DNA of 64,000 bases from Guyparkeria hydrothermalis (GCF_023555385.1 NZ_JAJSED010000001.1:496001-560000), one strand, 5' to 3'; positions 1-64,000 are shown, counted from the first letter of the stretch. A program made the numbers and translations. Notes: generated by a model from the letters alone, not told the origin.

Positions 1-2
1 CC

Positions 3-1124
3 TACTATGAGAACGACGACGCCTCCGTGCTGCCGCGTTCGATCGCCACCCGTGAGGCGTTCGAAAACGCCATGGCGCTCGATATCGCCATGGGCGGCTC
101 AACCAACACCGTGCTACACCTGCTGGCCGCGGCACGCGAGGGCGAGGTCGAGTTCGACATGACCGACATCGATCGCATGAGCCGCAAGATCCCGCACCTG
201 TGCAAGGTCGCGCCAAGCACGGCGCAATACCACATGGAAGACGTGCATCGCGCTGGTGGCGTGATCGCGATCCTCGGCGAGCTCGACCGGGCCGGTCTGC
301 TGCACAGCGACATCCCCAACGTCCACAGCAAGACCGTCAAGGAAGGGCTGGACCGCTGGGACATCGCCCGAGATACCGTCTGCGAGGAAGCCAAGCTGCG
401 CTTCTCGGCCGGCCCGGCTGGCATCCCGACGCAGACGGCGTTCTCCCAGGACACCCGCTGGCCGAGCCTGGACATCGACCGCGCCAAGGGCTGTATCCGC
501 GACTACGAGCACGCCTACTCGAAGGATGGCGGCCTGGCGGTGCTGTTCGGCAATATCGCCCGTGACGGCTGCATCGTGAAGACGGCCGGCGTCGACGAGT
601 CGATCCTCAAGTTCACGGGCCGCGCGCGCTGTTTCGAGTCGCAGGATACGGCCGTCGAGGCGATCCTGGCCGACCAGATCGTGCCGGGCGACGTGGTCGT
701 CATCCAGTACGAGGGCCCGAAGGGTGGGCCGGGCATGCAGGAGATGCTTTACCCGACCAGCTATCTCAAGTCGAAGGGGCTGGGCAAGGACTGCGCGCTG
801 CTCACCGATGGCCGTTTCTCCGGTGGGACCTCCGGCCTGTCGATCGGCCACGCCTCGCCCGAGGCGGCCGCCGGCGGCGAGATCGCGTTGGTGGAAGAGG
901 GCGACACCATCGTCATCGACATCCCCGAGCGCACCATCCATCTCGACATCAGCGATGCCGATCTCGCGCATCGCCGCGAGAAGATGATCGAGAAGGGCGA
1001 TGCCGCCTACAAGCCGGTCAATCGCGAGCGCTACGTTAGCCAGGCGCTCAAGGCCTACGCGGCCCTGACGACGTCGGCGTCACTGGGTGCGGTGCGCGAT
1101 CTCTCGCAGATCGGCGTCAAGTAA
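3..1124 (+). CDS. ilvD: Dihydroxy-acid dehydratase, C-terminal part
   Basis: Cut by the left edge: the reading frame is open from base 3, so about 373 C-terminal residues are present out of a usual 560-620. IlvD is the Fe-S dehydratase of branched-chain amino-acid synthesis; it converts 2,3-dihydroxy-isovalerate and its methylvalerate homologue to the 2-oxo acids in the cytoplasm. Family motifs visible are [13 protein letters not shown] near the start, the GGPGMQEML segment, and [20 protein letters not shown] close to the C-terminus, which belongs to the active-site domain. It ends with TAA. The next gene starts 23 bp downstream on the same strand but is functionally unrelated. Assignment is firm; only the N-terminus with most Fe-S cysteines is outside the window. 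Confidence 0.96.
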
Positions 1125-1147
1125 CCCGGCCGGCCGCGAGGGAACGC

Positions 1148-1825
1148 ATGTCGGGCCATACCTACATCCCGCCGGCATTCCAGCAGGACGATCCCGAACG
1201 ACTCGCGGCCACCGTCAGCGCGCATCCTCTCGGCTTGCTGATGCTGGGCGGGCTCGACACGCTCGAGGCGGTGCACCTGCCGTTTCTGCGGGTCGGTGAG
1301 CGCGATGATCCCGCTGCCTGGCACTTTCAGTCGCACCTCGCGCGCGCCAATCCGGTGGCCAAGGCACTGAGTGACGGTCGGGAATGCCCCGGCATGCTTG
1401 TCTTCACCGGCCCGGACGCCTATGTGAGCCCGCACTGGTATGTCGATGCGCGCGAGAGCAGCGTACCGACCTGGAACTACCAGGCGGTTCACGTGCGGGG
1501 TAGGGCGCGCCTGCTGGGCGAGGATGCAGCCGATTGGCTCGATGGACATCTGCACGACCTGATTGCCACCCAACAAGCCCGTATCGGGCAGCCGCCGTTC
1601 GATTACTCGCACCTGCCTGACGAGCGGCTTGCAGCGATGAAGGCGGCCATTGTCGGTATCGAGCTGACCGTCGAAACGATCGAGGGGATCGAGAAACTCA
1701 GCCAGAACAAGAGCGCCGCCGATCGCGCGGGTGTGATCGAAGGATTGCGTGCTCGTGGTGATGCCGAGTGCGCGGCGATGGCCGAACTCATGCGCCAACG
1801 CGAACAGGGAACATCGTCCGACTGA
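1148..1825 (+). CDS. PaiB-like FMN-binding protein
   Basis: 225 residues, a normal length for the PaiB family (FMN-binding split-barrel proteins first described as negative regulators of sporulation and protease genes in Bacillus). The signature pieces are present: YIPPAF at the N-terminus, HLPF, the VSPHWY motif and VPTWNYQAVHVRG in the middle, and EKLSQNKSAADRAGVIEGL near the end. In proteobacteria the family's function is mostly unproven; many members probably bind FMN and act on small molecules rather than on DNA. It lies 23 bp after ilvD, so the two may share a transcript. Its end nearly touches the convergent glycosyltransferase gene, which ends 11 bp away. Confidence 0.85.
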   Translation: MSGHTYIPPAFQQDDPERLAATVSAHPLGLLMLGGLDTLEAVHLPFLRVGERDDPAAWHFQSHLARANPVAKALSDGRECPGMLVFTGPDAYVSPHWYVDARESSVPTWNYQAVHVRGRARLLGEDAADWLDGHLHDLIATQQARIGQPPFDYSHLPDERLAAMKAAIVGIELTVETIEGIEKLSQNKSAADRAGVIEGLRARGDAECAAMAELMRQREQGTSSD

Positions 1826-1835
1826 CGTGGCGTGA

Positions 1836-2624
1836 TCAGCCGTGCGTCGTGTCGCGATTGGATCCGCGAAGGCGTCGGCGAAGCAGCCGGGGTAATCGCC
1901 ACAGAAAGCCGGCCAGCAGTCGCAGGTGCATCCAGATCAGCAACCGGTTGTCTCGTGCATAGTGAAAGTGCGAGACGCCATCGGTTTGTGCATCGAAGTA
2001 GCGCACCGGCGCGTCGAGATTGATTGCCGGCACGCCCAGCCAGACCAGCCGAACGGCTGCCTCCGGGTCGAAATCGAACCGGCGCATCCAGTGCGTCTGC
2101 CGCATCACGCGGACCAACGGTTCGAAGGGATAGACCCGCATCCCGAACAGCGAATCGCCGATGCCGCCCCACAGGGTCTCGAGGTTCGCCCAGAAGTTCG
2201 AGATCTTGCGCCCCTGAACCCGCAGTGCCGGGGCGTCTTCAGAGAACACCGGTCGACCCAGGATCATGGCCTCCGGTCGCTGTCGGGCTGCTTCGATGAA
2301 TGCCGGGATCCGCTCGGCCGGGTGCTGGCCGTCGGCGTCCATCGTCAATGCGTGCGTATAGCCTCGTTCCAGCGCGGCCTGGATGCCGGTGAGCACGGCA
2401 GCCCCCTTGCCACGGTTCGTTTCGTGGCGGATCACCCTGAGCTCTGCATGGTCGCTTTCCAGCGCGGCCAGCCGTCGACGTGTCTCCTCATCGCTGCCGT
2501 CGTCGACGATCCAGATGGGCACATCGGCCTGCGTTGCATCGCGTACTGTCGTTTCGATCCGCCGTCCCGGGTTGTAGCAGGGGATCAGGATGAGCGGGCG
2601 AAAGTCATTGATCGACGGCTTCAT
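1836..2624 (-). CDS. Family 2 glycosyltransferase, APE cluster
   Basis: 262 residues counted from the ATG at 2624, which overlaps the stop of the upstream acyltransferase in an ATGA junction; the longer open frame upstream lies inside that gene and is not used. GT2 (GT-A fold) motifs are clear: LIPCYNPG at the N-terminus, VDDGSDEE for nucleotide binding, and MDADGQHP carrying the metal-binding DxD-like motif. The protein resembles dolichol-phosphate-mannose-synthase-like transferases and the glycosyltransferase half of the APE protein ApeJ. The C-terminus is strongly basic, consistent with peripheral membrane attachment. It is the last gene of the halogenase-chorismatase-acyltransferase operon. 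A likely role is transfer of a sugar to the lipid or head group carrying the polyene; donor and acceptor cannot be read from sequence. Confidence 0.88.
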   Translation of the reverse strand: MKPSINDFRPLILIPCYNPGRRIETTVRDATQADVPIWIVDDGSDEETRRRLAALESDHAELRVIRHETNRGKGAAVLTGIQAALERGYTHALTMDADGQHPAERIPAFIEAARQRPEAMILGRPVFSEDAPALRVQGRKISNFWANLETLWGGIGDSLFGMRVYPFEPLVRVMRQTHWMRRFDFDPEAAVRLVWLGVPAINLDAPVRYFDAQTDGVSHFHYARDNRLLIWMHLRLLAGFLWRLPRLLRRRLRGSNRDTTHG

Positions 2625-3382
2625 GCTGCCTCCAGTGCGTGTCGGTAGGCAGTTTGCCACGCACGAGCCTGCGCGCGCGGCTCCGAGCCCGGTGCCGGGG
2701 TATCGGCAAACCGGGTGACGCGCAGACGGACAGGCGACAACGGCGGGCGCCACAACGGCTCATCCTTGCCGAGCAGCGGAGCGTCGTAGCGGAACAGGTA
2801 GGCGTGGATCGGTGCGCGTGCACGCTCGGCCAGCATGAACGCCGCCGGATGAAAGGGGTCGACACCGCCTTTGTCGGTGCCACGGGTACGCGAACCTTCC
2901 GGAAACAGCAGCACGTGACAACCGGCGCGGATCGCCGCCCGGCCGCCTAGCATCATCTCCACCGGACTGTCGTTGGGCAGGTAGCCTGCCAGCCGTGCCG
3001 GTAGGGCGAGAAGCGGGTTTCTCAGTAGCCCGGCGCGCATCACGCAAACGACGTTGGGCGCATGGGCGAGCACGACCAGCGCATCGAGGAGCGCGGGATG
3101 GTTGGCGATGATCACGCCGGGCTGCGCATGCTTAAGCTCGTCGAGCGCTTTGGTATCGAATCGGCAGCCGCCGATCAGGGATAGCCAGCCGCGGTAGGCG
3201 CGCATCGCATGATGGATGACCCGCCGGGTCATTGCCGGTCGGCGCTTGCCCGGGGCGAGTAGCAGGAGCAGCGCCAGTGGGAGCCAGACGATCAGTAACA
3301 GGCCGAGACCGCCGAACCCCAGCAGTAGGGCGAGAATACCCAGCAGTCGGTGCCAGCCCGGTCGTCGGCGGTCACTGCTCAT
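2621..3382 (-). CDS. PlsC-type 1-acylglycerol-phosphate acyltransferase-like protein
   Basis: 253 residues. A hydrophobic N-terminal segment (about residues 12-43, one or two membrane spans) is followed by a PlsC/LPLAT domain. The catalytic HX4D box is seen as NHPALLDAL, and the acceptor-binding box as FPEGSRTRG. The family moves acyl groups from acyl-ACP or acyl-CoA to glycerophospholipid-type acceptors at the inner membrane. Within the APE locus it is a second acyltransferase, different from the LpxL-like one at 13785-14723. It could attach the aryl polyene or an ordinary fatty acid to the anchor lipid. It overlaps the chorismatase gene upstream and the glycosyltransferase downstream by 4 bp each, so the genes are translationally coupled. 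Confidence 0.88.
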   Translation of the reverse strand: MSSDRRRPGWHRLLGILALLLGFGGLGLLLIVWLPLALLLLLAPGKRRPAMTRRVIHHAMRAYRGWLSLIGGCRFDTKALDELKHAQPGVIIANHPALLDALVVLAHAPNVVCVMRAGLLRNPLLALPARLAGYLPNDSPVEMMLGGRAAIRAGCHVLLFPEGSRTRGTDKGGVDPFHPAAFMLAERARAPIHAYLFRYDAPLLGKDEPLWRPPLSPVRLRVTRFADTPAPGSEPRAQARAWQTAYRHALEAA

Positions 3383-4404
3383 AACAGGGCCCTTGAGGCG
3401 TCCGTGCTCGCTCTTTCGTTGCGGGGCTGGCGCAGTGTCGCCTCGATCTCGACCAGCAGGTCCGAGCGACAGATATCCGCCTGCAGATACAGGATTTCGG
3501 CGGGGCCGCTCAGCCAGGCTTTCAGGCGTTCTCGGACCGGAGCGAGATCCTCGGGATGGCGCAGATAGACGCGCAGCAGAGCGAGCCCGTCGAATTCGAA
3601 GGACGAAGCCTGATTGGGGCGTGCAGCATTGGCCTCCAGGCGCACGGTCTCGAGGTTCGCCAGTGTTTCGTCGGTCTGCGCGCGAATGTCGCCCACGTGG
3701 CGGCTTGCGTGCCCGGTAATCGACGCGGTCCCGGAAATGAACAGCCAGTCATGACCGTGGCCGCTGGCCACCGCCGCGCGGGCAAAGATCGGGCTTCTGG
3801 GCCCGTATTCCCGCGGGTAATGGTAGGCGCTTACCTGGCGGGGATTCTCGATCGGCCGTGGCGGCATGTCCGAGGCGAGGAAGAGGAGCTGGCCGCGCGT
3901 TCCCTCGGCACAGCCGAGCGCGCAGGCAGCCGGTGCGCTTTGGGTCGCGTCGCGACCGGCATTGGCAAAGGCATCCGCCCGGCCCTGATTGAACAGGCGA
4001 TAACGTTCCTGTCCCGTGTCTGGGTCGGTGTCGTTGATGGCGGGGAGGTATTGCCAGACGCGCCAGAGATGCGGGGTCCCGGACTGTTCGAGCACGTCGA
4101 ACAGCTGTCGATAGGCGCGCTCGGTGCCGGCCGTCAGCCCGGCGCTTTCATCGAGATCGAACACGCCGAAGGCAAATCCGGGGGCCGTGGCGATGCAGCG
4201 ACCCCGCTCGCTGCTCGTCTCGACGGCGTGGTTCGTGAAAAAGGCCTCGATGGGCTGATCCGGCCCTTCCTGCAAAAGTGCCAAGGGCAGTTCGCCTACG
4301 CAGCCAGTCTGGCCCGGAGACTGCCATCCCCACAGGGACAGGGCACCCAGCAGGGTCGCTTGACCTCGGGAAGCCGTGTCGCGGCTGGTGGGCGCGTCGG
4401 TCAT
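3379..4404 (-). CDS. Chorismatase (XanB2/FkbO/Hyg5-like), 3- or 4-hydroxybenzoate former
   Basis: 341 residues from the ATG at 4404; a longer frame up to 4464 would run into the halogenase gene. The C-terminal half contains the RidA/YjgF-like part typical of chorismatases, with the stretch GTASITGHASRHVGD followed by AQTDETLANLE. Older databases call this family 'pteridine-dependent deoxygenase'. XanB2 of Xanthomonas cleaves chorismate to pyruvate plus 3- or 4-hydroxybenzoate and feeds xanthomonadin and ubiquinone synthesis. Here it stands between the halogenase (7 bp downstream of that gene's stop) and the acyltransferase (4-bp overlap), so it most likely supplies the aromatic starter of the aryl polyene. 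The product isomer cannot be decided by eye. Confidence 0.85.
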   Translation of the reverse strand: MTDAPTSRDTASRGQATLLGALSLWGWQSPGQTGCVGELPLALLQEGPDQPIEAFFTNHAVETSSERGRCIATAPGFAFGVFDLDESAGLTAGTERAYRQLFDVLEQSGTPHLWRVWQYLPAINDTDPDTGQERYRLFNQGRADAFANAGRDATQSAPAACALGCAEGTRGQLLFLASDMPPRPIENPRQVSAYHYPREYGPRSPIFARAAVASGHGHDWLFISGTASITGHASRHVGDIRAQTDETLANLETVRLEANAARPNQASSFEFDGLALLRVYLRHPEDLAPVRERLKAWLSGPAEILYLQADICRSDLLVEIEATLRQPRNERASTDASRALL

Positions 4405-4411
4405 CGGGCCC

Positions 4412-5812
4412 TCAGGACTCTTGATCGAGCGGTTGGACCTTGCGGCGATGCGCCCGCCAGTCACGAAGGGAGTGGCGCAAACGCCCGAGAGAGGTGATGT
4501 AGTAGATGCCCTTGAGAATGCCGATCGAGCGCCAGATGGGCGTGCCGCGGTAGATATCGGCGGCCAGCAAGGAGATCAGCGCCTCCTTGACCCGGAAGAT
4601 GTTGCGCGGGCCCATGAACAGATCCCGCATGACCGGCTTGGTGATCCGGTAGATGAACCAGGAGAACTCCTTCGGTCCGTGACGCACCTGGCGGTCGTAC
4701 GCCTTCAGTGCCTTCTTGGCCTGGCTGGGCTCGCGCAGGACCGTGTCGATGGCATCGGCCCCGAACACGCCGCTCTGCATGGCCAGCATCACGCCACTGG
4801 AAAATACAGGGTCGATGAACATGAAGGCGTCACCGACCAGCAGAAAGCGGTCGCCGTGACTGCGGTCGGCCGAGTAGGAGAAATTGCCGGTCGCCTGGAC
4901 GTCACGTACCAGCGTCGCGTCGGCAAGCCGCCGCTTCAGCTCGGGCACGGTGTCGATGTTGTCGAACAGGAACTGTTCCAGCGATCGTCCCTCGCGCGAT
5001 TTCATGTGATAAGGCCAGGTCACCATGCCGACACTGGTCACGCCGTTTTTCAGCGGGATGAACCAGAACCAGCCGTGGTCGAACCAGAACAGGGTGATGT
5101 TGCCTTCTTCCTTGCCCGGATTGCGCTTGGCATTCCGGAAATGACCGAACACCGCCGCGCTGTTGTGCTTGCGACTGCGGCGCTTCCAGCCATGTCGATT
5201 GGCGAGGAAGGTGTCGCGACCGGTCGCGTCGACGAGAAACGCCGCGCGCCATTCGTGACGCCGCTTGTCCTCGTCCTCCGTGGTGACGGTCACGTAATAC
5301 TCGTTGCCTTGCTCGTCGCGACGGGCATTGTCGTGGAAGTCGATATCGACCACCTTCGTACCTTCGACCGTCTGCGCGCCGTCGCGTTCGGCGTTGCGGA
5401 ACAAGATGCGGTCGAATTCGGCCCGTTCGACCTCGTAGGCCTTGGGCATGGACTTGTCCCAGGCATCGCCGAAGTTGTACGGCTGAACGTGGTCGTGGAC
5501 GGGCGAGACGAATTCCGCACCCCATTTGTCGATACCGATCTCGGCAATCTCGTCGGCCACGCCGAGGGTCTCGAACAGCTTGAGGTTGGCGGGCAGCAGC
5601 GACTCGCCAATGTGGAAGCGGGGGTGGTGTTCCTTTTCGGCGAGAACCACGTCGTGGCCCTTCCGCGAGAGCAGGGTGGCGACGGTCGATCCCCCGGGGC
5701 CGCCACCGACGACGAAAACATCGCAAAAACGGCCGTGCCGATCGGCATCGGGGTGGCTGGACCGGGATGCAGTCGGTTCAGTGCTTGGATCGGTCGTGGG
5801 GCGTCCGGCCAT
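4412..5812 (-). CDS. Flavin-dependent halogenase (tryptophan-halogenase superfamily)
   Basis: 466 residues from the ATG at 5812; the frame stays open to 6160 but that stretch is the intergenic promoter region. An N-terminal FAD Rossmann motif GGGPGG lies at residues 36-41. FHIGESLLP at 66-74 is typical of halogenases acting on carrier-bound substrates (PltA/CmlS-like). WFWFIP at 248-253 fits the WxWxIP motif that distinguishes halogenases from flavin monooxygenases. GDAFMFIDPVFSSG follows at 327-340. Xanthomonadins are brominated aryl polyenes and their locus contains a halogenase, so halogenation of the aryl head or polyene is the natural inference. A flavin reductase partner is not encoded nearby. 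First gene of a four-gene minus-strand operon with a candidate promoter at 5883-5911. Confidence 0.88.
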   Translation of the reverse strand: MAGRPTTDPSTEPTASRSSHPDADRHGRFCDVFVVGGGPGGSTVATLLSRKGHDVVLAEKEHHPRFHIGESLLPANLKLFETLGVADEIAEIGIDKWGAEFVSPVHDHVQPYNFGDAWDKSMPKAYEVERAEFDRILFRNAERDGAQTVEGTKVVDIDFHDNARRDEQGNEYYVTVTTEDEDKRRHEWRAAFLVDATGRDTFLANRHGWKRRSRKHNSAAVFGHFRNAKRNPGKEEGNITLFWFDHGWFWFIPLKNGVTSVGMVTWPYHMKSREGRSLEQFLFDNIDTVPELKRRLADATLVRDVQATGNFSYSADRSHGDRFLLVGDAFMFIDPVFSSGVMLAMQSGVFGADAIDTVLREPSQAKKALKAYDRQVRHGPKEFSWFIYRITKPVMRDLFMGPRNIFRVKEALISLLAADIYRGTPIWRSIGILKGIYYITSLGRLRHSLRDWRAHRRKVQPLDQES

Positions 5813-5882
5813 CGTGGCTCCTTGCGTTATTCGGGCTTGTCCTCCGGGAACTCGATCCACGGGAAGCGCGTTTGAGGCCGGT

Positions 5883-5911
5883 ATGATCGGTTCCCGCACA
5901 CGACGCGTCAA
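5883..5911 (-). promoter_or_regulatory. Candidate sigma-70 promoter for the halogenase operon
   Basis: On the minus strand there is a -35 TTGACG (5911-5906), a 17-bp spacer and a -10 GATCAT (5888-5883). The start would fall near 5876, about 64 bases before the halogenase ATG. The -35 is 5 of 6 and the -10 is 4 of 6 to consensus. Read from sequence only. Confidence 0.5.
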
Positions 5912-5955
5912 TATGCTTAGCCGTACAAAGCAAGTGCGCGTCATCGACGCCGCTA

Positions 5956-5975
5956 CCGGCCGTACGTGCGGCCGG
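5956..5975. repeat. Imperfect palindrome between divergent APE operons
   Basis: A 20-bp near-perfect inverted repeat, CCGGCCGTACGTGCGGCCGG, lies in the 277-bp gap between the halogenase and PAP2 genes. It directly precedes TATATT at 5979-5984, which could serve as the -10 of the plus-strand operon, so the repeat occupies the -35 area. It could be a regulator site, but no regulator gene is seen in the cluster. The rest of the gap shows nothing else that can be supported. Confidence 0.35.
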
Positions 5976-6089
5976 CGGTATATTGAATGTGGCCGGGGGG
6001 CATGCGATAGTCCCGCGCACTTTGCGGACTCAGGCGATAGGGAATCAGGCGTGCCATCGACACCGACACAGCGAGGCGAGACGGGAACG

Positions 6090-6797
6090 ATGGCCGGGTC
6101 CCGGCGCCGGGAAATCGTACGGCGGCTGGCATGCTGCTGGATTCTCAAGGCGGTGGGCACGACCGGAGCAATGAGCCTGTTCTTCGTCGCCTATTTTCAC
6201 CTGCTCGATCAGCCCACGGGCACGCCGACCGTGGTGCCGGCGTCCGTGATCGATCACCTCGTGGGCTTTCAGCCGCAGTTCTTCTACCTCTACGCCTCGC
6301 TGTGGCTGTATGTCTCGCTGGTGCCGGCGATCATGCCGGACCGCCGGTCCCTGATTCGTTACGGGGTCGTGATAGGCATGGTCTGCCTGGTCGGCCTCGC
6401 GGTGTTCTATCTCTACCCGACGCGCATCGAACGCGATCCGTCGCTCTGGATCAACCAGCCCGAATTCGCCTGGCTGAGCGCGGTGGACAGCAGTGGCAAC
6501 GCCTTTCCGTCCCTGCATGTCGCCACTGCCTTGTTCAGCGCCTACTGGCTGGATCGGACGATCCGCGCGCTGCGCATGCCGGCATCGATTCGCTGGCTTT
6601 CGGCACTTTGGGCGCTCGGGATCGTCTACTCCACACTGGCGATCGCCCAGCACGTCATGTGGGATGTCGTGGGTGGCGTGGTGCTGGCCATGGTCGGTGT
6701 CATGCTGAGCGCCCCCTGGGTATTCGTTGGCTCCAACGCGCCGGAGGCCAATGCCGCGCCCATCTCAGTCGCCCGTTTCAGAACTGGCCGGAAGTGA
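6090..6797 (+). CDS. PAP2-superfamily membrane phosphatase / phosphotransferase
   Basis: 235 residues from the ATG at 6090; a GTG at 6051 is an alternative start, and the open frame further up is inside the halogenase gene. Several membrane spans are evident (near residues 20-36, 65-85, 93-112 and in the C-terminal third). PAP2 motif C2 appears as GNAFPSLHVATALF and motif C3 as QHVMWDVVGGV, giving the two catalytic histidines and the aspartate; the C1 motif is not obvious. The arrangement recalls inositol-phosphorylceramide-synthase-like PAP2 proteins. It opens the plus-strand APE operon, ending 4 bp before the ketosynthase start. It may dephosphorylate a lipid-phosphate precursor of the APE anchor or move a phospho-headgroup. 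PAP2 proteins are not part of the core APE gene set. Confidence 0.82.
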   Translation: MAGSRRREIVRRLACCWILKAVGTTGAMSLFFVAYFHLLDQPTGTPTVVPASVIDHLVGFQPQFFYLYASLWLYVSLVPAIMPDRRSLIRYGVVIGMVCLVGLAVFYLYPTRIERDPSLWINQPEFAWLSAVDSSGNAFPSLHVATALFSAYWLDRTIRALRMPASIRWLSALWALGIVYSTLAIAQHVMWDVVGGVVLAMVGVMLSAPWVFVGSNAPEANAAPISVARFRTGRK

Positions 6798-6801
6798 CCA
6801 C

Positions 6802-8016
6802 GTGAATTCTCATTCCCATCTGCCACGTCTTCGGATCCGTCGCTGCACAGCCACCAATGCGGCGGGTACCGGCAATGATGCGTTTCTCGACGCGCTCCGT
6901 GAGCGCCGCAGCGGCCTGGCGCCCTGTGAGTTCCTCGATGCCGATCTGGATACCTACGTCGGTCGGGTCGACGGACTGGAGACGATGCCGTGGCCGGCCG
7001 AGTGGGCAGCCTGGGACTGTCGCAACAATCGTCTCGCCTGGCTGGGTCTCGAGCAGGACGGTTTCGTCGCTGCCGTCGATGACGCGGTCAAACGCTTCGG
7101 GGTCCATCGGGTCGGGGTGGTGCTGGGAACCAGTACCTCCGGGATCCTGCACACGGAACTGGCGTTTCGTGAGCGCGACCCGCAAACGGGGCGCCTGCCG
7201 ACACCGTTGCATTACGCGACCACGCACGAGTTGTCCTCCGCGCCGCGATTCGTCCGTGAGCGGCTCGGTCTCAAGGGACCGATGTACGCCATCTCCACAG
7301 CCTGTTCGTCCAGCGGCAAGGTGTTCGCCAGCGCACAGCGACTCATCGGCAGCGGCATTTGCGACGCGGTGGTAGTCGGTGGAGTCGACACCCTCTGCCT
7401 GACGACCTTGTACGGGTTTTCCTCCCTGGAGTTGACCGCTCCCGAACCGTGCCGTCCGGGTGACCCGGAGCGTAGCGGGATTTCGATCGGCGAGGCCGCC
7501 GGGTTCGCGCTGGTGGAAGCCGATACGGACGACGCCGACGACCTGTGCGTCTTCGGCGTCGGCGAGAGCGTGGACGCATATCACATGTCCACGCCGCACC
7601 CGGACGGCGTAGGCGCGGAGCTCGCCATGCGCCGTGCGCTGGAAGCCGCCGAGATGTCGGCCGACGCGATCGACTACGTCAATCTGCACGGCACGGCCAG
7701 TCGGGTGAACGATGCGGCCGAGGACCGCGCGCTCGAGGCGGTATTCGGCGCGGGGCAGGTCTGCTCGTCGACCAAGGGCTGGACCGGCCACACCCTGGGG
7801 GCGGCGGGCATTACGGAAATGGTGATCGGCGCGCTCGCGGTCGAACACGGCTTCGTTCCCGGCACGCTCAATACACGCCAGGTGGACCCGGCATTCAGTG
7901 CCGACTACCGGCTGGAAAACCGCGCCGGGCGACCGACGCGGGTGCTCTCGAACTCGTTCGGGTTCGGCGGCAATAACTGCAGCCTTCTGTTGGGTCGCAA
8001 GGAGGGTGTGGCATGA
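6802..8016 (+). CDS. Beta-ketoacyl-ACP synthase of the APE type II PKS (ApeO-like)
   Basis: 404 residues from a GTG at 6802, chosen because GGAAG lies 8 bases before it and the preceding gene ends at 6797. The thiolase-fold catalytic triad is complete: Cys168 in STACSSSGK, His296 in VNLHGTAS and His330 in KGWTGHTLGAAG. The C-terminus carries the glycine-rich SNSFGFGGNN. KAS I/II enzymes condense malonyl-ACP with an acyl chain. In characterised APE systems a ketosynthase works as a heterodimer with a chain-length factor, and here the next gene, overlapping by 4 bp, encodes such a partner. Polyene chain elongation is therefore the expected role. A general fatty-acid role is less likely in this setting. 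Confidence 0.92.
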   Translation: MNSHSHLPRLRIRRCTATNAAGTGNDAFLDALRERRSGLAPCEFLDADLDTYVGRVDGLETMPWPAEWAAWDCRNNRLAWLGLEQDGFVAAVDDAVKRFGVHRVGVVLGTSTSGILHTELAFRERDPQTGRLPTPLHYATTHELSSAPRFVRERLGLKGPMYAISTACSSSGKVFASAQRLIGSGICDAVVVGGVDTLCLTTLYGFSSLELTAPEPCRPGDPERSGISIGEAAGFALVEADTDDADDLCVFGVGESVDAYHMSTPHPDGVGAELAMRRALEAAEMSADAIDYVNLHGTASRVNDAAEDRALEAVFGAGQVCSSTKGWTGHTLGAAGITEMVIGALAVEHGFVPGTLNTRQVDPAFSADYRLENRAGRPTRVLSNSFGFGGNNCSLLLGRKEGVA

Positions 8017-8834
8017 AGCTGTCTATCGAGGGCGTCGGGTTCGTCGGGGCCGGGTTGGCCGACTGGCAGGCTGCCGTCGAGGCACTGCGGGCCGATACCT
8101 CGCCCGGGAGCCTGCCGCTGGCCGAACTCGGGCGTGCGCTGAAGGCCGATCGCCTGCCGCGCACCGAACGTCGCCGGGCCGGCAAGAGCGTTCGTCTCTC
8201 GATGACGGCCTGCTGGGAGGCGGTCGAGTCGGCGGGGCTCGATCCGGCGGATCTCCCCATGGTGTTCGCTTCCACGTCCGGGGATACCGAGGTGTTGTCG
8301 CATATCTGCGCGGCACTGGCGGAACCCGAACGGATGGTTTCGCCGACCCGTTTTCACAACTCCGTACACAACGCGGCCTCGGGCTACTGGTCCATTGCTG
8401 TGGGTACGCACCAGCCGGCCACGGCCATTGCGGCTCACCACGAGACTGCTGCAGCGGGTCTACTCGAGGCGGCGATGCAGGCCGTCAGCGAGAATCGGCC
8501 GGTGCTGCTGGTGATCTACGACATCCCGTTCCCCGAGCCGATGAATCAGGCCGAGCCGATCGCCGAGCCGTTGGCCGTCGCCCTGGTCCTGCGGCCGGCG
8601 AGCGCTGATTCGTCGAACCGGCTGAACCTCTCTCTGAGTGGGGAGCACCGTGACGCCACGTCGATGCAGGCAGAACAGTGGTTGGCGCTGTGGGAGGGCG
8701 TACCCGCCGGGCGCATCCTGCCGCTGCTTGAGGCGGTCGCGCGTGACGAGGCACGTGAGATCGCCATGCCGACCGGCGACGGACCCACACTGGTCGTCGA
8801 CTACGAACCGATGCAACGAGGAGAGCAGGCATGA
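8013..8834 (+). CDS. Beta-ketoacyl synthase-like chain-length factor (ApeC-like)
   Basis: 273 residues, much shorter than a full ketosynthase; it matches the N-terminal ketosynthase-like family found as chain-length factor in APE loci. Conserved pieces are the MVFASTSGDTEVL stretch and FHNSVHNAASGYWSIA. No cysteine replaces the KAS nucleophile, so it should be catalytically inactive and act as the structural partner of the upstream ketosynthase. ATGA overlaps join it to that gene and to the following ketoreductase, which favours stoichiometric co-translation. In the E. coli pathway the equivalent pair (ApeO/ApeC) determines polyene length. Identification rests on family appearance plus position and is fairly firm. 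Confidence 0.85.
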   Translation: MKLSIEGVGFVGAGLADWQAAVEALRADTSPGSLPLAELGRALKADRLPRTERRRAGKSVRLSMTACWEAVESAGLDPADLPMVFASTSGDTEVLSHICAALAEPERMVSPTRFHNSVHNAASGYWSIAVGTHQPATAIAAHHETAAAGLLEAAMQAVSENRPVLLVIYDIPFPEPMNQAEPIAEPLAVALVLRPASADSSNRLNLSLSGEHRDATSMQAEQWLALWEGVPAGRILPLLEAVARDEAREIAMPTGDGPTLVVDYEPMQRGEQA

Positions 8835-9571
8835 GCGAGTCCGGGGAATCACCTCGTCTGGCGCTGGTGACGGGTGCCAGCGGTGCGATCGGTGCCGCCA
8901 TTGCCCGCGAGTTGGCCGCCGATGGATTCGATCTGTTGCTGCATGCCAACCGGCAGGTCGACAAGGTCGCGGCACTGGCCGAGGAACTCCAGGCGGCCGG
9001 CCACTCGGCGGAGCCGGTGGTGTTCGATGTCACCGACCCCGAGGCAGTCGAGGCCGTGCTCGAACCGATCGTCAGCGAACGGCCGATCCAGGTGCTGGTG
9101 AACAATGCGGGAATGCACGATGACGGCCCGCTGGCGGGGCTCTCCGCCGCCCGTTGGCGCGCCGTGATCGACGTGTCCCTCAACGGCTTTCACCATGTCA
9201 CTCAGCCGGTGTTGCTGCCGATGATCCGCACGCGCTGGGGACGGGTAATCAACATTGCCTCGGTCAGCGGTCTGATCGGCAACCGGGGACAGACGAACTA
9301 TTCGGCGGCCAAGGCCGGTCTCGTCGGTGCAACCCGAGCGCTGTCGCGAGAAGTGGCGTCGCGGGGCGTGCTGGTCAACGCGGTCGCTCCGGGATTGATC
9401 GAGACAGACATGAGCGAGGGCTCGGCCGCCGCCGACGAAGTGAAGTCGCATGTGCCGATGAAGCGGGCCGGGCGTCCCGAAGAAGTGGCATCCGTGGTGA
9501 GTTTTCTGGCCAGCGATCGGGCGGCCTACGTCACGGGGCAGGTCATTGCCGTCGATGGCGGCATGACGTGA
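8831..9571 (+). CDS. 3-oxoacyl-ACP reductase, SDR family (ApeQ/FabG-like)
   Basis: 246 residues, standard FabG length. The NADPH-binding TGASGAIG is at residues 14-21 and NNAG at 91-94. The catalytic residues Ser144, Tyr157 and Lys161 have the right spacing (INIAS, then YSAAK). The C-terminus ends in AVDGGMT, typical of FabG. It reduces the beta-keto group after each condensation; in APE synthesis this ketoreductase and the two dehydratases give a conjugated chain with no enoyl reduction. It overlaps the chain-length factor by 4 bp and is followed after 7 bp by the deacetylase. No enoyl reductase occurs anywhere in the locus, as expected for a polyene. Confidence 0.93.
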   Translation: MSESGESPRLALVTGASGAIGAAIARELAADGFDLLLHANRQVDKVAALAEELQAAGHSAEPVVFDVTDPEAVEAVLEPIVSERPIQVLVNNAGMHDDGPLAGLSAARWRAVIDVSLNGFHHVTQPVLLPMIRTRWGRVINIASVSGLIGNRGQTNYSAAKAGLVGATRALSREVASRGVLVNAVAPGLIETDMSEGSAAADEVKSHVPMKRAGRPEEVASVVSFLASDRAAYVTGQVIAVDGGMT

Positions 9572-9578
9572 GGAAGAG

Positions 9579-10328
9579 ATGAGCCCCCAATCCGGCGGAA
9601 CGCCGCGTAGCCCGGTGATGCTCAGCTTCGACGACGGTCCGCGCCCCGGGTACACCGATCGGGTGCTGGATGTGCTGAGCACAACCCTCAACGAATCGGG
9701 TGCGCCGCTGCGGGCCGGTTTTTTTGCCCTAGCCGACAATCCTCTCGGCCTGTTTAGACAGCGTCGCGTATTCGCGCCCTACGAACTGTGGACGCGAAAG
9801 GGCAGCATGATTCGTCACCCGCAACTTGCTCGTCGCATCGTCGAGGAGGGGCACTGGCTGGGCAACCACGGAGGTGAGCACTTCTGGCCGCGCTGGCCGC
9901 GGTATCGGGACGAGCGACGGGTGGATGAGCGACTGGCCGAATGGGAGGCCGCTGCCGACGTGGTGGTGCCGGGGTGGCGGGACCAGCCGATGACACCGGC
10001 CCGCGCGCCGTACCTCGTGCGCACAGCCGCCTGGCGACAGGCGGTTACGGCACGGGGCTATCGAGACGTCGCCGGGCTGACCACCGGGGATGCCGTTCCA
10101 CGCGCCGACCGGGACAGCGTCGCGCGCGAGTTGTTCAAGAAGCTCGAACAGCATCAGCGACAGGCAACAGACCTCACTCATCCCGTGATCCTGATCTTCC
10201 ATGACATCCGCGCGGTGACCGCCACCCATCTGGGTGACTGGCTTGTCGCCATCCGGGAAGCCGGGTACCCGCTGGTCGACTTCGATCCGATGAAGTTGCC
10301 GCCGGCAGAGGGCGGTTCGGCAGGCTGA
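9579..10328 (+). CDS. NodB-type polysaccharide deacetylase family protein
   Basis: 249 residues without an obvious signal peptide. The carbohydrate-esterase-4/NodB metal site is recognisable: SFDDGP with Asp18/Asp19, and NHGGEH giving His97 and His101 in an H-x3-H arrangement. RAPY follows as the motif-3 equivalent and LIFHD near the C-terminus as the later catalytic motif. CE4 enzymes remove N- or O-acetyl groups from sugars. It is the last gene of the plus-strand APE operon, 7 bp after the ketoreductase and convergent with the ApeP-like gene 15 bp beyond. A deacetylase is not a core APE gene; it may process an acetylated amino-sugar head group of the pigment lipid. Confidence 0.8.
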   Translation: MSPQSGGTPRSPVMLSFDDGPRPGYTDRVLDVLSTTLNESGAPLRAGFFALADNPLGLFRQRRVFAPYELWTRKGSMIRHPQLARRIVEEGHWLGNHGGEHFWPRWPRYRDERRVDERLAEWEAAADVVVPGWRDQPMTPARAPYLVRTAAWRQAVTARGYRDVAGLTTGDAVPRADRDSVARELFKKLEQHQRQATDLTHPVILIFHDIRAVTATHLGDWLVAIREAGYPLVDFDPMKLPPAEGGSAG

Positions 10329-10343
10329 CGCTATCCTCGGGCG

Positions 10344-10802
10344 TCAATCCTGATCGGCGAGAAAGACCGAGGCGGTTCCCTTCAGCAGACAGGTCTCGGC
10401 CCGCATGAGAGCGAATCCGTAACGGGCCACCTGCCCCGCCATCGTCTGGCATTCTGCCGTGACCGTGAGCGGTCCTTCTATCGTATCCAGCCGATCGACC
10501 GTCCACGACACGCCGTTGAGACGGGTGATCATGCCTTGGCGCGGCTGGTGTTTCTCGGCGGATTCGGCGGCCAGCAGGGCCATGTGCAGCGCCATGGCCT
10601 GTCCCGCGATCTCGATGCCCGCGTGTACCGACAGGCGCTCATCGCGTCGCAGGGGGTTGTCGGGCCGCCGGTGCGCCTCGGTGGTACAGACGATCCGGTT
10701 CTCGTCGCACACACTCACGGCCTCGATCTGACAGACCCCGCCGGCGTGCGGCAGGAGTGCGCAGATGGCGTCGGCCGTGAGCTGGTCGAGGGCAAGGCTC
10801 AT
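10344..10802 (-). CDS. Hotdog-fold 3-hydroxyacyl-ACP dehydratase (ApeP-like)
   Basis: 152 residues. A FabZ-like hotdog protein whose presumed catalytic histidine is His19 in LLPHAGGVCQIEAV; the central segment SVHAGIEIAGQAMALH matches the hot-dog helix. In E. coli APE synthesis ApeP forms a heterodimer with the small dehydratase ApeI, and both are present here. It should remove water from the 3-hydroxyacyl-ACP intermediates. Last gene of the long minus-strand operon, joined to the exporter gene by a 4-bp ATGA overlap, and 15 bp from the convergent deacetylase gene. Confidence 0.83.
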   Translation of the reverse strand: MSLALDQLTADAICALLPHAGGVCQIEAVSVCDENRIVCTTEAHRRPDNPLRRDERLSVHAGIEIAGQAMALHMALLAAESAEKHQPRQGMITRLNGVSWTVDRLDTIEGPLTVTAECQTMAGQVARYGFALMRAETCLLKGTASVFLADQD

Positions 10803-13177
10803 GCGTGGGGCTCCGTGACTTGGTTCCGGTTGCCGTCGGGTTCGCGGGCGAAGACGGCGGCGAGCAGGAAGGCGGCCAGCGCCCCCGGCGCGACCACGGC
10901 ACCGATCGCCTGCAGTACCGGCACGGACGACAGCGAGAGTACGCCGAAGGCGCTCACCGTAGTCGCGTTGGCCAGCGTGAGGGACGCCAGTGTCCGTGCC
11001 CCCATGACATCACGCTGCTCGCGTGGCTGGAAGAAAAGCGCGTAATTGGATCCGACGGCCACCGTCAGCAACAGGCCGATCAGGTGCAGCAAGGTCAGCC
11101 CGCCGCCGGCGAGGCGGTGGCCGGCCAGCACCAACAGTACGGCCAGGGCAATGGGCAGCAGGGTGCGAAGCGTACGGCGAGGCGCGCGCTGGACGGCGAA
11201 AAGCAGCAGAACGATGGCCACGGCGCCCAGCAGCGCCACGGCGAGGGTCGTATCGAGGTAGTGCGCGTAGAGCCGGTTGGACTCGCCGAGCATGTCGACC
11301 AGCGTCGCCGAGGCCACCGGGGCGATCGCCTGGCGAATGGCCGCGATGTCCAGCCTGCCGTCCGAACCTTCCTGCAGCGTCATCATTGCCAACTGACGCT
11401 GCTGCCCGTCCGATGGCAATTGACCGGCCACGGCCAGCCACAACGGCGTGCCCTTGAGGGAGGCGAGGTCCATCGTGGACGAGTTGCGCTGGCGCGCCAC
11501 GTCCTCGACAAAGCCGTCGAGCCGGTCTGCCGAAACGGGCAGATCCGCAAGCGCGGACTCGAGGCGCTGCCGCAAATCCTCAGGCGCCGGGAGGGCGGAC
11601 TGCCGCGCGGTCTGCGTTGCCTTGGAAGGAAGCACGTCGGTCGGTGAGCGGTAACCCGCCAGGGCGCCCGATGCCACCAGTCGATCGAGGATGGGCGTGA
11701 CGCGTTCGGCCTGCTGCAGCGCCGCTTCCCGGTCCCGACCGGTCACCACGACAAGATAGCGCGGGCTTGCTGAGCCGAGATCGTCGCGCAGGCGCGCATC
11801 GGCGGCCTCGAGTGCCGGGTCGATCGGTACCAGGCCCGAGAGCGTGCCCCGCCAGAGTTCGTTCGATCCAAGCACCACGATCACCAGCGCGATACCACCG
11901 GCGACAAGGGCGGGCAGGCGGAATCGACGCAGGGCTTGCAACGGCGAGGCCAGTCGGTAACCCAAGCCGGCAATATCCGCTCGCGGCAGTCGTGAGCCGA
12001 ATATGGGCAGGATGTAGCGCGTGACCAGGGCGGCGGTGATCAGCCCGGTCATCGCGTAGACGCCGATCTGCATCAGGCCCGGAAAGCCGGAGAAGAGCAG
12101 GGCCGCAAAGCCGATCAGCGAGGTGATCAGACCAAGACGAATCGTGGGCCAGTAGTGACGCACCCAGTGGCGCTGACCGGCTTGCGAGTCGTCCGCCTGG
12201 CGCGACTGAACAAAGAAATAGATGCTGTAGTCGATCGCCTCGCCCATCAGCGCGGTGCCGAAGCCGATGGTGATGCCGTGGACCTGGTCGAATCCGAGGG
12301 ACACCGCGGCGATGCCGACCACCACACCGCTTGCGACCGGCAGGAGCCCCGCCAGCAACACGCGGATCGAGCGATACGCCGCCAGCAGCACCACGGTGAC
12401 CAGGAGAAGACTGGCAGCGGAGAACCACGTGACTTCCGTCTTGATCGTGTCGCGAGCGGCGATGGCGAAGGCGGGCGAGCCGGCGATGGTCAGGCTCATA
12501 TCCGACGCAACGGACGCTCTTACGCTTCGGAAGGTGTCTTCTATGCGCGAGTGGGCCTGTGCCAGTGCGTCGGTGTCGGACCCACTGGCAGCGACCTGCG
12601 CGATCAACAGTGTCCTTTCGCCTGACTCGGATGACCAGACGCCGCAACAGCGGGCCGGTCCATCGCCGTCCCGATCATCCAGCAGCGCCAGCATCTCCCC
12701 GGTGGGATCGCGCGGGAACAGCTCAGCCATCATGTCGCCCAGCGGGGAATTGAGCTGTTCGATCGAGTGGCCGATCGCCGCATTCAGCCCGTCGACGCTG
12801 AAACGGTCGGCATCAACGGCTGGGCTGAGCAGGTAGCGGTGTGCGAACAGATGCTCCCGTGCCCGGTCCAGATCCGCCCGGCTGCCGTTCTGCACGGTTG
12901 CGAAGGCGGGGTCGTCGCGCAGACGGTCCTTGAGGAGATTGCTGGCCTCGGCGCGGTTCTCGGACGTACCGCCTTCGATGCCGATCAGGAAGGTTCGGGA
13001 GATGCCGCCTTGCTGGAGTTGTTCGACGAGCAGGCGCTGGGCGTCGGTCGGGGAGGCCGGCAGGAATGCCGACATGTCGGCGGTAAAGCGCGTCTGGGTC
13101 GTGATGCCGATTGCGGCGACGATCACGACCAGCCAGACGGTCAACAGAAAGGGCGCTCGGGCGAATCGCCGTGTCAT
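10799..13177 (-). CDS. MMPL/RND-family exporter of the APE cluster (ApeM/XanF-like)
   Basis: 792 residues in the classic duplicated RND layout. Each half has one leading span, a periplasmic loop of 200 or more residues, and then a bundle of five spans (roughly 225-400 and 625-785). The N-terminus starts with a hydrophobic span and continues into a loop beginning TQTRFTADMSAFLPAS, which is typical of hydrophobe/MMPL exporters found in APE, flexirubin and xanthomonadin loci. Together with the LolA-like protein encoded just upstream it should extract the finished APE lipid from the inner membrane and pass it to the outer membrane. ATGA overlaps link it to the genes on both sides. Confidence 0.9.
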   Translation of the reverse strand: MTRRFARAPFLLTVWLVVIVAAIGITTQTRFTADMSAFLPASPTDAQRLLVEQLQQGGISRTFLIGIEGGTSENRAEASNLLKDRLRDDPAFATVQNGSRADLDRAREHLFAHRYLLSPAVDADRFSVDGLNAAIGHSIEQLNSPLGDMMAELFPRDPTGEMLALLDDRDGDGPARCCGVWSSESGERTLLIAQVAASGSDTDALAQAHSRIEDTFRSVRASVASDMSLTIAGSPAFAIAARDTIKTEVTWFSAASLLLVTVVLLAAYRSIRVLLAGLLPVASGVVVGIAAVSLGFDQVHGITIGFGTALMGEAIDYSIYFFVQSRQADDSQAGQRHWVRHYWPTIRLGLITSLIGFAALLFSGFPGLMQIGVYAMTGLITAALVTRYILPIFGSRLPRADIAGLGYRLASPLQALRRFRLPALVAGGIALVIVVLGSNELWRGTLSGLVPIDPALEAADARLRDDLGSASPRYLVVVTGRDREAALQQAERVTPILDRLVASGALAGYRSPTDVLPSKATQTARQSALPAPEDLRQRLESALADLPVSADRLDGFVEDVARQRNSSTMDLASLKGTPLWLAVAGQLPSDGQQRQLAMMTLQEGSDGRLDIAAIRQAIAPVASATLVDMLGESNRLYAHYLDTTLAVALLGAVAIVLLLFAVQRAPRRTLRTLLPIALAVLLVLAGHRLAGGGLTLLHLIGLLLTVAVGSNYALFFQPREQRDVMGARTLASLTLANATTVSAFGVLSLSSVPVLQAIGAVVAPGALAAFLLAAVFAREPDGNRNQVTEPHA

Positions 13178-13785
13178 GGCGCGTCGTCGCGATGCGTGAT
13201 CTGCATGACGTTCACGTTGCCATTGGTGTGCTCGATGGTGAGACGTTCGACCGTCGCCACTCCATCCTCGAGCCGGCCCCGTACCACGATTCCAGCGATC
13301 CGCTTGGCCAGCGCCTCCGTGCGCGGGTCAAGCTTCAGGCCCCATTGCCCGTCGTCGAAATCCCGGAAAGCGACGTCGTAGTCATGCTGCAAAGCGTCGA
13401 TTCGGCCGTTGAGGATGCCGCGCAGGCTGGATGCGATGGCGGCCCCCTCGGGGTTTTCCGACAGGGAGAGCCGACGCTCGCGACCTTCGGCTTTGAGGAT
13501 CAGCTGGTCACCGTCGAGGGTCAGCGTCTGGGCGCTGGGCTCGGTTTGTTGCTGAACCAGATAGTCGGGCGGCCGATAGCGCAGGATGCCGCGAGACTCG
13601 AGCGGCTTGTCGAGCATGTCGAGGTAGCGGGTCTGCTGGTATTCGGCGCTCGAGGCACCACGCTTGGATAGCGCCTGGGCCAGCTTCTCGAGCGAGGCGT
13701 TGTCCGCCGCGAGGCTGGCGAACGGCAGCGTCGAGAGCAGGGCGAGCCAGAATCCACCCAGGTATCCCAACGAACGACGTCGCAT
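13174..13785 (-). CDS. LolA-like periplasmic lipid carrier (ApeL-like)
   Basis: 203 residues with a signal peptide of about 26 residues (arginine-rich start, hydrophobic core, probable cut after FASLA). The mature part looks like the LolA/LolB beta-barrel domain, with the YQQTRYLDMLDKPLESRG stretch and ILRYRPPDYLV, as in the 'outer membrane lipoprotein carrier' proteins of APE loci. It probably receives the pigment lipid from the MMPL pump and shields it across the periplasm. The start is fixed by a TGATG junction with the acyltransferase stop; its own stop overlaps the exporter ATG by 4 bp. Confidence 0.85.
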   Translation of the reverse strand: MRRRSLGYLGGFWLALLSTLPFASLAADNASLEKLAQALSKRGASSAEYQQTRYLDMLDKPLESRGILRYRPPDYLVQQQTEPSAQTLTLDGDQLILKAEGRERRLSLSENPEGAAIASSLRGILNGRIDALQHDYDVAFRDFDDGQWGLKLDPRTEALAKRIAGIVVRGRLEDGVATVERLTIEHTNGNVNVMQITHRDDAP

Positions 13786-14723
13786 CAGTCGGTTCCTCGT
13801 GTCGACGTGGGACTGTGGGATTCGTCCGAGGCCCAGAAATCGAAGAAGTTGAACCAGTTTGTCGGATGCTCGCGGACCAGCGATTCGAGACGGGCCACAT
13901 AGCGGTCCATGGCGGCGTCGATGGCCCGCCGTCGCTCGCCTCGGGTGATGTCACGGAAATCCGCGATCGGTTCGAAACGGACCTCGTAACGGTTGTCACC
14001 GAGGTAGATGCCGGCCATGACGAGTACCCGCTGTCGCAACAGGGCCGCCATGCGGAACGGCCCCTCGGCAAACGATGCCGGCGCGCCAAGGAACAGGCGT
14101 TCCGCCATCGGATCGGTGGCGAGGCTCCGGTCGGCCAGCATGCCGACCAAATGGCCCTGTCGCAGGCGATGGTCCGCCTCGATCATGGAGTCGATCTGGC
14201 CGAGTTCGATAATGTCACCTGCCCGCTCGGGGTTGATGGCGTTGAGCACGCGCTGGATTTTCCGCGCATTTTCCGGGTACATCATCATGGTGATGGGCAG
14301 GTCGCGTTCGGACCAGGCCGAGGCCCGCAGTGCATCGAAACTGCCGAAATGTGCCCCCACGAGAATCGCCGGCTCGGGTGGGTCGAAACACTCGCGGCCC
14401 ACCACGCGGATATCGAAGGCCTCGAAGCGCCCGTTGAGGAAATAGACCCGGTCGTGGATGGTGCTGGCGAAGTGGTGGATGTGGTCGAACACCTCGGTGA
14501 TACGCGCCGGGCGGCCGTGAACGTGGCCGAGAAACGAACGGCTGGCACGGCGCGCCTCGGGCACGAACAGCAGGAAATACAGGCTGATGGGCACGAGAAG
14601 GTGGCGCGTGATGCGCCGGCCCAGGCGAAGCGACAGGAACACCATCAGCCGCATCAGCCCCTGATGGCCGCGTTCCTTTCCGGACTGCCAGCGAGGTACG
14701 TTCTTGCTCATCGAATCGCTCAC
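13785..14723 (-). CDS. LpxL/HtrB-like acyltransferase of the APE cluster
   Basis: 312 residues from a GTG at 14723 that overlaps the upstream dehydratase stop (GTGA) and has GGGGGA just before it; an ATG at 14711 is the alternative. The protein resembles the LpxL/LpxM lysophospholipid acyltransferase family: an N-terminal hydrophobic segment, then the HX4D box in GAHFGSFDALR, and further on GMLADRSLATDP, the equivalent of the family's second motif. In APE systems such an acyltransferase is thought to link the polyene to the glycerol- or sugar-lipid anchor. It follows the ApeI-like gene and precedes the LolA-like gene with a 1-bp TGATG overlap. In E. coli the comparable domain is fused to a glycosyltransferase; here they are separate genes in different operons. 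Confidence 0.86.
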   Translation of the reverse strand: MSDSMSKNVPRWQSGKERGHQGLMRLMVFLSLRLGRRITRHLLVPISLYFLLFVPEARRASRSFLGHVHGRPARITEVFDHIHHFASTIHDRVYFLNGRFEAFDIRVVGRECFDPPEPAILVGAHFGSFDALRASAWSERDLPITMMMYPENARKIQRVLNAINPERAGDIIELGQIDSMIEADHRLRQGHLVGMLADRSLATDPMAERLFLGAPASFAEGPFRMAALLRQRVLVMAGIYLGDNRYEVRFEPIADFRDITRGERRRAIDAAMDRYVARLESLVREHPTNWFNFFDFWASDESHSPTSTRGTD

Positions 14724-15076
14724 GATTCCCCCGCCGGCTCGTCGCAACAGCCGGTTTCCACCAGCAGTTCGAGCACCAGTGTCGGCTCCTTGTCCGGCTG
14801 CCGGGCCATGACCCGAAGCTTTCCTCGGCCGCGGGGTGTCACGGCGTAGTCCACGGTCAGGGGGGCGCCTGGCCTGGCCGGGGAAACAAACTTCGCCTGG
14901 CGGATCGCACCGTGTTCAGGCGTCGATTCCGTGTGACGGGCGAGGGCCGCGATCGCCCAGTCGATCAGAAGTGCGCCAGGAAGTAGCGGGTTGCCGGGGA
15001 AATGGCCGGCGAATACCGGTTCGTCCGCGTGGGGCGTCCATTGCGCCAGTTGCACGGGATTCGAGGGCGCGGCCAT
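14720..15076 (-). CDS. Small hotdog dehydratase (ApeI/FabZ-like)
   Basis: 118 residues. The FabA/FabZ signature is seen as GHFPGNPLLPGALLIDW, with the catalytic histidine at His25. It is shorter than housekeeping FabZ (about 145 residues) and matches the ApeI half of the ApeI/ApeP dehydratase pair. It should dehydrate 3-hydroxyacyl-ACP intermediates to the trans-2-enoyl stage. It starts inside the stop codon of the AMP ligase (TGATG) and ends overlapping the GTG of the acyltransferase. The cysteine pair near the C-terminus (TGCCDE) is a curiosity of this copy. Confidence 0.87.
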   Translation of the reverse strand: MAAPSNPVQLAQWTPHADEPVFAGHFPGNPLLPGALLIDWAIAALARHTESTPEHGAIRQAKFVSPARPGAPLTVDYAVTPRGRGKLRVMARQPDKEPTLVLELLVETGCCDEPAGES

Positions 15077-16491
15077 CAGGATGCCTCTTCCTGTCGCGTG
15101 TCGGGCGCGGCATCGAGCAGCCGATGGAGGTTTTCGCGAGTGACCTTGCCGGTGGCGTTGACCGGCAGGCGGTCCACCAGCAGCAGCGGTCGGGGCAGGA
15201 ACACCGGGTCGACCTCGGCGCGCAGCGCTTCACGCACCTCGTCGGCGGTCAGGTCCGGTGCACAGACGATCGCCGCGAGCCGGGTGTTCGCATGTGCCTT
15301 GTCCATGGCCGGATCGAAAAACAGTCCTTCGACGACGCCATCGATGTCCTGCAACTTGGCATTGAGGAATTCGATCGAGCTGCGCTTGCCGGCGATATTC
15401 ACCTGATTACTCTCGCGCCCGAGCAGGTGAAACCGCCGCCCCTGTAGAGGCTCGATCCGGTCGCCGAGACGGATCGGGGTTTCGATATGACCCGATTGCG
15501 CTATCGTGCTGTCCCCCTCGTGGCGGAACTCGATCCCCGGCATCAGCGACCAGGCAGCATCGCGGGTGGGTCGGCGGACCGCGATCTGGCCAGTCTCGGT
15601 GCAGCCGTAGATCTCGTGCAGAGCGCCGCCGAATGCCTGCTCCGCCCGGCGTGCCAGTGCCGGCTCGAGCGGTGCGGTCGCGCAGAGCACCCGCTCGCAG
15701 GCCGGCAGCTCGATTCCGGAGGCCAGCAGGTGATGCAGGTGATAGGGCGTGGTCACCAGCATCCGCGGGGCAGGCAGCCGCGACAGGGCATCGGCGATGT
15801 CGGTGGGGAAGAATGGCTGGTCGATCGAGAGGATCGCCCCGCCGCATACGGCGGCGAGAATCAGCGACTCGAAGCCGTACATGTGTTGCGACGGGACCGT
15901 TCCCAGCACATGCAGCGGCTCGCCGGCAGGCGAGGAGAGCTGGTCGAGCGCTTCTCTGGCGGCATGCGCATTTGCGATCAATCGTCCCCACGTCTTGTCG
16001 TGGCCGCAGGGCCTGCCGGTACTGCCGGAGGTGAACACCCGGGCGACTACGGTATCGGCCGCGATGTGTGGCATGACGTCTGGGCCGTCGAATCCCGACG
16101 TGCCCTGCAGCCGGGGAATGGGGACGTGCGGCAGATGCGCGGCGATGCGGGAATCGATCACATCCCCGGCCCCACGCAGCAGGACGGTGTCCGGATGGCT
16201 CTCGAGCAGGTCGTTGATGGCGCCCGGCGTCTGACTCGCCGGCATCAGATTGATGTGATTGCCGATCATGCCGGCGAGCAGACCGACGAGGAAGTCGTCA
16301 CGGCGGGCGGCCAGGTTGATCAGATAGCGGGGGCGCTCAGGCAGATCCCGTAATCGGTCGACCAATACCCCCGCAGCGACGAGGAGGTCGGCCGCGGTCC
16401 AGTCGTGTTCCGTCGAATGGAGAATGGTGCGATCAAGCCGGTCGTCGGCCAGCACCGGGAGCTGATCGGGAACGCGATTCGAATGTGTCAT
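15076..16491 (-). CDS. Aryl/acyl-AMP ligase (ApeH-like)
   Basis: 471 residues from the ATG at 16491, which overlaps the stop of the membrane-protein gene (ATGA); a frame open to 16725 is not used. ANL-superfamily motifs are present: the P-loop-like FTSGSTGRPCGHDK, the A5 motif EIYGCTETG, and the C-terminal A10 lysine Lys449 in NATGKVTREN. The enzyme should adenylate the hydroxybenzoate starter made by the chorismatase and load it on an acyl carrier protein, as ApeH does in E. coli. The protein is somewhat short for the superfamily (usually 500-550), as APE ligases generally are. Confidence 0.88.
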   Translation of the reverse strand: MTHSNRVPDQLPVLADDRLDRTILHSTEHDWTAADLLVAAGVLVDRLRDLPERPRYLINLAARRDDFLVGLLAGMIGNHINLMPASQTPGAINDLLESHPDTVLLRGAGDVIDSRIAAHLPHVPIPRLQGTSGFDGPDVMPHIAADTVVARVFTSGSTGRPCGHDKTWGRLIANAHAAREALDQLSSPAGEPLHVLGTVPSQHMYGFESLILAAVCGGAILSIDQPFFPTDIADALSRLPAPRMLVTTPYHLHHLLASGIELPACERVLCATAPLEPALARRAEQAFGGALHEIYGCTETGQIAVRRPTRDAAWSLMPGIEFRHEGDSTIAQSGHIETPIRLGDRIEPLQGRRFHLLGRESNQVNIAGKRSSIEFLNAKLQDIDGVVEGLFFDPAMDKAHANTRLAAIVCAPDLTADEVREALRAEVDPVFLPRPLLLVDRLPVNATGKVTRENLHRLLDAAPDTRQEEAS

Positions 16492-17141
16492 TTTCGCTCT
16501 CCCGCCATCTGAAGCATGTGGCGCCGATAGGCGCGCACGGCAGCGATCGGTCCGGTCCAGTCCTCCCGCGGCAATACCCACAGACGCACCATGTACTCGC
16601 CGGCAAACATGGCGGCCACCAGCGGGAAGGTCGCGTAGACCGCGTAGGCGGACCAGAGCGAGGGACCTAATGCTGCCATCAGGGCGATCGAGAGAATGGC
16701 GTTCGCGATGAAGAACAGTCCCCAAGCCCAGGTGATCTGGCGGGTATAGCGACGCAGGGGTGCGGTTAAGTGATCGTGCACCTGGGCGGCGAAACGGGCG
16801 CAGGCCGGCTGCTGATCGCCGCGTAAGCTGCCGAGGAAGAACACGGCGAGCGCAAGATTTACCCCGAGATGCTGCACCAGATAGTAGAAGGCAATGTGCG
16901 TGTCGAGGACATCGGCGAGGCCGAGCGAGCTCAGGCCGAGCAGGACAGCCAGGAGCAGGGTGGTGGGCCAGGCGAGTCGCGGTTGCATCGCGAGAACGAT
17001 CACGCCAACCAATGGCGCGAGCGCGAGTATCGCCATGCCCGGGCCGATCGGCGACTGGTCACCAAGCCAGTGCGCGAGGCCCAGGTTGGCTACCAGCAGC
17101 GCCCCGATGAGCCAGCGCCTGACCGTTGGCCAGCTCGGCAT
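16488..17141 (-). CDS. COG4648-type integral membrane protein of APE clusters
   Basis: 217 residues from the ATG at 17141. Highly hydrophobic with about six spans: three in the first 60 residues, one near 65-90, and two in the C-terminal half. The HLGVNLALAVFFLGSL stretch and a basic region between spans, DHLTAPLRRYTRQI, are recognisable features of the COG4648 family. This membrane protein recurs in APE loci between the ACP and the AMP ligase, as here. Its function is not established; topology suggests a membrane scaffold or a transport role. It sits 5 bp after the ACP gene and overlaps the ligase by 4 bp. Confidence 0.78.
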   Translation of the reverse strand: MPSWPTVRRWLIGALLVANLGLAHWLGDQSPIGPGMAILALAPLVGVIVLAMQPRLAWPTTLLLAVLLGLSSLGLADVLDTHIAFYYLVQHLGVNLALAVFFLGSLRGDQQPACARFAAQVHDHLTAPLRRYTRQITWAWGLFFIANAILSIALMAALGPSLWSAYAVYATFPLVAAMFAGEYMVRLWVLPREDWTGPIAAVRAYRRHMLQMAGERK

Positions 17142-17146
17142 GAGGA

Positions 17147-17428
17147 CTACTTGGTTCGGTTCTCGGCGATGAAGCGGCATAGATTGCGCAGGGAGGCGAA
17201 GATCTGCTCGTTGCGCTCGTCGTCGGAACGCAGGTTCAGGCCGTAGCGCTTGGAGACGACCAGTGCGATTTCGAGCACGTCGATCGAATCCAGCCCGAGT
17301 CCGTCGCCAAACAGCGGCGCATCGGGATCAATCTCGTGAGGCGTCTCGTCGAGGTTGAGGGCGTCGACCAGATGAGCGGCTACTTCCGGGATCAGGGCGT
17401 CGGTTTGTGTCTCGATGTTGTCGGTCAT
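17147..17428 (-). CDS. Acyl carrier protein (ApeF-like)
   Basis: 93 residues. A carrier-protein helix bundle with the phosphopantetheine serine Ser48 in GLGLDSIDVLE. The surroundings are acidic, as expected, but the C-terminus (LCRFIAENRTK) is basic. It should carry either the aryl starter or the growing polyene. It lies 45 bp downstream of the ketosynthase gene and 5 bp upstream of the membrane-protein gene. APE loci characteristically encode two ACPs, and this is the one next to the COG4648 protein. It needs a phosphopantetheinyl transferase; the only one in the window is acpS at 33026. Confidence 0.9.
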   Translation of the reverse strand: MTDNIETQTDALIPEVAAHLVDALNLDETPHEIDPDAPLFGDGLGLDSIDVLEIALVVSKRYGLNLRSDDERNEQIFASLRNLCRFIAENRTK

Positions 17429-17473
17429 TGCGTGGAATCGTGATGATGGAATGGTGAAAACGCGAGCCGCTTG

Positions 17474-18739
17474 TCAGAGGTCATTTCGTCGGGCAAATGC
17501 CAGTACGGCGTTGCTGCCGCCGAACGCGAAGGAGTTCGATAGTGCGGCTACTATACCGGTAACGTCGCGGGCCCGTTCGCGAATGTGGTCGACGCCTTCG
17601 CAGGCCGGGTCGACCTGATCGAGGTGGGCCGTCGGCGGCAGTCTTTCTCGTTGCAGCGCCATGATCGTGATGGCGGCCTCGATGGCGCCCGTGGCTCCCA
17701 TGGCATGGCCGTGCGCTGCCTTCGTAGCACTGACAGGCAATCGGGCGGCCAGTTCATCGCCGAAGACCTCACGTAGTGCACTTACTTCCACCGCGTCCCC
17801 CTCGGTAGTGGCCGTACCGTGGGCGTTGACGTAGCCGATGGATTCGAGTGGGAGCTCAGCATCGGCCAGGGCGCGTTGAATGGCGCGGACCTGACCGTCC
17901 TTCTGCGGCCTCACCACGTGATTGGCGTCGTTGGATGCACCGAAGCCACCGACCTCGGCGAGAATCGTGGCGCCCCGCGCCTGGGCGTGACTCAGGGATT
18001 CCAGCACCAGGCAGGCCGCGCCCTCGGCGAGTACCAACCCCCGGCGCTCGGGGTGGAAAGGTCGACACGCCCGGTGCGCGGTGGTCTCGTCGCCGGGGGC
18101 GAGCATGTGCATGGCATCCCAGGCGCGCAGCACGCCCAGGGCGAGTGGCAGGTCCGAGCCTCCTGCCAGCATCAGATCCATGTGTCCGTCGCGAATGCGC
18201 TCGTAGGCATCACCGATCGCGATAGCGCCCGAGGCACAGGCGACACTGTGCGTCACGGCCTGACCGCCAAGGCCAAAGCGGATGCCGATCTGTGCCGAGG
18301 CCGCGTTGTTCATGCCCATTACCACGGACATCGGCGACAGGCGCTTTCGTCCCTCCTTCCAGAAAGAGCGATAGCCGTTCTCGAAAGTGTTGATGCCACC
18401 GAGCGCCGTACCCCAGTTCACACCCGCACGCGGGTTTACCTCGGTCGGCTTGCTCAGGCCGGCGTTTTCCCACGCCTCGTCGGCGGCGAGCAGCGCGAGG
18501 CGGGCGAAGGGGTCGGTGCTACGGCAGGTCGCTTTGCCCAGACGTGCCTCGAAATCGATCGGTTCGAAGAAGACCGCCGGGGTGCGCCCGCCGATGGTTT
18601 CGTCCCCGTAGTCGAGGAGTCGGACGCTCGATTCACCGGTTAGCAGCCGATCCATGACGGTATCGGTGTTACCGCCGAGCGGGTCGAGGAGGGAAAGTCC
18701 GGTGACGACGACCCGCTCTCTGGTGCGGCGTTCACTCAT
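17474..18739 (-). CDS. FabF-like beta-ketoacyl-ACP synthase, second ketosynthase of the APE cluster (ApeR-like)
   Basis: 421 residues, full KAS II length. The catalytic triad is intact: Cys168 in HSVACASGA, His307 in VNAHGTAT and His345 in SATKAAHGHAMGATG. SNSFAFGGSN closes the active site near the C-terminus. In APE systems an extra ketosynthase (ApeR in E. coli) accompanies the ketosynthase/CLF pair and may act in priming or early elongation. Its start overlaps the stop of the first ACP gene by 8 bp. As an active, complete enzyme it differs from the CLF at 8013. A role in ordinary fatty-acid synthesis cannot be excluded but is less likely from position. Confidence 0.91.
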   Translation of the reverse strand: MSERRTRERVVVTGLSLLDPLGGNTDTVMDRLLTGESSVRLLDYGDETIGGRTPAVFFEPIDFEARLGKATCRSTDPFARLALLAADEAWENAGLSKPTEVNPRAGVNWGTALGGINTFENGYRSFWKEGRKRLSPMSVVMGMNNAASAQIGIRFGLGGQAVTHSVACASGAIAIGDAYERIRDGHMDLMLAGGSDLPLALGVLRAWDAMHMLAPGDETTAHRACRPFHPERRGLVLAEGAACLVLESLSHAQARGATILAEVGGFGASNDANHVVRPQKDGQVRAIQRALADAELPLESIGYVNAHGTATTEGDAVEVSALREVFGDELAARLPVSATKAAHGHAMGATGAIEAAITIMALQRERLPPTAHLDQVDPACEGVDHIRERARDVTGIVAALSNSFAFGGSNAVLAFARRNDL

Positions 18740-18968
18740 CGGCGGGCAGGTGCTCCGAGAGGATGTCGATCAGTCCCTGGACTGTTTCGGGGGTACCGAT
18801 GTCGCTGCCCAGTTCGATGTTCATCTGTTCCTCGAGCGAGAAGATCAGCTCCAGCAGGGTGAACGAGTCGATACCGAGCTCGTCGAGCCGGCTTTCGGGC
18901 GTGACCGTTGCCGGATCGATGTCGGTGTTCTCGGCAATGCCGGTTCGGATGATGTCGAGTGCCTGCAT
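18732..18968 (-). CDS. Acyl carrier protein (ApeE-like), first gene of the long APE operon
   Basis: 78 residues from the ATG at 18968, preceded by a good Shine-Dalgarno AGGAAGG about 6 bases upstream; the frame is open for another 290 bp, but that part crosses the tRNA gene. The phosphopantetheine attachment serine is Ser35 in LGIDSFTLLEL. The protein is strongly acidic, like typical ACPs. It is the first gene of the ten-gene minus-strand operon that runs to 10344, with all but two junctions overlapping. A promoter must lie between 18969 and about 19060; TATATG near 19040 is a weak -10 candidate but no convincing -35 is seen. Confidence 0.9.
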   Translation of the reverse strand: MQALDIIRTGIAENTDIDPATVTPESRLDELGIDSFTLLELIFSLEEQMNIELGSDIGTPETVQGLIDILSEHLPADE

Positions 18969-19056
18969 GCTGACCTTCCTATGGGGCAGTTTCCGTGTCC
19001 GTCTCACTCCCACCCCGGCTGTGATCATGAATCCGGCATATAGGGTGCGGGTGCCA

Positions 19057-19082
19057 TAAAAAAAAGACACCCGAAGGTGCCT
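19057..19082 (-). terminator. Rho-independent terminator of tRNA-Ser
   Basis: On the minus strand a 7-bp stem AGGCACC / GGTGTCT (one G-U pair) closes a TTCG tetraloop and is followed by eight or more T. It begins 17 bases after the tRNA CCA end, so it ends the tRNA transcript before the APE operon. Confidence 0.8.
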
Positions 19083-19098
19083 GATTTCGTGCAATTCG

Positions 19099-19189
19099 TG
19101 GCGGAGGGTCAGGGATTCGAACCCTGGAAGGGCTATTAACCCTTGCCGGTTTTCAAGACCGGTGCATTCAACCGCTCTGCCAACCCTCC
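19099..19189 (-). tRNA. tRNA-Ser (anticodon UGA)
   Basis: 91 bases including an encoded CCA. The acceptor stem GGAGGGT pairs with ACCCTCC, followed by G and CCA. The anticodon stem CCGGT/ACCGG carries the loop CTTGAAA, giving anticodon TGA (reads UCA and related Ser codons). A long variable arm (about AAGGGTTAATAGCCCTT) is the class II hallmark of tRNA-Ser. The T arm is CAGGG-TTCGAAT-CCCTG. It has its own promoter and terminator. Confidence 0.95.
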
Positions 19190-19200
19190 AGTGCCCGCGC

Positions 19201-19229
19201 ATCTTCGGGTATCGCCCCAGGGCTGTCAA
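19201..19229 (-). promoter_or_regulatory. Candidate promoter of tRNA-Ser
   Basis: The minus strand shows a perfect -35 TTGACA (19229-19224), a 17-bp spacer and a weak -10 GAAGAT (19206-19201). The predicted start, near 19194, falls just before the mature tRNA 5' end at 19189, which fits a tRNA promoter. Confidence 0.55.
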
Positions 19230-19420
19230 GATGAGGTCGCCATTGTTGCGTCGAAACAACGCCCCTTGTCGTTTGAGCGCAAGATCCGGTCAACTTAACC
19301 GGAACCGGCCCGCAATCGTCCGGTCACATTCGCGCAACCCGATCAAACATGGTGTCGGGGATGTGCTAAAGTTTTTTGCAGTTTTCGTATTGCAGTATCG
19401 ATAAACAAGGAGATCGAATT

Positions 19421-19930
19421 ATGCGTTGGTCCTATCTTGCCTCTGTGGGCGCCCTGGCTGTTGTTCTGTCCGCTTGTAGCTCCACTCCGGAGAAGGGTGC
19501 CGAAGGCGGTGCTGCCGGTGCCAACGGTGCACAGAGTGCCGGCATGGCCAATGGCGCCGGTATGAGCGAATCGCGGATGTACGAAGGCCAGCCGGCCGAG
19601 CGTCAGCGCATCGTGTACTTCGGCTTCGACGAGTATTCGGTCGCCGCTCGGTACCAGAGCATGCTGGAAGCGAATGCCGACTTCCTCAAGGCGAATGGCA
19701 ACCGCGAGGTAGTCATCGAGGGGCACACCGACGAGCGGGGCAGCCGCGAGTACAACGTCGCCCTGGGCGAGAAGCGCGCCAACGCCGTTCGTGACATTCT
19801 GCTCTCCTACGGTGTTTCGTCCAGCCAGGTAGAGACTGTCAGTTACGGCGAAGAGCGTCCGGCTGTCGAAGGCACCGGCGAGCGTGCCTGGTCGCAGAAC
19901 CGTCGCGCTGTGATCGAGTACGGTCAATAA
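19421..19930 (+). CDS. pal: Peptidoglycan-associated lipoprotein (OmpA family)
   Basis: 169 residues from the ATG at 19421, with AAGGAGAT at a good distance. A lipoprotein signal peptide ends in the lipobox LSAC, so the mature protein starts at Cys19 or thereabouts. A Gly/Ala-rich linker of about 35 residues follows, then an OmpA-type peptidoglycan-binding domain with FGFDEYSV, EGHTDERGSREYN and LGEKRANAVRDILL, which contain the diaminopimelate-contacting residues. Pal anchors the outer membrane to the cell wall and works with TolQRAB in division. Here it stands alone, without tolB upstream or ybgF/cpoB downstream, between tRNA-Ser and the convergent nadB, so it is either a displaced true pal or a paralogue. 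Confidence 0.85.
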   Translation: MRWSYLASVGALAVVLSACSSTPEKGAEGGAAGANGAQSAGMANGAGMSESRMYEGQPAERQRIVYFGFDEYSVAARYQSMLEANADFLKANGNREVVIEGHTDERGSREYNVALGEKRANAVRDILLSYGVSSSQVETVSYGEERPAVEGTGERAWSQNRRAVIEYGQ

Positions 19931-19983
19931 GCATGACCTAAAAGGGGTTGCCGGGTCGCCGGCGCCCCTTGCTTTCAGGTGAA

Positions 19984-20014
19984 AAAAAGCCGGGCATTTG
20001 CCCGGCTTTTTTTG
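19984..20014. terminator. Bidirectional Rho-independent terminator between pal and nadB
   Basis: A run of A, then the perfect stem AGCCGGGC / GCCCGGCT with an ATTT loop (stem 19988-20007), then a run of seven T. It can serve pal on the plus strand and nadB on the minus strand. Confidence 0.92.
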
Positions 20015-20021
20015 TGGCCGC

Positions 20022-21701
20022 CTAGCTCTGTAGCGAGTTTGGGCGCGAGCGATCTTTCACGCTCGGGTAGGGGCGCGCCGGGGGTGGCACCAGCACGGTA
20101 TCGAAGTGATCCGCCCGGGGGTTGGTTGCCGGGAAGTCCTTGGAGAAGTGCAGGCCGCGACTTTCGTGCCGTGTCAGGGCGGAGCGGACGATCAGGTCGG
20201 CGATCTCGACTAGGTTGCGAAGCTCGATCAGGTCGTTGGTGACCCGGAAGTGCGCGTAGTAGTCGTGGATCTCCCGCCGCAGCAGCTGGACTCGGTCCCG
20301 AGCGCGATAAAGACGCTTCGTCGTGCGGACGATGCCGACATAACTCCACATGCTGCGACGCAGTTCGTCCCAGTTATGGGTAACCACGACCGCCTCATCG
20401 GGGTCGGTGACCTGACTTTCGTCCCAGGGCGGGATCGGCGGGTGTTTATGCTCGCTTGCGTTCGGGATGTTCGCGAGGTGTTCGGCCGCGGCCTGTGCGA
20501 ATACCAGACATTCGAGCAGCGAGTTGCTGGCCAGGCGATTGGCGCCATGGAGGCCGGTATGTGAGGCCTCGCCAATCGCATACAGGTTCGGGATATCGGT
20601 GCCGCCGTGCTCATCCACCATGATGCCGCCGCAGGTATAGTGCGCGGCCGGAACCACGGGCAGCGGTTCGCGGGTCATGTCGTAGCCGAATTCCAGGCAG
20701 CGTTCATGAATCATCGGAAAGTGCTTCTCGATGAAGTCGCGCCCCTTGAAGCTGATGTCGAGGTAGACGCAGTCGATACCGAGACGCTTGATCTCGGCGT
20801 CGATGGCGCGGGCGACGATGTCCCGCGGAGCCAGTTCGGCATCCGGGTGGTGGTCTGGCATGAAGCGCGTCCCGTCGGGGCGGAGCAGCACGCCGCCTTC
20901 GCCACGGACGGCCTCGCTGATCAGGAACGACTTGGCGCGCGGCTCGTACAGGCAGGTGGGGTGGAACTGGATGAATTCCATGTTCGCCACCCGGCAGCCG
21001 GCGCGCCAGCCCATCGCGATGCCGTCGCCGGTTGCCCCGTCCGGGTTGGTGGTGAAGAGATAGGCCTTGGCAGCTCCTCCGGTCGCGAGCGCCGTGTGCC
21101 GTGCGCGTACAGTGACGACGCGATCATTCTTGATGTCGAGCACGTAGGCACCGAGACAGGCGTCGCGCGTTTCGCCAAGGCGACGGGCGGTAATCAGGTC
21201 GATCGCATTATGGTGCTCGAGGACCGTGACGTTCTTCCGCTTGCGCACCGTCTCGACAAGGGTTTCCATCAGCGAGCGACCGGTGTGGTCCGCCGCGTGG
21301 GCGACCCGTCGCTGGCTGTGACCGCCCTCACGGGTCAGGTGCAGGCGCTCGGGATGGTCATGGTCGTGATCGTGACTGAAGGGCATGCCGAGTGATTCCA
21401 GCCACTCGATCTGCTCCGGGCCGGCACGGACCACGCGTTCGACCATGTCGCGATCCGGCAGCTGGGCGCCGGCATTGATCGTGTCCTGGACGTGTTGCTC
21501 GAGGTCCTGCGGGCCGTTGAGGGCTGCGGCGATGCCTCCCTGGGCCCAGGGGGTGCTGCCGCCCACCAGCTTTCCCTTGCTGATGACCAGGATCTGGAGG
21601 TGCTCAGGAAGGCGCAACGCCATTGCCAGTCCGGCGGCACCGGAACCAATGATCAGAACATCACTCTGATGCATGGTCGGGGATCGGATCGGTTCGCTCA
21701 T
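20022..21701 (-). CDS. nadB: L-aspartate oxidase
   Basis: 559 residues. FAD enzyme that oxidises L-aspartate to iminoaspartate, the first step of bacterial NAD synthesis, in the cytoplasm. The FAD motif GSGAAGLAMALRLP is near the N-terminus, and GGSTPWAQGGIAAAL and HAADHTGRSLMETL follow. The substrate-capping domain and the C-terminal HGANRLASNSLLECLVFA are present as in the succinate dehydrogenase/fumarate reductase flavoprotein family; lack of the fumarate-reductase-specific features and the operon position next to rpoE favour NadB. The start at 21701 has GAGGAA upstream; an ATG at 21674 lacks any Shine-Dalgarno. It is divergent from rpoE, exactly as in Pseudomonas. Confidence 0.95.
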   Translation of the reverse strand: MSEPIRSPTMHQSDVLIIGSGAAGLAMALRLPEHLQILVISKGKLVGGSTPWAQGGIAAALNGPQDLEQHVQDTINAGAQLPDRDMVERVVRAGPEQIEWLESLGMPFSHDHDHDHPERLHLTREGGHSQRRVAHAADHTGRSLMETLVETVRKRKNVTVLEHHNAIDLITARRLGETRDACLGAYVLDIKNDRVVTVRARHTALATGGAAKAYLFTTNPDGATGDGIAMGWRAGCRVANMEFIQFHPTCLYEPRAKSFLISEAVRGEGGVLLRPDGTRFMPDHHPDAELAPRDIVARAIDAEIKRLGIDCVYLDISFKGRDFIEKHFPMIHERCLEFGYDMTREPLPVVPAAHYTCGGIMVDEHGGTDIPNLYAIGEASHTGLHGANRLASNSLLECLVFAQAAAEHLANIPNASEHKHPPIPPWDESQVTDPDEAVVVTHNWDELRRSMWSYVGIVRTTKRLYRARDRVQLLRREIHDYYAHFRVTNDLIELRNLVEIADLIVRSALTRHESRGLHFSKDFPATNPRADHFDTVLVPPPARPYPSVKDRSRPNSLQS

Positions 21702-21917
21702 GGACGGCAGATTTCCTCAACGCTGGTGGGCCGTCGGTTTTTTGACGACGGCACCGTGTCTAGTATGGCCGGTTTCCGGTACACTATCGCCCCTTAAGTA
21801 TACGTGCTCGGGTGCGTTGTTCGGCCTTCATCCTACGGTTCGGTCCGAGGTTGGCCCACGTTATCCAGCATTTTCATCAATGTCATCGCAGAAACACAGG
21901 CAGGATCCGATACCCGA

Positions 21918-22508
21918 ATGAGCGCCGAGGAGACAGACAAGGCCCTGGTGGCCCGTGCCCAGAAGGGCGATCGGCGTGCTTTCGACCTTCTGGTGCTGAA
22001 GTACCAGCATCGGGTGCAGAGATTGATTGCCCGCTACATCCGCGACCCCGAACAGGTGTTCGACCTGGCACAGGAGACGTTCATCAAGGCCTTCCGGGCA
22101 CTGGAGCGATTCCGCGGGGACAGCGCGTTCTATACCTGGATTTACCGGATCGCCGTCAACACCGCTAAGAACCAGCTTGCGTCCGACGCTCGTGGCGGCT
22201 ACATGGTTTCGTTGAACTCTGGTGGATCGGACGAGTCTGACGAACCAATGATCGAGCCTGAAGCTCTTCGCGATGGCAGTACGCCTGACGCGCTGGCAGC
22301 GACGGAAGAGCTGAGAGGGGCCATCGATCAGGCGATCTCGGAGTTGCCCGAGGACCTGCGTACCGCTTTGACGTTGCGCGAGATGGAAGGGTTGAGCTAC
22401 GACGAGATCGCATCGGTAATGGACTGCCCGATCGGCACGGTGAGGTCACGGATCTTTCGTGCCCGCGAGGCGATCGAGCAGTCGATACAGCCACTCAAGG
22501 GTGGCTAA
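21918..22508 (+). CDS. rpoE: Extracytoplasmic sigma factor RpoE (AlgU/AlgT)
   Basis: 196 residues from the ATG at 21918; the frame is open further upstream but that part looks non-coding. Sigma region 2 shows RYIRDPEQVFDLAQETFIK and FRGDSAFYTWIYRIAVNT, which contain the -10 recognition and core-binding residues. Region 4 shows LPEDLRTALTLREMEGLSY and the helix-turn-helix up to GTVRSRIFRAREAIE. It directs transcription of envelope-stress genes and is held inactive by the anti-sigma factor encoded 13 bp downstream. The nadB-rpoE gap of 216 bp should hold its promoters; no clear sigma-E consensus (GAACTT-N16-TCTGA) was found by eye, so autoregulation is not shown. Confidence 0.95.
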   Translation: MSAEETDKALVARAQKGDRRAFDLLVLKYQHRVQRLIARYIRDPEQVFDLAQETFIKAFRALERFRGDSAFYTWIYRIAVNTAKNQLASDARGGYMVSLNSGGSDESDEPMIEPEALRDGSTPDALAATEELRGAIDQAISELPEDLRTALTLREMEGLSYDEIASVMDCPIGTVRSRIFRAREAIEQSIQPLKGG

Positions 22509-22521
22509 CGCAGGTGACACT

Positions 22522-23214
22522 ATGATGAAACAACGGCACGCAAACGATCCGGATGCCCTCCGCGCGGCAATTTCCGCCTGGTGGGACGACGAGTCGCACG
22601 GCAATGACAAGGCGCTCGAGTCGATGCTCGACGGCGTCGAACAGGTTGACTCCCGGACCCAGAATTACGACCTCATCGGAAGTCGTATTCGGGGCGAGTC
22701 GTTCCAGACGAAAGACCTGTTGGGCGCGATCAACGCGCGACTGGACGAGTTGCCGAGTGACGAACAGTCAGCCGGCGATAACGTCGTTCTGTTCCCGGAC
22801 CGCGGCGCTCTGCAGCGCCGCCTCTGGCAGGGCGCGATGGCCGCTTCGCTGTTCGCCGCGGTGACGGCTGTGGGGCTGACGCTCTATACCGGCAACGATC
22901 CGGCAGGTGATAGTGTGGCCCCGATGCAGGCGAAGGCTCCCACGCCCAACGACCGGGCCGTGAAGGCTTCACTCAACGATGATTCCGTCCCGCAAGGGGC
23001 GTCGCTGGCCTCCGTGGTGGCCACACAGAGCCCGGCTGGTCGCGCCGTGCCGGCGTCATCGTCGCCGGCGAGCACGCCGGAGCTGCCCGATTGGGCGACC
23101 GGCCGTAGCAGCGGGGGTGCGGATCCCTATGTCGTGACGCACTACCGTACGGCCGCACCGGAATTCGGCACAACCGGCCCGGAAGCACGGGCTGCTACCT
23201 TCGGACGGGAATAA
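22522..23214 (+). CDS. Anti-sigma-E factor RseA/MucA
   Basis: 230 residues starting at an ATGATG pair. The N-terminal cytoplasmic anti-sigma domain (about 1-75, with ALRAAISAWWDDE and YDLIGSRIRGES) is followed by a single membrane span at about 103-122 (WQGAMAASLFAAVTAVGLTL) and a periplasmic tail of about 105 residues rich in Ala, Pro and Ser. This is the topology of RseA/MucA, which sequesters RpoE at the inner membrane until DegS/RseP-type proteolysis. The C-terminal tail is longer than in many MucA proteins and of low complexity. Position between rpoE and the RseB-like gene confirms the role. Confidence 0.9.
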   Translation: MMKQRHANDPDALRAAISAWWDDESHGNDKALESMLDGVEQVDSRTQNYDLIGSRIRGESFQTKDLLGAINARLDELPSDEQSAGDNVVLFPDRGALQRRLWQGAMAASLFAAVTAVGLTLYTGNDPAGDSVAPMQAKAPTPNDRAVKASLNDDSVPQGASLASVVATQSPAGRAVPASSSPASTPELPDWATGRSSGGADPYVVTHYRTAAPEFGTTGPEARAATFGRE

Positions 23215-23224
23215 CCCAATCGCG

Positions 23225-24361
23225 ATGCGATCAAAACGTTTTCACATTTTGCCCCTCAAGCATCTGGTCACTGGCACTCTCGTGTCGGTGACCTTATTTT
23301 GTGTGTCCAGCGTCTCTGCGGAGCCGCTGGTCAAGGCGTTGCCCGCTGAACCGGAAGCGCCGAGTGAGCTGGAAACGACGGCTAGCGGCGAGTCCGGCCA
23401 AGCAGGCAACGAACGGGACCTTCGTCAAACGATCGCATCGATGGTCGACGCCATGGCGCACGGGACCTATGGCGGGCGATTCATCCACATGCGCGGCGAC
23501 CAGCTCGACCTGATGCGGGTAATCCACCGTTACGTGGATGGTCAGCGCGTCGAGTTGATGGTGTCCGAAAATGGCGAGATTCGTGAGATCCGCCGCCTCG
23601 GCGACCGTTGCGCCTGCGTATGGCCCGAACGTCAGCAAGTCATGTTGGGTGACTACCCGAACATCAACAGTCGGCTGTCCGGTGAACGGTTCGAATCGGC
23701 CGACCGGCTGTCGGAAAATTACCGTTTGATCGATCTGGGTGGCAGCCGGGTTGCGGGTCAGGCATGTCACCTGATGGCCGTGGTTCCGCGCGACGAGTTC
23801 CGCTACGGCTACAAGCTCTGTATTGGCGAAACGACTCCGCTGTTGCTCCGCATGAGCATCTACGACGAGGCAGGCAGTCCGATCGAACACAACCAGTTCA
23901 CGGAGCTGGAGCAGATCGATTCGGTGGAGCTGACTTTCCAGGACAACCTGACTGCCGGTCTTGAGGAAGAGTTTCATCAGATTGAACTCGGCGGCGAGCC
24001 GGTCGAGCGCCCCCCGGTACGTCAGCAGCAATGGGTGGTCGAGCCGCTGCCGGCGGGCTTCGATGTCCGGTCCCGCGGATGGCGCCGCAATCCGGTGACC
24101 GGCCAGTATTTCGAACACATCGTGGTAAGTGACGGGCTCGCGACCGCGTCGGTTTTCGTCGAAAAGCGTGACGGTGATGCCGCACGCCAGGTGAGTCGCA
24201 CGGATCAGGGCATGACGAAGGCTGCCCGCAGTGTCGACAACGTCCGGATCACCGCCATCGGTGACGTTCCCACAGCCACGGTTGAACTGCTCGTCGAAAA
24301 CACCGTGCGTCACCCGTTGAGCGGACCGGCCACCGAAGGAGCGTCCGACGTCAGCCGCTGA
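23225..24361 (+). CDS. Periplasmic sigma-E regulator RseB/MucB
   Basis: 378 residues with a signal peptide ending near VSSVSA (about residue 32). The mature protein has the two-domain RseB layout: the LolA-like N-terminal domain, beginning around TIASMVDAMAHGTYGGRFIH, and the C-terminal domain after WVVEPLPAGFDV. RseB binds the periplasmic tail of RseA and protects it from the site-1 protease, releasing it when lipids or mislocalised LPS accumulate. It follows the anti-sigma gene by 10 bp and shares one base with the next gene (TGATG). A Cys pair around residues 128-130 (RCACVW) is a local feature. Confidence 0.92.
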   Translation: MRSKRFHILPLKHLVTGTLVSVTLFCVSSVSAEPLVKALPAEPEAPSELETTASGESGQAGNERDLRQTIASMVDAMAHGTYGGRFIHMRGDQLDLMRVIHRYVDGQRVELMVSENGEIREIRRLGDRCACVWPERQQVMLGDYPNINSRLSGERFESADRLSENYRLIDLGGSRVAGQACHLMAVVPRDEFRYGYKLCIGETTPLLLRMSIYDEAGSPIEHNQFTELEQIDSVELTFQDNLTAGLEEEFHQIELGGEPVERPPVRQQQWVVEPLPAGFDVRSRGWRRNPVTGQYFEHIVVSDGLATASVFVEKRDGDAARQVSRTDQGMTKAARSVDNVRITAIGDVPTATVELLVENTVRHPLSGPATEGASDVSR

Positions 24362-24846
24362 TGGACAGGTCGCATATCGCACCCGATGACCTGGCGCTCG
24401 AATCGGCCCGGGTCGTTGCCGTGGAAACCGGTGGCGTCTGGCTGGAGACTGGAATCCAACGTGGTTGTGCCAATTGCCGAGAAGGTCGCGGCTGCGGGGT
24501 GAGCATCTTTCAGCGTCTGTTCCGTCTGCCACGCCATCGCGTCTTCCTGCCGACCGACGAGTCGCTATCGGTCGGAGATCATGTGGTGATCGGATTGGCC
24601 CAGCGAGCACTGCTTACCGCTTCGTTGTGGCTCTATCTGGCGCCGCTGGCTGGGCTTCTGGCCAGTGCCCTGACGATGGACCTTCTGTTTTCCTCCGAAT
24701 GGCTTACCGCGCTCGGTGGGCTGTTCGGCATGTTCGTCATGCTGGTGGTGGTTCGTCGGCGACAGGCCCGCCAGGCCCGTTCGGGTCAGTTCTTCCCGGT
24801 TCTTCACGAAGTCACCCTGCGCGACGCGCCCGGTTCTGATTGCTGA
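24361..24846 (+). CDS. RseC/MucC family membrane protein
   Basis: 161 residues. The N-terminal half carries a cysteine cluster (RGCANCREGRGCG) typical of RseC; two adjacent membrane spans follow (about 78-98 and 102-122, ALLTASLWLYLAPLAGL and beyond), and the C-terminus is cytoplasmic and basic. RseC/MucC proteins are encoded in sigma-E operons and are linked to SoxR reduction and sigma-E tuning; the mechanism is unclear. The start codon overlaps the stop of rseB (TGATG), so the two are coupled. Confidence 0.88.
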   Translation: MDRSHIAPDDLALESARVVAVETGGVWLETGIQRGCANCREGRGCGVSIFQRLFRLPRHRVFLPTDESLSVGDHVVIGLAQRALLTASLWLYLAPLAGLLASALTMDLLFSSEWLTALGGLFGMFVMLVVVRRRQARQARSGQFFPVLHEVTLRDAPGSDC

Positions 24847-24973
24847 TTACGCGAGTCGTGGTGTCCGGCCTAACGGACGTGTTCTTTATGCGTGTCGTTT
24901 TGGGCCGGATCACAGTAAGCTTTGTCGGCTCTCAGCAAGCCGAGTCTTACCCTGATCTGCCCGTATTAATCTA

Positions 24974-26479
24974 ATGCCTATCCTGTCTTCTTCGCGTTAC
25001 ACCTCCCGAGCCATGACTGCGGTTTTTGCCCGTTGGGTCGCGGTGTTGTTGACGACGGCAATACTGTTGTCCGGTTGCGCCGATCCGGAAGATCAGCCAC
25101 CTCGCAAGCAGGTCACCGGCCTTCCGGATTTTTCGACGCTGGTGGAGGTGAATTCGCCCTCCGTGGTGAACGTGACGGGTGTCCGCAGTCTGCCGTCGTT
25201 GTCGGGGGCATCCGAGGAGGAGAACCCCCACGAGTGGTTGCGCGGGCTTTTCGGGGAAGACAGCGATCAGCTTCCGGGCCCGCTGCTGCCACGGGAAAAC
25301 GACGGGTCGGGGTTCATCCTCAGCGAAGACGGCTATATCGCGACCAATGCGCACGTGATCGATAGCGCTAGCAAGGTATTCGTGCGTCTCTCCGATGGCC
25401 GGGAGCTTGCTGCCGAGGTGGTCGGTGTGGACAACATCGGTGACATCGCATTGCTGAAGGTGCAGGCCAAGGGGCTGCCGCCCGTGTCCCTGGGCGATTC
25501 GGACGACGTTCGCCCGGGGCAATGGGCGTTGGCAATCGGTTCGCCGTACGGTTTCGATCAGACGGTCACGGCCGGCATCATCAGCGGCGTGGGGCGGCAT
25601 CTGCCCTCCGAGACGACGCAGCCTTATGTGCCGTTCATCCAGAGCGACGTGGCCATCAACCCCGGTAATTCCGGCGGGCCTCTGTTCAATACAAGCGGTC
25701 AGGTGATCGGGATCAATGCGCAGATTTTCACCGAGTCCGGGGCGTTCAACGGCATCTCCTTCGCGATTCCGATCAACTACGTGGTCGATGTGATTCGCCA
25801 GATCAAGGAAACCGGCCAGGTAAAGCGTGGTTTCCTTGGCGTCGAGGCCCGTGCGGTCGATCGTGAACTGGCGGATCGCCTCGGCATGGAGCATGCGCGC
25901 GGGGCTGAGGTGGTCGGCACGATTAAGGGGTCGCCAGCCGACAAATCGGCCCTGATGCGCGGTGACGTGATACTAGGCGTCAATGGGGTGGCGATTGCTG
26001 ACAGCGCCGACCTGACCGAGGTGCTCGGATCGCTGATGCCGGGATCTCTGGTCAGCCTGCACGTCCGCTCCGGCAGCGAGGAGCATGACGTCGATGTCGT
26101 ACTCTCGGGTCTGCCTGATATCGCGCCGCGGCCGGACAAGCCGGACGCGCCGACCCCGAAGGTGCCCGAAGAGCCGGAACTGGTCGTGATCGACCCGTTG
26201 GGCATGATCTTGCGCCCGCTGGAAGGGGGCGGGGTGCGCATCGGCGAGCTGGACCCGAAGGGGCCGGCGAAACTGGCTGGCCTGATGACGGGGGATCGGC
26301 TCATATCGATCGACCGTCAGCCGGTCGAGAACCTCTCCCAAGCCTATCGCCTGATTGCCCGCATCGCCCACAGTCGCGGCAAGCGGGGTAACGACCTGGT
26401 GTTGTTCCTGGTCGAGCGCGAGGGCGAGAAGCGCTTCTTCATGCCGGCATTTTCCGGTAATCCCCACCAGTCGGACTGA
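24974..26479 (+). CDS. mucD: DegP/MucD-like serine protease, apparently a lipoprotein
   Basis: 501 residues from the ATG at 24974; the ATG at 25013 would leave a 22-residue lipoprotein signal and is equally possible, since neither has a clear Shine-Dalgarno. The chymotrypsin-like catalytic triad is His127 (ATNAHVI), Asp157 (GDIALLKV) and Ser233 (NPGNSGGPL). Two PDZ domains follow, about 285-380 and 400-490, separated by a proline-rich linker. It degrades misfolded envelope proteins and dampens sigma-E. The signal ends in the lipobox LLSGC with Ala at +2, which predicts an outer-membrane-anchored lipoprotein; standard DegP/MucD are soluble. It is the fifth gene of the sigma-E block, 127 bp after rseC. 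Confidence 0.9.
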   Translation: MPILSSSRYTSRAMTAVFARWVAVLLTTAILLSGCADPEDQPPRKQVTGLPDFSTLVEVNSPSVVNVTGVRSLPSLSGASEEENPHEWLRGLFGEDSDQLPGPLLPRENDGSGFILSEDGYIATNAHVIDSASKVFVRLSDGRELAAEVVGVDNIGDIALLKVQAKGLPPVSLGDSDDVRPGQWALAIGSPYGFDQTVTAGIISGVGRHLPSETTQPYVPFIQSDVAINPGNSGGPLFNTSGQVIGINAQIFTESGAFNGISFAIPINYVVDVIRQIKETGQVKRGFLGVEARAVDRELADRLGMEHARGAEVVGTIKGSPADKSALMRGDVILGVNGVAIADSADLTEVLGSLMPGSLVSLHVRSGSEEHDVDVVLSGLPDIAPRPDKPDAPTPKVPEEPELVVIDPLGMILRPLEGGGVRIGELDPKGPAKLAGLMTGDRLISIDRQPVENLSQAYRLIARIAHSRGKRGNDLVLFLVEREGEKRFFMPAFSGNPHQSD

Positions 26480-26505
26480 CTTCGGCTGCCCTTGGGCTAT
26501 ATACT
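26476..26505 (+). promoter_or_regulatory. Candidate promoter for lepA
   Basis: -35 CTGACT (26476-26481), 18-bp spacer, -10 TATACT (26500-26505). It overlaps the end of the protease gene, with a start predicted near 26512, about 63 bases before the lepA ATG. Confidence 0.45.
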
Positions 26506-26574
26506 GTGCGGCCTTTCTCGCCGCCTGCCCCGGACTGGCGGGATCCAACCCCACGAACCAAAAGTTAAACCTCT

Positions 26575-28386
26575 ATGGCGTCCGAGCGACTCTCCCGGAT
26601 TCGCAACTTCTCGATCATTGCCCACATCGACCATGGGAAATCCACCCTGGCCGACCGCATCATCCAGCGTTGCGAAGGGCTGGAAGAGCGTGAAATGAGC
26701 GCTCAGGTGCTCGATTCGATGGATCTCGAGCGCGAGCGCGGCATCACGATCAAGGCCCAGAGCGTGTCACTCGACTATCGCTCCCGGGATGGCGAGACCT
26801 ATCGCCTCAACTTCATCGACACGCCGGGGCACGTCGATTTCTCCTACGAGGTCTCGCGCTCTCTGGCTGCCTGTGAAGGCGCGCTGCTGGTGGTGGATGC
26901 CTCGCAGGGGGTGGAAGCCCAGTCCGTGGCCAATTGCTATACGGCCATCGACCTCGGACTCGAGGTGGTCCCGGTTCTCAACAAGATCGACCTGCCGGCC
27001 GCCGAGCCCGACCGGGTCAAGGCCGAGATCGAGGACATCATCGGCCTCGAGGCGCAGAACGCGGTGACCTGTTCGGCGAAGACGGGCGAGGGCGTCGACG
27101 AAGTGGTCGAGCGCCTCATCCAGGAGATCCCGCCCCCCGAAGGTGACGAGGACGGTCCGCTCAAGGCGCTGATCGTCGACTCCTGGTTCGACAACTATGT
27201 CGGCGTGGTCGCACTGGTGCGCGTCATCGACGGTGCCATCCGTCCCAAGGCCAAGATCAAGGCGATGGGGACTGGTGACGTGTTCACGGTCGACAAGACC
27301 GGGGTGTTCACGCCGAAGACCCTGGCACGAGAGGGCCTCTTCGCCGGCGAGGTCGGGTTCGTGATCGCCGGCATCAAGGACATTGATTCGGCCAAGGTGG
27401 GTGACACGCTTACCGATGCCGAGCATCCCGCCGACTCCCCCTTGCCGGGCTTCAAGGAGATGCAGCCGCGGGTGTTCTCCGGCCTGTATCCGGTCGAGTC
27501 GGACAACTACGACGACCTGCGCGAGGCGCTGCGCAAGCTGCGGCTGAACGACGCGGCACTGGCCTTCGAGCCCGAGGTGTCGACCGCACTGGGCTTCGGC
27601 TTCCGTTGTGGCTTCCTTGGTCTGCTGCACATGGAGATCATCCAGGAGCGACTCGAACGCGAGTACGGCATCGACCTGATTACCACCGCTCCCACGGTCA
27701 TCTTCGAGGTCGAGGAGAAGGGCGGCGATACCTACCAGATTCACAATCCCTCGCAGCTGCCGGACCCGTCGGAGATCAACGAGATCCGCGAGCCGATCAT
27801 CGAGGCCAACATTCTCTGCCCGCAGGATTTCGTCGGTCCGGTGCTGAACCTTTGCATGGAAAAGCGCGGTGTGCAGAAGAACATGCTCTACTCGGGCAAC
27901 CAGGTGACGCTGATCTTCGACCTCCCGCTGGCCGAGGTGGTGCTGGATTTCTTCGATCGGCTCAAATCGGTGTCTCGCGGCTACGCCTCGTTCGATTACC
28001 AGCTTGATCGGTTCGAGGCGGCCAATCTGGTGAAGATGGACATCTTAATCAACGGCGAGGCGGTCGATTCGCTGTCGTTGATCGTTCACCGCGACAAGGC
28101 CGAGCAGCGTGGCCGGGACCTGATCGAGAAGCTCAAGGAGCTGATACCGCAGCAGATGTTCGAGGTTGCACTCCAGGCAGCTATCGGCGGCAAGATCATC
28201 GCCCGGACCAACGTGAAGGCGTTGCGCAAGAACGTGCTTGCGAAGTGTTATGGCGGTGACGTGTCGCGCAAGAAGAAGCTGATCGAGAAGCAGAAGGCCG
28301 GCAAGAAGCGAATGAAGAGCATCGGCAAGGTCGAGGTGCCGCAGGAGGCGTTCCTCGCGGTCCTGCAGATGGACAACAAGAACTGA
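26575..28386 (+). CDS. lepA: Elongation factor 4 (LepA), ribosome-associated GTPase
   Basis: 603 residues, standard for LepA. The G1 motif [10 protein letters not shown], the G2 region [12 protein letters not shown]3 [12 protein letters not shown] and G4 NKIDLPAA are all intact. The LepA-specific C-terminal domain is seen near the end, with [26 protein letters not shown]4 back-translocates or remodels stalled ribosomes and affects translation initiation and ribosome assembly. It precedes lepB by 41 bp as in most Gammaproteobacteria. Confidence 0.98.
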
Positions 28387-28427
28387 CTCGGGCCTACGGG
28401 TTCGGCTGACACATACGGGAGCACGCC

Positions 28428-29276
28428 TTGGATTTCGAACTCCTTCTAGTGGTCGCCACCTTCGCGAGTGGCCTCATATGGCTCATCGATCGGCTGGCGT
28501 TTCGGCCCAGGCGGCAAGCCCGCTTGGCAGCAGAGGCGCGGCAGCTCGGCAGCGAGTCAGGCGCCGATCAAAAGACGGTGAGCGACGATGAGCCTCTGCT
28601 GGTCGATTACGCCAAGTCGTTTTTCCCGATCCTGTTGGTGGTGCTCGTCATCCGCTCGTTTCTGTTCGAGCCGTTTCGGATCCCCTCCGGGTCGATGATG
28701 CCTTCTCTCCTGGTCGGCGATTTCATCCTGGTCAACAAGTTCGAGTACGGGCTGCGTTTACCGGTCGTGAACACCAAGGTGGTGCCGATTTCCGAACCCG
28801 AGCGCGGCGATGTGGTGGTCTTCCGCTACCCGCAGCAGCCTGAGGTCGACTACATCAAACGCGTAGTGGGCCTGCCCGGCGATACCGTTCGCGTCGAGGA
28901 CCAGCGCTTGTGGATCAATGGCAATGAGGTGCCACTCGAAACCGCCGGCCGCTACCCCGGGGACGCCAATCTGAAGCACGCCGGGTTGACCGTCGGCATC
29001 GAGAGCCTGCCGGACGACGACGGACCGCACCGAATTCTCATGGATCCGTCGCGCACCCTCGGGGTGGGGGAGTGGTCCGTTCCTGACGGGCACTTTTTCG
29101 TGATGGGCGACAACCGCAATCACAGCAACGACAGCCGTTACTGGGGCTTTGTCCCGGAATCGAATCTGGTCGGCAAAGCGGTTATGATTTGGATGCACTG
29201 GAACTGGCATGACGGCGGCTTCGATGCGAGCCGCATCGGACGGTCGATCGATGCCATCGAGAGCGACGGGAAATAA
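28428..29276 (+). CDS. lepB: Signal peptidase I
   Basis: 282 residues from a TTG at 28428, with GGGAG seven bases before it; no ATG or GTG fits better. Two N-terminal membrane spans (about 4-22 and 63-80) flank a basic cytoplasmic segment. The catalytic serine is Ser89 in FRIPSGSMMPSLL and the general-base lysine is Lys144 in DYIKRVVGLPGD. MGDNRNHSNDSRYWG is the conserved box E. It cleaves signal peptides of exported proteins at the inner membrane, including those of the many envelope proteins in this window. Operon partner of lepA. Confidence 0.97.
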   Translation: MDFELLLVVATFASGLIWLIDRLAFRPRRQARLAAEARQLGSESGADQKTVSDDEPLLVDYAKSFFPILLVVLVIRSFLFEPFRIPSGSMMPSLLVGDFILVNKFEYGLRLPVVNTKVVPISEPERGDVVVFRYPQQPEVDYIKRVVGLPGDTVRVEDQRLWINGNEVPLETAGRYPGDANLKHAGLTVGIESLPDDDGPHRILMDPSRTLGVGEWSVPDGHFFVMGDNRNHSNDSRYWGFVPESNLVGKAVMIWMHWNWHDGGFDASRIGRSIDAIESDGK

Positions 29277-29306
29277 CGGAACGGCCGTGTGCCGAGGACG
29301 AGGGAT

Positions 29307-29714
29307 ATGGAACAGACCACGTTGAAGGAAAACAACCGCAGTGTCGGGCCGGCTGTAAGCCGGCGGCAGGATGGCATGTCACTGGTCGGGCTCTTCTTGG
29401 CGGCCATCGCCTTGGGTCTGGCCGCGTTGGTAGTGATGAAGGTCGTGCCGCTCTACATCGCCGACCAGAAGCTCACTTCGGTCTTCAAGAGCATCGAGCA
29501 AGAGACCGCCGGCAGTCCCAACGAGATTCGGCGCATGCTCGCCAAGCGTCTCGACATCAACGAAGTCGACGACAAGTTCGATCCCAAGGATTTCGAGATT
29601 CGCCCGGTGACCGGCGGTTATCGCGTGACATACAACTACGACGGGCGGGCGCAATTGTTCGGCAATCTGTCGCTCGTGGCTGCATTCAAACACCAGACTC
29701 GTGTCAGCAACTAG
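29307..29714 (+). CDS. DUF4845 membrane-anchored protein
   Basis: 135 residues from the ATG at 29307, with GAGGG just upstream; a GTG at 29289 is the alternative. One N-terminal membrane span (about residues 24-45, SLVGLFLAAIALGLAALVVMKVVPLYI) precedes a small soluble domain with YRVTYNYDGRAQLFGNLS. The family occurs almost always between lepB and rnc in Gamma- and Betaproteobacteria, as here; its function is unknown. Its last 14 bases overlap the rnc start. Confidence 0.85.
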   Translation: MEQTTLKENNRSVGPAVSRRQDGMSLVGLFLAAIALGLAALVVMKVVPLYIADQKLTSVFKSIEQETAGSPNEIRRMLAKRLDINEVDDKFDPKDFEIRPVTGGYRVTYNYDGRAQLFGNLSLVAAFKHQTRVSN

Positions 29715-30444
29715 AAACAGAAACCCCCTTATCCGCGACCCGGACATCCTGGCAGAATCGCTGGGATTGACGTTCGAGAACCATGACCTCTTCGGTCTGG
29801 CCTTACGACACCGCTCGTCCGGGCGCCGGAACAACGAGCGTCTGGAATTCCTGGGCGACTCGATTCTGAACCTCACGATCTCCGACTACCTGTATCGCCA
29901 CAAGCCCGACGCTTCCGAGGGCGCATTGTCCCGGCTTCGGGCCTCGGTGGTAAGGGAGGAAACCCTCGCTCGGGTAGCGCGCCGTATCGGCCTCGGGGAT
30001 TATCTCGTAATGGGATCAGGCGAGCTCAAGAGTGGCGGGCATCGTCGCGATTCGATCCTTGCCGACGCCCTTGAAGCCATTATCGGTGCCCTGTATCTCG
30101 ATCAGGGATTTCATCCAGCCCATGATTGGGTGCTGAGCCTGTTCGGCGACGAGTTGGTATCGCTGCCGGATGCGCAGGAACTGAAAGATGCCAAGACCCA
30201 GCTGCAGGAGTACCTGCAGCGGGACAGATTGCCCTTGCCCGAGTACGAAGTGCTCGAGCAGACAGGGCAGGCACACAAACAGACCTTCGAAGTGGCCTGT
30301 CGCGTGGAATGCAACGGTGAGGCGTTCGCGACACGCGCCAGCGGCTCGTCGCGCCGGCGTGCGGAACAGACCGCAGCGCGGCGTATGCTCAAGACGCTGT
30401 GCGAGTCGCGTGAAGGCAAATCCTCCACGGAGAGCCGCGCATGA
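29701..30444 (+). CDS. rnc: Ribonuclease III
   Basis: 247 residues from a GTG at 29701 lying inside the end of the DUF4845 gene. The RNase III signature NERLEFLGDSILNLTI is intact, with the metal-binding acidic residues, and a second acidic cluster follows in ILADALEAIIGALYLD. The C-terminal double-stranded RNA-binding domain spans about 160-235 (DAKTQLQEYLQRDRLPLPEY and ASGSSRRRAEQTAARRML). It processes rRNA and mRNAs. Its stop overlaps the era start by 4 bp, as in the classical rnc-era operon. Confidence 0.97.
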   Translation: MSATRNRNPLIRDPDILAESLGLTFENHDLFGLALRHRSSGRRNNERLEFLGDSILNLTISDYLYRHKPDASEGALSRLRASVVREETLARVARRIGLGDYLVMGSGELKSGGHRRDSILADALEAIIGALYLDQGFHPAHDWVLSLFGDELVSLPDAQELKDAKTQLQEYLQRDRLPLPEYEVLEQTGQAHKQTFEVACRVECNGEAFATRASGSSRRRAEQTAARRMLKTLCESREGKSSTESRA

Positions 30445-31340
30445 GCGAGTCCACCCGCTTCGGTAACGTGGCCATCGTCGGACGCCCCAACGTCGGCAAG
30501 TCGACATTGGTTAACCGGCTGGTGGGCCAGAAGGTGTCGATCACGGCACCCAAGCCGCAGACCACGCGCCATCGCATCACCGGCATCATCACCGAGCCAC
30601 GCGGGCAGATCGTCCTGATCGACACCCCTGGCCTGCACGAAGGCGGTAAGGACGCGCTGAACCGGCAGCTCAACCGCACGGCACGCAGCGCACTTGAAGG
30701 TGTCGACCTGATCCTTTTCATGGTGCAGGCCGGCCAGTTCGGCGGTGAGGATGAAACCGTTCTGCGCCTGCTGGAGCATGTCGAGGCACCCGTGGTGCTG
30801 GTCGTGAACAAGGTCGATCTGGTCAACGACAAGACCGAGCTGCTGCCGTTTCTGGCAAAGATGGGCGAGAAACGGGACTTTGCCGAGATTTATCCGATGA
30901 GCGCGCGGCGGCGACGTGGGCTGGAAGGGCTGGTCGACCTGATCTTCTCGTACCTCCCGGAGGGTCCGATCGGTTACGACCAGGACCAGGTGACGACCGC
31001 CCCGGTGCGTTTCATGGCGGCCGAGATCATTCGCGAGAAGCTGGCCCGGTCGCTGCACGACGAGTTGCCGTACCAGACCACCGTCATGATCGAGCGCTTC
31101 GAGGAGACCGACCGACTGGTCACCATCGGTGCGGTCATCTACGTCGCTCGTGCCGGTCAGAAGGGCATCGTGATCGGCAATCGTGGCTCCCGGCTCAAGA
31201 CCGTCGGCCAGCAGGCGCGCGAGGCGATCGAGCATCTGTTGGAAAAGCGCGTCATGCTTGATCTGTGGGTCAAGGTGGCCGACGACTGGGCGGATGACGA
31301 GCGCTCGGTCGCGTCACTCGGATACCAGCTGCCCGAATGA
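30441..31340 (+). CDS. era: GTPase Era
   Basis: 299 residues. The N-terminal GTPase domain shows G1 VGRPNVGKSTL, G3 DTPGLHEG and G4 NKVDLVND; the C-terminal KH domain is seen around KGIVIGNRGSRLKTVGQQAR. Era binds 16S rRNA near the 3' end and is needed for 30S maturation. It overlaps rnc by the ATGA junction and is followed by recO after 56 bp. Essential and conserved. Confidence 0.98.
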   Translation: MSESTRFGNVAIVGRPNVGKSTLVNRLVGQKVSITAPKPQTTRHRITGIITEPRGQIVLIDTPGLHEGGKDALNRQLNRTARSALEGVDLILFMVQAGQFGGEDETVLRLLEHVEAPVVLVVNKVDLVNDKTELLPFLAKMGEKRDFAEIYPMSARRRRGLEGLVDLIFSYLPEGPIGYDQDQVTTAPVRFMAAEIIREKLARSLHDELPYQTTVMIERFEETDRLVTIGAVIYVARAGQKGIVIGNRGSRLKTVGQQAREAIEHLLEKRVMLDLWVKVADDWADDERSVASLGYQLPE

Positions 31341-31396
31341 GGCGCGGCCGGCAACCCGGGTGGCAAAGTCCCGGCGAGTTGGGCGGAGGCTGAGCT

Positions 31397-32101
31397 GTGC
31401 GCGGGTTCCTGCTTCATGCCAGACCGTTTCAGGAACATGGCCTGCTGCTGGACTGGCTGACCGATACGCGCGGCTGGGTTCGCATGCGACAGAACGGTGG
31501 TCGGCGGATCAAGAAGCGGGGCTCGTCGCGACCGCCCAATTTCGTCTGCCTGGAGTTGCAGACGGCAGGGCGGGGCGGCTGGCCGGTGCTTACGGCCGCC
31601 GAGCCGGTCGAAGCGCTGCGTTTTCTGCGCGGGCAGTCGCTCGCGACCGCCTTCTACCTGCATGAACTGATCCTGCGCGCGTTGCGCCCCGAGGAGGCCA
31701 TGCCCGGTCTGTTCCTCGACTACTGGAAAAGCCTTGCAATGCTCGAGAGTCCCGAGATGCCGCTGTCGGTGGTGATCCGGCGGTTCGAGCGTCAGCTGCT
31801 TGCCCACCTGGGGGCGGGGATCGACTGGCAGCGCGACGTGAATGGTGAGCCCGTGCATCCGACCGGACGCTATCGGGTCGGGCTCGAATCCGGCATCGTG
31901 CCGGCCGGTTCCGCCGGTGGAGTGCCCGGGCATGTGCTGGAAGCAATTGCCGCGGATGACGTGCTCGTGGGCGCCGAGGATCGCCGGATTGCACGAGATC
32001 TGATGCAATCCCTCCTGGCGGGACATGTGGGTCGGGCGCCTTTCGTCTCCCGGCGATTGTGGCCTGCCTCTCGGGACGATGCGGCGGTCTCCCCGGAATA
32101 G
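31397..32101 (+). CDS. recO: DNA repair protein RecO
   Basis: 234 residues from a GTG at 31397, with GGAGG eight bases before it. RecO has an N-terminal OB fold (residues 1-80, starting RGFLLHARPFQEHGLLLDWL) and a helical C-terminal domain; the zinc cysteines found in some RecO proteins are absent here, as in many Gammaproteobacteria. It works with RecF and RecR to load RecA on SSB-coated DNA. Its position between era and pdxJ is the usual one. Confidence 0.92.
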   Translation: MRGFLLHARPFQEHGLLLDWLTDTRGWVRMRQNGGRRIKKRGSSRPPNFVCLELQTAGRGGWPVLTAAEPVEALRFLRGQSLATAFYLHELILRALRPEEAMPGLFLDYWKSLAMLESPEMPLSVVIRRFERQLLAHLGAGIDWQRDVNGEPVHPTGRYRVGLESGIVPAGSAGGVPGHVLEAIAADDVLVGAEDRRIARDLMQSLLAGHVGRAPFVSRRLWPASRDDAAVSPE

Positions 32102-32170
32102 CAACCGGTACATGCCTGGTGTCCCGCGAAGTCAAAGCGCTCGTGGCGGGCACGGAACCAAGCGAAGACA

Positions 32171-32200
32171 TTGTCGATTCGATCGGTGTTTCCCTAGACT
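32171..32200 (+). promoter_or_regulatory. Candidate promoter for pdxJ-acpS
   Basis: -35 TTGTCG (32171-32176), 18-bp spacer and -10 TAGACT (32195-32200). The start would be about 40 bases before the pdxJ ATG. Match to consensus is moderate (4 of 6 in each element). Confidence 0.4.
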
Positions 32201-32248
32201 GGTGCCCCTGAATCGTCAGCCATCCCTCACTGCGGAAATCGAGAACCC

Positions 32249-33019
32249 ATGACCAATCGCGTCACTGCTCAATACCCTTTGCTGGGTCTGAATATCGATC
32301 ACGTCGCCACGCTGCGTCAGGCGCGGGGCACGCGCTACCCCGACCCGGTCAGCGCTGCGCTGCTGGCCGAACAGTCCGGTGCCGACAGCATCACGCTGCA
32401 TTTGCGCGAGGACCGCCGACACATCCAGGATCGTGACGTCGAGATCCTGCGCGAACTGCTGCAGACGCGCATGAACCTGGAAATGGCCGCCACCGACGAG
32501 ATGATCGATCTCGCCTGTCGGCTGCGTCCACATGACGTCTGTCTCGTGCCAGAGCGGCGCGAGGAACTGACCACCGAGGGCGGACTGGACGTCGCCGGTC
32601 AGATCGAACGTATTCACGCGGCCTGTGATCGGATGGCCGAAGCCGGCATTCGGGTGTCGCTGTTCGTTGATGCCGATCCGCGCCAGATCGACGCAGCCGT
32701 CGCCTGCGAGGCGCCGGTGATCGAGATTCATACCGGGCACTACGCCGATGCCGACTGCGACGTGGCGGTCCAGGAACAGCTCGATCTGATTCGCCAATGT
32801 GCTCGCGATGCGGCCGACGTGGGACTGGTGGTGAATGCCGGTCACGGCCTTCACTATCACAACGTTTCCGTGATCGCGGCGATTGATGAAATCGAAGAGC
32901 TCAATATCGGCCACGCAATCATCGGGCAGGCGGTTTTCTCCGGTCTGCCCGCCGCGGTGCGCGAGATGAAGGATCTGATGCACGCTGCCCGCTACCGACG
33001 TCCCGCCGCCACGAGCTGA
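32249..33019 (+). CDS. pdxJ: Pyridoxine 5'-phosphate synthase
   Basis: 256 residues. A TIM-barrel enzyme that condenses 3-amino-1-hydroxyacetone phosphate with 1-deoxy-D-xylulose 5-phosphate in DXP-dependent vitamin B6 synthesis. Typical sequence [20 protein letters not shown] begins the protein, and [24 protein letters not shown] and [12 protein letters not shown] contain the conserved active-site residues. It is followed by acpS after 6 bp, the common pdxJ-acpS pair. The PLP made here is the cofactor of Alr and of the decarboxylase in this window. Confidence 0.97.
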
Positions 33020-33025
33020 TCGTCA

Positions 33026-33400
33026 ATGATCCTCGGCATCGGTACCGACCTGGTCGAGATCGCTCGCATCCAAGGTGCACTCGATCGCCATGGGGAGCGC
33101 TTGGTCGATCGCGTGCTGGGCCCCGAGGAGCTTGAGCGGTTGCCCGAGACGAACCGTGCTGCCTGGCTTGCCAAGCGATTCGCCACCAAGGAGGCGGTCG
33201 CCAAGGCGCTAGGGACCGGCTTTCGGGACGGTCTGCGGCTCGTTGACATCCAGACACGCCACGACGAATTCGGTCGCCCCGACGTCGTCCTGAGCGGTCA
33301 GGCGCAACAGACCTTCGAGCGGATGGGGGCGAGCGAGATCAGCCTGTCGGTGAGTGACGAGCGTTCATACGCGTTGGCCTTCGTCGTCATCAGCCGCTGA
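33026..33400 (+). CDS. acpS: Holo-ACP synthase
   Basis: 124 residues. The AcpS motifs [12 protein letters not shown] at the N-terminus and [16 protein letters not shown] with the Mg-binding glutamate are intact. The enzyme transfers 4'-phosphopantetheine from CoA to the serine of acyl carrier proteins. It is the only phosphopantetheinyl transferase in the window, so it is a plausible activator of the two APE carrier proteins as well as of the fatty-acid ACP. A dedicated transferase could exist elsewhere in the genome. Confidence 0.96.
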
Positions 33401-33416
33401 ACCGCATTGCTCCGGC

Positions 33417-33445
33417 TTGCAACGGGCGGCCGGAGCGCCTAGAAT
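33417..33445 (+). promoter_or_regulatory. Promoter of the rpsF-rpsR-rplI operon
   Basis: -35 TTGCAA (33417-33422), exactly 17-bp spacer, -10 TAGAAT (33440-33445). Start expected near 33452, giving a leader of about 65 bases before rpsF. A good sigma-70-type match in the right place for a ribosomal-protein operon. Confidence 0.72.
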
Positions 33446-33516
33446 GCGCCGCTTGTTTCTCCTGCCTGACCGTTCCGCATGCGGCAGGCTGCCTTCAATC
33501 CACAGGAGTTCTATCC

Positions 33517-33939
33517 ATGCGTCATTATGAAATCGTCTTCATGGTCCACCCGGACCAGAGCGACCAGGTCCCGGCGATGATCGAGCGCTACCGCGGCATC
33601 ATCGAGTCCGCGAAGGGCACGGTTCACCGTCTCGAGGACTGGGGTCGCCGCCAGCTGGCCTACCCGATCAAGAAACTGGTCAAGGCGCACTACGTGCTGA
33701 TGAACGTCGAGACCGACCAGGATGCCCTGGCCGAGCTCGAGGAAGCGTTCAAGTTCAACGACGCCGTCCTGCGCCACATGACCATCCGTTGCGACGAGGC
33801 CTACACCGAAGCCTCCCCGATGATGCAGGAGCGCGAGTCCGAGCGTCGTCCGCGCCGTCGTGACGATGACAACAAGCGCGAAGAGCGTCGTGACAGCGAC
33901 AAGAAGTCGGAAGAGAAGTCCGACGCTTCCAGCGAATAA
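33517..33939 (+). CDS. rpsF: 30S ribosomal protein S6
   Basis: 140 residues. [14 protein letters not shown] opens the protein as in other S6; [18 protein letters not shown] and the region to [12 protein letters not shown] form the ferredoxin-like fold. The last 35 residues are an unstructured, alternately acidic and basic tail rich in Arg, Asp, Glu, Lys and Ser; E. coli S6 also has a charged tail that is glutamylated by RimK, but this one is more basic. S6 pairs with S18, encoded next, on the 30S platform. Confidence 0.98.
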
Positions 33940-33959
33940 GTTTCGAGAGGATTTGATCC

Positions 33960-34184
33960 ATGGCCCGTTTTTTCCGTCGCAAGCGTTTTTGCCGTTTCAC
34001 CGCCGAGGGCGTGAAGCACATCGACTACAAGGACATTGACACCCTGCGTCAGTACGTCACCGAGACCGGCAAGATCGTGCCGAGCCGTGTGACCGGTACC
34101 AAGGCCCGCTATCAGCGTCAGCTGCAGGCTGCCATCAAGCGTGCGCGCTTCCTGGCCCTGCTGTCGTACACCGACCGTCACTGA
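33960..34184 (+). CDS. rpsR: 30S ribosomal protein S18
   Basis: 74 residues, normal length. Basic N-terminus [12 protein letters not shown], then the S18 signature region [19 protein letters not shown] and [20 protein letters not shown]. It binds 16S rRNA as a heterodimer with S6. Twenty bases separate it from rpsF and 35 from rplI, with no priB between as in enterics. Confidence 0.98.
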
Positions 34185-34219
34185 TCGCGTCCGTCCCCAG
34201 ATTCCAGGAGTCAATATCC

Positions 34220-34675
34220 ATGCAAGTCATTCTGTTGAGTAAGGTCGAGAACCTGGGCTCGCTGGGCGACGTCGTTCGCGTCCGCCCGGGCTACGCCCGC
34301 AACTTCCTGATCCCGTACGGCAAGGCCAAGCCGGCGACCAAGGCCAACATGGCCGAGTTCGAAGAGCGCCGTGCCGAGCTGGAGAAGAAGGCCGCTGAAG
34401 AGCTGGCCGCCGCACAAGCCCGTGCCGGCAAGCTGGGCGAAGAGCCGAGCGTCACCATCCCGGTCAAGGCCGGTGCCGAGGGCAAGCTGTTCGGTTCCGT
34501 CGGTACCGACGAGATCGCCAAGGCAGTCACCGACACCTACGGCGTCGATATGGAGAAGCGCGAAGTGCGCATGCCGGAAGGTGCGCTGCGTGCGCTGGGT
34601 GAGTTCCCGATCCAGCTGCACCTGCACTCGGAAGTCGACGTCGACATCAACGTCGTGGTCGTCCCCGAGCAGTAA
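34220..34675 (+). CDS. rplI: 50S ribosomal protein L9
   Basis: 151 residues. N-terminal domain [19 protein letters not shown] with the L9 signature [13 protein letters not shown], a long connecting helix rich in Glu, Ala and Lys, and the C-terminal domain with [16 protein letters not shown]. It binds 23S rRNA at the base of the L1 stalk. Last gene of the operon and followed by a strong terminator. Confidence 0.98.
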
Positions 34676-34724
34676 GCCGATACCCGATCGCCGATCCGTC
34701 AGCGACGGTCGGCCGATCCAAGAG

Positions 34725-34753
34725 CCCGCCCCCCAAAGGGGCGGGTTTTTTTT
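34725..34753 (+). terminator. Rho-independent terminator after rplI
   Basis: Perfect 8-bp stem CCCGCCCC / GGGGCGGG (34725-34732 with 34738-34745), five-base loop CCAAA, followed by eight T. It ends the rpsF-rpsR-rplI transcript. Confidence 0.95.
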
Positions 34754-34798
34754 GTCCTGCTGAAGGTGATCGTTGTGAGGAACCGAGTTGGCGAGTCG

Positions 34799-34827
34799 TG
34801 GTCAACTGCCGGCACAGGGCGTATCAT
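34799..34827 (+). promoter_or_regulatory. Candidate promoter for dnaB-alr
   Basis: -35 TGGTCA (34799-34804), 17-bp spacer, -10 TATCAT (34822-34827). The -10 is 5 of 6 and the -35 is 4 of 6 to consensus. It lies between the rplI terminator and dnaB, giving a leader of about 77 bases. Confidence 0.5.
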
Positions 34828-34910
34828 CTATTCCTCCCCGCGACCGCGATTTCGTCCTTGCCTGGCGATGCGGGGTCCGTACGCCGAACAGCCGCTGGTA
34901 GCCGTTGCCC

Positions 34911-36338
34911 ATGTCTCTTCCGGAATACACTTCCGATTCGCCGAAACCTGATCGTCGCCCCAAGCCGGCGGCCGTCGGTTCGCCGCTGTCTCTGCGGGTT
35001 CCGCCTCACTCTCAGGAGGCCGAGCAGGCCGTTCTCGGTGGGCTGATGCTCGATCCGCTTGCCTTCGAGCAGGTTGGCGACAAGCTGCGCGACGAGGATT
35101 TCTATTTCCACGATCACCGGGTGATTTTCCGGGTGATCGACGAGCTGGCCGAGCGCAATCAGCCGTTCGACGCCATGGTCGTCTCCGAACGCCTCAAGAC
35201 GATCGAAAAACTCGAGGACGTTGGTGGTAACGATTACCTGGCCGCATTGGTCGACTCCGTTCCGAGTGCGGCCAACATCGCGGCCTACGCCGAAATCATT
35301 CGCGAGCACTCGCTGCTCCGTCGTCTGATCGAGGTCGGCACCGAGATTTCCCGGAAGAGCTATCAGACCGAAGGGCAGACCGCCTACGACGTCCTCGAGA
35401 CTGCCGAAAAGGCCATCTTTGCGATCGCCGACGAGGGCGCGCGCACGCGCCGCGGTTTCCAGAGCATCACGGACCTGCTCACGGTGGCGATGGACCGGAT
35501 CGCCGAGCTCTACGAGAACAAGGGCGAGGTCACTGGCATCAGTACCGGTTTCCGTGACCTTGACGACATGACGACCGGTCTTGGCAAGGGTGACCTTGTG
35601 ATCGTCGCCGGGCGCCCGTCGATGGGTAAGACCACCTTCTCGATGAACATCGCCGAAAACGTCGCGCTGTACGGCGAGAAAGCCGTGGCGGTGTTCTCGA
35701 TGGAAATGCCGGGGGACCAGCTCGCGGTGCGGATGCTGTCCTCTCTCGGTCGTATCGACCAGACCAAAGTGCGCACGGGCCAACTCGAGGACAGCGATTG
35801 GCACCGGATTTCCGGCGCAGTGGGCCAGCTCAGCCAGGCCAAGATATTCATCGACGACACGCCAGCGCTTTCGCCGAGCGATCTGCGTTCGCGTGCCCGA
35901 CGGCTTGCTCGTGAGCAGGATCTGGGTCTTATTGTGGTCGACTACCTGCAGCTGATGCAGGTGCCGGGTTCGAAGGAAAACCGCACCAACGAAATTTCCG
36001 AGATCTCCCGCTCGCTGAAGGCGGTGGCCAAGGAGCTCGATGTACCGTTGATCGCGCTTTCGCAGCTCAACCGCTCTCTCGAGCAGCGCCCCAACAAGCG
36101 CCCGGTGATGTCGGACCTGCGCGAATCAGGCGCGATCGAGCAGGACGCCGACGTCATCATGTTCATCTACCGGGAAGAGGTCTACGAACCGGACACCGAG
36201 AAGAAGGGCATGGCGGAAATCATCATCGGCAAGCAGCGTAACGGTCCGACCGGGACCGTGCCGATGACCTTCCGCGGCAAGAACACCCGGTTCGAGGACT
36301 TCATCAGCCCCGAGAGCGTGCCGGAAGCCTACCGTTGA
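34911..36338 (+). CDS. dnaB: Replicative DNA helicase DnaB
   Basis: 475 residues from the ATG at 34911 (a TTG at 34905 would add two). N-terminal DnaG-interacting helical domain (to about 125), linker, and RecA-like helicase domain with Walker A GRPSMGKTT, Walker B-type LIVVDYLQLM, and the arginine-finger region near RESGAIEQDADVIMFIYR. It unwinds DNA at the replication fork as a hexamer. Its stop overlaps the alr start by one base (TGATG). No intein interrupts the P-loop, a frequent intein site in DnaB. Confidence 0.98.
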   Translation: MSLPEYTSDSPKPDRRPKPAAVGSPLSLRVPPHSQEAEQAVLGGLMLDPLAFEQVGDKLRDEDFYFHDHRVIFRVIDELAERNQPFDAMVVSERLKTIEKLEDVGGNDYLAALVDSVPSAANIAAYAEIIREHSLLRRLIEVGTEISRKSYQTEGQTAYDVLETAEKAIFAIADEGARTRRGFQSITDLLTVAMDRIAELYENKGEVTGISTGFRDLDDMTTGLGKGDLVIVAGRPSMGKTTFSMNIAENVALYGEKAVAVFSMEMPGDQLAVRMLSSLGRIDQTKVRTGQLEDSDWHRISGAVGQLSQAKIFIDDTPALSPSDLRSRARRLAREQDLGLIVVDYLQLMQVPGSKENRTNEISEISRSLKAVAKELDVPLIALSQLNRSLEQRPNKRPVMSDLRESGAIEQDADVIMFIYREEVYEPDTEKKGMAEIIIGKQRNGPTGTVPMTFRGKNTRFEDFISPESVPEAYR

Positions 36339-37438
36339 TGCGTCGGGCCCGACTGACCATTCTCGTCGACGCATTGCGTCACAACCTTGCGGTGGCGCGG
36401 TCCGCGGCCGACGGGCGAGCGGTGTTCGCCGCGGTCAAGGCCGATGGCTATGGTCACGGGCTGCTGACGGCCGCACGGGCGTTCTCGGCAGCCGGCACCG
36501 ACGGCTTCGCCGTGGCAACCCCGGCGGAGGGCCTTGCTCTCCGTGAAGCCGGTCTCACCGAGCGCCTCTTGGTTCTGCAGGGCGCGATGACAGCGCAGGA
36601 ACTCGACCTGGCCTTGGATCACTCGCTCGAAGTCGTCTTCCATGATGTGGCTCAGCTGGACGTGCTCGAATCGCACGCCACAGATCTGCCCGAGGGAGCC
36701 CTGCGTGCCTGGATCAAGGTGGATACCGGCATGCATCGCGCGGGGCTGTCACCCGAGCAGGTGGCCGACGCCAGGGCCCGGCTCGACTCCTGCGCGGCGA
36801 TCGATCCGCATGTCGGACTGATGACGCATTTTGCGCGTGCCGACGAGCCTGACCTCTCCGCAACCGACGCGCAGATCGACGTGTTTCGCTCGGTGGCCGC
36901 CGGCTGGAAGGGTGAGACCAGTCTGTGCAATTCCGCGGCGCTGCTGGGCTGTGAGACAGCCGGTGGCGATTGGGTCCGCCCGGGCATCATGCTGTACGGA
37001 GGCAACCCGTTCATCTTCGGTGAAGCCGCACAGTACGACCTTAGGCCGGCCATGGAGCTCAAGACACAGTTGATCGCGGTACGCGAGGTCCCTCGCGGTG
37101 GTGCCATTGGTTACGGCGGGCGTTTCGTCGCGCCGGAGACCATGCCCGTGGGGGTGGCGTCGGTGGGTTACGGTGACGGGTACCCCCGTCACGCACCGGA
37201 CGGGACGCCTATCCTGGTCAATGGTCGTCGCACGCAGATTGTCGGTCGTGTCTCGATGGACCTGGTCACCATCGATCTGCGTGGCGTCGAGGCGCAGGTG
37301 GGCGACGAGGTCGAATGCTGGGGTAGTGGCCTGGCGATCGACGAGATCGCGCAGGCCTCCGGCACCATCAGTTACGAGCTGATGTGCCAGGTGAGCGGCC
37401 AGCTTCGCGCCGAGGCCCGCATCCTCGGGCAGAGTTGA
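36338..37438 (+). CDS. alr: Alanine racemase
   Basis: 366 residues from the ATG at 36338, which shares its A with the dnaB stop. Fold III PLP enzyme; the cofactor lysine is in FAAVKADGYGHG, and the opposing catalytic tyrosine lies in ASVGYGDGYPR. It converts L- to D-alanine for peptidoglycan. The dnaB-alr pair is common in Gammaproteobacteria. The end is only 3 bp from the convergent stop of the next gene; a 6-bp inverted repeat (TGACGG / CCGTCA) spans both stops but lacks a T run. Confidence 0.96.
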   Translation: MRRARLTILVDALRHNLAVARSAADGRAVFAAVKADGYGHGLLTAARAFSAAGTDGFAVATPAEGLALREAGLTERLLVLQGAMTAQELDLALDHSLEVVFHDVAQLDVLESHATDLPEGALRAWIKVDTGMHRAGLSPEQVADARARLDSCAAIDPHVGLMTHFARADEPDLSATDAQIDVFRSVAAGWKGETSLCNSAALLGCETAGGDWVRPGIMLYGGNPFIFGEAAQYDLRPAMELKTQLIAVREVPRGGAIGYGGRFVAPETMPVGVASVGYGDGYPRHAPDGTPILVNGRRTQIVGRVSMDLVTIDLRGVEAQVGDEVECWGSGLAIDEIAQASGTISYELMCQVSGQLRAEARILGQS

Positions 37439-37441
37439 CGG

Positions 37442-37996
37442 TCAGCCGTCAGCGTCTCCCTCGCGGCGGGTAAGGGCGTTCAGCGTCGCTTCGAGCAGGC
37501 CGCTCTGGGCGCTGGGGTGGGCCGCGATCAGGGCATCCGGCCGGCGTTCACCCTCTACCATCGCGATGAAGGCATGTGCGGTCGAATCCGGGATCCCGGC
37601 GGCCTGCGCGGCATCACGCATCTCGTCGAGCGCGGCGAGCGCTTCATGCTCTCCCCAGGTGGCGGCGAGGATCAGTGCGGCAAGCTGGTCGGCCGCCTCG
37701 GCCTCCGCCTCGGCAACCACCCGGTCCAGCCAGCCCGGCTCGACGGCGGCGCGGTCGATGGTCTCCAGTATCATCCGGTCCTCGTCATCCAGACTCGCGG
37801 CATCGAACGCCCGATTTGCGAGCCGCGCGTCGACGGCATCGCACAGCCCGGCCCAGCCGTTCTCGCGATAATGCGCGATCATGAACTCAGCGGCTTCGCG
37901 TTGGGCGACGGTCGGAGACCTGGCGGGGAGGGCGGAGCTGATCGGTTCGATGAACTCCAGGTGCGCCGCGGCGACCTGACTGGAAACATCCGGCAT
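37442..37996 (-). CDS. Conserved-looking protein of unknown function
   Basis: 184 residues, not recognised. It is acidic, Ala/Glu-rich and mainly helical by eye, with no signal peptide, membrane span or cysteine-metal motif. Readable stretches are REAAEFMIAHYRENGWAGL, the repeated EAEAEAADQLAALILAATW and EHEALAALDEMRDAAQAAG. The coding style (strong GC at third positions, no rare-codon clusters) matches its neighbours. It is convergent with alr and divergent from the aldo/keto reductase (102 bp between the starts), so it is probably a single-gene unit. A scaffold or TPR-like helical role is possible but cannot be supported. Confidence 0.7.
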   Translation of the reverse strand: MPDVSSQVAAAHLEFIEPISSALPARSPTVAQREAAEFMIAHYRENGWAGLCDAVDARLANRAFDAASLDDEDRMILETIDRAAVEPGWLDRVVAEAEAEAADQLAALILAATWGEHEALAALDEMRDAAQAAGIPDSTAHAFIAMVEGERRPDALIAAHPSAQSGLLEATLNALTRREGDADG

Positions 37997-38097
37997 CTTG
38001 GCTACTCTACGTGGCTCGTTATCGACGCGAACCGCAGGGCGGCGGTTCGCCTGAAACAGAGCTTAAGGATCGACGACATCAGGAGCAACGACTGACG

Positions 38098-39138
38098 ATG
38101 GAATACCGACGATTGGGCAACAGCGGACTCGAGGTCAGCGCCATCTGTCTCGGCACCATGACATTCGGCGAGCAGAACACCGAGGCCGAGGCACACCAGC
38201 AGCTGGATCGGGCCGTCGCCTCGGGGATCAACTTCATCGATACCGCGGAAATGTACCCGGTGCCACCATGCGCAGAGACCCAGGGGCGCACCGAGTCGTT
38301 CGTCGGCAGCTGGTTGAAACATCAAAAGCGCGACGATCTGATCGTCGCCACCAAGGTCACCGGAGCGGGGCGTGCCAGCCTCAACCACGTTCGTGGCGGG
38401 CCGCGTGTCACGCGCGACCAGGTCCACAAGGCGATCGACGACAGCCTGCAGCGTCTGCAGACAGACTACGTCGATCTCTATCAGATTCACTGGCCGGACC
38501 GCTACGTGCCCAAGTTCGGCGACGTCTACTACGATCCGGCCCGGCGCCAGGACGCCGAGCCCATCGAGGCGCAGCTCGCGGCCCTCGCTGAACTGGTCGA
38601 GGGAGGCAAGGTCCGGCACATCGGCTTGTCCAACGAAACGCCTTTCGGCGTGATGACTTTCGCCGAAGCGGCCCGTCAGCATGGTCTGCCCATGGTGACA
38701 TCCTTGCAGAACGCCTATCACCTGATGAACCGCAGCTTCGAGACAGGGGGGCTGGCCGAGGTCTGCACCGAGCTCGACGTGGCACTACTGCCCTACAGCC
38801 CGCTGGCATTCGGTCATCTGACCGGCAAGTATCTCGACGATCCGAACGCGGCAGGCCGGATCACCGAATTCCCGACCTTCGGGCAGCGTTACGAAAAGAC
38901 CAACGCGGCGGCCGCGACGCGCGCCTACGTCGAGCTGGCTCGCGAGCATGGACTCTCTCCCGCCCAGATGGCGATCGCCTTCACGTTGCGGCGTCCCGAG
39001 GTGGCCTCGACCATCATCGGCGCAACCTCGCTTGCGCAACTGGATGAAAACATTGCAGCCGGCGAACTGGCACTCTCGGATGACCTGCTAAAGGCGATCG
39101 ACGAGATCGATGCCCGCTACCCGAATCCCACCGTCTGA
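38098..39138 (+). CDS. tas: Aldo/keto reductase, Tas family
   Basis: 346 residues from the ATG at 38098, which has AGGAG about 12 bases before it. The protein reads very like E. coli Tas: LEVSAICLGTMTFGEQN at the start, INFIDTAEMYPVPP with the catalytic Asp and Tyr, LQTDYVDLYQIHWP with the conserved His, and NETPFGVMTF. NADPH-dependent carbonyl reduction is the family reaction; the true substrate of Tas is not known (in E. coli it can suppress tyrosine auxotrophy in starving cells). The dehydrogenase follows after 12 bp, so the two probably form an operon for reduction and oxidation of aldehydes. Confidence 0.92.
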   Translation: MEYRRLGNSGLEVSAICLGTMTFGEQNTEAEAHQQLDRAVASGINFIDTAEMYPVPPCAETQGRTESFVGSWLKHQKRDDLIVATKVTGAGRASLNHVRGGPRVTRDQVHKAIDDSLQRLQTDYVDLYQIHWPDRYVPKFGDVYYDPARRQDAEPIEAQLAALAELVEGGKVRHIGLSNETPFGVMTFAEAARQHGLPMVTSLQNAYHLMNRSFETGGLAEVCTELDVALLPYSPLAFGHLTGKYLDDPNAAGRITEFPTFGQRYEKTNAAAATRAYVELAREHGLSPAQMAIAFTLRRPEVASTIIGATSLAQLDENIAAGELALSDDLLKAIDEIDARYPNPTV

Positions 39139-39150
39139 ACGGACCCGCTC

Positions 39151-40614
39151 ATGAGTCTCGATGTTCTGTCAGAAACACGCGATAACCGACTGTTTCGGGA
39201 GAGTTGCTTTGTCGGCGGGAAGTGGGTTCCCGCGAGCGGTGACGACCGAATCGCCGTCACCAATCCCGCCAACGGAGAGACGTTGGGTCACGTGCCCCGG
39301 CTGGGCACTGACGAGACCCGCCGGGCGATCGAGTCGGCTGCGGAAGCGTGGCCGGCCTGGCGCAAGCTGACGGCGGAGGCCCGCGGAGCGATCCTGTATC
39401 GCTGGCATGAGCTGATGCTGGCCCACGAGGACACACTCGCGACGATCATGACGCTGGAACAGGGTAAGCCACACGCGGAGTCCGCCGGCGAGATCCGTTA
39501 TGCCGCGTCGTTTCTCAAGTGGTTTGCCGAGGAGGCCCGACGGGCCTACGGTCGGACGATCCCGCCGGCCGCCGCCGGCCAGCACATTGTCGTGCTCCGA
39601 CAGCCTATCGGGGTTGCCGCGGCGATCACCCCGTGGAATTTCCCCTCGTCGATGATTACCCGCAAGGCGGGCGCCGCACTGGCAGCCGGCTGCCCCATGG
39701 TGGTCAAGCCAGCCAGTGCCACACCGTTCTCGGCGCTCGCGCTCGCCGTACTGGCAGACGAGGCGGGCGTTCCCGCGGGGGTATTCAACGTGGTGACTGG
39801 GTCGGCACGAGAAATCGCCTCAGAAATGACGTCCAACCCTCTGGTCAGGAAGGTGTCGTTTACCGGGTCGACCGAGGTGGGTAGTGCCCTGATGCGCGAC
39901 TCTGCCGCCAATGTGCAGAAGGTTTCCCTGGAACTTGGCGGCAATGCTCCATTCATCGTGTTCGATGATGCGGATCTCGACGCGGCCGTGGATGGGGCGA
40001 TCGCCGCCAAGTTTCGCAATACCGGCCAGACCTGTGTCTGCGTGAATCGCTTCTACGTCCATGAGGCGGTCCACGATACGTTCGTGGAGAAGCTCAGGCA
40101 CCGAGTGGAGGCGCTTCGCCTGGGTGACGGCCTCGATCCGGAGACCGACGTCACGCCGCTGATCGATTCGGCAGCAGCCGACAAGGTGTTGTCCCACGTC
40201 GAGGACGCCACGAGTCGTGGCGCGACGCTGGTTAGCGGTGGCAGACGTCACGATCGGGGTGAAAACTACGTGCTGCCGACATTGCTCACGGGTATACGAC
40301 ACTCGATGCGCGTGGCGCAGGAGGAGACCTTCGGTCCGCTGGTCGCGATTTCCACCTTCCACGACGAGCAGGAAGCGATCAAGCTGGCCAACGACACACC
40401 GTTCGGGCTTGCTGCCTACTTCTACAGCGAGAACGTGCATCGCGTCTGGCGTGTTGCCGAAGGGATCGAGGCCGGGATGATCGGCATCAACGCCGGCCTG
40501 ATTTCCAACGCAGCCGCGCCTTTTGGCGGGGTCAAGGCATCCGGGCTTGGCCGAGAAGGCGCCACCGAAGGTCTCGATGAGTACCTCGAGACCAAGTACC
40601 TGCTGATGGGCTGA
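39151..40614 (+). CDS. gabD: Succinate-semialdehyde dehydrogenase-type aldehyde dehydrogenase
   Basis: 487 residues, standard ALDH length. NAD(P) fold with ITPWNFPSSMITRKAGAALAAGC, then FTGSTEVG, the catalytic glutamate in SLELGGNAPFIVF and the catalytic cysteine in NTGQTCVCVNRF. The second Cys two residues later recalls the redox-switch pair of GabD. The C-terminus PFGGVKASGLGREGATEGLDEYLETKYL is typical of GabD. It oxidises succinate semialdehyde or a related aldehyde. No gabT/aminotransferase is nearby; the operon partner is tas, so the physiological substrate is open. Confidence 0.85.
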   Translation: MSLDVLSETRDNRLFRESCFVGGKWVPASGDDRIAVTNPANGETLGHVPRLGTDETRRAIESAAEAWPAWRKLTAEARGAILYRWHELMLAHEDTLATIMTLEQGKPHAESAGEIRYAASFLKWFAEEARRAYGRTIPPAAAGQHIVVLRQPIGVAAAITPWNFPSSMITRKAGAALAAGCPMVVKPASATPFSALALAVLADEAGVPAGVFNVVTGSAREIASEMTSNPLVRKVSFTGSTEVGSALMRDSAANVQKVSLELGGNAPFIVFDDADLDAAVDGAIAAKFRNTGQTCVCVNRFYVHEAVHDTFVEKLRHRVEALRLGDGLDPETDVTPLIDSAAADKVLSHVEDATSRGATLVSGGRRHDRGENYVLPTLLTGIRHSMRVAQEETFGPLVAISTFHDEQEAIKLANDTPFGLAAYFYSENVHRVWRVAEGIEAGMIGINAGLISNAAAPFGGVKASGLGREGATEGLDEYLETKYLLMG

Positions 40615-40694
40615 TGACCAGCTTGTTTTGGCGGTGAACTCGAAGGCTCTGCGTCGGCGTAGCCGCCTTCCGCCGTGAGGCCCGGGGTAATTCG

Positions 40695-40708
40695 CCAATA
40701 CGTATTGG
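40695..40708. repeat. Perfect 14-bp palindrome upstream of the YqjD-like operon
   Basis: CCAATACGTATTGG reads the same on both strands. It lies 66 bp before the YqjD-like start, in the 159-bp gap after gabD. A second small inverted repeat (GTCGC-GTG-GCGAC, 40715-40727) follows. It could be an operator; no -35/-10 pair is clear around it. Confidence 0.4.
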
Positions 40709-40773
40709 ATTCCCGTCGCGTGGCGACTACGCTCAGGTCGTCTCAGCCGAATTCAATCCTGGAGGATTCCGAC

Positions 40774-41115
40774 ATGGCACAATCGAGCGAGAAAGACAGC
40801 AACGCCGAACTTGAAGCGGTCAAGGCCGATCTCGCGCAGCTGCGCGGCGACGTCGGTGACCTGCTGAAAGCATTTCGCGAACAGAGCCAGGAACGCGTGC
40901 GCGATCGCGCCACCCAGGCACGTGACGACGTCCAGGCCGCCTTCGATGAGGGCATGGACACGTTGAATCGCGGCTATCGGCGCGCCCGCGAGCAGGGCGA
41001 ACGTCGGGTCGAGGATGCCGAGCAGCTGGTCGGCAATCATCCGCTGACGTCGGTGGTTGCCGCGTTCGGCATCGGTTTCGTCATCGCCAAGTTGCTTGAC
41101 GGAGGCCGGCACTGA
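40774..41115 (+). CDS. ElaB/YqjD (DUF883) family membrane-anchored protein
   Basis: 113 residues from the ATG at 40774, which has GGAGG 8 bases before it. A long charged, helical, coiled-coil-like segment (about 1-85, many Arg/Glu/Asp/Gln) ends in a C-terminal hydrophobic anchor HPLTSVVAAFGIGFVIAKLLDGG, the glycine-zipper tail of the DUF883 family. In E. coli ElaB and YqjD are tail-anchored inner-membrane proteins that bind ribosomes and are made in stationary phase under RpoS. First gene of a three-gene operon equivalent to yqjD-yqjE-yqjK. Confidence 0.85.
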   Translation: MAQSSEKDSNAELEAVKADLAQLRGDVGDLLKAFREQSQERVRDRATQARDDVQAAFDEGMDTLNRGYRRAREQGERRVEDAEQLVGNHPLTSVVAAFGIGFVIAKLLDGGRH

Positions 41116-41390
41116 AACCTCTCACCGATTATGTACTCGCGCTGACTGCACTGGTCGAGGCCGAAGGCCGGCTGCTGCGGCAGCAGGTCGGGCGCACGGC
41201 GGCCGCCGTGGTGCTGATCGGGCTGGTCGGGCTGCTCGTTGCGGTCGCCATCGGGTTCGGCATGGCGGGTCTCTATTACTGGCTCGTCCCGTACTGGGGT
41301 GTCGCGCCCACGCTCGCTGCCATGGGCGGTCTCTGCCTGGCCGTCGCGGCCGTGTTGGGTGGCTGGGCCTATCGCTGGTTACGGCGATGA
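41112..41390 (+). CDS. YqjE-like (phage holin superfamily III) membrane protein, probable CTG start
   Basis: 92 residues if translation starts at the CTG at 41112, which overlaps the stop of the previous gene (CTGA) and has GGAGG seven bases upstream (41101-41105). The only other possible start, a GTG at 41208, would remove the conserved-looking amphipathic N-terminus (TDYVLALTALVEAEGRLLRQ) and leave only the membrane part. Two membrane spans follow: VVLIGLVGLLVAVAIGFGMA and APTLAAMGGLCLAVAAVLG. YqjE-like proteins accompany YqjD-like proteins in an operon and are thought to be structural membrane proteins. The unusual start codon is inferred from spacing and coding continuity. Confidence 0.72.
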   Translation: MKPLTDYVLALTALVEAEGRLLRQQVGRTAAAVVLIGLVGLLVAVAIGFGMAGLYYWLVPYWGVAPTLAAMGGLCLAVAAVLGGWAYRWLRR

Positions 41391-41725
41391 ATGGCAGCGA
41401 ACGGCTTCGCCAGCGCGCCGCGCAGCGGGATGATCGGGTAGGGCGGTCGGAAACCGTTTCACCGGCGGTGGAGGTCGAGCTGGCCAAGCGCCGCCTGCGC
41501 CACAGTGGCGATCGACTGCAGGCGCGTGTCGATCTGCTGGGGCTGCCGCTGGAAATCGAAGCGCGCTATCACCCTTGGCGGACCCTAATGGTCGCCGCCG
41601 CGTCAGGTGTCGCCGTCGCAGAGCTCGACCGGGCAACGCATGGATCTCTCCGGCGACCGCTACTGCGCGAGCTGATGCCCTTGCTTCGAACCCTCAAAGC
41701 GTGCGGTGGTCTCACTAGGCGCTAA
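41387..41725 (+). CDS. Small basic protein, YqjK-like position
   Basis: 112 residues, joined to the previous gene by an ATGA overlap; a longer open frame to 41057 is inside the upstream genes. Arg/Leu-rich and basic, with a modestly hydrophobic segment near WRTLMVAAASGVAVAEL. It is the third gene of the YqjD-YqjE-like set and so occupies the place of yqjK, but similarity to YqjK is positional rather than clear in sequence. No enzyme motif is seen. Confidence 0.65.
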   Translation: MNGSERLRQRAAQRDDRVGRSETVSPAVEVELAKRRLRHSGDRLQARVDLLGLPLEIEARYHPWRTLMVAAASGVAVAELDRATHGSLRRPLLRELMPLLRTLKACGGLTRR

Positions 41726-41744
41726 TCCACCCCTTGGAGGCGTC

Positions 41745-42383
41745 ATGCCGCGGCAGGAAAGCCAGACCAACCCGACCGGTGGGGGATCCGTCGAGGCTCC
41801 CCCGCACAATCTTGGTGACCTGTTGCAACGGATCGCCGAGGTGGCATCGGACCGGGAGGACGTCTACCTGGCGACCATCATGGAGGCGCTGGGCACCCGG
41901 TCGTTCGGCCCGGTGGTGCTGCTCGTCGGCCTGGTGATGGTTTCTCCATTGAGCGGCATTCCCGGATTGCCCACGACAATGGCAATCGGGCTGCTACTGA
42001 TCTCGATGCAACTAATGTTCGGCCGGGAGTCCTTCTGGCTGCCCGGCTGGTTGATGAATCGTCACTTGTCCTCCGGCCGGGTTCAGCGGACCGTGCGCTG
42101 GCTCGACCGGCCGGCGCGCTTTATCGACTGGTGGTTGCGGCCTCGATTCTGCGTGCTTGCCTCGAATGGCGGAGCCATGCTGATCGCGGGTATCTGTACC
42201 GTCCTCGCCCTGATCATGCCGGTGCTCGAACTGGTGCCGTTCTCGACCACGGCCGTCGGCATCGCGGTCGTCGCCTTCGGTCTGGCGCTGGTGGCCCTCG
42301 ACGGACTGTTCGTCCTGATGGGGCTTGCCTATCTGCTGATCGTCGCCGGACTGGCCGTCACCGGCTTTACCGTCGGCGGCTGA
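41745..42383 (+). CDS. ExoD family membrane protein, copy 1
   Basis: 212 residues from the ATG at 41745, with TTGGAGG eight bases upstream. The N-terminal soluble part (LGDLLQRIAEVASDREDVYLATIMEALGTRSFG) is followed by four or more membrane spans. The family marks are FGPVVLLVGLVMVSPLSGIPG near the first span and the FGRESFWLPGWL segment. ExoD was named for an effect on exopolysaccharide and alkaline survival in Rhizobium; its molecular function is unknown. It follows the YqjK-like gene by 19 bp and probably belongs to the same transcript. A second ExoD-like gene lies at 44928. Confidence 0.87.
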   Translation: MPRQESQTNPTGGGSVEAPPHNLGDLLQRIAEVASDREDVYLATIMEALGTRSFGPVVLLVGLVMVSPLSGIPGLPTTMAIGLLLISMQLMFGRESFWLPGWLMNRHLSSGRVQRTVRWLDRPARFIDWWLRPRFCVLASNGGAMLIAGICTVLALIMPVLELVPFSTTAVGIAVVAFGLALVALDGLFVLMGLAYLLIVAGLAVTGFTVGG

Positions 42384-42397
42384 CGAGCCCGATTTCC

Positions 42398-44659
42398 TCA
42401 GTCGGCACGCACGCAGTCGATGAAGTAGCGGATACCTTCGTCGGTCTCTTCCGCCACCAGTCCGTGCACGTCCGTCTCGAAGCCGGGTACCTGGCGGTTG
42501 AAGTGCCGGACAAACTTCAGATATTCCACGATTCGGGCGTTGAAGCGCTCACCCGGGATCAGTAGCGGAATGCCCGGCGGGTAGGGCGTCACCAGCGAGG
42601 CGGTGATGCGGCCCTCGAGCTCGTCGATCGGCACGCGGTCGATCTGCTTGCGCGCCATCTTCGACCAGGCATCGGCCGGACGCATGGCCGGCTCGATGTT
42701 CGACAGGTACATCTCGGTGGTCAGCTTGGCGACGTCGTGCTCGCGGTAGACGGCGTGGAGCTTGTCGCAGAGATCGCGCAGGCCGACGCGCTCGTAGCGC
42801 GGATGCTTGTTCACGAACTCCGGCAGGATGCGCCACAGGGGCTGGTTGCGCTGGTACTCGTCCTTGAATTGCTGCAGGGCAGTCAAAAGCGTGTTCCAGC
42901 GGCCCTTGGTGATGCCGATGGTGAACATGATGAAGAAGCTGTACAGGCCGGCCTTCTCCACCACCACCCCGTGTTCGGCCAGATAACGGGTGACGATCGC
43001 CGCGGGGATACCCCAGTCGTGGAAGTCGCCGTCGACGTCGAGCCCCGGCGTGATGATGGTCGCCTTGATCGGGTCGAGCATGTTGAACCCGGTCGGAACC
43101 TGGCCGAAGCCGTGCCAGCGGTCGTCCTCGTGCAGCATCCAGTCGTCGCGAGTGCCGATGCCTTCCTCGGGTATGGTGTCCGGGCCCCAGACCTTGAACC
43201 ACCAGTCGTCGCCGTATTCGACATCCACCTTCTGCATCGCGCGGCGGAAATCCATCGCCTCGAAGATCGATTCCTCGACCAGCGCGGTACCTCCCGGCGG
43301 CTCCATCATCGAGGCGGCCACGTCGCACGAGGCGATGATCGCGTACTGCGGCGAGGTCGAGGAGTGCATCAGGTACGCCTCGTTGAAGACGTCCTGATCG
43401 AACCGCTGCTTCTGGCAGTCCTGCACCAGTACCTGCGAGGCCTGCGACAGGCCGGCCAGCAGCTTGTGTGTGGACTGGGTCGAATAGACCACCGAGTCCG
43501 AGCAGCGCCGGCGATCCTCGCCGATGGCGTGGTAATCGCCGTAGAAGTCGTGGAAGGCCGCATGCGGCAGCCAGGCCTCGTCGAAATGCAGGCACTCGAC
43601 AAAGCCATCGAGCTCGTCCTTGATCTCCTCGACGTTGTAGAGGATGCCGTCATAGGTCGACTGCGTGATCGTGAGGATCTTTGGCTGCCGGTCTTCGGCC
43701 TGGCTGGCGAAGGGGTGTTCGGCGATCTTTTTCTCGATGTTCTCGCGCGTGAACTCGCTTCGCGGTATCGGCCCGATAATGCCGTAGTGATTGCGCGTCG
43801 GCATCAGGAAAACCGGGATCGCGCCGGTGAGGATGATTGAGTGCAGGATCGACTTGTGGCAATTGCGATCGACTACCACCACGTCGCCCGGGGCCACGTT
43901 CGAGTTCCAGACCATGCGGTTGGAGGTCGAGGTGCCGTTGGTGACGAAGAACAGGTGGTCGGCATTGAAGATTCGCGCGGCATTGCGCTCCGAGGCGGCT
44001 ACCGGCCCAGTGTGATCCAGCAGCTGGCCAAGCTCGTCCACGGCGTTGCAGACGTCCGCGCGCAGCAGGTTCTCGCCGAAGAACTGGTGGAACATCTGGC
44101 CGACCGGGCTCTTGAGGAACGCCACGCCACCGGAATGACCCGGGCAGTGCCACGAGTACGAACCGTCGGCGGCGTAGCCAGTCAGGGCGCGGAAGAAGGG
44201 CGGGGCGAGCGAGTTGAGATAGCTGCGCGCCTCGCGGATCACGTGACGGGCGACGAACTCCGGCGTGTCCTCGAACATGTGGATGAAGCCGTGCAGTTCC
44301 TTGAGGACGTCGTTCGGCAGGTGACGGCTGGTCCGCGTCTCGCCATACAGAAAGATCGGAATGTCCGCGTTGCGGAAGCGGATTTCCTGGATGAAGTTGC
44401 GCAGCTGGACAATGACTTCCAGCGACTCGTCCACCGGCTCGTTGCCGGCATGGAATTCCTCGTCGTCGATCGAGATCACGAAGGCCGATACCCGCGCCTG
44501 CTGCTGGGCGAAAGCCGCCAGATCCACGTAGCTGGTCACGCCCAGCACTTCCTCGCCTTCGGCACGAATGGCATCGGCCAATGCCCGGATGCCGAGGCCG
44601 GAGACGTTCTCGGAGCGGAAATCCTCGTCGATAATGACGATGGGGAAGCGGAAGATCAT
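42398..44659 (-). CDS. Orn/Lys/Arg decarboxylase (fold I PLP, with N-terminal wing domain)
   Basis: 753 residues from the ATG at 44659 (GAGG about 11 bases upstream); the open frame to 44716 adds nothing recognisable. An N-terminal response-regulator-like wing domain (about 1-130, starting FRFPIVIIDEDFRSENVSG) is followed by the PLP domain with WHCPGHSGGVAF, GENLLRADV, VDRNCHKSILHS and the cofactor lysine Lys399 in STQSTHKLL. It removes the carboxyl group of a basic amino acid to give cadaverine, agmatine or putrescine and raises pH. By general resemblance it is close to Pseudomonas LdcA-type lysine decarboxylases, but substrate cannot be fixed. No antiporter gene is adjacent. Confidence 0.93.
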   Translation of the reverse strand: MIFRFPIVIIDEDFRSENVSGLGIRALADAIRAEGEEVLGVTSYVDLAAFAQQQARVSAFVISIDDEEFHAGNEPVDESLEVIVQLRNFIQEIRFRNADIPIFLYGETRTSRHLPNDVLKELHGFIHMFEDTPEFVARHVIREARSYLNSLAPPFFRALTGYAADGSYSWHCPGHSGGVAFLKSPVGQMFHQFFGENLLRADVCNAVDELGQLLDHTGPVAASERNAARIFNADHLFFVTNGTSTSNRMVWNSNVAPGDVVVVDRNCHKSILHSIILTGAIPVFLMPTRNHYGIIGPIPRSEFTRENIEKKIAEHPFASQAEDRQPKILTITQSTYDGILYNVEEIKDELDGFVECLHFDEAWLPHAAFHDFYGDYHAIGEDRRRCSDSVVYSTQSTHKLLAGLSQASQVLVQDCQKQRFDQDVFNEAYLMHSSTSPQYAIIASCDVAASMMEPPGGTALVEESIFEAMDFRRAMQKVDVEYGDDWWFKVWGPDTIPEEGIGTRDDWMLHEDDRWHGFGQVPTGFNMLDPIKATIITPGLDVDGDFHDWGIPAAIVTRYLAEHGVVVEKAGLYSFFIMFTIGITKGRWNTLLTALQQFKDEYQRNQPLWRILPEFVNKHPRYERVGLRDLCDKLHAVYREHDVAKLTTEMYLSNIEPAMRPADAWSKMARKQIDRVPIDELEGRITASLVTPYPPGIPLLIPGERFNARIVEYLKFVRHFNRQVPGFETDVHGLVAEETDEGIRYFIDCVRAD

Positions 44660-44746
44660 GAATGGACAACCTCGGAAGCCGCAGGTGGCTGGATCGGCGA
44701 AACCATCGGTGGCCAAGTTCGTCGTACAGCTTGCCGCCGCAATGGC

Positions 44747-44769
44747 AAAACCCGGGGCAGGGCCCCGGG
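44747..44769 (-). terminator. Terminator-like hairpin in the decarboxylase leader
   Basis: On the minus strand a perfect 8-bp stem CCCGGGGC / GCCCCGGG with a three-base loop is followed by TTTT, about 90 bases before the decarboxylase ATG. It may stop read-through or attenuate the decarboxylase transcript. The T run is short. Confidence 0.5.
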
Positions 44770-44791
44770 CGTGTTCGGTGCCCCGAGTTTA

Positions 44792-44806
44792 CAACAAATG
44801 TTGTTG
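44792..44806. repeat. Inverted repeat between decarboxylase and exoD copy 2
   Basis: CAACAA-ATG-TTGTTG, a perfect 6-bp inverted repeat with a 3-base centre, in the 268-bp divergent gap. AT-rich in a GC-rich setting; a candidate regulator site. The rest of the gap shows no convincing promoter. Confidence 0.4.
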
Positions 44807-44927
44807 AACGCCGGGGTGAAATTGCGGCTGAAGTCCCGTCCGGTCGGGGATCCCGTGCCCTCGAGGTCTACCATCGTCAGGACGATTGATACCGCGGCGG
44901 ATGCGGTTGGGACGCAGTGAGCAGCAC

Positions 44928-45545
44928 ATGAGCGAAGAGAAAGACATGCGACAGAGCGAGCCGCCCGAACCCGATAGCCTTGTTGGGTTGCTGCGGCTGG
45001 TCGGCAGGGTGCGCGACGACACGTCGTCCGTGCACCTCGGGGCGGTACTCGACATGGTGGGTCGGCGCTCGTTCGGACCGATGCTGTTACTGGCCGGTCT
45101 GATCGTGATGGCTCCCCTGATCGGCGACATTCCCGGCGTGCCCACGGTCATCGGCATCTTCGTGTTCCTGCTGGCCTTGCAACTGCTGCTGGGACGGGAG
45201 CATTTCTGGCTGCCGAAGTGGCTGCTTGCTCGGCGGATCCCGCGCGCGACCCTGCGTAAGGCGATTGGGTGGATGATGCCGGTGGCTCGGTTCGTCGATC
45301 GATTCCTGCGGCCGCGGCTGACCGGCCTGGTGAATGGCGGGGCACGATTCGGTGTGGCATTGCTGGCGATGGTGGTTTCACTGCTGATGCCGGCAATGGA
45401 GTTCATACCGTTCTCGGCCAATGCCGCCGGCCTCACCTTGACCGTGTTCGGGCTCGCACTGATTGCGCGTGATGGGTTGCTGGCGTTGATCGCCTTCGGC
45501 CTGACGGCGCTGACAGTGGGCGTGATCGTGTGGGCTTTGCTCTAG
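44928..45545 (+). CDS. ExoD family membrane protein, copy 2
   Basis: 205 residues from the ATG at 44928. Same plan as the copy at 41745: a soluble N-terminus (SLVGLLRLVGRVRDDTSSVHL), FGPMLLLAGLIVMAPLIGDIPG at the first span, LGREHFWLPKWLL after it, and three more spans to the C-terminus. The two copies are clearly diverged paralogues rather than recent duplicates. It is divergent from the decarboxylase and ends before a bidirectional terminator shared with the cold-shock gene. Function unknown; envelope or exopolysaccharide related by family name. Confidence 0.86.
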   Translation: MSEEKDMRQSEPPEPDSLVGLLRLVGRVRDDTSSVHLGAVLDMVGRRSFGPMLLLAGLIVMAPLIGDIPGVPTVIGIFVFLLALQLLLGREHFWLPKWLLARRIPRATLRKAIGWMMPVARFVDRFLRPRLTGLVNGGARFGVALLAMVVSLLMPAMEFIPFSANAAGLTLTVFGLALIARDGLLALIAFGLTALTVGVIVWALL

Positions 45546-45596
45546 CAGGACACGAACGGCGTGCCCGAGCCGCCTGATGCAGCAGACCCCAGACAC

Positions 45597-45626
45597 AAAA
45601 AATCCCGCACGAGGCGGGATTTTTTC
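45597..45626. terminator. Bidirectional terminator between exoD copy 2 and csp
   Basis: A run of A, the perfect stem AATCCCGC / GCGGGATT with loop ACGAG (45601-45621), then a run of T. It works for both convergent genes. Confidence 0.92.
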
Positions 45627-45646
45627 GAGCCGTTGCGGGCGGTGAC

Positions 45647-45847
45647 TTAGACGGTCACGTTCGCTGCGGCCGGGCCTTTCTGGCCTTGCTCGATGTCGAA
45701 GGTCACGGTCTGACCTTCGGCGAGCGACTTGAAGCCGCTGCCCTGGATGGCGCTGTGGTGGACGAATACGTCCTTGGAGCCGTCGGACGGGGCGATGAAA
45801 CCAAAGCCTTTTTCGTCACTGAACCACTTAACGGTGCCTGTAGCCAT
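45647..45847 (-). CDS. CspA-family cold-shock protein
   Basis: 66 residues from the ATG at 45847. RNP1 (KGFGFI) and RNP2 (VFVHH) of the cold-shock domain are intact, preceded by [11 protein letters not shown]. It binds single-stranded RNA and DNA and acts as an RNA chaperone. The upstream ORF extension to 45913 is leader. A promoter candidate at 46033-46062 would give a leader of about 180 bases, like the long leaders of cspA-type genes that control translation by temperature. Which member (cold-induced or constitutive) cannot be told. Confidence 0.95.
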
Positions 45848-46032
45848 GATGGATACCTCTGATGCAATTGCATGTGCTGAATGAAAACGAGGGGTACTGC
45901 TGAAGGACTGCAAAAGCGTCAGAGAACCGCAGTTCCATGCGGGTAGGACAAATGGAGATTTGACTCTTCTATCCGGGCGGGGGTTCTGGTCTGGTGCTAA
46001 TGAGGAGTCCTAACATCGATTCCTCGAGGCGC

Positions 46033-46062
46033 ATTATCCGCGTATTGCGAAAAAAACGATAA
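46033..46062 (-). promoter_or_regulatory. Candidate promoter of the csp gene
   Basis: Minus strand: -35 TTATCG (46062-46057), 18-bp spacer containing a T run, -10 GATAAT (46038-46033). The whole element sits in an AT-rich patch. The 412-bp gap 45848-46259 holds this promoter and the csp leader; beyond 46080 only a hairpin (46185-46209) is seen. Confidence 0.45.
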
Positions 46063-46184
46063 TTTTTTTGCTTCAGCTGTGGAATTCGAGGGCCAAATGG
46101 TCAGGAAAACGCGCAGCCTGGTGTATGGCGCATCCCCGGAGATGGCCGTGTGACGGGCGATGGCGCGATCTCGGTTCTCATTGA

Positions 46185-46209
46185 GCCCGGCGAATATTCG
46201 GTGCCGGGC
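46185..46209. terminator. Hairpin downstream of the mutarotase gene
   Basis: A 7-bp stem GCCCGGC / GCCGGGC encloses an 11-base loop containing GAATATTC, 50 bp past the mutarotase stop on the minus strand. There is no T run, so it may act with Rho or protect the 3' end; termination is not certain. Confidence 0.35.
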
Positions 46210-46259
46210 AACCTCCCGAAAAGCGCGGAAAATGCGGTCGATGGACGGTCGGGCTGCGT

Positions 46260-47144
46260 CTAAGAGGCCGAAACGGCGATGTTCGCGGTGAGCGTATGGG
46301 TCTGCCCCGGGCCAAGCGAATAGGCATCATCCCGTGCATTCGCGGTCTCCACGCAGAGCATCTGCGGCCACGCATCATCCGGCATGTCACCCAGGGCGGC
46401 CGCTCCCTCCGGACCGGGATTCCAGACCACGGTGCTTCGACTACCGCTCTTGCCGATGCGGATATCGCGTCCCTGATCGTGGATGACCGCTGCATTTTCG
46501 TGACCGAAATAGACCCGGTCGAACGGCGGCTCGATTTCCAGCGGCGTGTCCTGAGTGCCGCGCAGGCCATCGCGCTGCTTGTCCCAGTAGTGAAGGCCGT
46601 CCAGCCCTGCAACCGGCAGGCTGCGCGCGTTCGCCACCCGGAAGTAGCTGTGAAGCGCCTCGCTGACCGTCCAGGTCTCCTCGCTGAGGTTGGTCGCCCG
46701 CAGGTCGATGGCCAGAGTCTGGCCCAGGGTGAGCTCGAGCTCCAGCCGGAAGGGCCATGGCCATTGGCTGGCCGTGGTCGCGTCGGATTGCAGGCGCAAG
46801 ACGGCACAGCTGAGGTGCTCGCCGCCTTCGGCATCGACGAGCTCCCAGGTGGCGCGCCGGGCAAAGCCGTGGGTGGGCAGGGTGGGGTCGCTCGGGTGGG
46901 GGCCGAACCAGGGCCAGCAGACCGGAATGCCGCCGCGTATCGGCTTGCTGCCATCGTAACGTGCGGTATCGCTGACCCAGATGACCTCATCCTCGCCGGT
47001 TGGGACGTAACTGATCACAGTCGCCCCCAGGGTGGAGACAACGGCGGTGCCGTGGGTGTTGCTCAACTCGAGCATCGTGAGATTCTCACGCTCGAACAGA
47101 TGAATACCGGGCTGCTCGAAGCGTTGCAGAAGAGGGTCGATCAT
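46260..47144 (-). CDS. D-hexose-6-phosphate mutarotase (YeaD family)
   Basis: 294 residues. Galactose-mutarotase-like beta-sandwich; conserved pieces are LGATVISYVP, the RGGIPVCWPWFGPH motif with sugar-phosphate-binding residues, the catalytic histidine region EALHSYFRV, and VVWNPG near the end. It interconverts alpha and beta anomers of glucose-6-phosphate or other hexose-6-phosphates in the cytoplasm. Last gene of the minus-strand DHH-greB-mutarotase run; 48 bp separate it from greB. Confidence 0.92.
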   Translation of the reverse strand: MIDPLLQRFEQPGIHLFERENLTMLELSNTHGTAVVSTLGATVISYVPTGEDEVIWVSDTARYDGSKPIRGGIPVCWPWFGPHPSDPTLPTHGFARRATWELVDAEGGEHLSCAVLRLQSDATTASQWPWPFRLELELTLGQTLAIDLRATNLSEETWTVSEALHSYFRVANARSLPVAGLDGLHYWDKQRDGLRGTQDTPLEIEPPFDRVYFGHENAAVIHDQGRDIRIGKSGSRSTVVWNPGPEGAAALGDMPDDAWPQMLCVETANARDDAYSLGPGQTHTLTANIAVSAS

Positions 47145-47192
47145 CGTGCCTCTCCGAAGGCGGCAGGTGGTGGCTTGGGTTATGGCGCCCGA

Positions 47193-47672
47193 CTAGTCGT
47201 AACGGATGTCGACGATTTCCCAGGGGAGGTGGCCGCGATCCTCGCCGGCGGGCAGATGGACCACGTCGCCCGGGCGTCGTCCGATAAGTTTGCGAGCGAC
47301 TGGTGAATCAATGCTGATCCAGCCGCGCGTCGGGTCGATCTCGTCGGGCCCGACCAGGCGCAGGGTGCGTTCCAGCTCCTGTGCCTCGCATTCCATTTCG
47401 ACGAACGCGGCGAAGTAGACCTTGTCGGTGTCGTCCGGTTCCCGCCAGACCACCTTGAGGTTCGGTAGCCGTTTTTGCAGATAGCGAATGCGCCTGTCGA
47501 TCTCGCGCAGGCGCTTCTTGCCGTAGATGTACTCGGCGTTTTCCGATCGGTCCCCCAGGGCGGCCGCCTCGGAAACCGCCTGGACCACCTCACGGCGCTC
47601 GACGCGCCACAGGCGATCCAGCTCGGCCTCGAGTGCCTTGAAGCCGGACTGGGTGATGATCGGCGTGCTCAT
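47193..47672 (-). CDS. greB: Transcription elongation factor GreB
   Basis: 159 residues. N-terminal coiled coil with LGDRSENAEYIYGKKRLREI, whose acidic tip residues stimulate RNA polymerase cleavage of backtracked RNA. The YIYGKKRLREIDRRIRYL form is characteristic of GreB rather than GreA. The C-terminal FKBP-like domain has ISIDSPVARKLIGRRPGD. It overlaps the DHH gene stop by 4 bp at its start, so the two are coupled. Confidence 0.95.
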   Translation of the reverse strand: MSTPIITQSGFKALEAELDRLWRVERREVVQAVSEAAALGDRSENAEYIYGKKRLREIDRRIRYLQKRLPNLKVVWREPDDTDKVYFAAFVEMECEAQELERTLRLVGPDEIDPTRGWISIDSPVARKLIGRRPGDVVHLPAGEDRGHLPWEIVDIRYD

Positions 47673-48742
47673 TTCTCGCCGGCAGAGAGGGTCTTCTGGA
47701 TGGCGCTGACGGCATGGGCCAAGTCACGCAGGCGAGTGTCCTTGAGTTCGCCGCCGGCCGCGCCCGGATGGCCGCCACCACCGAAGTAGCGTGCCGAGAT
47801 CTCGCCGGCATTCACGCCCGGGTTGGCGCGCAGGGACAGCCGGCCGTTGCCGCGGATGCCCATGGCCATGTCGATCTGGCCGCGTACTTCCATCATGTCC
47901 ATGATCACGCCACGCCAGACGTCGTGCGGCCAGTTGAAGAACACGCCGGTGCGCACGCCCTCGATCTCGAGCACCGGGACGAAATCCTCGTCGAGTACCG
48001 AGGCCGACAGCATGTGGAACTTGTCGTTGAGCGGCAGGTTCTCGTCATTGAAGATGCGCTTCTCGACTCGTCCCTTGAGGAAAGCCTTGCGCACTTCGAA
48101 CAGCTGACGCTCGAAGCTCTCGAGCGACTCGCCGGACTCGTGCGAGCGGAAGAATGCCTCCATCACGTGGAAACGGTAGGCACGCTTCAGGTCTTTGAGC
48201 GGCGGGGCGAGATGATCGTCCTGCATGACCAGGCCGATCAGGTAGATCGCGCGACGGAAGTCGTCGTGGTCGCGCAGCCAGCGATCACCGATGTCGATGA
48301 ATTCGGCACGCTGGCGCAACAGCTCGCGCTTGGTCTCGTCGAACTGATCGGCCACCGCGTCGAAGGTCAGCAGGCTCGCGCAGCGGTTGGTGTCGAGGTA
48401 GTACCAATCGAAGGCCTCGGCGCAATCCGCGCCGGTGGCGTGATGGTCGAGCAGCTGCAACTCGATAGGCACCTTGGACTTGGCGATGCGCTTGTCGAGC
48501 GCGCGGGCCTGGTCAAGCGTGAGGTTCAGATCGGTTATCAGCAGCCCCGCCGGCTCGCCGGCCTTGACGATGCGCCCGATGATGTCGTCGATGGCGTTGT
48601 TGATGTCGCGGTAGTCGGCGTTGAAGAAATGGCAGCGCTGATCGGTCTGGTCGACCATGTACTGCGCGCCGTAGCCGTCGAGGTCGGTGTGCGACAGGTG
48701 ATACAGCCAGCCTTCGGGGCGGATGATGTTCGGTGTGCTCAT
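47669..48742 (-). CDS. DHH family phosphoesterase
   Basis: 357 residues. DHH domain with SHTDLDGYGAQ near the N-terminus, ITDLNL and the DHH motif itself in QLLDHHATGADC, and the C-terminal DHHA1 domain ending in FGGGGHPGAAGG. These Mn-dependent enzymes act on short oligonucleotides, cyclic dinucleotides or 3'-phosphoadenosine phosphate. The FDWYYLDTNRCASLL region is typical of proteins annotated as oligoribonuclease-like in halophiles and Gammaproteobacteria. Substrate open (nano-RNase or PAP phosphatase). Upstream neighbour cysS is 128 bp away on the same strand. Confidence 0.88.
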   Translation of the reverse strand: MSTPNIIRPEGWLYHLSHTDLDGYGAQYMVDQTDQRCHFFNADYRDINNAIDDIIGRIVKAGEPAGLLITDLNLTLDQARALDKRIAKSKVPIELQLLDHHATGADCAEAFDWYYLDTNRCASLLTFDAVADQFDETKRELLRQRAEFIDIGDRWLRDHDDFRRAIYLIGLVMQDDHLAPPLKDLKRAYRFHVMEAFFRSHESGESLESFERQLFEVRKAFLKGRVEKRIFNDENLPLNDKFHMLSASVLDEDFVPVLEIEGVRTGVFFNWPHDVWRGVIMDMMEVRGQIDMAMGIRGNGRLSLRANPGVNAGEISARYFGGGGHPGAAGGELKDTRLRDLAHAVSAIQKTLSAGEK

Positions 48743-48870
48743 GGGTGCTCGCTGACGGCGACCGCCGCGGTCTCGTGCATCGAAGACACGGCTTGCGGTC
48801 GTGAGTGAAATGATGGACTCAAGATGTTGATGACCGGGCGGAATTCAAGCATTCGCCCGGTCGGGGGTGT

Positions 48871-50259
<1,389 letters not shown>

Positions 50260-50384
50260 GTTGGCTACGATTCCGGGTCGAAGGTCGTTAGACTGTTTCG
50301 CATTCTGACAAAGGCGCGTGCCGAGGGCAGCACGCCTTCGAGCAAATGCGTAGTTTAACGGTCCGCACTGACGAGATAAAACGC

Positions 50385-50897
50385 ATGAGTGACATCAAGA
50401 GCAAGATCCGCTTTTCCACCCGCCTGGGCGACATCGAGATCGGCCTGTACGACGACAAGGCCCCGAAGACCGTGGAGAACATCCTTGCCTACGTCGATGC
50501 CGGCCACTTCGACGGCACGACGTTCCACCGCGTCATCCCGGGCTTCGTTGTCCAGGGTGGCGGTCTGACGCCGGACATGGAACAGAAGTCCACCCGCGCA
50601 CCGATCGAGAACGAGGCCAACAACGGCCTGAAGAACAAGCGCGGCACGCTCTCGATGGCCCGCACGCCGGATCCGCACTCGGCCACCAGCCAGTTCTTCA
50701 TCAACCTCGCCGACAACGCGTTCCTCGACTTTTCTTCGGAAACGCCGCAGGGCTGGGGTTACGCGGTGTTCGGCGAAGTGACCAACGGCATGGACGTGGT
50801 CGACAAGATGGCCACCCTGCAGACCGGTTCTCGCTACGGGCACCAGGACGTGCCGGTCGACGACGTGCTGATCGACAAGGCCGAGCGCATCGACTGA
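50385..50897 (+). CDS. ppiB: Peptidyl-prolyl cis-trans isomerase B (cytoplasmic cyclophilin)
   Basis: 170 residues from the ATG at 50385. Cyclophilin motifs [19 protein letters not shown] and the active-site segment [13 protein letters not shown] are intact. There is no signal peptide, so it is the cytoplasmic PpiB type. It catalyses proline isomerisation in folding proteins. Twenty-four bases separate it from lpxH; ppiB-lpxH is a usual pair. Confidence 0.96.
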
Positions 50898-50921
50898 ACA
50901 CTCAAGGAGACGAGTCCGGTC

Positions 50922-51674
50922 ATGGCCGAAACGCTGATCATCGCGGACCTGCACCTCGCCAAGCCCGACCCGCGCACCCTCGCGCTGCTGGACACATTCC
51001 TCGAGCGGGCGAAGGACGCCGAGGCGGTGTATCTGCTGGGCGATCTGTTCGACTACTGGATCGGCGACGACCAGCCGCTCGATCCGGCCATCGCCGAGCG
51101 CCTCGAGCGTTTTGCCTCACTCCCCGGGCCGGTGACCTTCCAGTCGGGTAACCGGGATTTCCTCGTCGGCAACGCGCTGCTTGAGCGTCTCGGAGCCAAG
51201 CGGCTTCCGGATCAATTTGTTCTCGAGCACGGCGGGCGTCGCTTGCTGCTCACCCATGGTGACGAGCTCTGCGTGGACGACCCGGCCTATCAGGCCATGC
51301 GGGCGCAGCTGCGTGATCCCGCGTTCGTGCGCGACTTTCTCGCCCGCTCGCTCGAGGAGCGGATCGCGATCGCCGAAGGTCTTCGCAGCAAGAGCAAGAC
51401 AGCATCGTCCAGCAAGCCCGAGGACATCATGGACGTCAACGCCGCCGCGGTCGAGGAGATCCTCGAGCGTACCGGTGCCGACGGCCTGATCCACGGCCAT
51501 ACTCACCGGCCGGCGATCCATCGGCTTGATGGCGGTCGGCCGCGCGTGGTGACCGGAGACTGGGGCGAGTCGGGCTGGCTGGTGGCTCTCGAGGGCGACG
51601 GGCTGACGCTGGAGCGCTTCACGCCGGAAGCGACAGAGATCATGGCGACCTGGCCGCCGGGCAAGGAGACATGA
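50922..51674 (+). CDS. lpxH: UDP-2,3-diacylglucosamine diphosphatase
   Basis: 250 residues. Calcineurin-like metallophosphoesterase with all metal motifs: IIADLHL, GDLFDYWIGDD, GNRDFLVG, THGDELCVDD and GHTHRP. LpxH hydrolyses UDP-2,3-diacylglucosamine to lipid X plus UMP at the inner-membrane surface in lipid A synthesis, which shows that the host makes LPS. A Ser/Lys-rich insert (SKSKTASSSKPED) lies in the cap region. The pgsA start is 1 bp after its stop. Confidence 0.96.
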   Translation: MAETLIIADLHLAKPDPRTLALLDTFLERAKDAEAVYLLGDLFDYWIGDDQPLDPAIAERLERFASLPGPVTFQSGNRDFLVGNALLERLGAKRLPDQFVLEHGGRRLLLTHGDELCVDDPAYQAMRAQLRDPAFVRDFLARSLEERIAIAEGLRSKSKTASSSKPEDIMDVNAAAVEEILERTGADGLIHGHTHRPAIHRLDGGRPRVVTGDWGESGWLVALEGDGLTLERFTPEATEIMATWPPGKET

Positions 51675-51675
51675 C

Positions 51676-52245
51676 ATGACGCTGCCGATGTTTCTGACCT
51701 GGTTGCGCATCGCGGCAATCCCGCTGCTGGTGATCGTGTTCCTTTTCACGCCGGCGGAGTTCGCCCGGCCGGCATCGGCCTGGATCTTCGGTCTGGCCTC
51801 GCTGACCGATTTTCTCGACGGCTATCTGGCCCGCCGCTGGAACCAGCAATCGGCGTTCGGGGCGTTCCTCGACCCGGTTGCGGACAAGTTGATCGTGGCC
51901 GTGGCACTGGTCCTGCTGGTCTTTAGCGACGGCGACTTGCCGATCGTGATCGCCACGGCGGTGATCATCGGCCGAGAGGTGTTCGTCTCCGCGCTGCGCG
52001 AATGGATGGCCGGGCGCGGCATCAGCGCCGCGGTGAAGGTGTCCTCGCTGGGCAAGATCAAGACCACGGCGCAGATGTTCGCCATCCTGTTTCTGCTCTA
52101 TTACTTCCCGCTGTTTGGCCTGATCGATGTCCACACCCTGGGCTACTGGCTGCTGATGCTCGCCGCGCTGCTGACATTCATTTCCGGTGCGCAGTACGGT
52201 CGTGCGGCTGTCGTGGCCGTTCGGAACGCCGAGTCGGGCCACTAA
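51676..52245 (+). CDS. pgsA: CDP-diacylglycerol-glycerol-3-phosphate 3-phosphatidyltransferase
   Basis: 189 residues, six hydrophobic spans. The CDP-alcohol phosphotransferase signature D-x2-D-G-x2-A-R-x8-G-x3-D-x3-D is complete in LTDFLDGYLARRWNQQSAFG followed by AFLDPVADK. It makes phosphatidylglycerol phosphate in the inner membrane. GGAGA lies 7 bases before the ATG. It is followed after 7 bp by an acyltransferase gene, a lipid-synthesis grouping with lpxH. Confidence 0.96.
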   Translation: MTLPMFLTWLRIAAIPLLVIVFLFTPAEFARPASAWIFGLASLTDFLDGYLARRWNQQSAFGAFLDPVADKLIVAVALVLLVFSDGDLPIVIATAVIIGREVFVSALREWMAGRGISAAVKVSSLGKIKTTAQMFAILFLLYYFPLFGLIDVHTLGYWLLMLAALLTFISGAQYGRAAVVAVRNAESGH

Positions 52246-52252
52246 CTGCGTG

Positions 52253-53005
52253 ATGCGGCCCTTGTTTCGTGCCGCTGGCCGCCTGTTTCGGCTTTTGGGC
52301 TACCTCGGAGTCGGCCTGTGGCGGGCTCGCCGCCTGGGTCGGATGGAGGAGGGCGAACGCCTCGAGACCGTCCGTGCCTGGCTGGCCGATGCCGCGGGGA
52401 TTCTCGGTGTGAGCGTTCGCGTGCGCGGGCTGGAGCGAGTGGACGCCTTGCCTCCGGGCGGAAGCCTGTGGCTGCCCAACCATGTCAGCTGGCTGGATAT
52501 TCCGTTGCTGGGTAGCCTGCTTCCCGGCACGGTCTTTCTCGCCAAGAGCGAGATTCGCCGCTGGCCCGTGATCGGCCGGCTGGCCAGACTCGCGGGGACG
52601 GAATTCATCGAACGCGGTCGCGGCAGCGAGGCCGCTGCGGCGGCCGTGGCCGACGGCCTGTCGCGGGGTCGGCAGATGGTGGTGTTCGCCGAGGGTACGA
52701 CCAGCGAGGGACATACCGTCCGGCGTTTCCACGCCCGTCTTCTCGGCCCTGCCGTGGAGACGGCCGAGCCGGTCGTGCCCGTCGCCGTGCGCTACTGTGA
52801 CGCGAAGGGTAACCGGACCATCGCGCCGGCATTCGTTGGCGGGGAGTCGTTGTGGCCGTCGCTATGGCGCGTGCTCTCGGCACGCGGGCTGGAAGCCCGG
52901 ATCGACATCCTCGAGCCGATCGAACCCCGGGAAGGGGAGACCCGCAGCGAGATCGCGCGGCGCGCTCACCACGCGGTCTCGGCAGTGGTTGCCGCGGACG
53001 ATTAG
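52253..53005 (+). CDS. PlsC-type 1-acyl-sn-glycerol-3-phosphate acyltransferase
   Basis: 250 residues from the ATG at 52253 (GTG at 52250 also possible). An N-terminal hydrophobic segment, then the HX4D box in LPNHVSWLDIPLL, FLAKSEIRRWPVIG, and the FAEGTTSEG box. It acylates lysophosphatidic acid or a related lipid in the inner membrane. It stands next to pgsA, so it may be the housekeeping enzyme, while the other PlsC-like gene at 2621 belongs to the APE locus. Its stop overlaps the convergent stop of the next gene. Confidence 0.9.
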   Translation: MRPLFRAAGRLFRLLGYLGVGLWRARRLGRMEEGERLETVRAWLADAAGILGVSVRVRGLERVDALPPGGSLWLPNHVSWLDIPLLGSLLPGTVFLAKSEIRRWPVIGRLARLAGTEFIERGRGSEAAAAAVADGLSRGRQMVVFAEGTTSEGHTVRRFHARLLGPAVETAEPVVPVAVRYCDAKGNRTIAPAFVGGESLWPSLWRVLSARGLEARIDILEPIEPREGETRSEIARRAHHAVSAVVAADD

Positions 53006-53700
53006 CCGCCCATCATTCCACGCATCATCCGTTGCAGGTCGACCGGTTTGCCGGGCAGGGCGAAGCGCTCGTCGGGTTGATCGGACCGCTCGATCGATTC
53101 CAGCCGGAAATCGTCGCCGAAACGCAGCACGGCAAGTCCCCGGCGCTCCAGTTCGCGTTGCGCCTGTTCGTGCCCGGAGACGCCGGTGCCACTGGCGATG
53201 GCGCGGGTCATTCCCCCGATCAGCGCGGTCTGCATTTCCTGGACCAACGCGTCGCCGGTGAACACCGCCTCGTCGACATGGGCCTTTCCGTTGCTGTCCT
53301 GCCAGCTCACGCGGTAGACCTCGCCCTGGATTCCGGCCACCGTTTCGGTCTGTCCGGTGCGTTCCATTGCCGTCAGTTGCGCCGGGACCACCGTGTTGGG
53401 GCCGAGCTGGGTCAGGCTGCTGTCCTTGCCCAGAAGCTTCGCCAGGGACTCGAGATCCATGCTCACCGGCCGTCCGGCGACTGAGGCCACGCCCCATGCC
53501 TTCCCGTCGATGGCGAGGACATGGGCGGGCTGATTCGGGGTGTCGAGGCGACTGTGTGCGACGTCCTGCCAGCTGAAGGTCAGTGTCGGCACATTGGGAT
53601 CGCCCGTCGAAAAGCGCGCCGAACCGGCCGCATAGGCGGCCGTGACGGGCAGCAGGAGACTGACGAGCGCGCCCAGCATGAGCGGACGATTGATACGCAT
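53002..53700 (-). CDS. Exported protein of unknown function
   Basis: 232 residues with a signal peptide of about 24 residues (RPLMLGALVSLLLPVTAAYA). The mature part has no cysteine, no metal motif and no membrane span; it ends in a methionine/glycine-rich stretch QRMMRGMMGG. The centre contains GEVYRVSWQDSNGKAHVDEAVFTGD, a beta-rich-looking segment. It is monocistronic, convergent with the PlsC gene and 75 bp upstream of znuB on the same strand but reading toward the opposite end. I do not recognise the family with certainty; periplasmic location is the only safe statement. Confidence 0.65.
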   Translation of the reverse strand: MRINRPLMLGALVSLLLPVTAAYAAGSARFSTGDPNVPTLTFSWQDVAHSRLDTPNQPAHVLAIDGKAWGVASVAGRPVSMDLESLAKLLGKDSSLTQLGPNTVVPAQLTAMERTGQTETVAGIQGEVYRVSWQDSNGKAHVDEAVFTGDALVQEMQTALIGGMTRAIASGTGVSGHEQAQRELERRGLAVLRFGDDFRLESIERSDQPDERFALPGKPVDLQRMMRGMMGG

Positions 53701-53775
53701 TCAGTTGTCCTCGGAATATCGGGGTGTTCTCCCTCTGACACGTCCGAGGCGCTCGGGTTGCATGGCGGGACGGAT

Positions 53776-54600
53776 TCAGGCGCGGCTCGCGCGTGACAGC
53801 AGTGTTTCGATACCGACGATCGACAGGTACAGCAGACTGGCCGTCGCAATGATCGCCGGGCCGGATCCGATGTCGAACCAGTAGCTCGCGTACAGGCCGG
53901 TGAGGCAGAACAACAGGCTGAACAGGCCGGAGGCGAGCATCATGCCGCCAAGCGTGCGCGTGTAGCGCTGCGCAAGGTAGGGCGGCAGGGTGAGCAGGGC
54001 GATGACCAGCAACAGGCCGACGACCTGGATCATCATGACCACCGTTTCCGCGATTAGCAGCAGGAGCATCAGGTACAGGCCGGTCACCGGGATACCGCGG
54101 GTGCGGGCAAAGACCGGATCGAACGAGAACGACAGGAGATCACGGTAGTAGTACAGCGCCAGCCCGAGGATGAGCGCGTCTATACCGGCCATCAGCCACA
54201 GCTCGAGACTGCCGACGGTGAGGATCGAGCCGAACAGATAGGTCATCAGCCCCGCCTGATAGCCGGGCGTGAGATCCACCAGGATCAGGCCGAAGGCCAT
54301 GCCGGCGGCCCAGATCACCCCGATCAGCGTGTCGGTGCGCTCGCGACGCCGGATGGTCAGCCCGCCCAGCAGGAGAGCGGCCGCGGCAGTGAACAGCCCG
54401 GTGACGGGCAGGACGGGCAGGCCGAGGAAGATCGCGGTGCCCACGCCGCCATAGGCCGTGTGGGCGATGCCGCCGGTCATGAACACCAGCCGGTTGACCA
54501 CCACCAGCGCACCGACGATACCGGCAGCAATGCTGACCAGTACCGCCGCGATCAGCGCGTGTTGGACGAACCCCTGCGAGAACAGATCGACGAAGCTCAC
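53776..54600 (-). CDS. znuB: Zinc/manganese ABC transporter permease ZnuB
   Basis: 274 residues from a GTG at 54600, which overlaps the znuC stop (GTGA). Eight to nine membrane spans, ABC-3 family: GGIAHTAYGGVGTAIFLGLP near the N-terminus and the cytoplasmic coupling region LTPGYQAGLMTYLFGSIL. It forms the membrane channel of the high-affinity zinc importer with ZnuC and ZnuA. Manganese or iron as substrate cannot be excluded from sequence, but the histidine-rich ZnuA and the Zur-like box favour zinc. Confidence 0.92.
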   Translation of the reverse strand: MSFVDLFSQGFVQHALIAAVLVSIAAGIVGALVVVNRLVFMTGGIAHTAYGGVGTAIFLGLPVLPVTGLFTAAAALLLGGLTIRRRERTDTLIGVIWAAGMAFGLILVDLTPGYQAGLMTYLFGSILTVGSLELWLMAGIDALILGLALYYYRDLLSFSFDPVFARTRGIPVTGLYLMLLLLIAETVVMMIQVVGLLLVIALLTLPPYLAQRYTRTLGGMMLASGLFSLLFCLTGLYASYWFDIGSGPAIIATASLLYLSIVGIETLLSRASRA

Positions 54601-55388
54601 GAGCGCGATCTCCCATGGTCATGGGCGTGCGTCTCGCCGGGGAGCGGCTGACCCATCGGGCAGTCCTTGCCGTGCTGGCCGTACATCAGCGCGAGCATCT
54701 CGTCGGTGATGGCGGGGCCGTCGCCACTGACCAGCCACCGGTTGACCGCGAGCACCTGAGACACGGCCTGTCGCGTTATGCCGAGATCATGGCTGACCAT
54801 GACCCGCGTGATCTCGTGCCCAAGCCCCTCGAGGGTGTCGTGGATGCAGGCCCGGCCGTAGGGGTCGATGTTGGAGAACGGCTCGTCCAGGAGCAGCAGA
54901 TCCGGGTCGGTAATCAGGGCCCGCGCGATCAGCACCCGTTGGCGTTGACCACCCGAGAGTGCGCCGAACGGGCGGTCGGCCAGCTCGACGATACCGGCCC
55001 GGTCGAGAGCCTGCCGGGCGCGGTCGCGCTCGTCCCGATGAAAACGAGGGCCATGCCGGTGGCCGTGAGGCAGTCCCATGAGCACCACCTGTTCGACCGT
55101 GGCCGGGAAGCCCGGCGCGAGGTTGCCGTGCTGCGGAACGTAGCCGATGCGGTCAGGGTGTTGGCCGGGCGGATCGCCGAAGACACGTACCCGGCCGCGT
55201 TCCGGCCGATACAGCCCGAGGATGAGATGCAGCAGGGTGGTTTTCCCGCCACCGTTGGGGCCGACGATGACGGTAAAGCTTCCGCTCGGGACTTGCAGGT
55301 CTACCGCCTCGAGGATCGGTTCGTCGTCGAAACGAAATCCGACCTGCTCGAGGGTAATGACATCCGTTTCGGTTGCGGCGTCCATCAT
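54597..55388 (-). CDS. znuC: Zinc ABC transporter ATP-binding protein ZnuC
   Basis: 263 residues from the first of two consecutive ATG codons. Walker A GPNGGGKTTL, Q-loop region QHGNLAPGFPATVEQVV, signature LSGGQRQRVLIARAL and Walker B LLLLDEPFSNID, with the switch histidine in VSHDLG. The C-terminus carries a short His-rich tail (THAHDHGRS) that may bind zinc. It energises zinc import. It starts 8 bp after znuA ends and overlaps znuB by 4 bp. Confidence 0.94.
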   Translation of the reverse strand: MMDAATETDVITLEQVGFRFDDEPILEAVDLQVPSGSFTVIVGPNGGGKTTLLHLILGLYRPERGRVRVFGDPPGQHPDRIGYVPQHGNLAPGFPATVEQVVLMGLPHGHRHGPRFHRDERDRARQALDRAGIVELADRPFGALSGGQRQRVLIARALITDPDLLLLDEPFSNIDPYGRACIHDTLEGLGHEITRVMVSHDLGITRQAVSQVLAVNRWLVSGDGPAITDEMLALMYGQHGKDCPMGQPLPGETHAHDHGRSRS

Positions 55389-55396
55389 GGTCCCGT

Positions 55397-56320
55397 TCAG
55401 TGTTCGTGTGCCGGCTCGGCGGCGTGTGTCGGCGTGCCGCCCAGCGACTCGGCGAGAGTCTTGGCGATCGCCCGCATGCCGGCCGGCCAGTCCCGGGCCA
55501 GCGGGTCGAGCGTGACTACCTGGCCACCGATCTCCCTGGCGATGGTACGCGCTGCCCCCTGGGCGAACTGCGGCTCGATGAAGATCACTCGAATGCCGTG
55601 GCCGCGGGCCTCGTCGATGATGCGTGCGAGTTCGCGTGGGCCGGGCTCCTTGCCTTCAACCTCGATTGCCATCTGCTCGAGACCGTAGCTCGCAGCGAAA
55701 TAGCCGAAGGCGGGGTGAAACACCAGGAATCGGCGCGCGGACGGATCGATATCGGTGAGGGCTTCGAGAATGGCCTGGTCGAGCGTATTGATTTCCTCGG
55801 CAAGCCGACGGAACCCGCGGTGATAGTCGGCGGCATGGTCGGGGTCCGCGGCGATCAGCGCATCCCGGATAGCTTCGGCTTGCAGGCGTGCCAATGGCGG
55901 CGCGAGCCAGACGTGGGGGTCGAGCGCGTCTTGCGAGGGCGCATCGCGATCACCGTGTTCGTGCTGATGATCGACATCCATCGCGCGACGCTGGATGCGC
56001 GCAGTGGTATCGATGACCGTCATGGCCGGGTTGACGTCGCGAAAGCGCGGTAGCCAGCCCTTCTCGAACGGCACGCCGACGGCAAAGTAGAGTTCGGCCC
56101 CGGACAGGGCGGTCATCTGTCGCGGTGTCGGTTCATAGGTGACCGGTTCGGCATTGGCGGGCACCATGACCTGCACCTCGACGTGATCGCCACCAATGGC
56201 TTCCACGAAATGCGCCTGCGGGGCGATGGAAACGGCGACCGGCAGTGCCGCCTGCACCGCATTCACAAGCCCGAGGGCGGCGATCAGCGACAAGGCGATG
56301 GTTCGGACGATCGACGACAT
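55397..56320 (-). CDS. znuA: Periplasmic zinc-binding protein ZnuA
   Basis: 307 residues from the ATG at 56320, which has GGGGAGA ten bases before it; the open frame to 56374 lies in the promoter and Zur box. Signal peptide of about 24 residues ending VNAVQA. Family A-I (cluster 9) binding protein with the three zinc ligands expected near PQAHFVEAIGG, DPHVWLAPP and VFHPAFGYFAASYG. A His/Asp-rich loop DVDHQHEHGDRD between the two lobes and the C-terminal AEPAHEH are typical of zinc-specific members. It captures zinc in the periplasm. First gene of znuACB. Confidence 0.93.
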   Translation of the reverse strand: MSSIVRTIALSLIAALGLVNAVQAALPVAVSIAPQAHFVEAIGGDHVEVQVMVPANAEPVTYEPTPRQMTALSGAELYFAVGVPFEKGWLPRFRDVNPAMTVIDTTARIQRRAMDVDHQHEHGDRDAPSQDALDPHVWLAPPLARLQAEAIRDALIAADPDHAADYHRGFRRLAEEINTLDQAILEALTDIDPSARRFLVFHPAFGYFAASYGLEQMAIEVEGKEPGPRELARIIDEARGHGIRVIFIEPQFAQGAARTIAREIGGQVVTLDPLARDWPAGMRAIAKTLAESLGGTPTHAAEPAHEH

Positions 56321-56356
56321 GGGTGATGTCTCCCCGGGGCGCGGGCGAATGGACAA

Positions 56357-56375
56357 AACGTTATTGTATAACATT
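56357..56375. promoter_or_regulatory. Zur-box-like operator of znuACB
   Basis: On the minus strand AATGTTATACAATAACGTT, a 19-bp near-palindrome with a core very similar to gammaproteobacterial Zur sites (AATGTTATA / TATAACATT). It lies 37 bp before the znuA ATG and contains TTATAC/TATACA, which can serve as the -10, so a bound repressor would block transcription when zinc is plentiful. Confidence 0.8.
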
Positions 56376-56398
56376 TGTGCCGCTGGCCGTTCCAGGCC

Positions 56399-58384
56399 TC
56401 ACGCTCCCCGGGGTGGTCGATTCAGGCGCGCGCGCCACCAAAGGCGCCTGTGCAGATTGGACAGACGAGTGATGAGCAGGCGCTCCTGACGCGCGCTGCT
56501 GTGTCGTGCATACCGCTGGGTTTCGATCAGTGAAGCCAGGCGGGTGAGGTCCGTGGCCGACTTCGGCAGTGCTCGGGCCGCGCGGACGAGCAGGGCGCGC
56601 TCGGTTTCCTCTGGGTGACGTTGCACGCCGAGCCGGTCGAGATCCTCGAGCAGGCGCTCCCACAGGTAGTCGGTTTCACTGCCGGCAAGTCGTCGCCGTT
56701 CGCGCCGCGTGAACGCCCATAACGTCAACCACCATACGACGCCGGCGAGGACCAGTGCCCAGAACGCCGACGACCAGGGCCGGGCGCCGGACAGGCCGAT
56801 CCAGCCGAACAGATCGAGCTGCAGTTGCCCGTCATAACCGAGCACGTATTGGTTCCAGCGGTTGTCGAACTGTTCCAGCCACAGCCGCGCCTGACGGCCG
56901 AGCGAGTCCGGGTCCCGGCGGACGGTGGCCGGCAAGCTGGCATCGTCCCGCACCGACTGGGCCACACCGGTCTCGATACGTTCCGGCGCGACCGTACGGG
57001 TCGGGTCGATGCGCAGCCAGCCGGAATCGGCCAGCCAGACCTCGGCCCAGGCATGGGCGTCGGATTGCCGCACCACCAGATAATCGCCATTGATCTCGCC
57101 GCCCTGATAACCCGTAACGACACGTGCCGGCACGCCGGCAGCGCGCATCAGACGGACGAAGGCATCGGCATAATCGGCGCAGTAGCCCTGACGAGTCTCG
57201 AAGAGAAAGGCATCGGCGCGGTCGCTGCCTTCACGCCGCCCCGGCGAGCGGGTATAGCGGAAATCGTTCTCGCGGAAGTACTCCAGTGCCCGGTCGACGC
57301 GTTGTGCCGGAGGCAGGTTCTTCCATCCCGCAGCAAGATCGGCGAGCAGCGGGTTGAGTCCGCCGGTGCGCAGATAGTGCGCCTTTCGAAAGCGGGGCAG
57401 GTTACCGACATGAAGGCGATAGGTGGTTGCCGAGGTGATGGCGTAGCGCAGACGGTCGTTGGCCTCGCGGGCACGATGCACGACCAGGTTGGCATCGACG
57501 TGAGTCCGCTCCGGTGTTTTCACAGCGGCTGCAAGGCTGGGCAGCTGGCGCGAGCCGGTGGGCTCGAGGGTGATCTGATAGCTGAGCCGCGAGGCCGACA
57601 CCGTCTCCAGCCGCGGCGCGGGAGAAACCGGATCCGCGATCCAGCTTTCCGGGTCGTTCTCGGCGAAGCCGCTCATGACGTAGACACGCCAGTAACGCGC
57701 TTGTGGCGGAATGATCTCGTCCTCGAAGCGAACCCGGAATGCCGGGGCAGGGTTCTCGGCGAGGCGGTCGAACTGGCCGGGACGTAGTTGCTCCGAGAGG
57801 CCGGTGACCGCTTGTCCCCCCGGTTGCTGTACGCCCCACAGCCCGCCCGGCGGGCGCGGAAAGAGGGCAAAGAGTATGAGGGTGAACGGCAGCCCGACAA
57901 TCAGTAGCCGCCCGGCGTGGCGCATGCGCCATCCGATCGGCAGGCTGGTCGACTGGCTCACGCCGATCCAGGCACCGACCAGCAGCCAGAAAAGCAGCAT
58001 CACCAGCGCGAATATCACCGGCGCCTGATCGAACAGCAACACGCTGACCAGCAAGAAGAACGTCAGTAGCAGTACGCTGTTGTGGTCGCGTGCCTCGCGC
58101 GTCTCGAGGAGCTTGAGCCCGGCGGTCAGGACCAATAGCGAGACCCCGGCATCACGCCCCCACAACGCATGGAACTGGGACAGCACCAGCGCGGCACTGG
58201 CCAACGCCAGCAACAGCAGCAGCCATCGTGGCGGCAACGGCCAGTTGCGCACCTCGTGCAGACGACGCCAGATCAACGCGGTCACCAGGACCGGGATGAT
58301 GGCAAACGGCAAATGCGGCAACAGCAGGCCGATGCTGCCGATCAGGACCAGCCACAGCAGCGGGTCGAGACGGCGGATCACCAC
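56399..58384 (-). CDS. tgpA: TgpA-like membrane transglutaminase-domain protein
   Basis: 661 residues from a GTG at 58384 (a second GTG at 58381 overlaps the upstream stop). N-terminal part with five to six membrane spans (to about residue 190), a large periplasmic region and a transglutaminase-like domain with the catalytic triad Cys402 (RQGYCADYADAF), His444 (SDAHAWAEVWL) and Asp460 (RIDPTRTV). One more span lies near residues 545-565. In Pseudomonas TgpA is an essential periplasmic protein of unclear substrate. It forms an operon with the DUF58 and MoxR genes upstream, the standard moxR-DUF58-tgpA set. Confidence 0.92.
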   Translation of the reverse strand: MVIRRLDPLLWLVLIGSIGLLLPHLPFAIIPVLVTALIWRRLHEVRNWPLPPRWLLLLLALASAALVLSQFHALWGRDAGVSLLVLTAGLKLLETREARDHNSVLLLTFFLLVSVLLFDQAPVIFALVMLLFWLLVGAWIGVSQSTSLPIGWRMRHAGRLLIVGLPFTLILFALFPRPPGGLWGVQQPGGQAVTGLSEQLRPGQFDRLAENPAPAFRVRFEDEIIPPQARYWRVYVMSGFAENDPESWIADPVSPAPRLETVSASRLSYQITLEPTGSRQLPSLAAAVKTPERTHVDANLVVHRAREANDRLRYAITSATTYRLHVGNLPRFRKAHYLRTGGLNPLLADLAAGWKNLPPAQRVDRALEYFRENDFRYTRSPGRREGSDRADAFLFETRQGYCADYADAFVRLMRAAGVPARVVTGYQGGEINGDYLVVRQSDAHAWAEVWLADSGWLRIDPTRTVAPERIETGVAQSVRDDASLPATVRRDPDSLGRQARLWLEQFDNRWNQYVLGYDGQLQLDLFGWIGLSGARPWSSAFWALVLAGVVWWLTLWAFTRRERRRLAGSETDYLWERLLEDLDRLGVQRHPEETERALLVRAARALPKSATDLTRLASLIETQRYARHSSARQERLLITRLSNLHRRLWWRARLNRPPRGA

Positions 58385-59328
58385 GAGCCCTCCGTCCCCG
58401 GCGGGACATGATCGAATCCCATGGCGTCCCGGCGCCGCTCGAAACGCGCCAGGTGGCGTAGTGCCTGTCGTCTAGCCTGGCTAGTCTCGCTGGTCGCGCC
58501 CGACGAGCTGATCGGTCGGATTCCAGGCAACCGAAGCGTCCAGGGTTCGCCGCGCTCGGATAGGGAGAGCAGCCGCTGGGTCATGGCCGAGAGTCTTACC
58601 TCCACCGAACCACGGTAGTGGTCGTAATCGATGACCACCGGCTCGATCGCCTGCGGTTCGCCCTCGGTCTGGCGACTGACCAGTCGACCGGTCTTGGCAT
58701 AGTGTCGGAAGACAATGCGCCGCATCGGATCACCCGGCTGGTAGGCACGCAGATGCGTCGGGTCACCACCCGGATCTCGCTGGCTTCCTGTCTCCCCGTC
58801 GTGATCGAGTTGAACGTCATGGCTCGGCCCGGCGATCGGAGAGGGGTAGATCCACTGGCCAAGGGATGGCCTCAGGCGTCTCTCCACGCGCCACAGGCCC
58901 AGCGGAAAGGTGGTGGCGATCTTCACCTCGGGCAAGGGCTGGTAGCCGCGTGGCGCGGCCGGGAGATCAAGCGTGACGCGCGTGCGTTCCTCGGCTGGTA
59001 GAGAGGCATGGATCGCCGGAAGATCGTCATCGAGGGAGAGCCTTAAGGCCGGTAGGCCCGGACGGCTGACAAGGTGCAGCGACCATTCGCTCGGCGTTCC
59101 GGCTGGGCGCATGGCAGGCGGCAGGGGCTGAACCCGCACGGAAGTCAGTGCGCGCCACCCCTGCCAGGCACTGTTGGCGATCATCGCCAGCATGGCGAAG
59201 GCGAGCAGAAAGATCAGGTTGTTGCCGTAGTTGATCGCGGCCAGCAGCATCGCCCCCGTAACGGCGGCGACGCCCAGACCGAATCGACGCGGGCGGATAC
59301 GGGGAGTGGTCAGCGTCGTATCGGTCAC
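58378..59328 (-). CDS. DUF58 domain protein of the moxR-tgpA set
   Basis: 316 residues from a GTG at 59328, just 4 bp after the moxR stop. Two adjacent N-terminal membrane spans (GVAAVTGAMLLAAINYGNNL and FLLAFAMLAMIANSAW) precede a mostly soluble part. The DUF58 mark is seen as HLRAYQPGDPMRRIVFRHYAKTG in the central region. DUF58 proteins work with MoxR AAA+ ATPases, probably to assemble or modulate a target complex; TgpA is the third member of the set. Its stop overlaps the tgpA start. Confidence 0.88.
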   Translation of the reverse strand: MTDTTLTTPRIRPRRFGLGVAAVTGAMLLAAINYGNNLIFLLAFAMLAMIANSAWQGWRALTSVRVQPLPPAMRPAGTPSEWSLHLVSRPGLPALRLSLDDDLPAIHASLPAEERTRVTLDLPAAPRGYQPLPEVKIATTFPLGLWRVERRLRPSLGQWIYPSPIAGPSHDVQLDHDGETGSQRDPGGDPTHLRAYQPGDPMRRIVFRHYAKTGRLVSRQTEGEPQAIEPVVIDYDHYRGSVEVRLSAMTQRLLSLSERGEPWTLRLPGIRPISSSGATSETSQARRQALRHLARFERRRDAMGFDHVPPGTEGSW

Positions 59329-59332
59329 GGCT

Positions 59333-60274
59333 TCAGGGCGCCGGCACCCGTTCGAGCAGGAGGGCGGCGGCATCACGGCCGTCGTGATCGTCCAGTCCGA
59401 CGCGATGGTTGATCAGGTCGGGCAAAACGGCCTGCACGTCATCGGGCAGGACGTGGTCGCGAGCGTCGATCAGCGCCCAGGCTCGGGCAAGGTTGAGCAG
59501 CATCAGCCCGGCGCGCGGCGAGAGGCCGACGCGAAATTCCGGTGCCTCGCGGCTGGCCGCCAGTAGCGACTGCACGTAACCGATTACGCGCTCGGCGACG
59601 TGGACCTGGGCGGCTCGGTCTCGCAGTTGCTGCAGGCCGTTGGCGTCGGTGACCGGCGTCACCTCGCCCAGGTGTGCCCGACCGCCCCCGGAAACGAGCA
59701 TGCGCCGCTCGGTCTCGGCATCCGGGTAACCCAGACGGATCACCATGGCGAAGCGGTCGAGCTGCGATTCCGGCAGGGGATAGGTGCCGGCCTGCTCCAA
59801 CGGATTCTGCGTGGCGATGACGAAGAACACGCCCGGCAATGGATAGCGCTTGCCGTCGACGCTGACCTGCCGCTCCTCCATCGCCTCGAGCAGGGCGCTC
59901 TGCACCTTCGGCGGCGCGCGATTGATCTCGTCGGCCAGCAGCATCTGGGTGAATACCGGGCCGGGCATGAAGCGAAAGCCGCTTTCGCCGCCGGTCTGCC
60001 CCGCCGTCTGCCCGGGCATGAACACCGAGCTGCCGACCACATCCGCCGGCAGCATGTCCGCGGTGAACTGCAACCGCTTGAACGACAATCCCAGCACGGT
60101 GGCGAGCGTATGCGCGAGGGTGGTCTTGCCCAACCCCGGCAGATCCTCGATCAGCAGATGCCCACCCGCCAGAATGCAGGTCAGCGCACGGCGAATGGCC
60201 GGCCGTTGACCGACCACCACGCGATCCGTGGCGTCGATGATGGTCGAGCAGATGCGCGCATCCACTGCGTTCAT
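59333..60274 (-). CDS. MoxR-type AAA+ ATPase
   Basis: 313 residues from the ATG at 60274, which has AAGGAGA just upstream; the open frame to 60697 lies in ycaO. Walker A EDLPGLGKTTL, Walker B LLADEINRAPP, sensor 1 IATQNPLEQAGTYPLPESQ with the arginine finger LDRF, and sensor 2 in LSPRAGLML. MoxR proteins act as chaperones in maturation of complexes, and the partner here is the DUF58 protein. Seventeen bases separate it from the YcaO gene on the same strand, so the four-gene run ycaO-moxR-DUF58-tgpA could be one transcript. Confidence 0.94.
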   Translation of the reverse strand: MNAVDARICSTIIDATDRVVVGQRPAIRRALTCILAGGHLLIEDLPGLGKTTLAHTLATVLGLSFKRLQFTADMLPADVVGSSVFMPGQTAGQTGGESGFRFMPGPVFTQMLLADEINRAPPKVQSALLEAMEERQVSVDGKRYPLPGVFFVIATQNPLEQAGTYPLPESQLDRFAMVIRLGYPDAETERRMLVSGGGRAHLGEVTPVTDANGLQQLRDRAAQVHVAERVIGYVQSLLAASREAPEFRVGLSPRAGLMLLNLARAWALIDARDHVLPDDVQAVLPDLINHRVGLDDHDGRDAAALLLERVPAP

Positions 60275-60291
60275 GGGGCTCTCCTTGATCC

Positions 60292-62076
60292 TTAAGCGAG
60301 CTTGGCGCGATAGGCGCGCTGGTAGGCATCCATCAGGGCCGCATGGCGCGGTTCGTTGCGAAACCCCGGTGCGAGGGTGGTCAGCGGGCGGTAGCCCCAG
60401 CGACCGGCCATCAGCTCGTGTGCCTCGTCGACTGTCATGCCCGGGAACAGGCCGGTAAGGCTCTTTTCGACCGACGCCGGCTCGCAATCCGATTCGTGGG
60501 TCAGTTGCCACAGGGTATGGGCGGCCCGGTAGCGTGCCTGGCGCTCGGCCGGCAGTGGCGGGACATGTGCCAGCCAATGCAGGTCCATGCCGATCTCTTC
60601 TGCATCCCGAGGCGTGTGCGAGTGGCCGTGCAGCCGGGCGAGGATCTCGACCTCGCCGATACGCGTGCCCGACCAGGTGGATTCCGGTCCGGCACACAGC
60701 CCGATCACGTCGCTGATCGGTGTGAGCGGGTCGAGGGCGAGCTCGCCGATGGCATCAGCGAATGCCGCACTTTCCTCCGCCGTGAGTTCTTCGAGGCGGT
60801 GGAAGTAGTCGAGCAGCTCGAGGCCCTGGTTATTGTTGCGCTCGACCAGTTCCTCGACCGGATAGATCTCGGAGACACCCGGCACCAGGATGCGGCAGGC
60901 GGGTAGGCCCAGATGGGTGAAGTCGGCGATGTAGACGTCGTGGCCGTGCTCGTGGAAGCGCTCGACCAGCGCACGCTCGTACTCGCGGTTGCGGCCCTCG
61001 CGATCGAGGTTCTCGACGTCCGACTCCTCCATGCCCCATGGGGTGAACGGGTAATCGGGTTCGTCACGCAGCATCCGCCACGGGAGGATCCCGGAGGAAT
61101 CGATGAAGTGCAGCTCGATGTTGTCGGGGTCCGCGGCGAGCTCGTCGTCGGTAGTCGGTGCCGGGAAGGCGTGCAGGTCATCGAGATCGCGCCCCTGCAC
61201 CAGCTCGGTCAGCGTGCGCTCGAGGGCGACGTCAAAGCGCGGGTGCGCACCGAAGCTCGCGAACACGCCGCCGCTGGCCGGATCGAACAGCAGTACACAG
61301 ATGACCGGGAAACGACCGCCGAGCGAGGAATCGTAGGCCCGCGCGGTAAAACCCGACTCGTTGAGCGCGTCGAGTGCCGCCCGGCTTGCCGGGAAGCGGT
61401 CCATCACCTCGTCGGGGATCTCCGGCAGGGCGATGCCCTCGGTGATTACCTGTTCCTTCACTGCCCGCTCGAATACCTCGGACAGGCCCTGTGTGTGGGT
61501 CTCGGCAAGCGTATTGCCGGCCGACAGGCCGTTGGAGACGTAGAGGTTGCCGACGACGTTGACCGGGAAGTAGATCGTCTCCCCGTCGCGCTGGCGCACG
61601 AACGGCAGGGCGCAGATCTGATGGGTCTCGCCGCTGTTGAGATCGCCCCAATCGGCGGTCGATTGCAGTGAATCGCCGCCGTAGAACGACCAAAGTCGGT
61701 CGTCGAGCAGGCCCTCGGGCCGCTTGCCGGGTTCCTCAAGGGTGAAACAGCGCTCGGCCGGGTCGTGCAGCGTCGTCGCATCGATGCTCGCAAGCTCACG
61801 GTGCCAGTGGAAGTCGGCAAAGAAGTACTGCGAGGCCAGACGCTCGACGAACTCACCCAGGGCCGAGGCCAGTGCGGCCTCGCGGGTCGCCCCCTTGCCG
61901 TTGGTGAACAGCGCCGGACAGCCGCGGTCCTTGATATGCACGGACCAGCAGTTGGGCAGCGGGTTGTGCCATAGGCTGGCCTCGATATCGAAGCCGAGCT
62001 CGGCAAGGCGGTTCTGGACCCGTTCGATGGTCCGTTCGAGCGGGGCGTCCTTGCCGGGGATGAGGGTTTCGGTCAT
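60292..62076 (-). CDS. ycaO: YcaO, ribosomal protein S12 methylthiotransferase accessory factor type
   Basis: 594 residues, very similar in order and wording to E. coli YcaO (586 residues): FIPGKDA-like start (TETLIPGKDAPLERTI), WSVHIKDRGCPALFTNGKGA, the ATP-binding EFVERLASQYFFADF, NLYVSNGLSAGNT, LSEVFERAVK and the ELVQGR segment. After the YcaO catalytic domain a helical C-terminal domain of about 170 residues follows. YcaO enzymes activate amide bonds with ATP; E. coli YcaO enhances RimO-dependent beta-methylthiolation of S12, and other relatives make thiazoline peptides or thioamides. No precursor peptide or dehydrogenase gene is adjacent, so the housekeeping role is preferred. Confidence 0.93.
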   Translation of the reverse strand: MTETLIPGKDAPLERTIERVQNRLAELGFDIEASLWHNPLPNCWSVHIKDRGCPALFTNGKGATREAALASALGEFVERLASQYFFADFHWHRELASIDATTLHDPAERCFTLEEPGKRPEGLLDDRLWSFYGGDSLQSTADWGDLNSGETHQICALPFVRQRDGETIYFPVNVVGNLYVSNGLSAGNTLAETHTQGLSEVFERAVKEQVITEGIALPEIPDEVMDRFPASRAALDALNESGFTARAYDSSLGGRFPVICVLLFDPASGGVFASFGAHPRFDVALERTLTELVQGRDLDDLHAFPAPTTDDELAADPDNIELHFIDSSGILPWRMLRDEPDYPFTPWGMEESDVENLDREGRNREYERALVERFHEHGHDVYIADFTHLGLPACRILVPGVSEIYPVEELVERNNNQGLELLDYFHRLEELTAEESAAFADAIGELALDPLTPISDVIGLCAGPESTWSGTRIGEVEILARLHGHSHTPRDAEEIGMDLHWLAHVPPLPAERQARYRAAHTLWQLTHESDCEPASVEKSLTGLFPGMTVDEAHELMAGRWGYRPLTTLAPGFRNEPRHAALMDAYQRAYRAKLA

Positions 62077-62116
62077 TGAGTGTCTACGTTGATGAAAGGG
62101 GCGTTGAAAGAGTGAA

Positions 62117-62488
62117 TTACTGGAAGATCACGAGCAGGCTGACGCGCCGCAGTTCGGAGGCGAGCACCGTGTAGGTGCGTAGGGCCGCGGCGGTGTCCAT
62201 GTATTCGATGCCCACGCCCTGACGCATCAGTAGCGCGGAGAGGGCGGAGGGCCCCATTCGAGTCCGACTGCCGGTGCCGATCAGCACCACTTCCGGGTCG
62301 TCCCGCAACAGCAGCGACTCGCCGTGTTTCTCGAGATCGTCGAGGTCCTCGACTGGAATCTCGGATTCGAGATTTTCCGGGGTCAACAGGAAGCTCTGCT
62401 GGAGCTGCTGATCGTTGACCGTCACATGGGACTCGGAAAAGCTGCGGATCACGAAATTGAGGCCGCGATCATCCTGGGTCAAGCGCAT
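62117..62488 (-). CDS. Mth938-domain (DUF498) protein
   Basis: 123 residues. The family's fold is a small alpha/beta domain related to NDUFAF3 and Mth938; recognisable segments are SFSESHVTVND near the start, DDPEVVLIGTGSR with the conserved glycines in the middle, and MRQGVGIEYMDTAAALRTYTVLASE toward the end. Function is unknown in bacteria; the eukaryotic relative is a complex I assembly factor. It lies 40 bp upstream of ycaO and 29 bp downstream of recD on the same strand. Confidence 0.85.
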   Translation of the reverse strand: MRLTQDDRGLNFVIRSFSESHVTVNDQQLQQSFLLTPENLESEIPVEDLDDLEKHGESLLLRDDPEVVLIGTGSRTRMGPSALSALLMRQGVGIEYMDTAAALRTYTVLASELRRVSLLVIFQ

Positions 62489-62517
62489 GACGTTGATCCG
62501 TCGGCGTGAATGTGGGG

Positions 62518-64000
62518 CTAGCCTAATGCGTCGTCGGCTTGAACGCCACCGGCGTCCCTGTGTTCAGGGCCGTCGACCAGCCGATGCAGCAGGCGTCGTC
62601 GCAGGTTGCCGGAACGCCGTGTGACCCCGGATACCGCGCTGGCAACCACCTCGCGGGCGAGCCGGGCCGGATCCTCCCCGTTTCGGACCGGCGAGACCAG
62701 GGCGAACCGCCGTCGTGCCCGTGTGATGGCGGTGTAGAGAAGCTCGCGGGTCAGGATCGGGTTGCTGCGCTCGGGCATCACCATCGCGACCTGCGTAAAC
62801 TCGGAGCCCTGTGACTTGTGAACGGTGAGGGCAAAGGCGGTTTCGGCGTCGGCCAGCCGAGTCGGGCTGATCCAGCGGAAGTCGCGATCATTCCCCGCAG
62901 CCACCGGGAAGACCGCTCGCAGGCCGATCTCGCCATCGGGCAGCCGGGTGGGCAGGGTCAGGCCCATGTCGCCGTTGGCCAGTCCCAGTTGAGGTGCGTT
63001 GCGCGTCACCATCACGGGTCGTCCCGGGTACCACGCGGCGTGACGCATGCCGGGCTCGGCCGGCGGTAGAAGGCCTGCATCGGTCAACCAGCCGTGAATC
63101 CGGGTATTGAGGCCCTCGACGCCGGCATCGCCGCGACGCAGCGCACACAGCGCCTGGAATTCGTTGTGTCGACGGAATAGATCGGACACGGCCGCCTGAT
63201 CGCTCGGAGAGTCGGGATCGAAGCCCTCCGGCCGAGCGGCGATCGTCTCGAGCCATGGACGCAGGCCCTCGATTACCAGCCGTGTGAACGGGGTGTGGTC
63301 GCGGGCACCCGGGTCGTCTAGCAGCCAGGAGATCTCGCCCGTTTGTTCATGCGCGCCCGGCATGCCCAGTGCGGCGGTTGCCGCGGTCACGTCGCCGTTG
63401 TTGACTGCCCGAGCCAATCCGCCGATGGCGCTGTCCTCGCCGAAGCGATGGGACACTCGAAGTGTGGCGATGCGGGCCTGGATGGCATCGGCAGGTCTCG
63501 TGCCGGTGATCGGCAGCGGTTCGCCGGAAGCCGCCTCGAGGTAGCGATTCAGCGCCTCGGGATAAGCGCCGTTGTCGGCGTTGCGGCACAATTCGCCCAG
63601 TACCGCACCGGCCTCGACCGAGGCCAGCTGGTCCTTGTCCCCCAGCATGATCAGTCGGCAGCCCGGGGGCAGGGCATCGACAAGCTGGGCCATCAGCTCG
63701 ATACCCACCATCGAGGCCTCGTCGACCACCACGACGTCGAGATCGAGCGGGTTTTGAGCATGGTGCCGCGGCCGTTCGGCAAGTGGACGGGTGCCGATCA
63801 GTCGGTGGATGGTGTGAACCTCCCCGGGGAGTTGTGCCGCGACCGATTCCCAGTGGTGAGCCGGAAACCCGTCCGCCTGGATCGAGGCGATCTCGCGCAC
63901 CTTGTCGCCAATGGACTCGGACAGGCGCGCGGCGGCCTTGCCGGTGGGCGCGCAGAGGGCCATCCGCGGTGTGTCGTCGAGGTGCAGCGAGGTGAGGGCG
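62518..64000 (-). CDS. recD: Exodeoxyribonuclease V alpha subunit RecD, C-terminal part
   Basis: Cut by the right edge; about 493 residues remain and the frame is open through base 64000. Superfamily 1B helicase motifs in order: motif Ia LCAPTGKAAARLSESIG, motif II VVVVDEASMVG, motif III LIMLGDKDQLASVE, and the C-terminal motifs V and VI ALTVHKSQGSEFTQVAMV and ELLYTAITRARRRFALV. RecD is the fast 5'-3' motor of RecBCD in double-strand-break repair and Chi regulation. The Walker A motif and N-terminal domain are beyond the window. RecB and RecC genes would be expected just outside to the right. Confidence 0.95.
   Translation of the reverse strand, partial: ALTSLHLDDTPRMALCAPTGKAAARLSESIGDKVREIASIQADGFPAHHWESVAAQLPGEVHTIHRLIGTRPLAERPRHHAQNPLDLDVVVVDEASMVGIELMAQLVDALPPGCRLIMLGDKDQLASVEAGAVLGELCRNADNGAYPEALNRYLEAASGEPLPITGTRPADAIQARIATLRVSHRFGEDSAIGGLARAVNNGDVTAATAALGMPGAHEQTGEISWLLDDPGARDHTPFTRLVIEGLRPWLETIAARPEGFDPDSPSDQAAVSDLFRRHNEFQALCALRRGDAGVEGLNTRIHGWLTDAGLLPPAEPGMRHAAWYPGRPVMVTRNAPQLGLANGDMGLTLPTRLPDGEIGLRAVFPVAAGNDRDFRWISPTRLADAETAFALTVHKSQGSEFTQVAMVMPERSNPILTRELLYTAITRARRRFALVSPVRNGEDPARLAREVVASAVSGVTRRSGNLRRRLLHRLVDGPEHRDAGGVQADDALG

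Follow-up and report, generated by a model that had tools for sequence, protein, structure and literature searches.

Organization of the gene cluster

Within the window (the whole analysed stretch of DNA, 64 kb long) the plus strand carries, at positions 6090-10328, five genes in the order PAP2, ketosynthase (KS), chain-length factor (CLF), ketoreductase (KR) and CE4 deacetylase. They are located in a complete aryl polyene (APE) cluster of the xanthomonadin type, spanning approximately 1836-18968 (Table 1). On the left, a divergent operon on the minus strand encodes a family-2 glycosyltransferase (GT2), a PlsC-type acyltransferase, a chorismatase and a halogenase. The genes on the right encode an ApeP-like protein, an MMPL exporter, a LolA-like carrier, an LpxL-type acyltransferase, a dehydratase (DH), an AMP ligase, an ApeG-like protein, an acyl carrier protein (ACP), a second KS and a second ACP.

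Table 1 Genes of the APE cluster and their positions in the window
Predicted product	Position	Strand	Basis
Family-2 glycosyltransferase, PAP2-tracking subfamily	1836..2624	-	
PlsC-type acyltransferase	2621..3382	-	
Chorismatase, XanB2/FkbO-Hyg5-like (hydroxybenzoate starter)	3379..4404	-	
FAD-dependent halogenase	4412..5812	-	
PAP2_3/AUR1-like integral membrane protein, 235 aa, ~6 TM; predicted head-group phosphotransferase	6090..6797	+	
Ketosynthase (ApeO/ORF17-like, PRK09185 family)	6802..8016	+	
Short chain-length factor (ApeC/ORF16-like)	8013..8834	+	
Ketoreductase (FabG-like)	8831..9571	+	
CE4 (NodB-homology) deacetylase, catalytic residues kept	9579..10328	+	
ApeP-type dehydratase	10344..10802	-	Weak profile match and position
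MMPL/RND exporter (ApeM-like)	10799..13177	-	
LolA-like periplasmic carrier (ApeL-like)	13174..13785	-	
LpxL-type acyltransferase	13785..14711	-	
Dehydratase (ApeI/FabA-like)	14720..15076	-	
AMP-dependent acyl-ACP synthetase (ApeH-like)	15076..16491	-	
ApeG-like membrane protein (COG4648 type)	16488..17141	-	
Acyl carrier protein	17147..17428	-	
Second ketosynthase (ApeR-like)	17474..18739	-	
Second acyl carrier protein	18732..18968	-	

A preliminary description of this DNA placed PAP2 before and CE4 after KS-CLF-KR, separated from them by 4 and 7 bp. All reported coordinates were confirmed, and both assignments are supported by Pfam (PAP2 2e-9 and PAP2_3 8e-9 for the first protein, whose gene starts with ATG; Polysacc_deac_1 7e-11 for the last). 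The gap of 4 bp results from the start of KS at GTG 6802 and the gap of 7 bp from the end of KR at 9571 and the ATG of CE4 at 9579. Overlaps of 4 bp (ATGA) were found at both KS/CLF and CLF/KR. The reading frame of PAP2 differs from that of the mechanically listed ORF at 6131. A scan for promoters and terminators gave one weak site, located on the minus strand, and the sole match of an Rfam scan was a tRNA.

The cluster contains the KS with adjacent short CLF, KR, DH, ACP and AMP ligase expected for APE synthesis, as well as the MMPL exporter, LolA-like carrier, ApeG-like protein, acyltransferases and glycosyltransferase (GT). The same APE profiles also pick out the E. coli cluster. With chorismatase and halogenase, the markers of xanthomonadin loci are present, too. 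Judged by its genes, this is a xanthomonadin-type APE cluster, and a yellow outer-membrane pigment is predicted. For the protein encoded at 10344-10802 no match to Pfam or NCBIfam was obtained; it was assigned to the ApeP type because a profile of its relatives weakly matches E. coli ApeP, and by its position.

Comparable gene sets have been described. The arcuflavin (arc) clusters of Azoarcus sp. BH72 likewise encode a chorismatase, a halogenase, a GT, LolA, an exporter and acyltransferases; their KS has a short KS-like partner, and arcN, the gene of a polysaccharide deacetylase, is located close to the exporter (PMC3949708). In contrast to the locus described here, the arc genes are split between two loci and the published gene table lists no PAP2; arcN is listed with its function unstated in the extracts considered (PMC3949708). 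The xanthomonadin-like cluster of Lysobacter enzymogenes has a KS with the CLF-like ORF16, ACP, KR, two DH and a LolA-like carrier in common with the window, but lacks a halogenase, and its ORF15 is named a dolichyl-phosphate mannose synthase homologue (PMC3691225). The words deacetylase, phosphatase and glycosyl are absent from that paper (PMC3691225). The APE cluster of E. coli CFT073 shares the core, acyltransferase and transport functions (PMC8253772), but contains neither PAP2 nor CE4.

Occurrence of PAP2 and CE4 in other APE loci

The closest named genomes are those of Guyparkeria and Halothiobacillus. The order PAP2-KS-CLF-KR-CE4 is retained in the relatives g1 and g4, while the identity of PAP2 falls to approximately 45%. 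Among 27 genomes of the family, CE4 and CLF of the window type were jointly present in 15 and jointly absent in 10; the other two have a divergent CLF only and no window-type CE4. The CE4 described here is the single detectable PF01522 protein of its genome.

Named genomes were searched with the PAP2 alignment alone. Among 124 relatives, 80 loci were kept and annotated by profiles; they belong to Beta- and Gammaproteobacteria, Acidithiobacillus, Campylobacterota and Verrucomicrobia. At least four core APE genes were located beside PAP2 in 59 of the 80 loci, and CE4 was detected in 52 of these 59 (41/48 without the window's own family). The seven absences of CE4 are uncertain, since some of the loci are cut by contig ends. 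Two PAP2 loci adjoining a CLF (L034, L035) are without CE4, and CE4 without PAP2 was found in two others (L048, L155). Twelve PAP2 loci are devoid or nearly devoid of neighbouring APE genes. Ten of their genomes contain an APE-type CLF elsewhere, four of the ten matches being weak (E 5e-6 to 3e-8); in the remaining two genomes an APE-type MMPL is present. In a class sample, an APE CLF was present in 84 of 369 genomes and all strong PAP2 matches fell within such genomes. Thus, PAP2-bearing clusters are a minority type.

A chance arrangement of the operon was ruled out by the conserved order, the common absence of CE4 and CLF and the recurrence at other loci. The linkage of PAP2 and CE4 to the APE cluster is real. 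The preliminary description had assigned PAP2, CE4 and GT2 to the APE pathway, and this agrees with the conserved order, the co-presence of CE4 and CLF, their frequent joint occurrence in the survey and the GT2 tree (see below). It had also stated that its proposal would be refuted if all related loci lacked the two genes; the survey did not refute it. A core function in the APE pathway was rejected, as both enzymes are missing by profile search from three complete or near-complete APE loci, E. coli CFT073 (L150) and two of the same family (L151, L152). In line with the earlier proposal, PAP2 and CE4 are accessory to the pathway, not core.

CE4 deacetylase

D18, D19, H97, H101, R142 and H208 are invariant across 38 CE4 sequences of both subfamilies described below. 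The protein has the DD motif, the HxxxH metal site, RxP, the catalytic His and a CE4 fold. By these features it belongs to the CE4 family, and de-N-acetylation of an amino sugar is predicted. No signal peptide was seen.

The window-type CE4 carries RAPYL and an extra FAPYELW...KGSM stretch. With a strict profile of this type the deacetylase seemed nearly confined to the family (5/369 genomes); this view was overturned by a broader profile and locus annotation, with which a second CE4 subfamily was found in the same role. This subfamily, present in most other PAP2-bearing loci, carries RAPAGLRNP and is approximately 25% identical to the window type. It adjoins MMPL in 37 of 45 loci and lies immediately upstream of PAP2 (<150 bp, same strand) in 12. 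The presence of two distinct CE4s in one slot argues for a necessary deacetylation.

It is highly improbable that one or both genes are passengers, CE4 being a peptidoglycan or exopolysaccharide deacetylase and PAP2 a housekeeping phosphatase sharing the operon. The nearest CE4 folds, those of peptidoglycan, chitin and xylan deacetylases, would suit such a role, but the linkage recurs across phyla, the genes are absent together with the cluster, two CE4 subfamilies occupy one slot and the genome has two ordinary PAP2s elsewhere.

A further possibility is that CE4 frees an amine which the LpxL-type enzyme then N-acylates, comparable to LpxC/LpxD in lipid A, so that polyene or fatty acid would be amide-linked and PAP2 would act separately. 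An LpxL-type acyltransferase is encoded within the cluster, and CE4 and LpxL are both retained in most PAP2 loci. According to the title of reference 10 in PMC8253772, xanthomonadins are in contrast classically aryl-polyene esters, and we regard amide linkage as quite unlikely.

Two further observations concern these proteins. One locus (L042) presents another lipid context: here a relative with 43% identity to the window-type CE4 is encoded next to a squalene-hopene cyclase, a GT2 and an LpxL-type protein. Methyltransferase fusions of CE4 and of PAP2 exist; they gave no clue to the substrate.

PAP2 protein

The phosphatase C1 motif K(x6)RP was found in none of 101 PAP2 members. All 101 have PSLH and none has PSGH; the form STx4QHxxxD is present in 96. 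In contrast, the two other PAP2s of the genome carry both K(x6)RP and PSGH, and the existence of these two canonical proteins speaks against a housekeeping function of the PAP2 in the cluster. The PSLH and ST...H...D motifs align with those of AUR1. The protein thus combines a PAP2 fold with C2 (PSLH), the C3 histidines and Asp, as in AUR1 and sphingomyelin synthase (SMS)-type enzymes, and lacks the C1 and PSGH of classical lipid phosphatases (PgpB, LpxE).

A profile of 41 members gave AUR1 as the sole match among solved structures (PDB), with E 0.001. The AlphaFold2 model (pLDDT 89) was compared by VIA-align. The SMS-related protein and AUR1, the latter an inositol phosphorylceramide synthase, reached Z 14.4, 14.1 and 13.7 over 191-195 residues (rmsd 3.9-4.5), LpxE and PgpB-type phosphatases Z 11.7-12.3 over 149-164 residues (rmsd 2.9-3.3). 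The margin is approximately 1.4-2.7 Z units and 30-45 aligned residues on a weak sequence match, and the canonical phosphatases have the same fold (Z ~12). Foldseek gave nothing under E 0.001; hence the likeness to AUR1 rests on ranking, coverage and motifs jointly. The common fold extends over approximately 190 residues, but the identity to AUR1 and the SMS-related protein is only 12-18%. No ceramide or inositol genes were seen in this APE cluster. Counts of basic residues put both termini as well as loops L2 and L4 on the cytoplasmic side, which places the active-site loops with H143 and H188 in the periplasm.

A phosphatase could act in another route. The PlsC-type enzyme would acylate glycerol phosphate with the polyene to a phosphatidate, PAP2 would dephosphorylate it, GT2 would glycosylate the acylglycerol and CE4 would deacetylate the sugar, resulting in a phosphate-free amino-glycoglycerolipid. 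In favour of this route, a PlsC-type acyltransferase gene adjoins GT2 in the divergent operon, and the Pfam domain name PAP2 and the structural rank of LpxE and PgpB directly behind the transferases are consistent with it. However, the C1 motif is missing throughout the members and present in the other PAP2s of the genome, transferases are the best whole-length structural matches, and the PlsC and GT2 steps, presumed to be cytoplasmic, would take place on the other side of the membrane from the active site, which is predicted to be periplasmic. This route is rather unlikely. Short of proof, motif and modelled fold favour a head-group phosphotransferase over a phosphatase for this PAP2.

Glycosyltransferase subfamily

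A tree of 42 APE-associated GT2s was calculated with a quick method and has some long branches. A long, supported branch separates nine GT2s, all from loci without PAP2, from the 33 others. GT2s from PAP2 loci account for 31 of the 33 in the latter clade and for none of the nine. The PAP2 label changes three times on the tree, compared to approximately ten times in shuffles. The two exceptions on the PAP2 side are the GT2 of locus L049 and the GT2 domain of E. coli ApeJ, in which GT2 and acyltransferase are combined. As the E. coli cluster is without PAP2, the link between GT2 and PAP2 is not exclusive. Furthermore, the GT2 sets were drawn differently (PAP2 search versus CLF search). With this unlike sampling and the quick tree method, the association is suggestive: one GT2 subfamily appears to track PAP2.

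Proposed pathway and membrane anchor

On the sequence level, PAP2 and CE4 could be demonstrated to lie in a complete APE cluster, to keep their catalytic residues and to recur with this cluster across phyla. That their role is to build the head group (anchor) of an aryl polyene lipid is about an even call. With rather less than even confidence, we propose a widespread APE class in which an AUR1-like PAP2 transfers a phospholipid head group, giving an amino-sugar phosphodiester anchor in the outer membrane. A GT2 subfamily would be peculiar to this class, and its deacetylase would come from two different CE4 subfamilies.

In such a pathway GT2 would put an N-acetyl sugar on a lipid acceptor at the cytoplasmic side and CE4 would then strip the acetyl group. 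LpxL- and PlsC-type acyltransferases would attach polyene and fatty acid in the cytoplasm, and MMPL would export the resulting lipid. The AUR1-like PAP2, with its predicted periplasmic active site, would transfer a phospho-head-group from a phospholipid to the glycolipid. Phosphoglycerol from phosphatidylglycerol is our best guess for the head group; phosphoethanolamine could serve instead. Finally, the LolA-like protein would deliver the lipid to the outer membrane. Donor, sugar and order of steps are guesses.

For a Xenorhabdus APE lipid a preprint reportedly describes a galactosamine-phosphate-glycerol unit, which would fit an amino sugar and phosphoglycerol. As the related E. coli cluster is without PAP2 and CE4, this lipid is a lead, not support. 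HpnK, the deacetylase of a hopanoid system, is of YdjC type, not CE4. With HpnI and HpnK there is a precedent for the first half of the pathway, in which a lipid receives GlcNAc from a glycosyltransferase before a deacetylase frees the amine, but the lipid is a different one, a hopanoid (PMC12583986). For the second half, BT_1522 of Bacteroides, an AUR1 homologue and candidate phosphoinositol dihydroceramide synthase, is a precedent (PMC9246714).

Overall, the interpretation given in the preliminary description is partly supported. It proposed an amino-sugar or sugar-phosphate lipid; PAP2, CE4 and GT2 do point to an amino-sugar lipid, whereas the identity of sugar and head group and the acetylation of the sugar are what we infer. 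Between removal and transfer of a phosphate, which it left side by side, transfer is favoured, since the motif survey and the AUR1/SMS-like fold speak against a phosphatase. Its expectation that the set could define the APE anchor was too strong. APE clusters with neither enzyme exist, in E. coli and the same family, a deacetylase was already listed in an APE locus in 2014 as arcN of the arcuflavin clusters (PMC3949708), and a preprint is cited in PMC8253772 as solving the lipid of a relative. In open-access literature we found nothing with both "aryl polyene" and "PAP2", and no description of this PAP2.

PAP2, CE4 and GT2 are three gene families that may be tied to pigment anchoring across several phyla, and the set points to a possible mode of membrane anchoring of the APE pigment. 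The expected reaction of PAP2 is shifted from removal of a phosphate to transfer of a head group, and the predictions for single genes are open to lipid mass spectrometry. If this is true, the head-group transfer known from sphingolipids would have a counterpart in bacteria that acts on a polyketide pigment.

Table: Positions of the features in the window and in loci of other genomes (L numbers)
Locus	Position	Strand	Feature
L083	9932-11251		PAP2, ApeG-like domain
L095	4041-5444		PAP2, methyltransferase domain
L036	14992-16506		CE4, SAM methyltransferase domain
L037	3647-5161		CE4, SAM methyltransferase domain
L042	3573-10456		relative of window-type CE4 with neighbours
L033	4554-5010		window-type CE4, fragmentary
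Window	19099-19189	(-)	tRNA-Ser

In L083, an ApeG-like (IspA-like) membrane domain follows PAP2 within the same ORF, and in several related loci ApeG lies close downstream of PAP2. Thus, PAP2 and ApeG are suggested to work jointly. In Acidithiobacillus and Campylobacterota (L072, L075, L079, L086, L093, L120) the AUR1-like PAP2 was located at a distance from the APE genes.

A methyltransferase domain is fused to PAP2 in a Rhodoferax APE locus (L095) and to CE4 in two APE clusters; the latter fusion was detected with Pfam in L036 and assigned to L037 by equal ORF length.

In L042, the window-type CE4 relative adjoins a squalene-hopene cyclase, a GT2 and an LpxL-type acyltransferase. No APE core genes were found in this region, a possible head-group locus for a glycolipid or hopanoid. 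Genome G021 carries an additional, fragmentary window-type CE4 copy (L033).

The tRNA gene at the edge of the window's cluster directly adjoins the second ACP gene. No chorismatase was detected in the otherwise similar clusters L030 and L031; hence, their starter acid may have another source.
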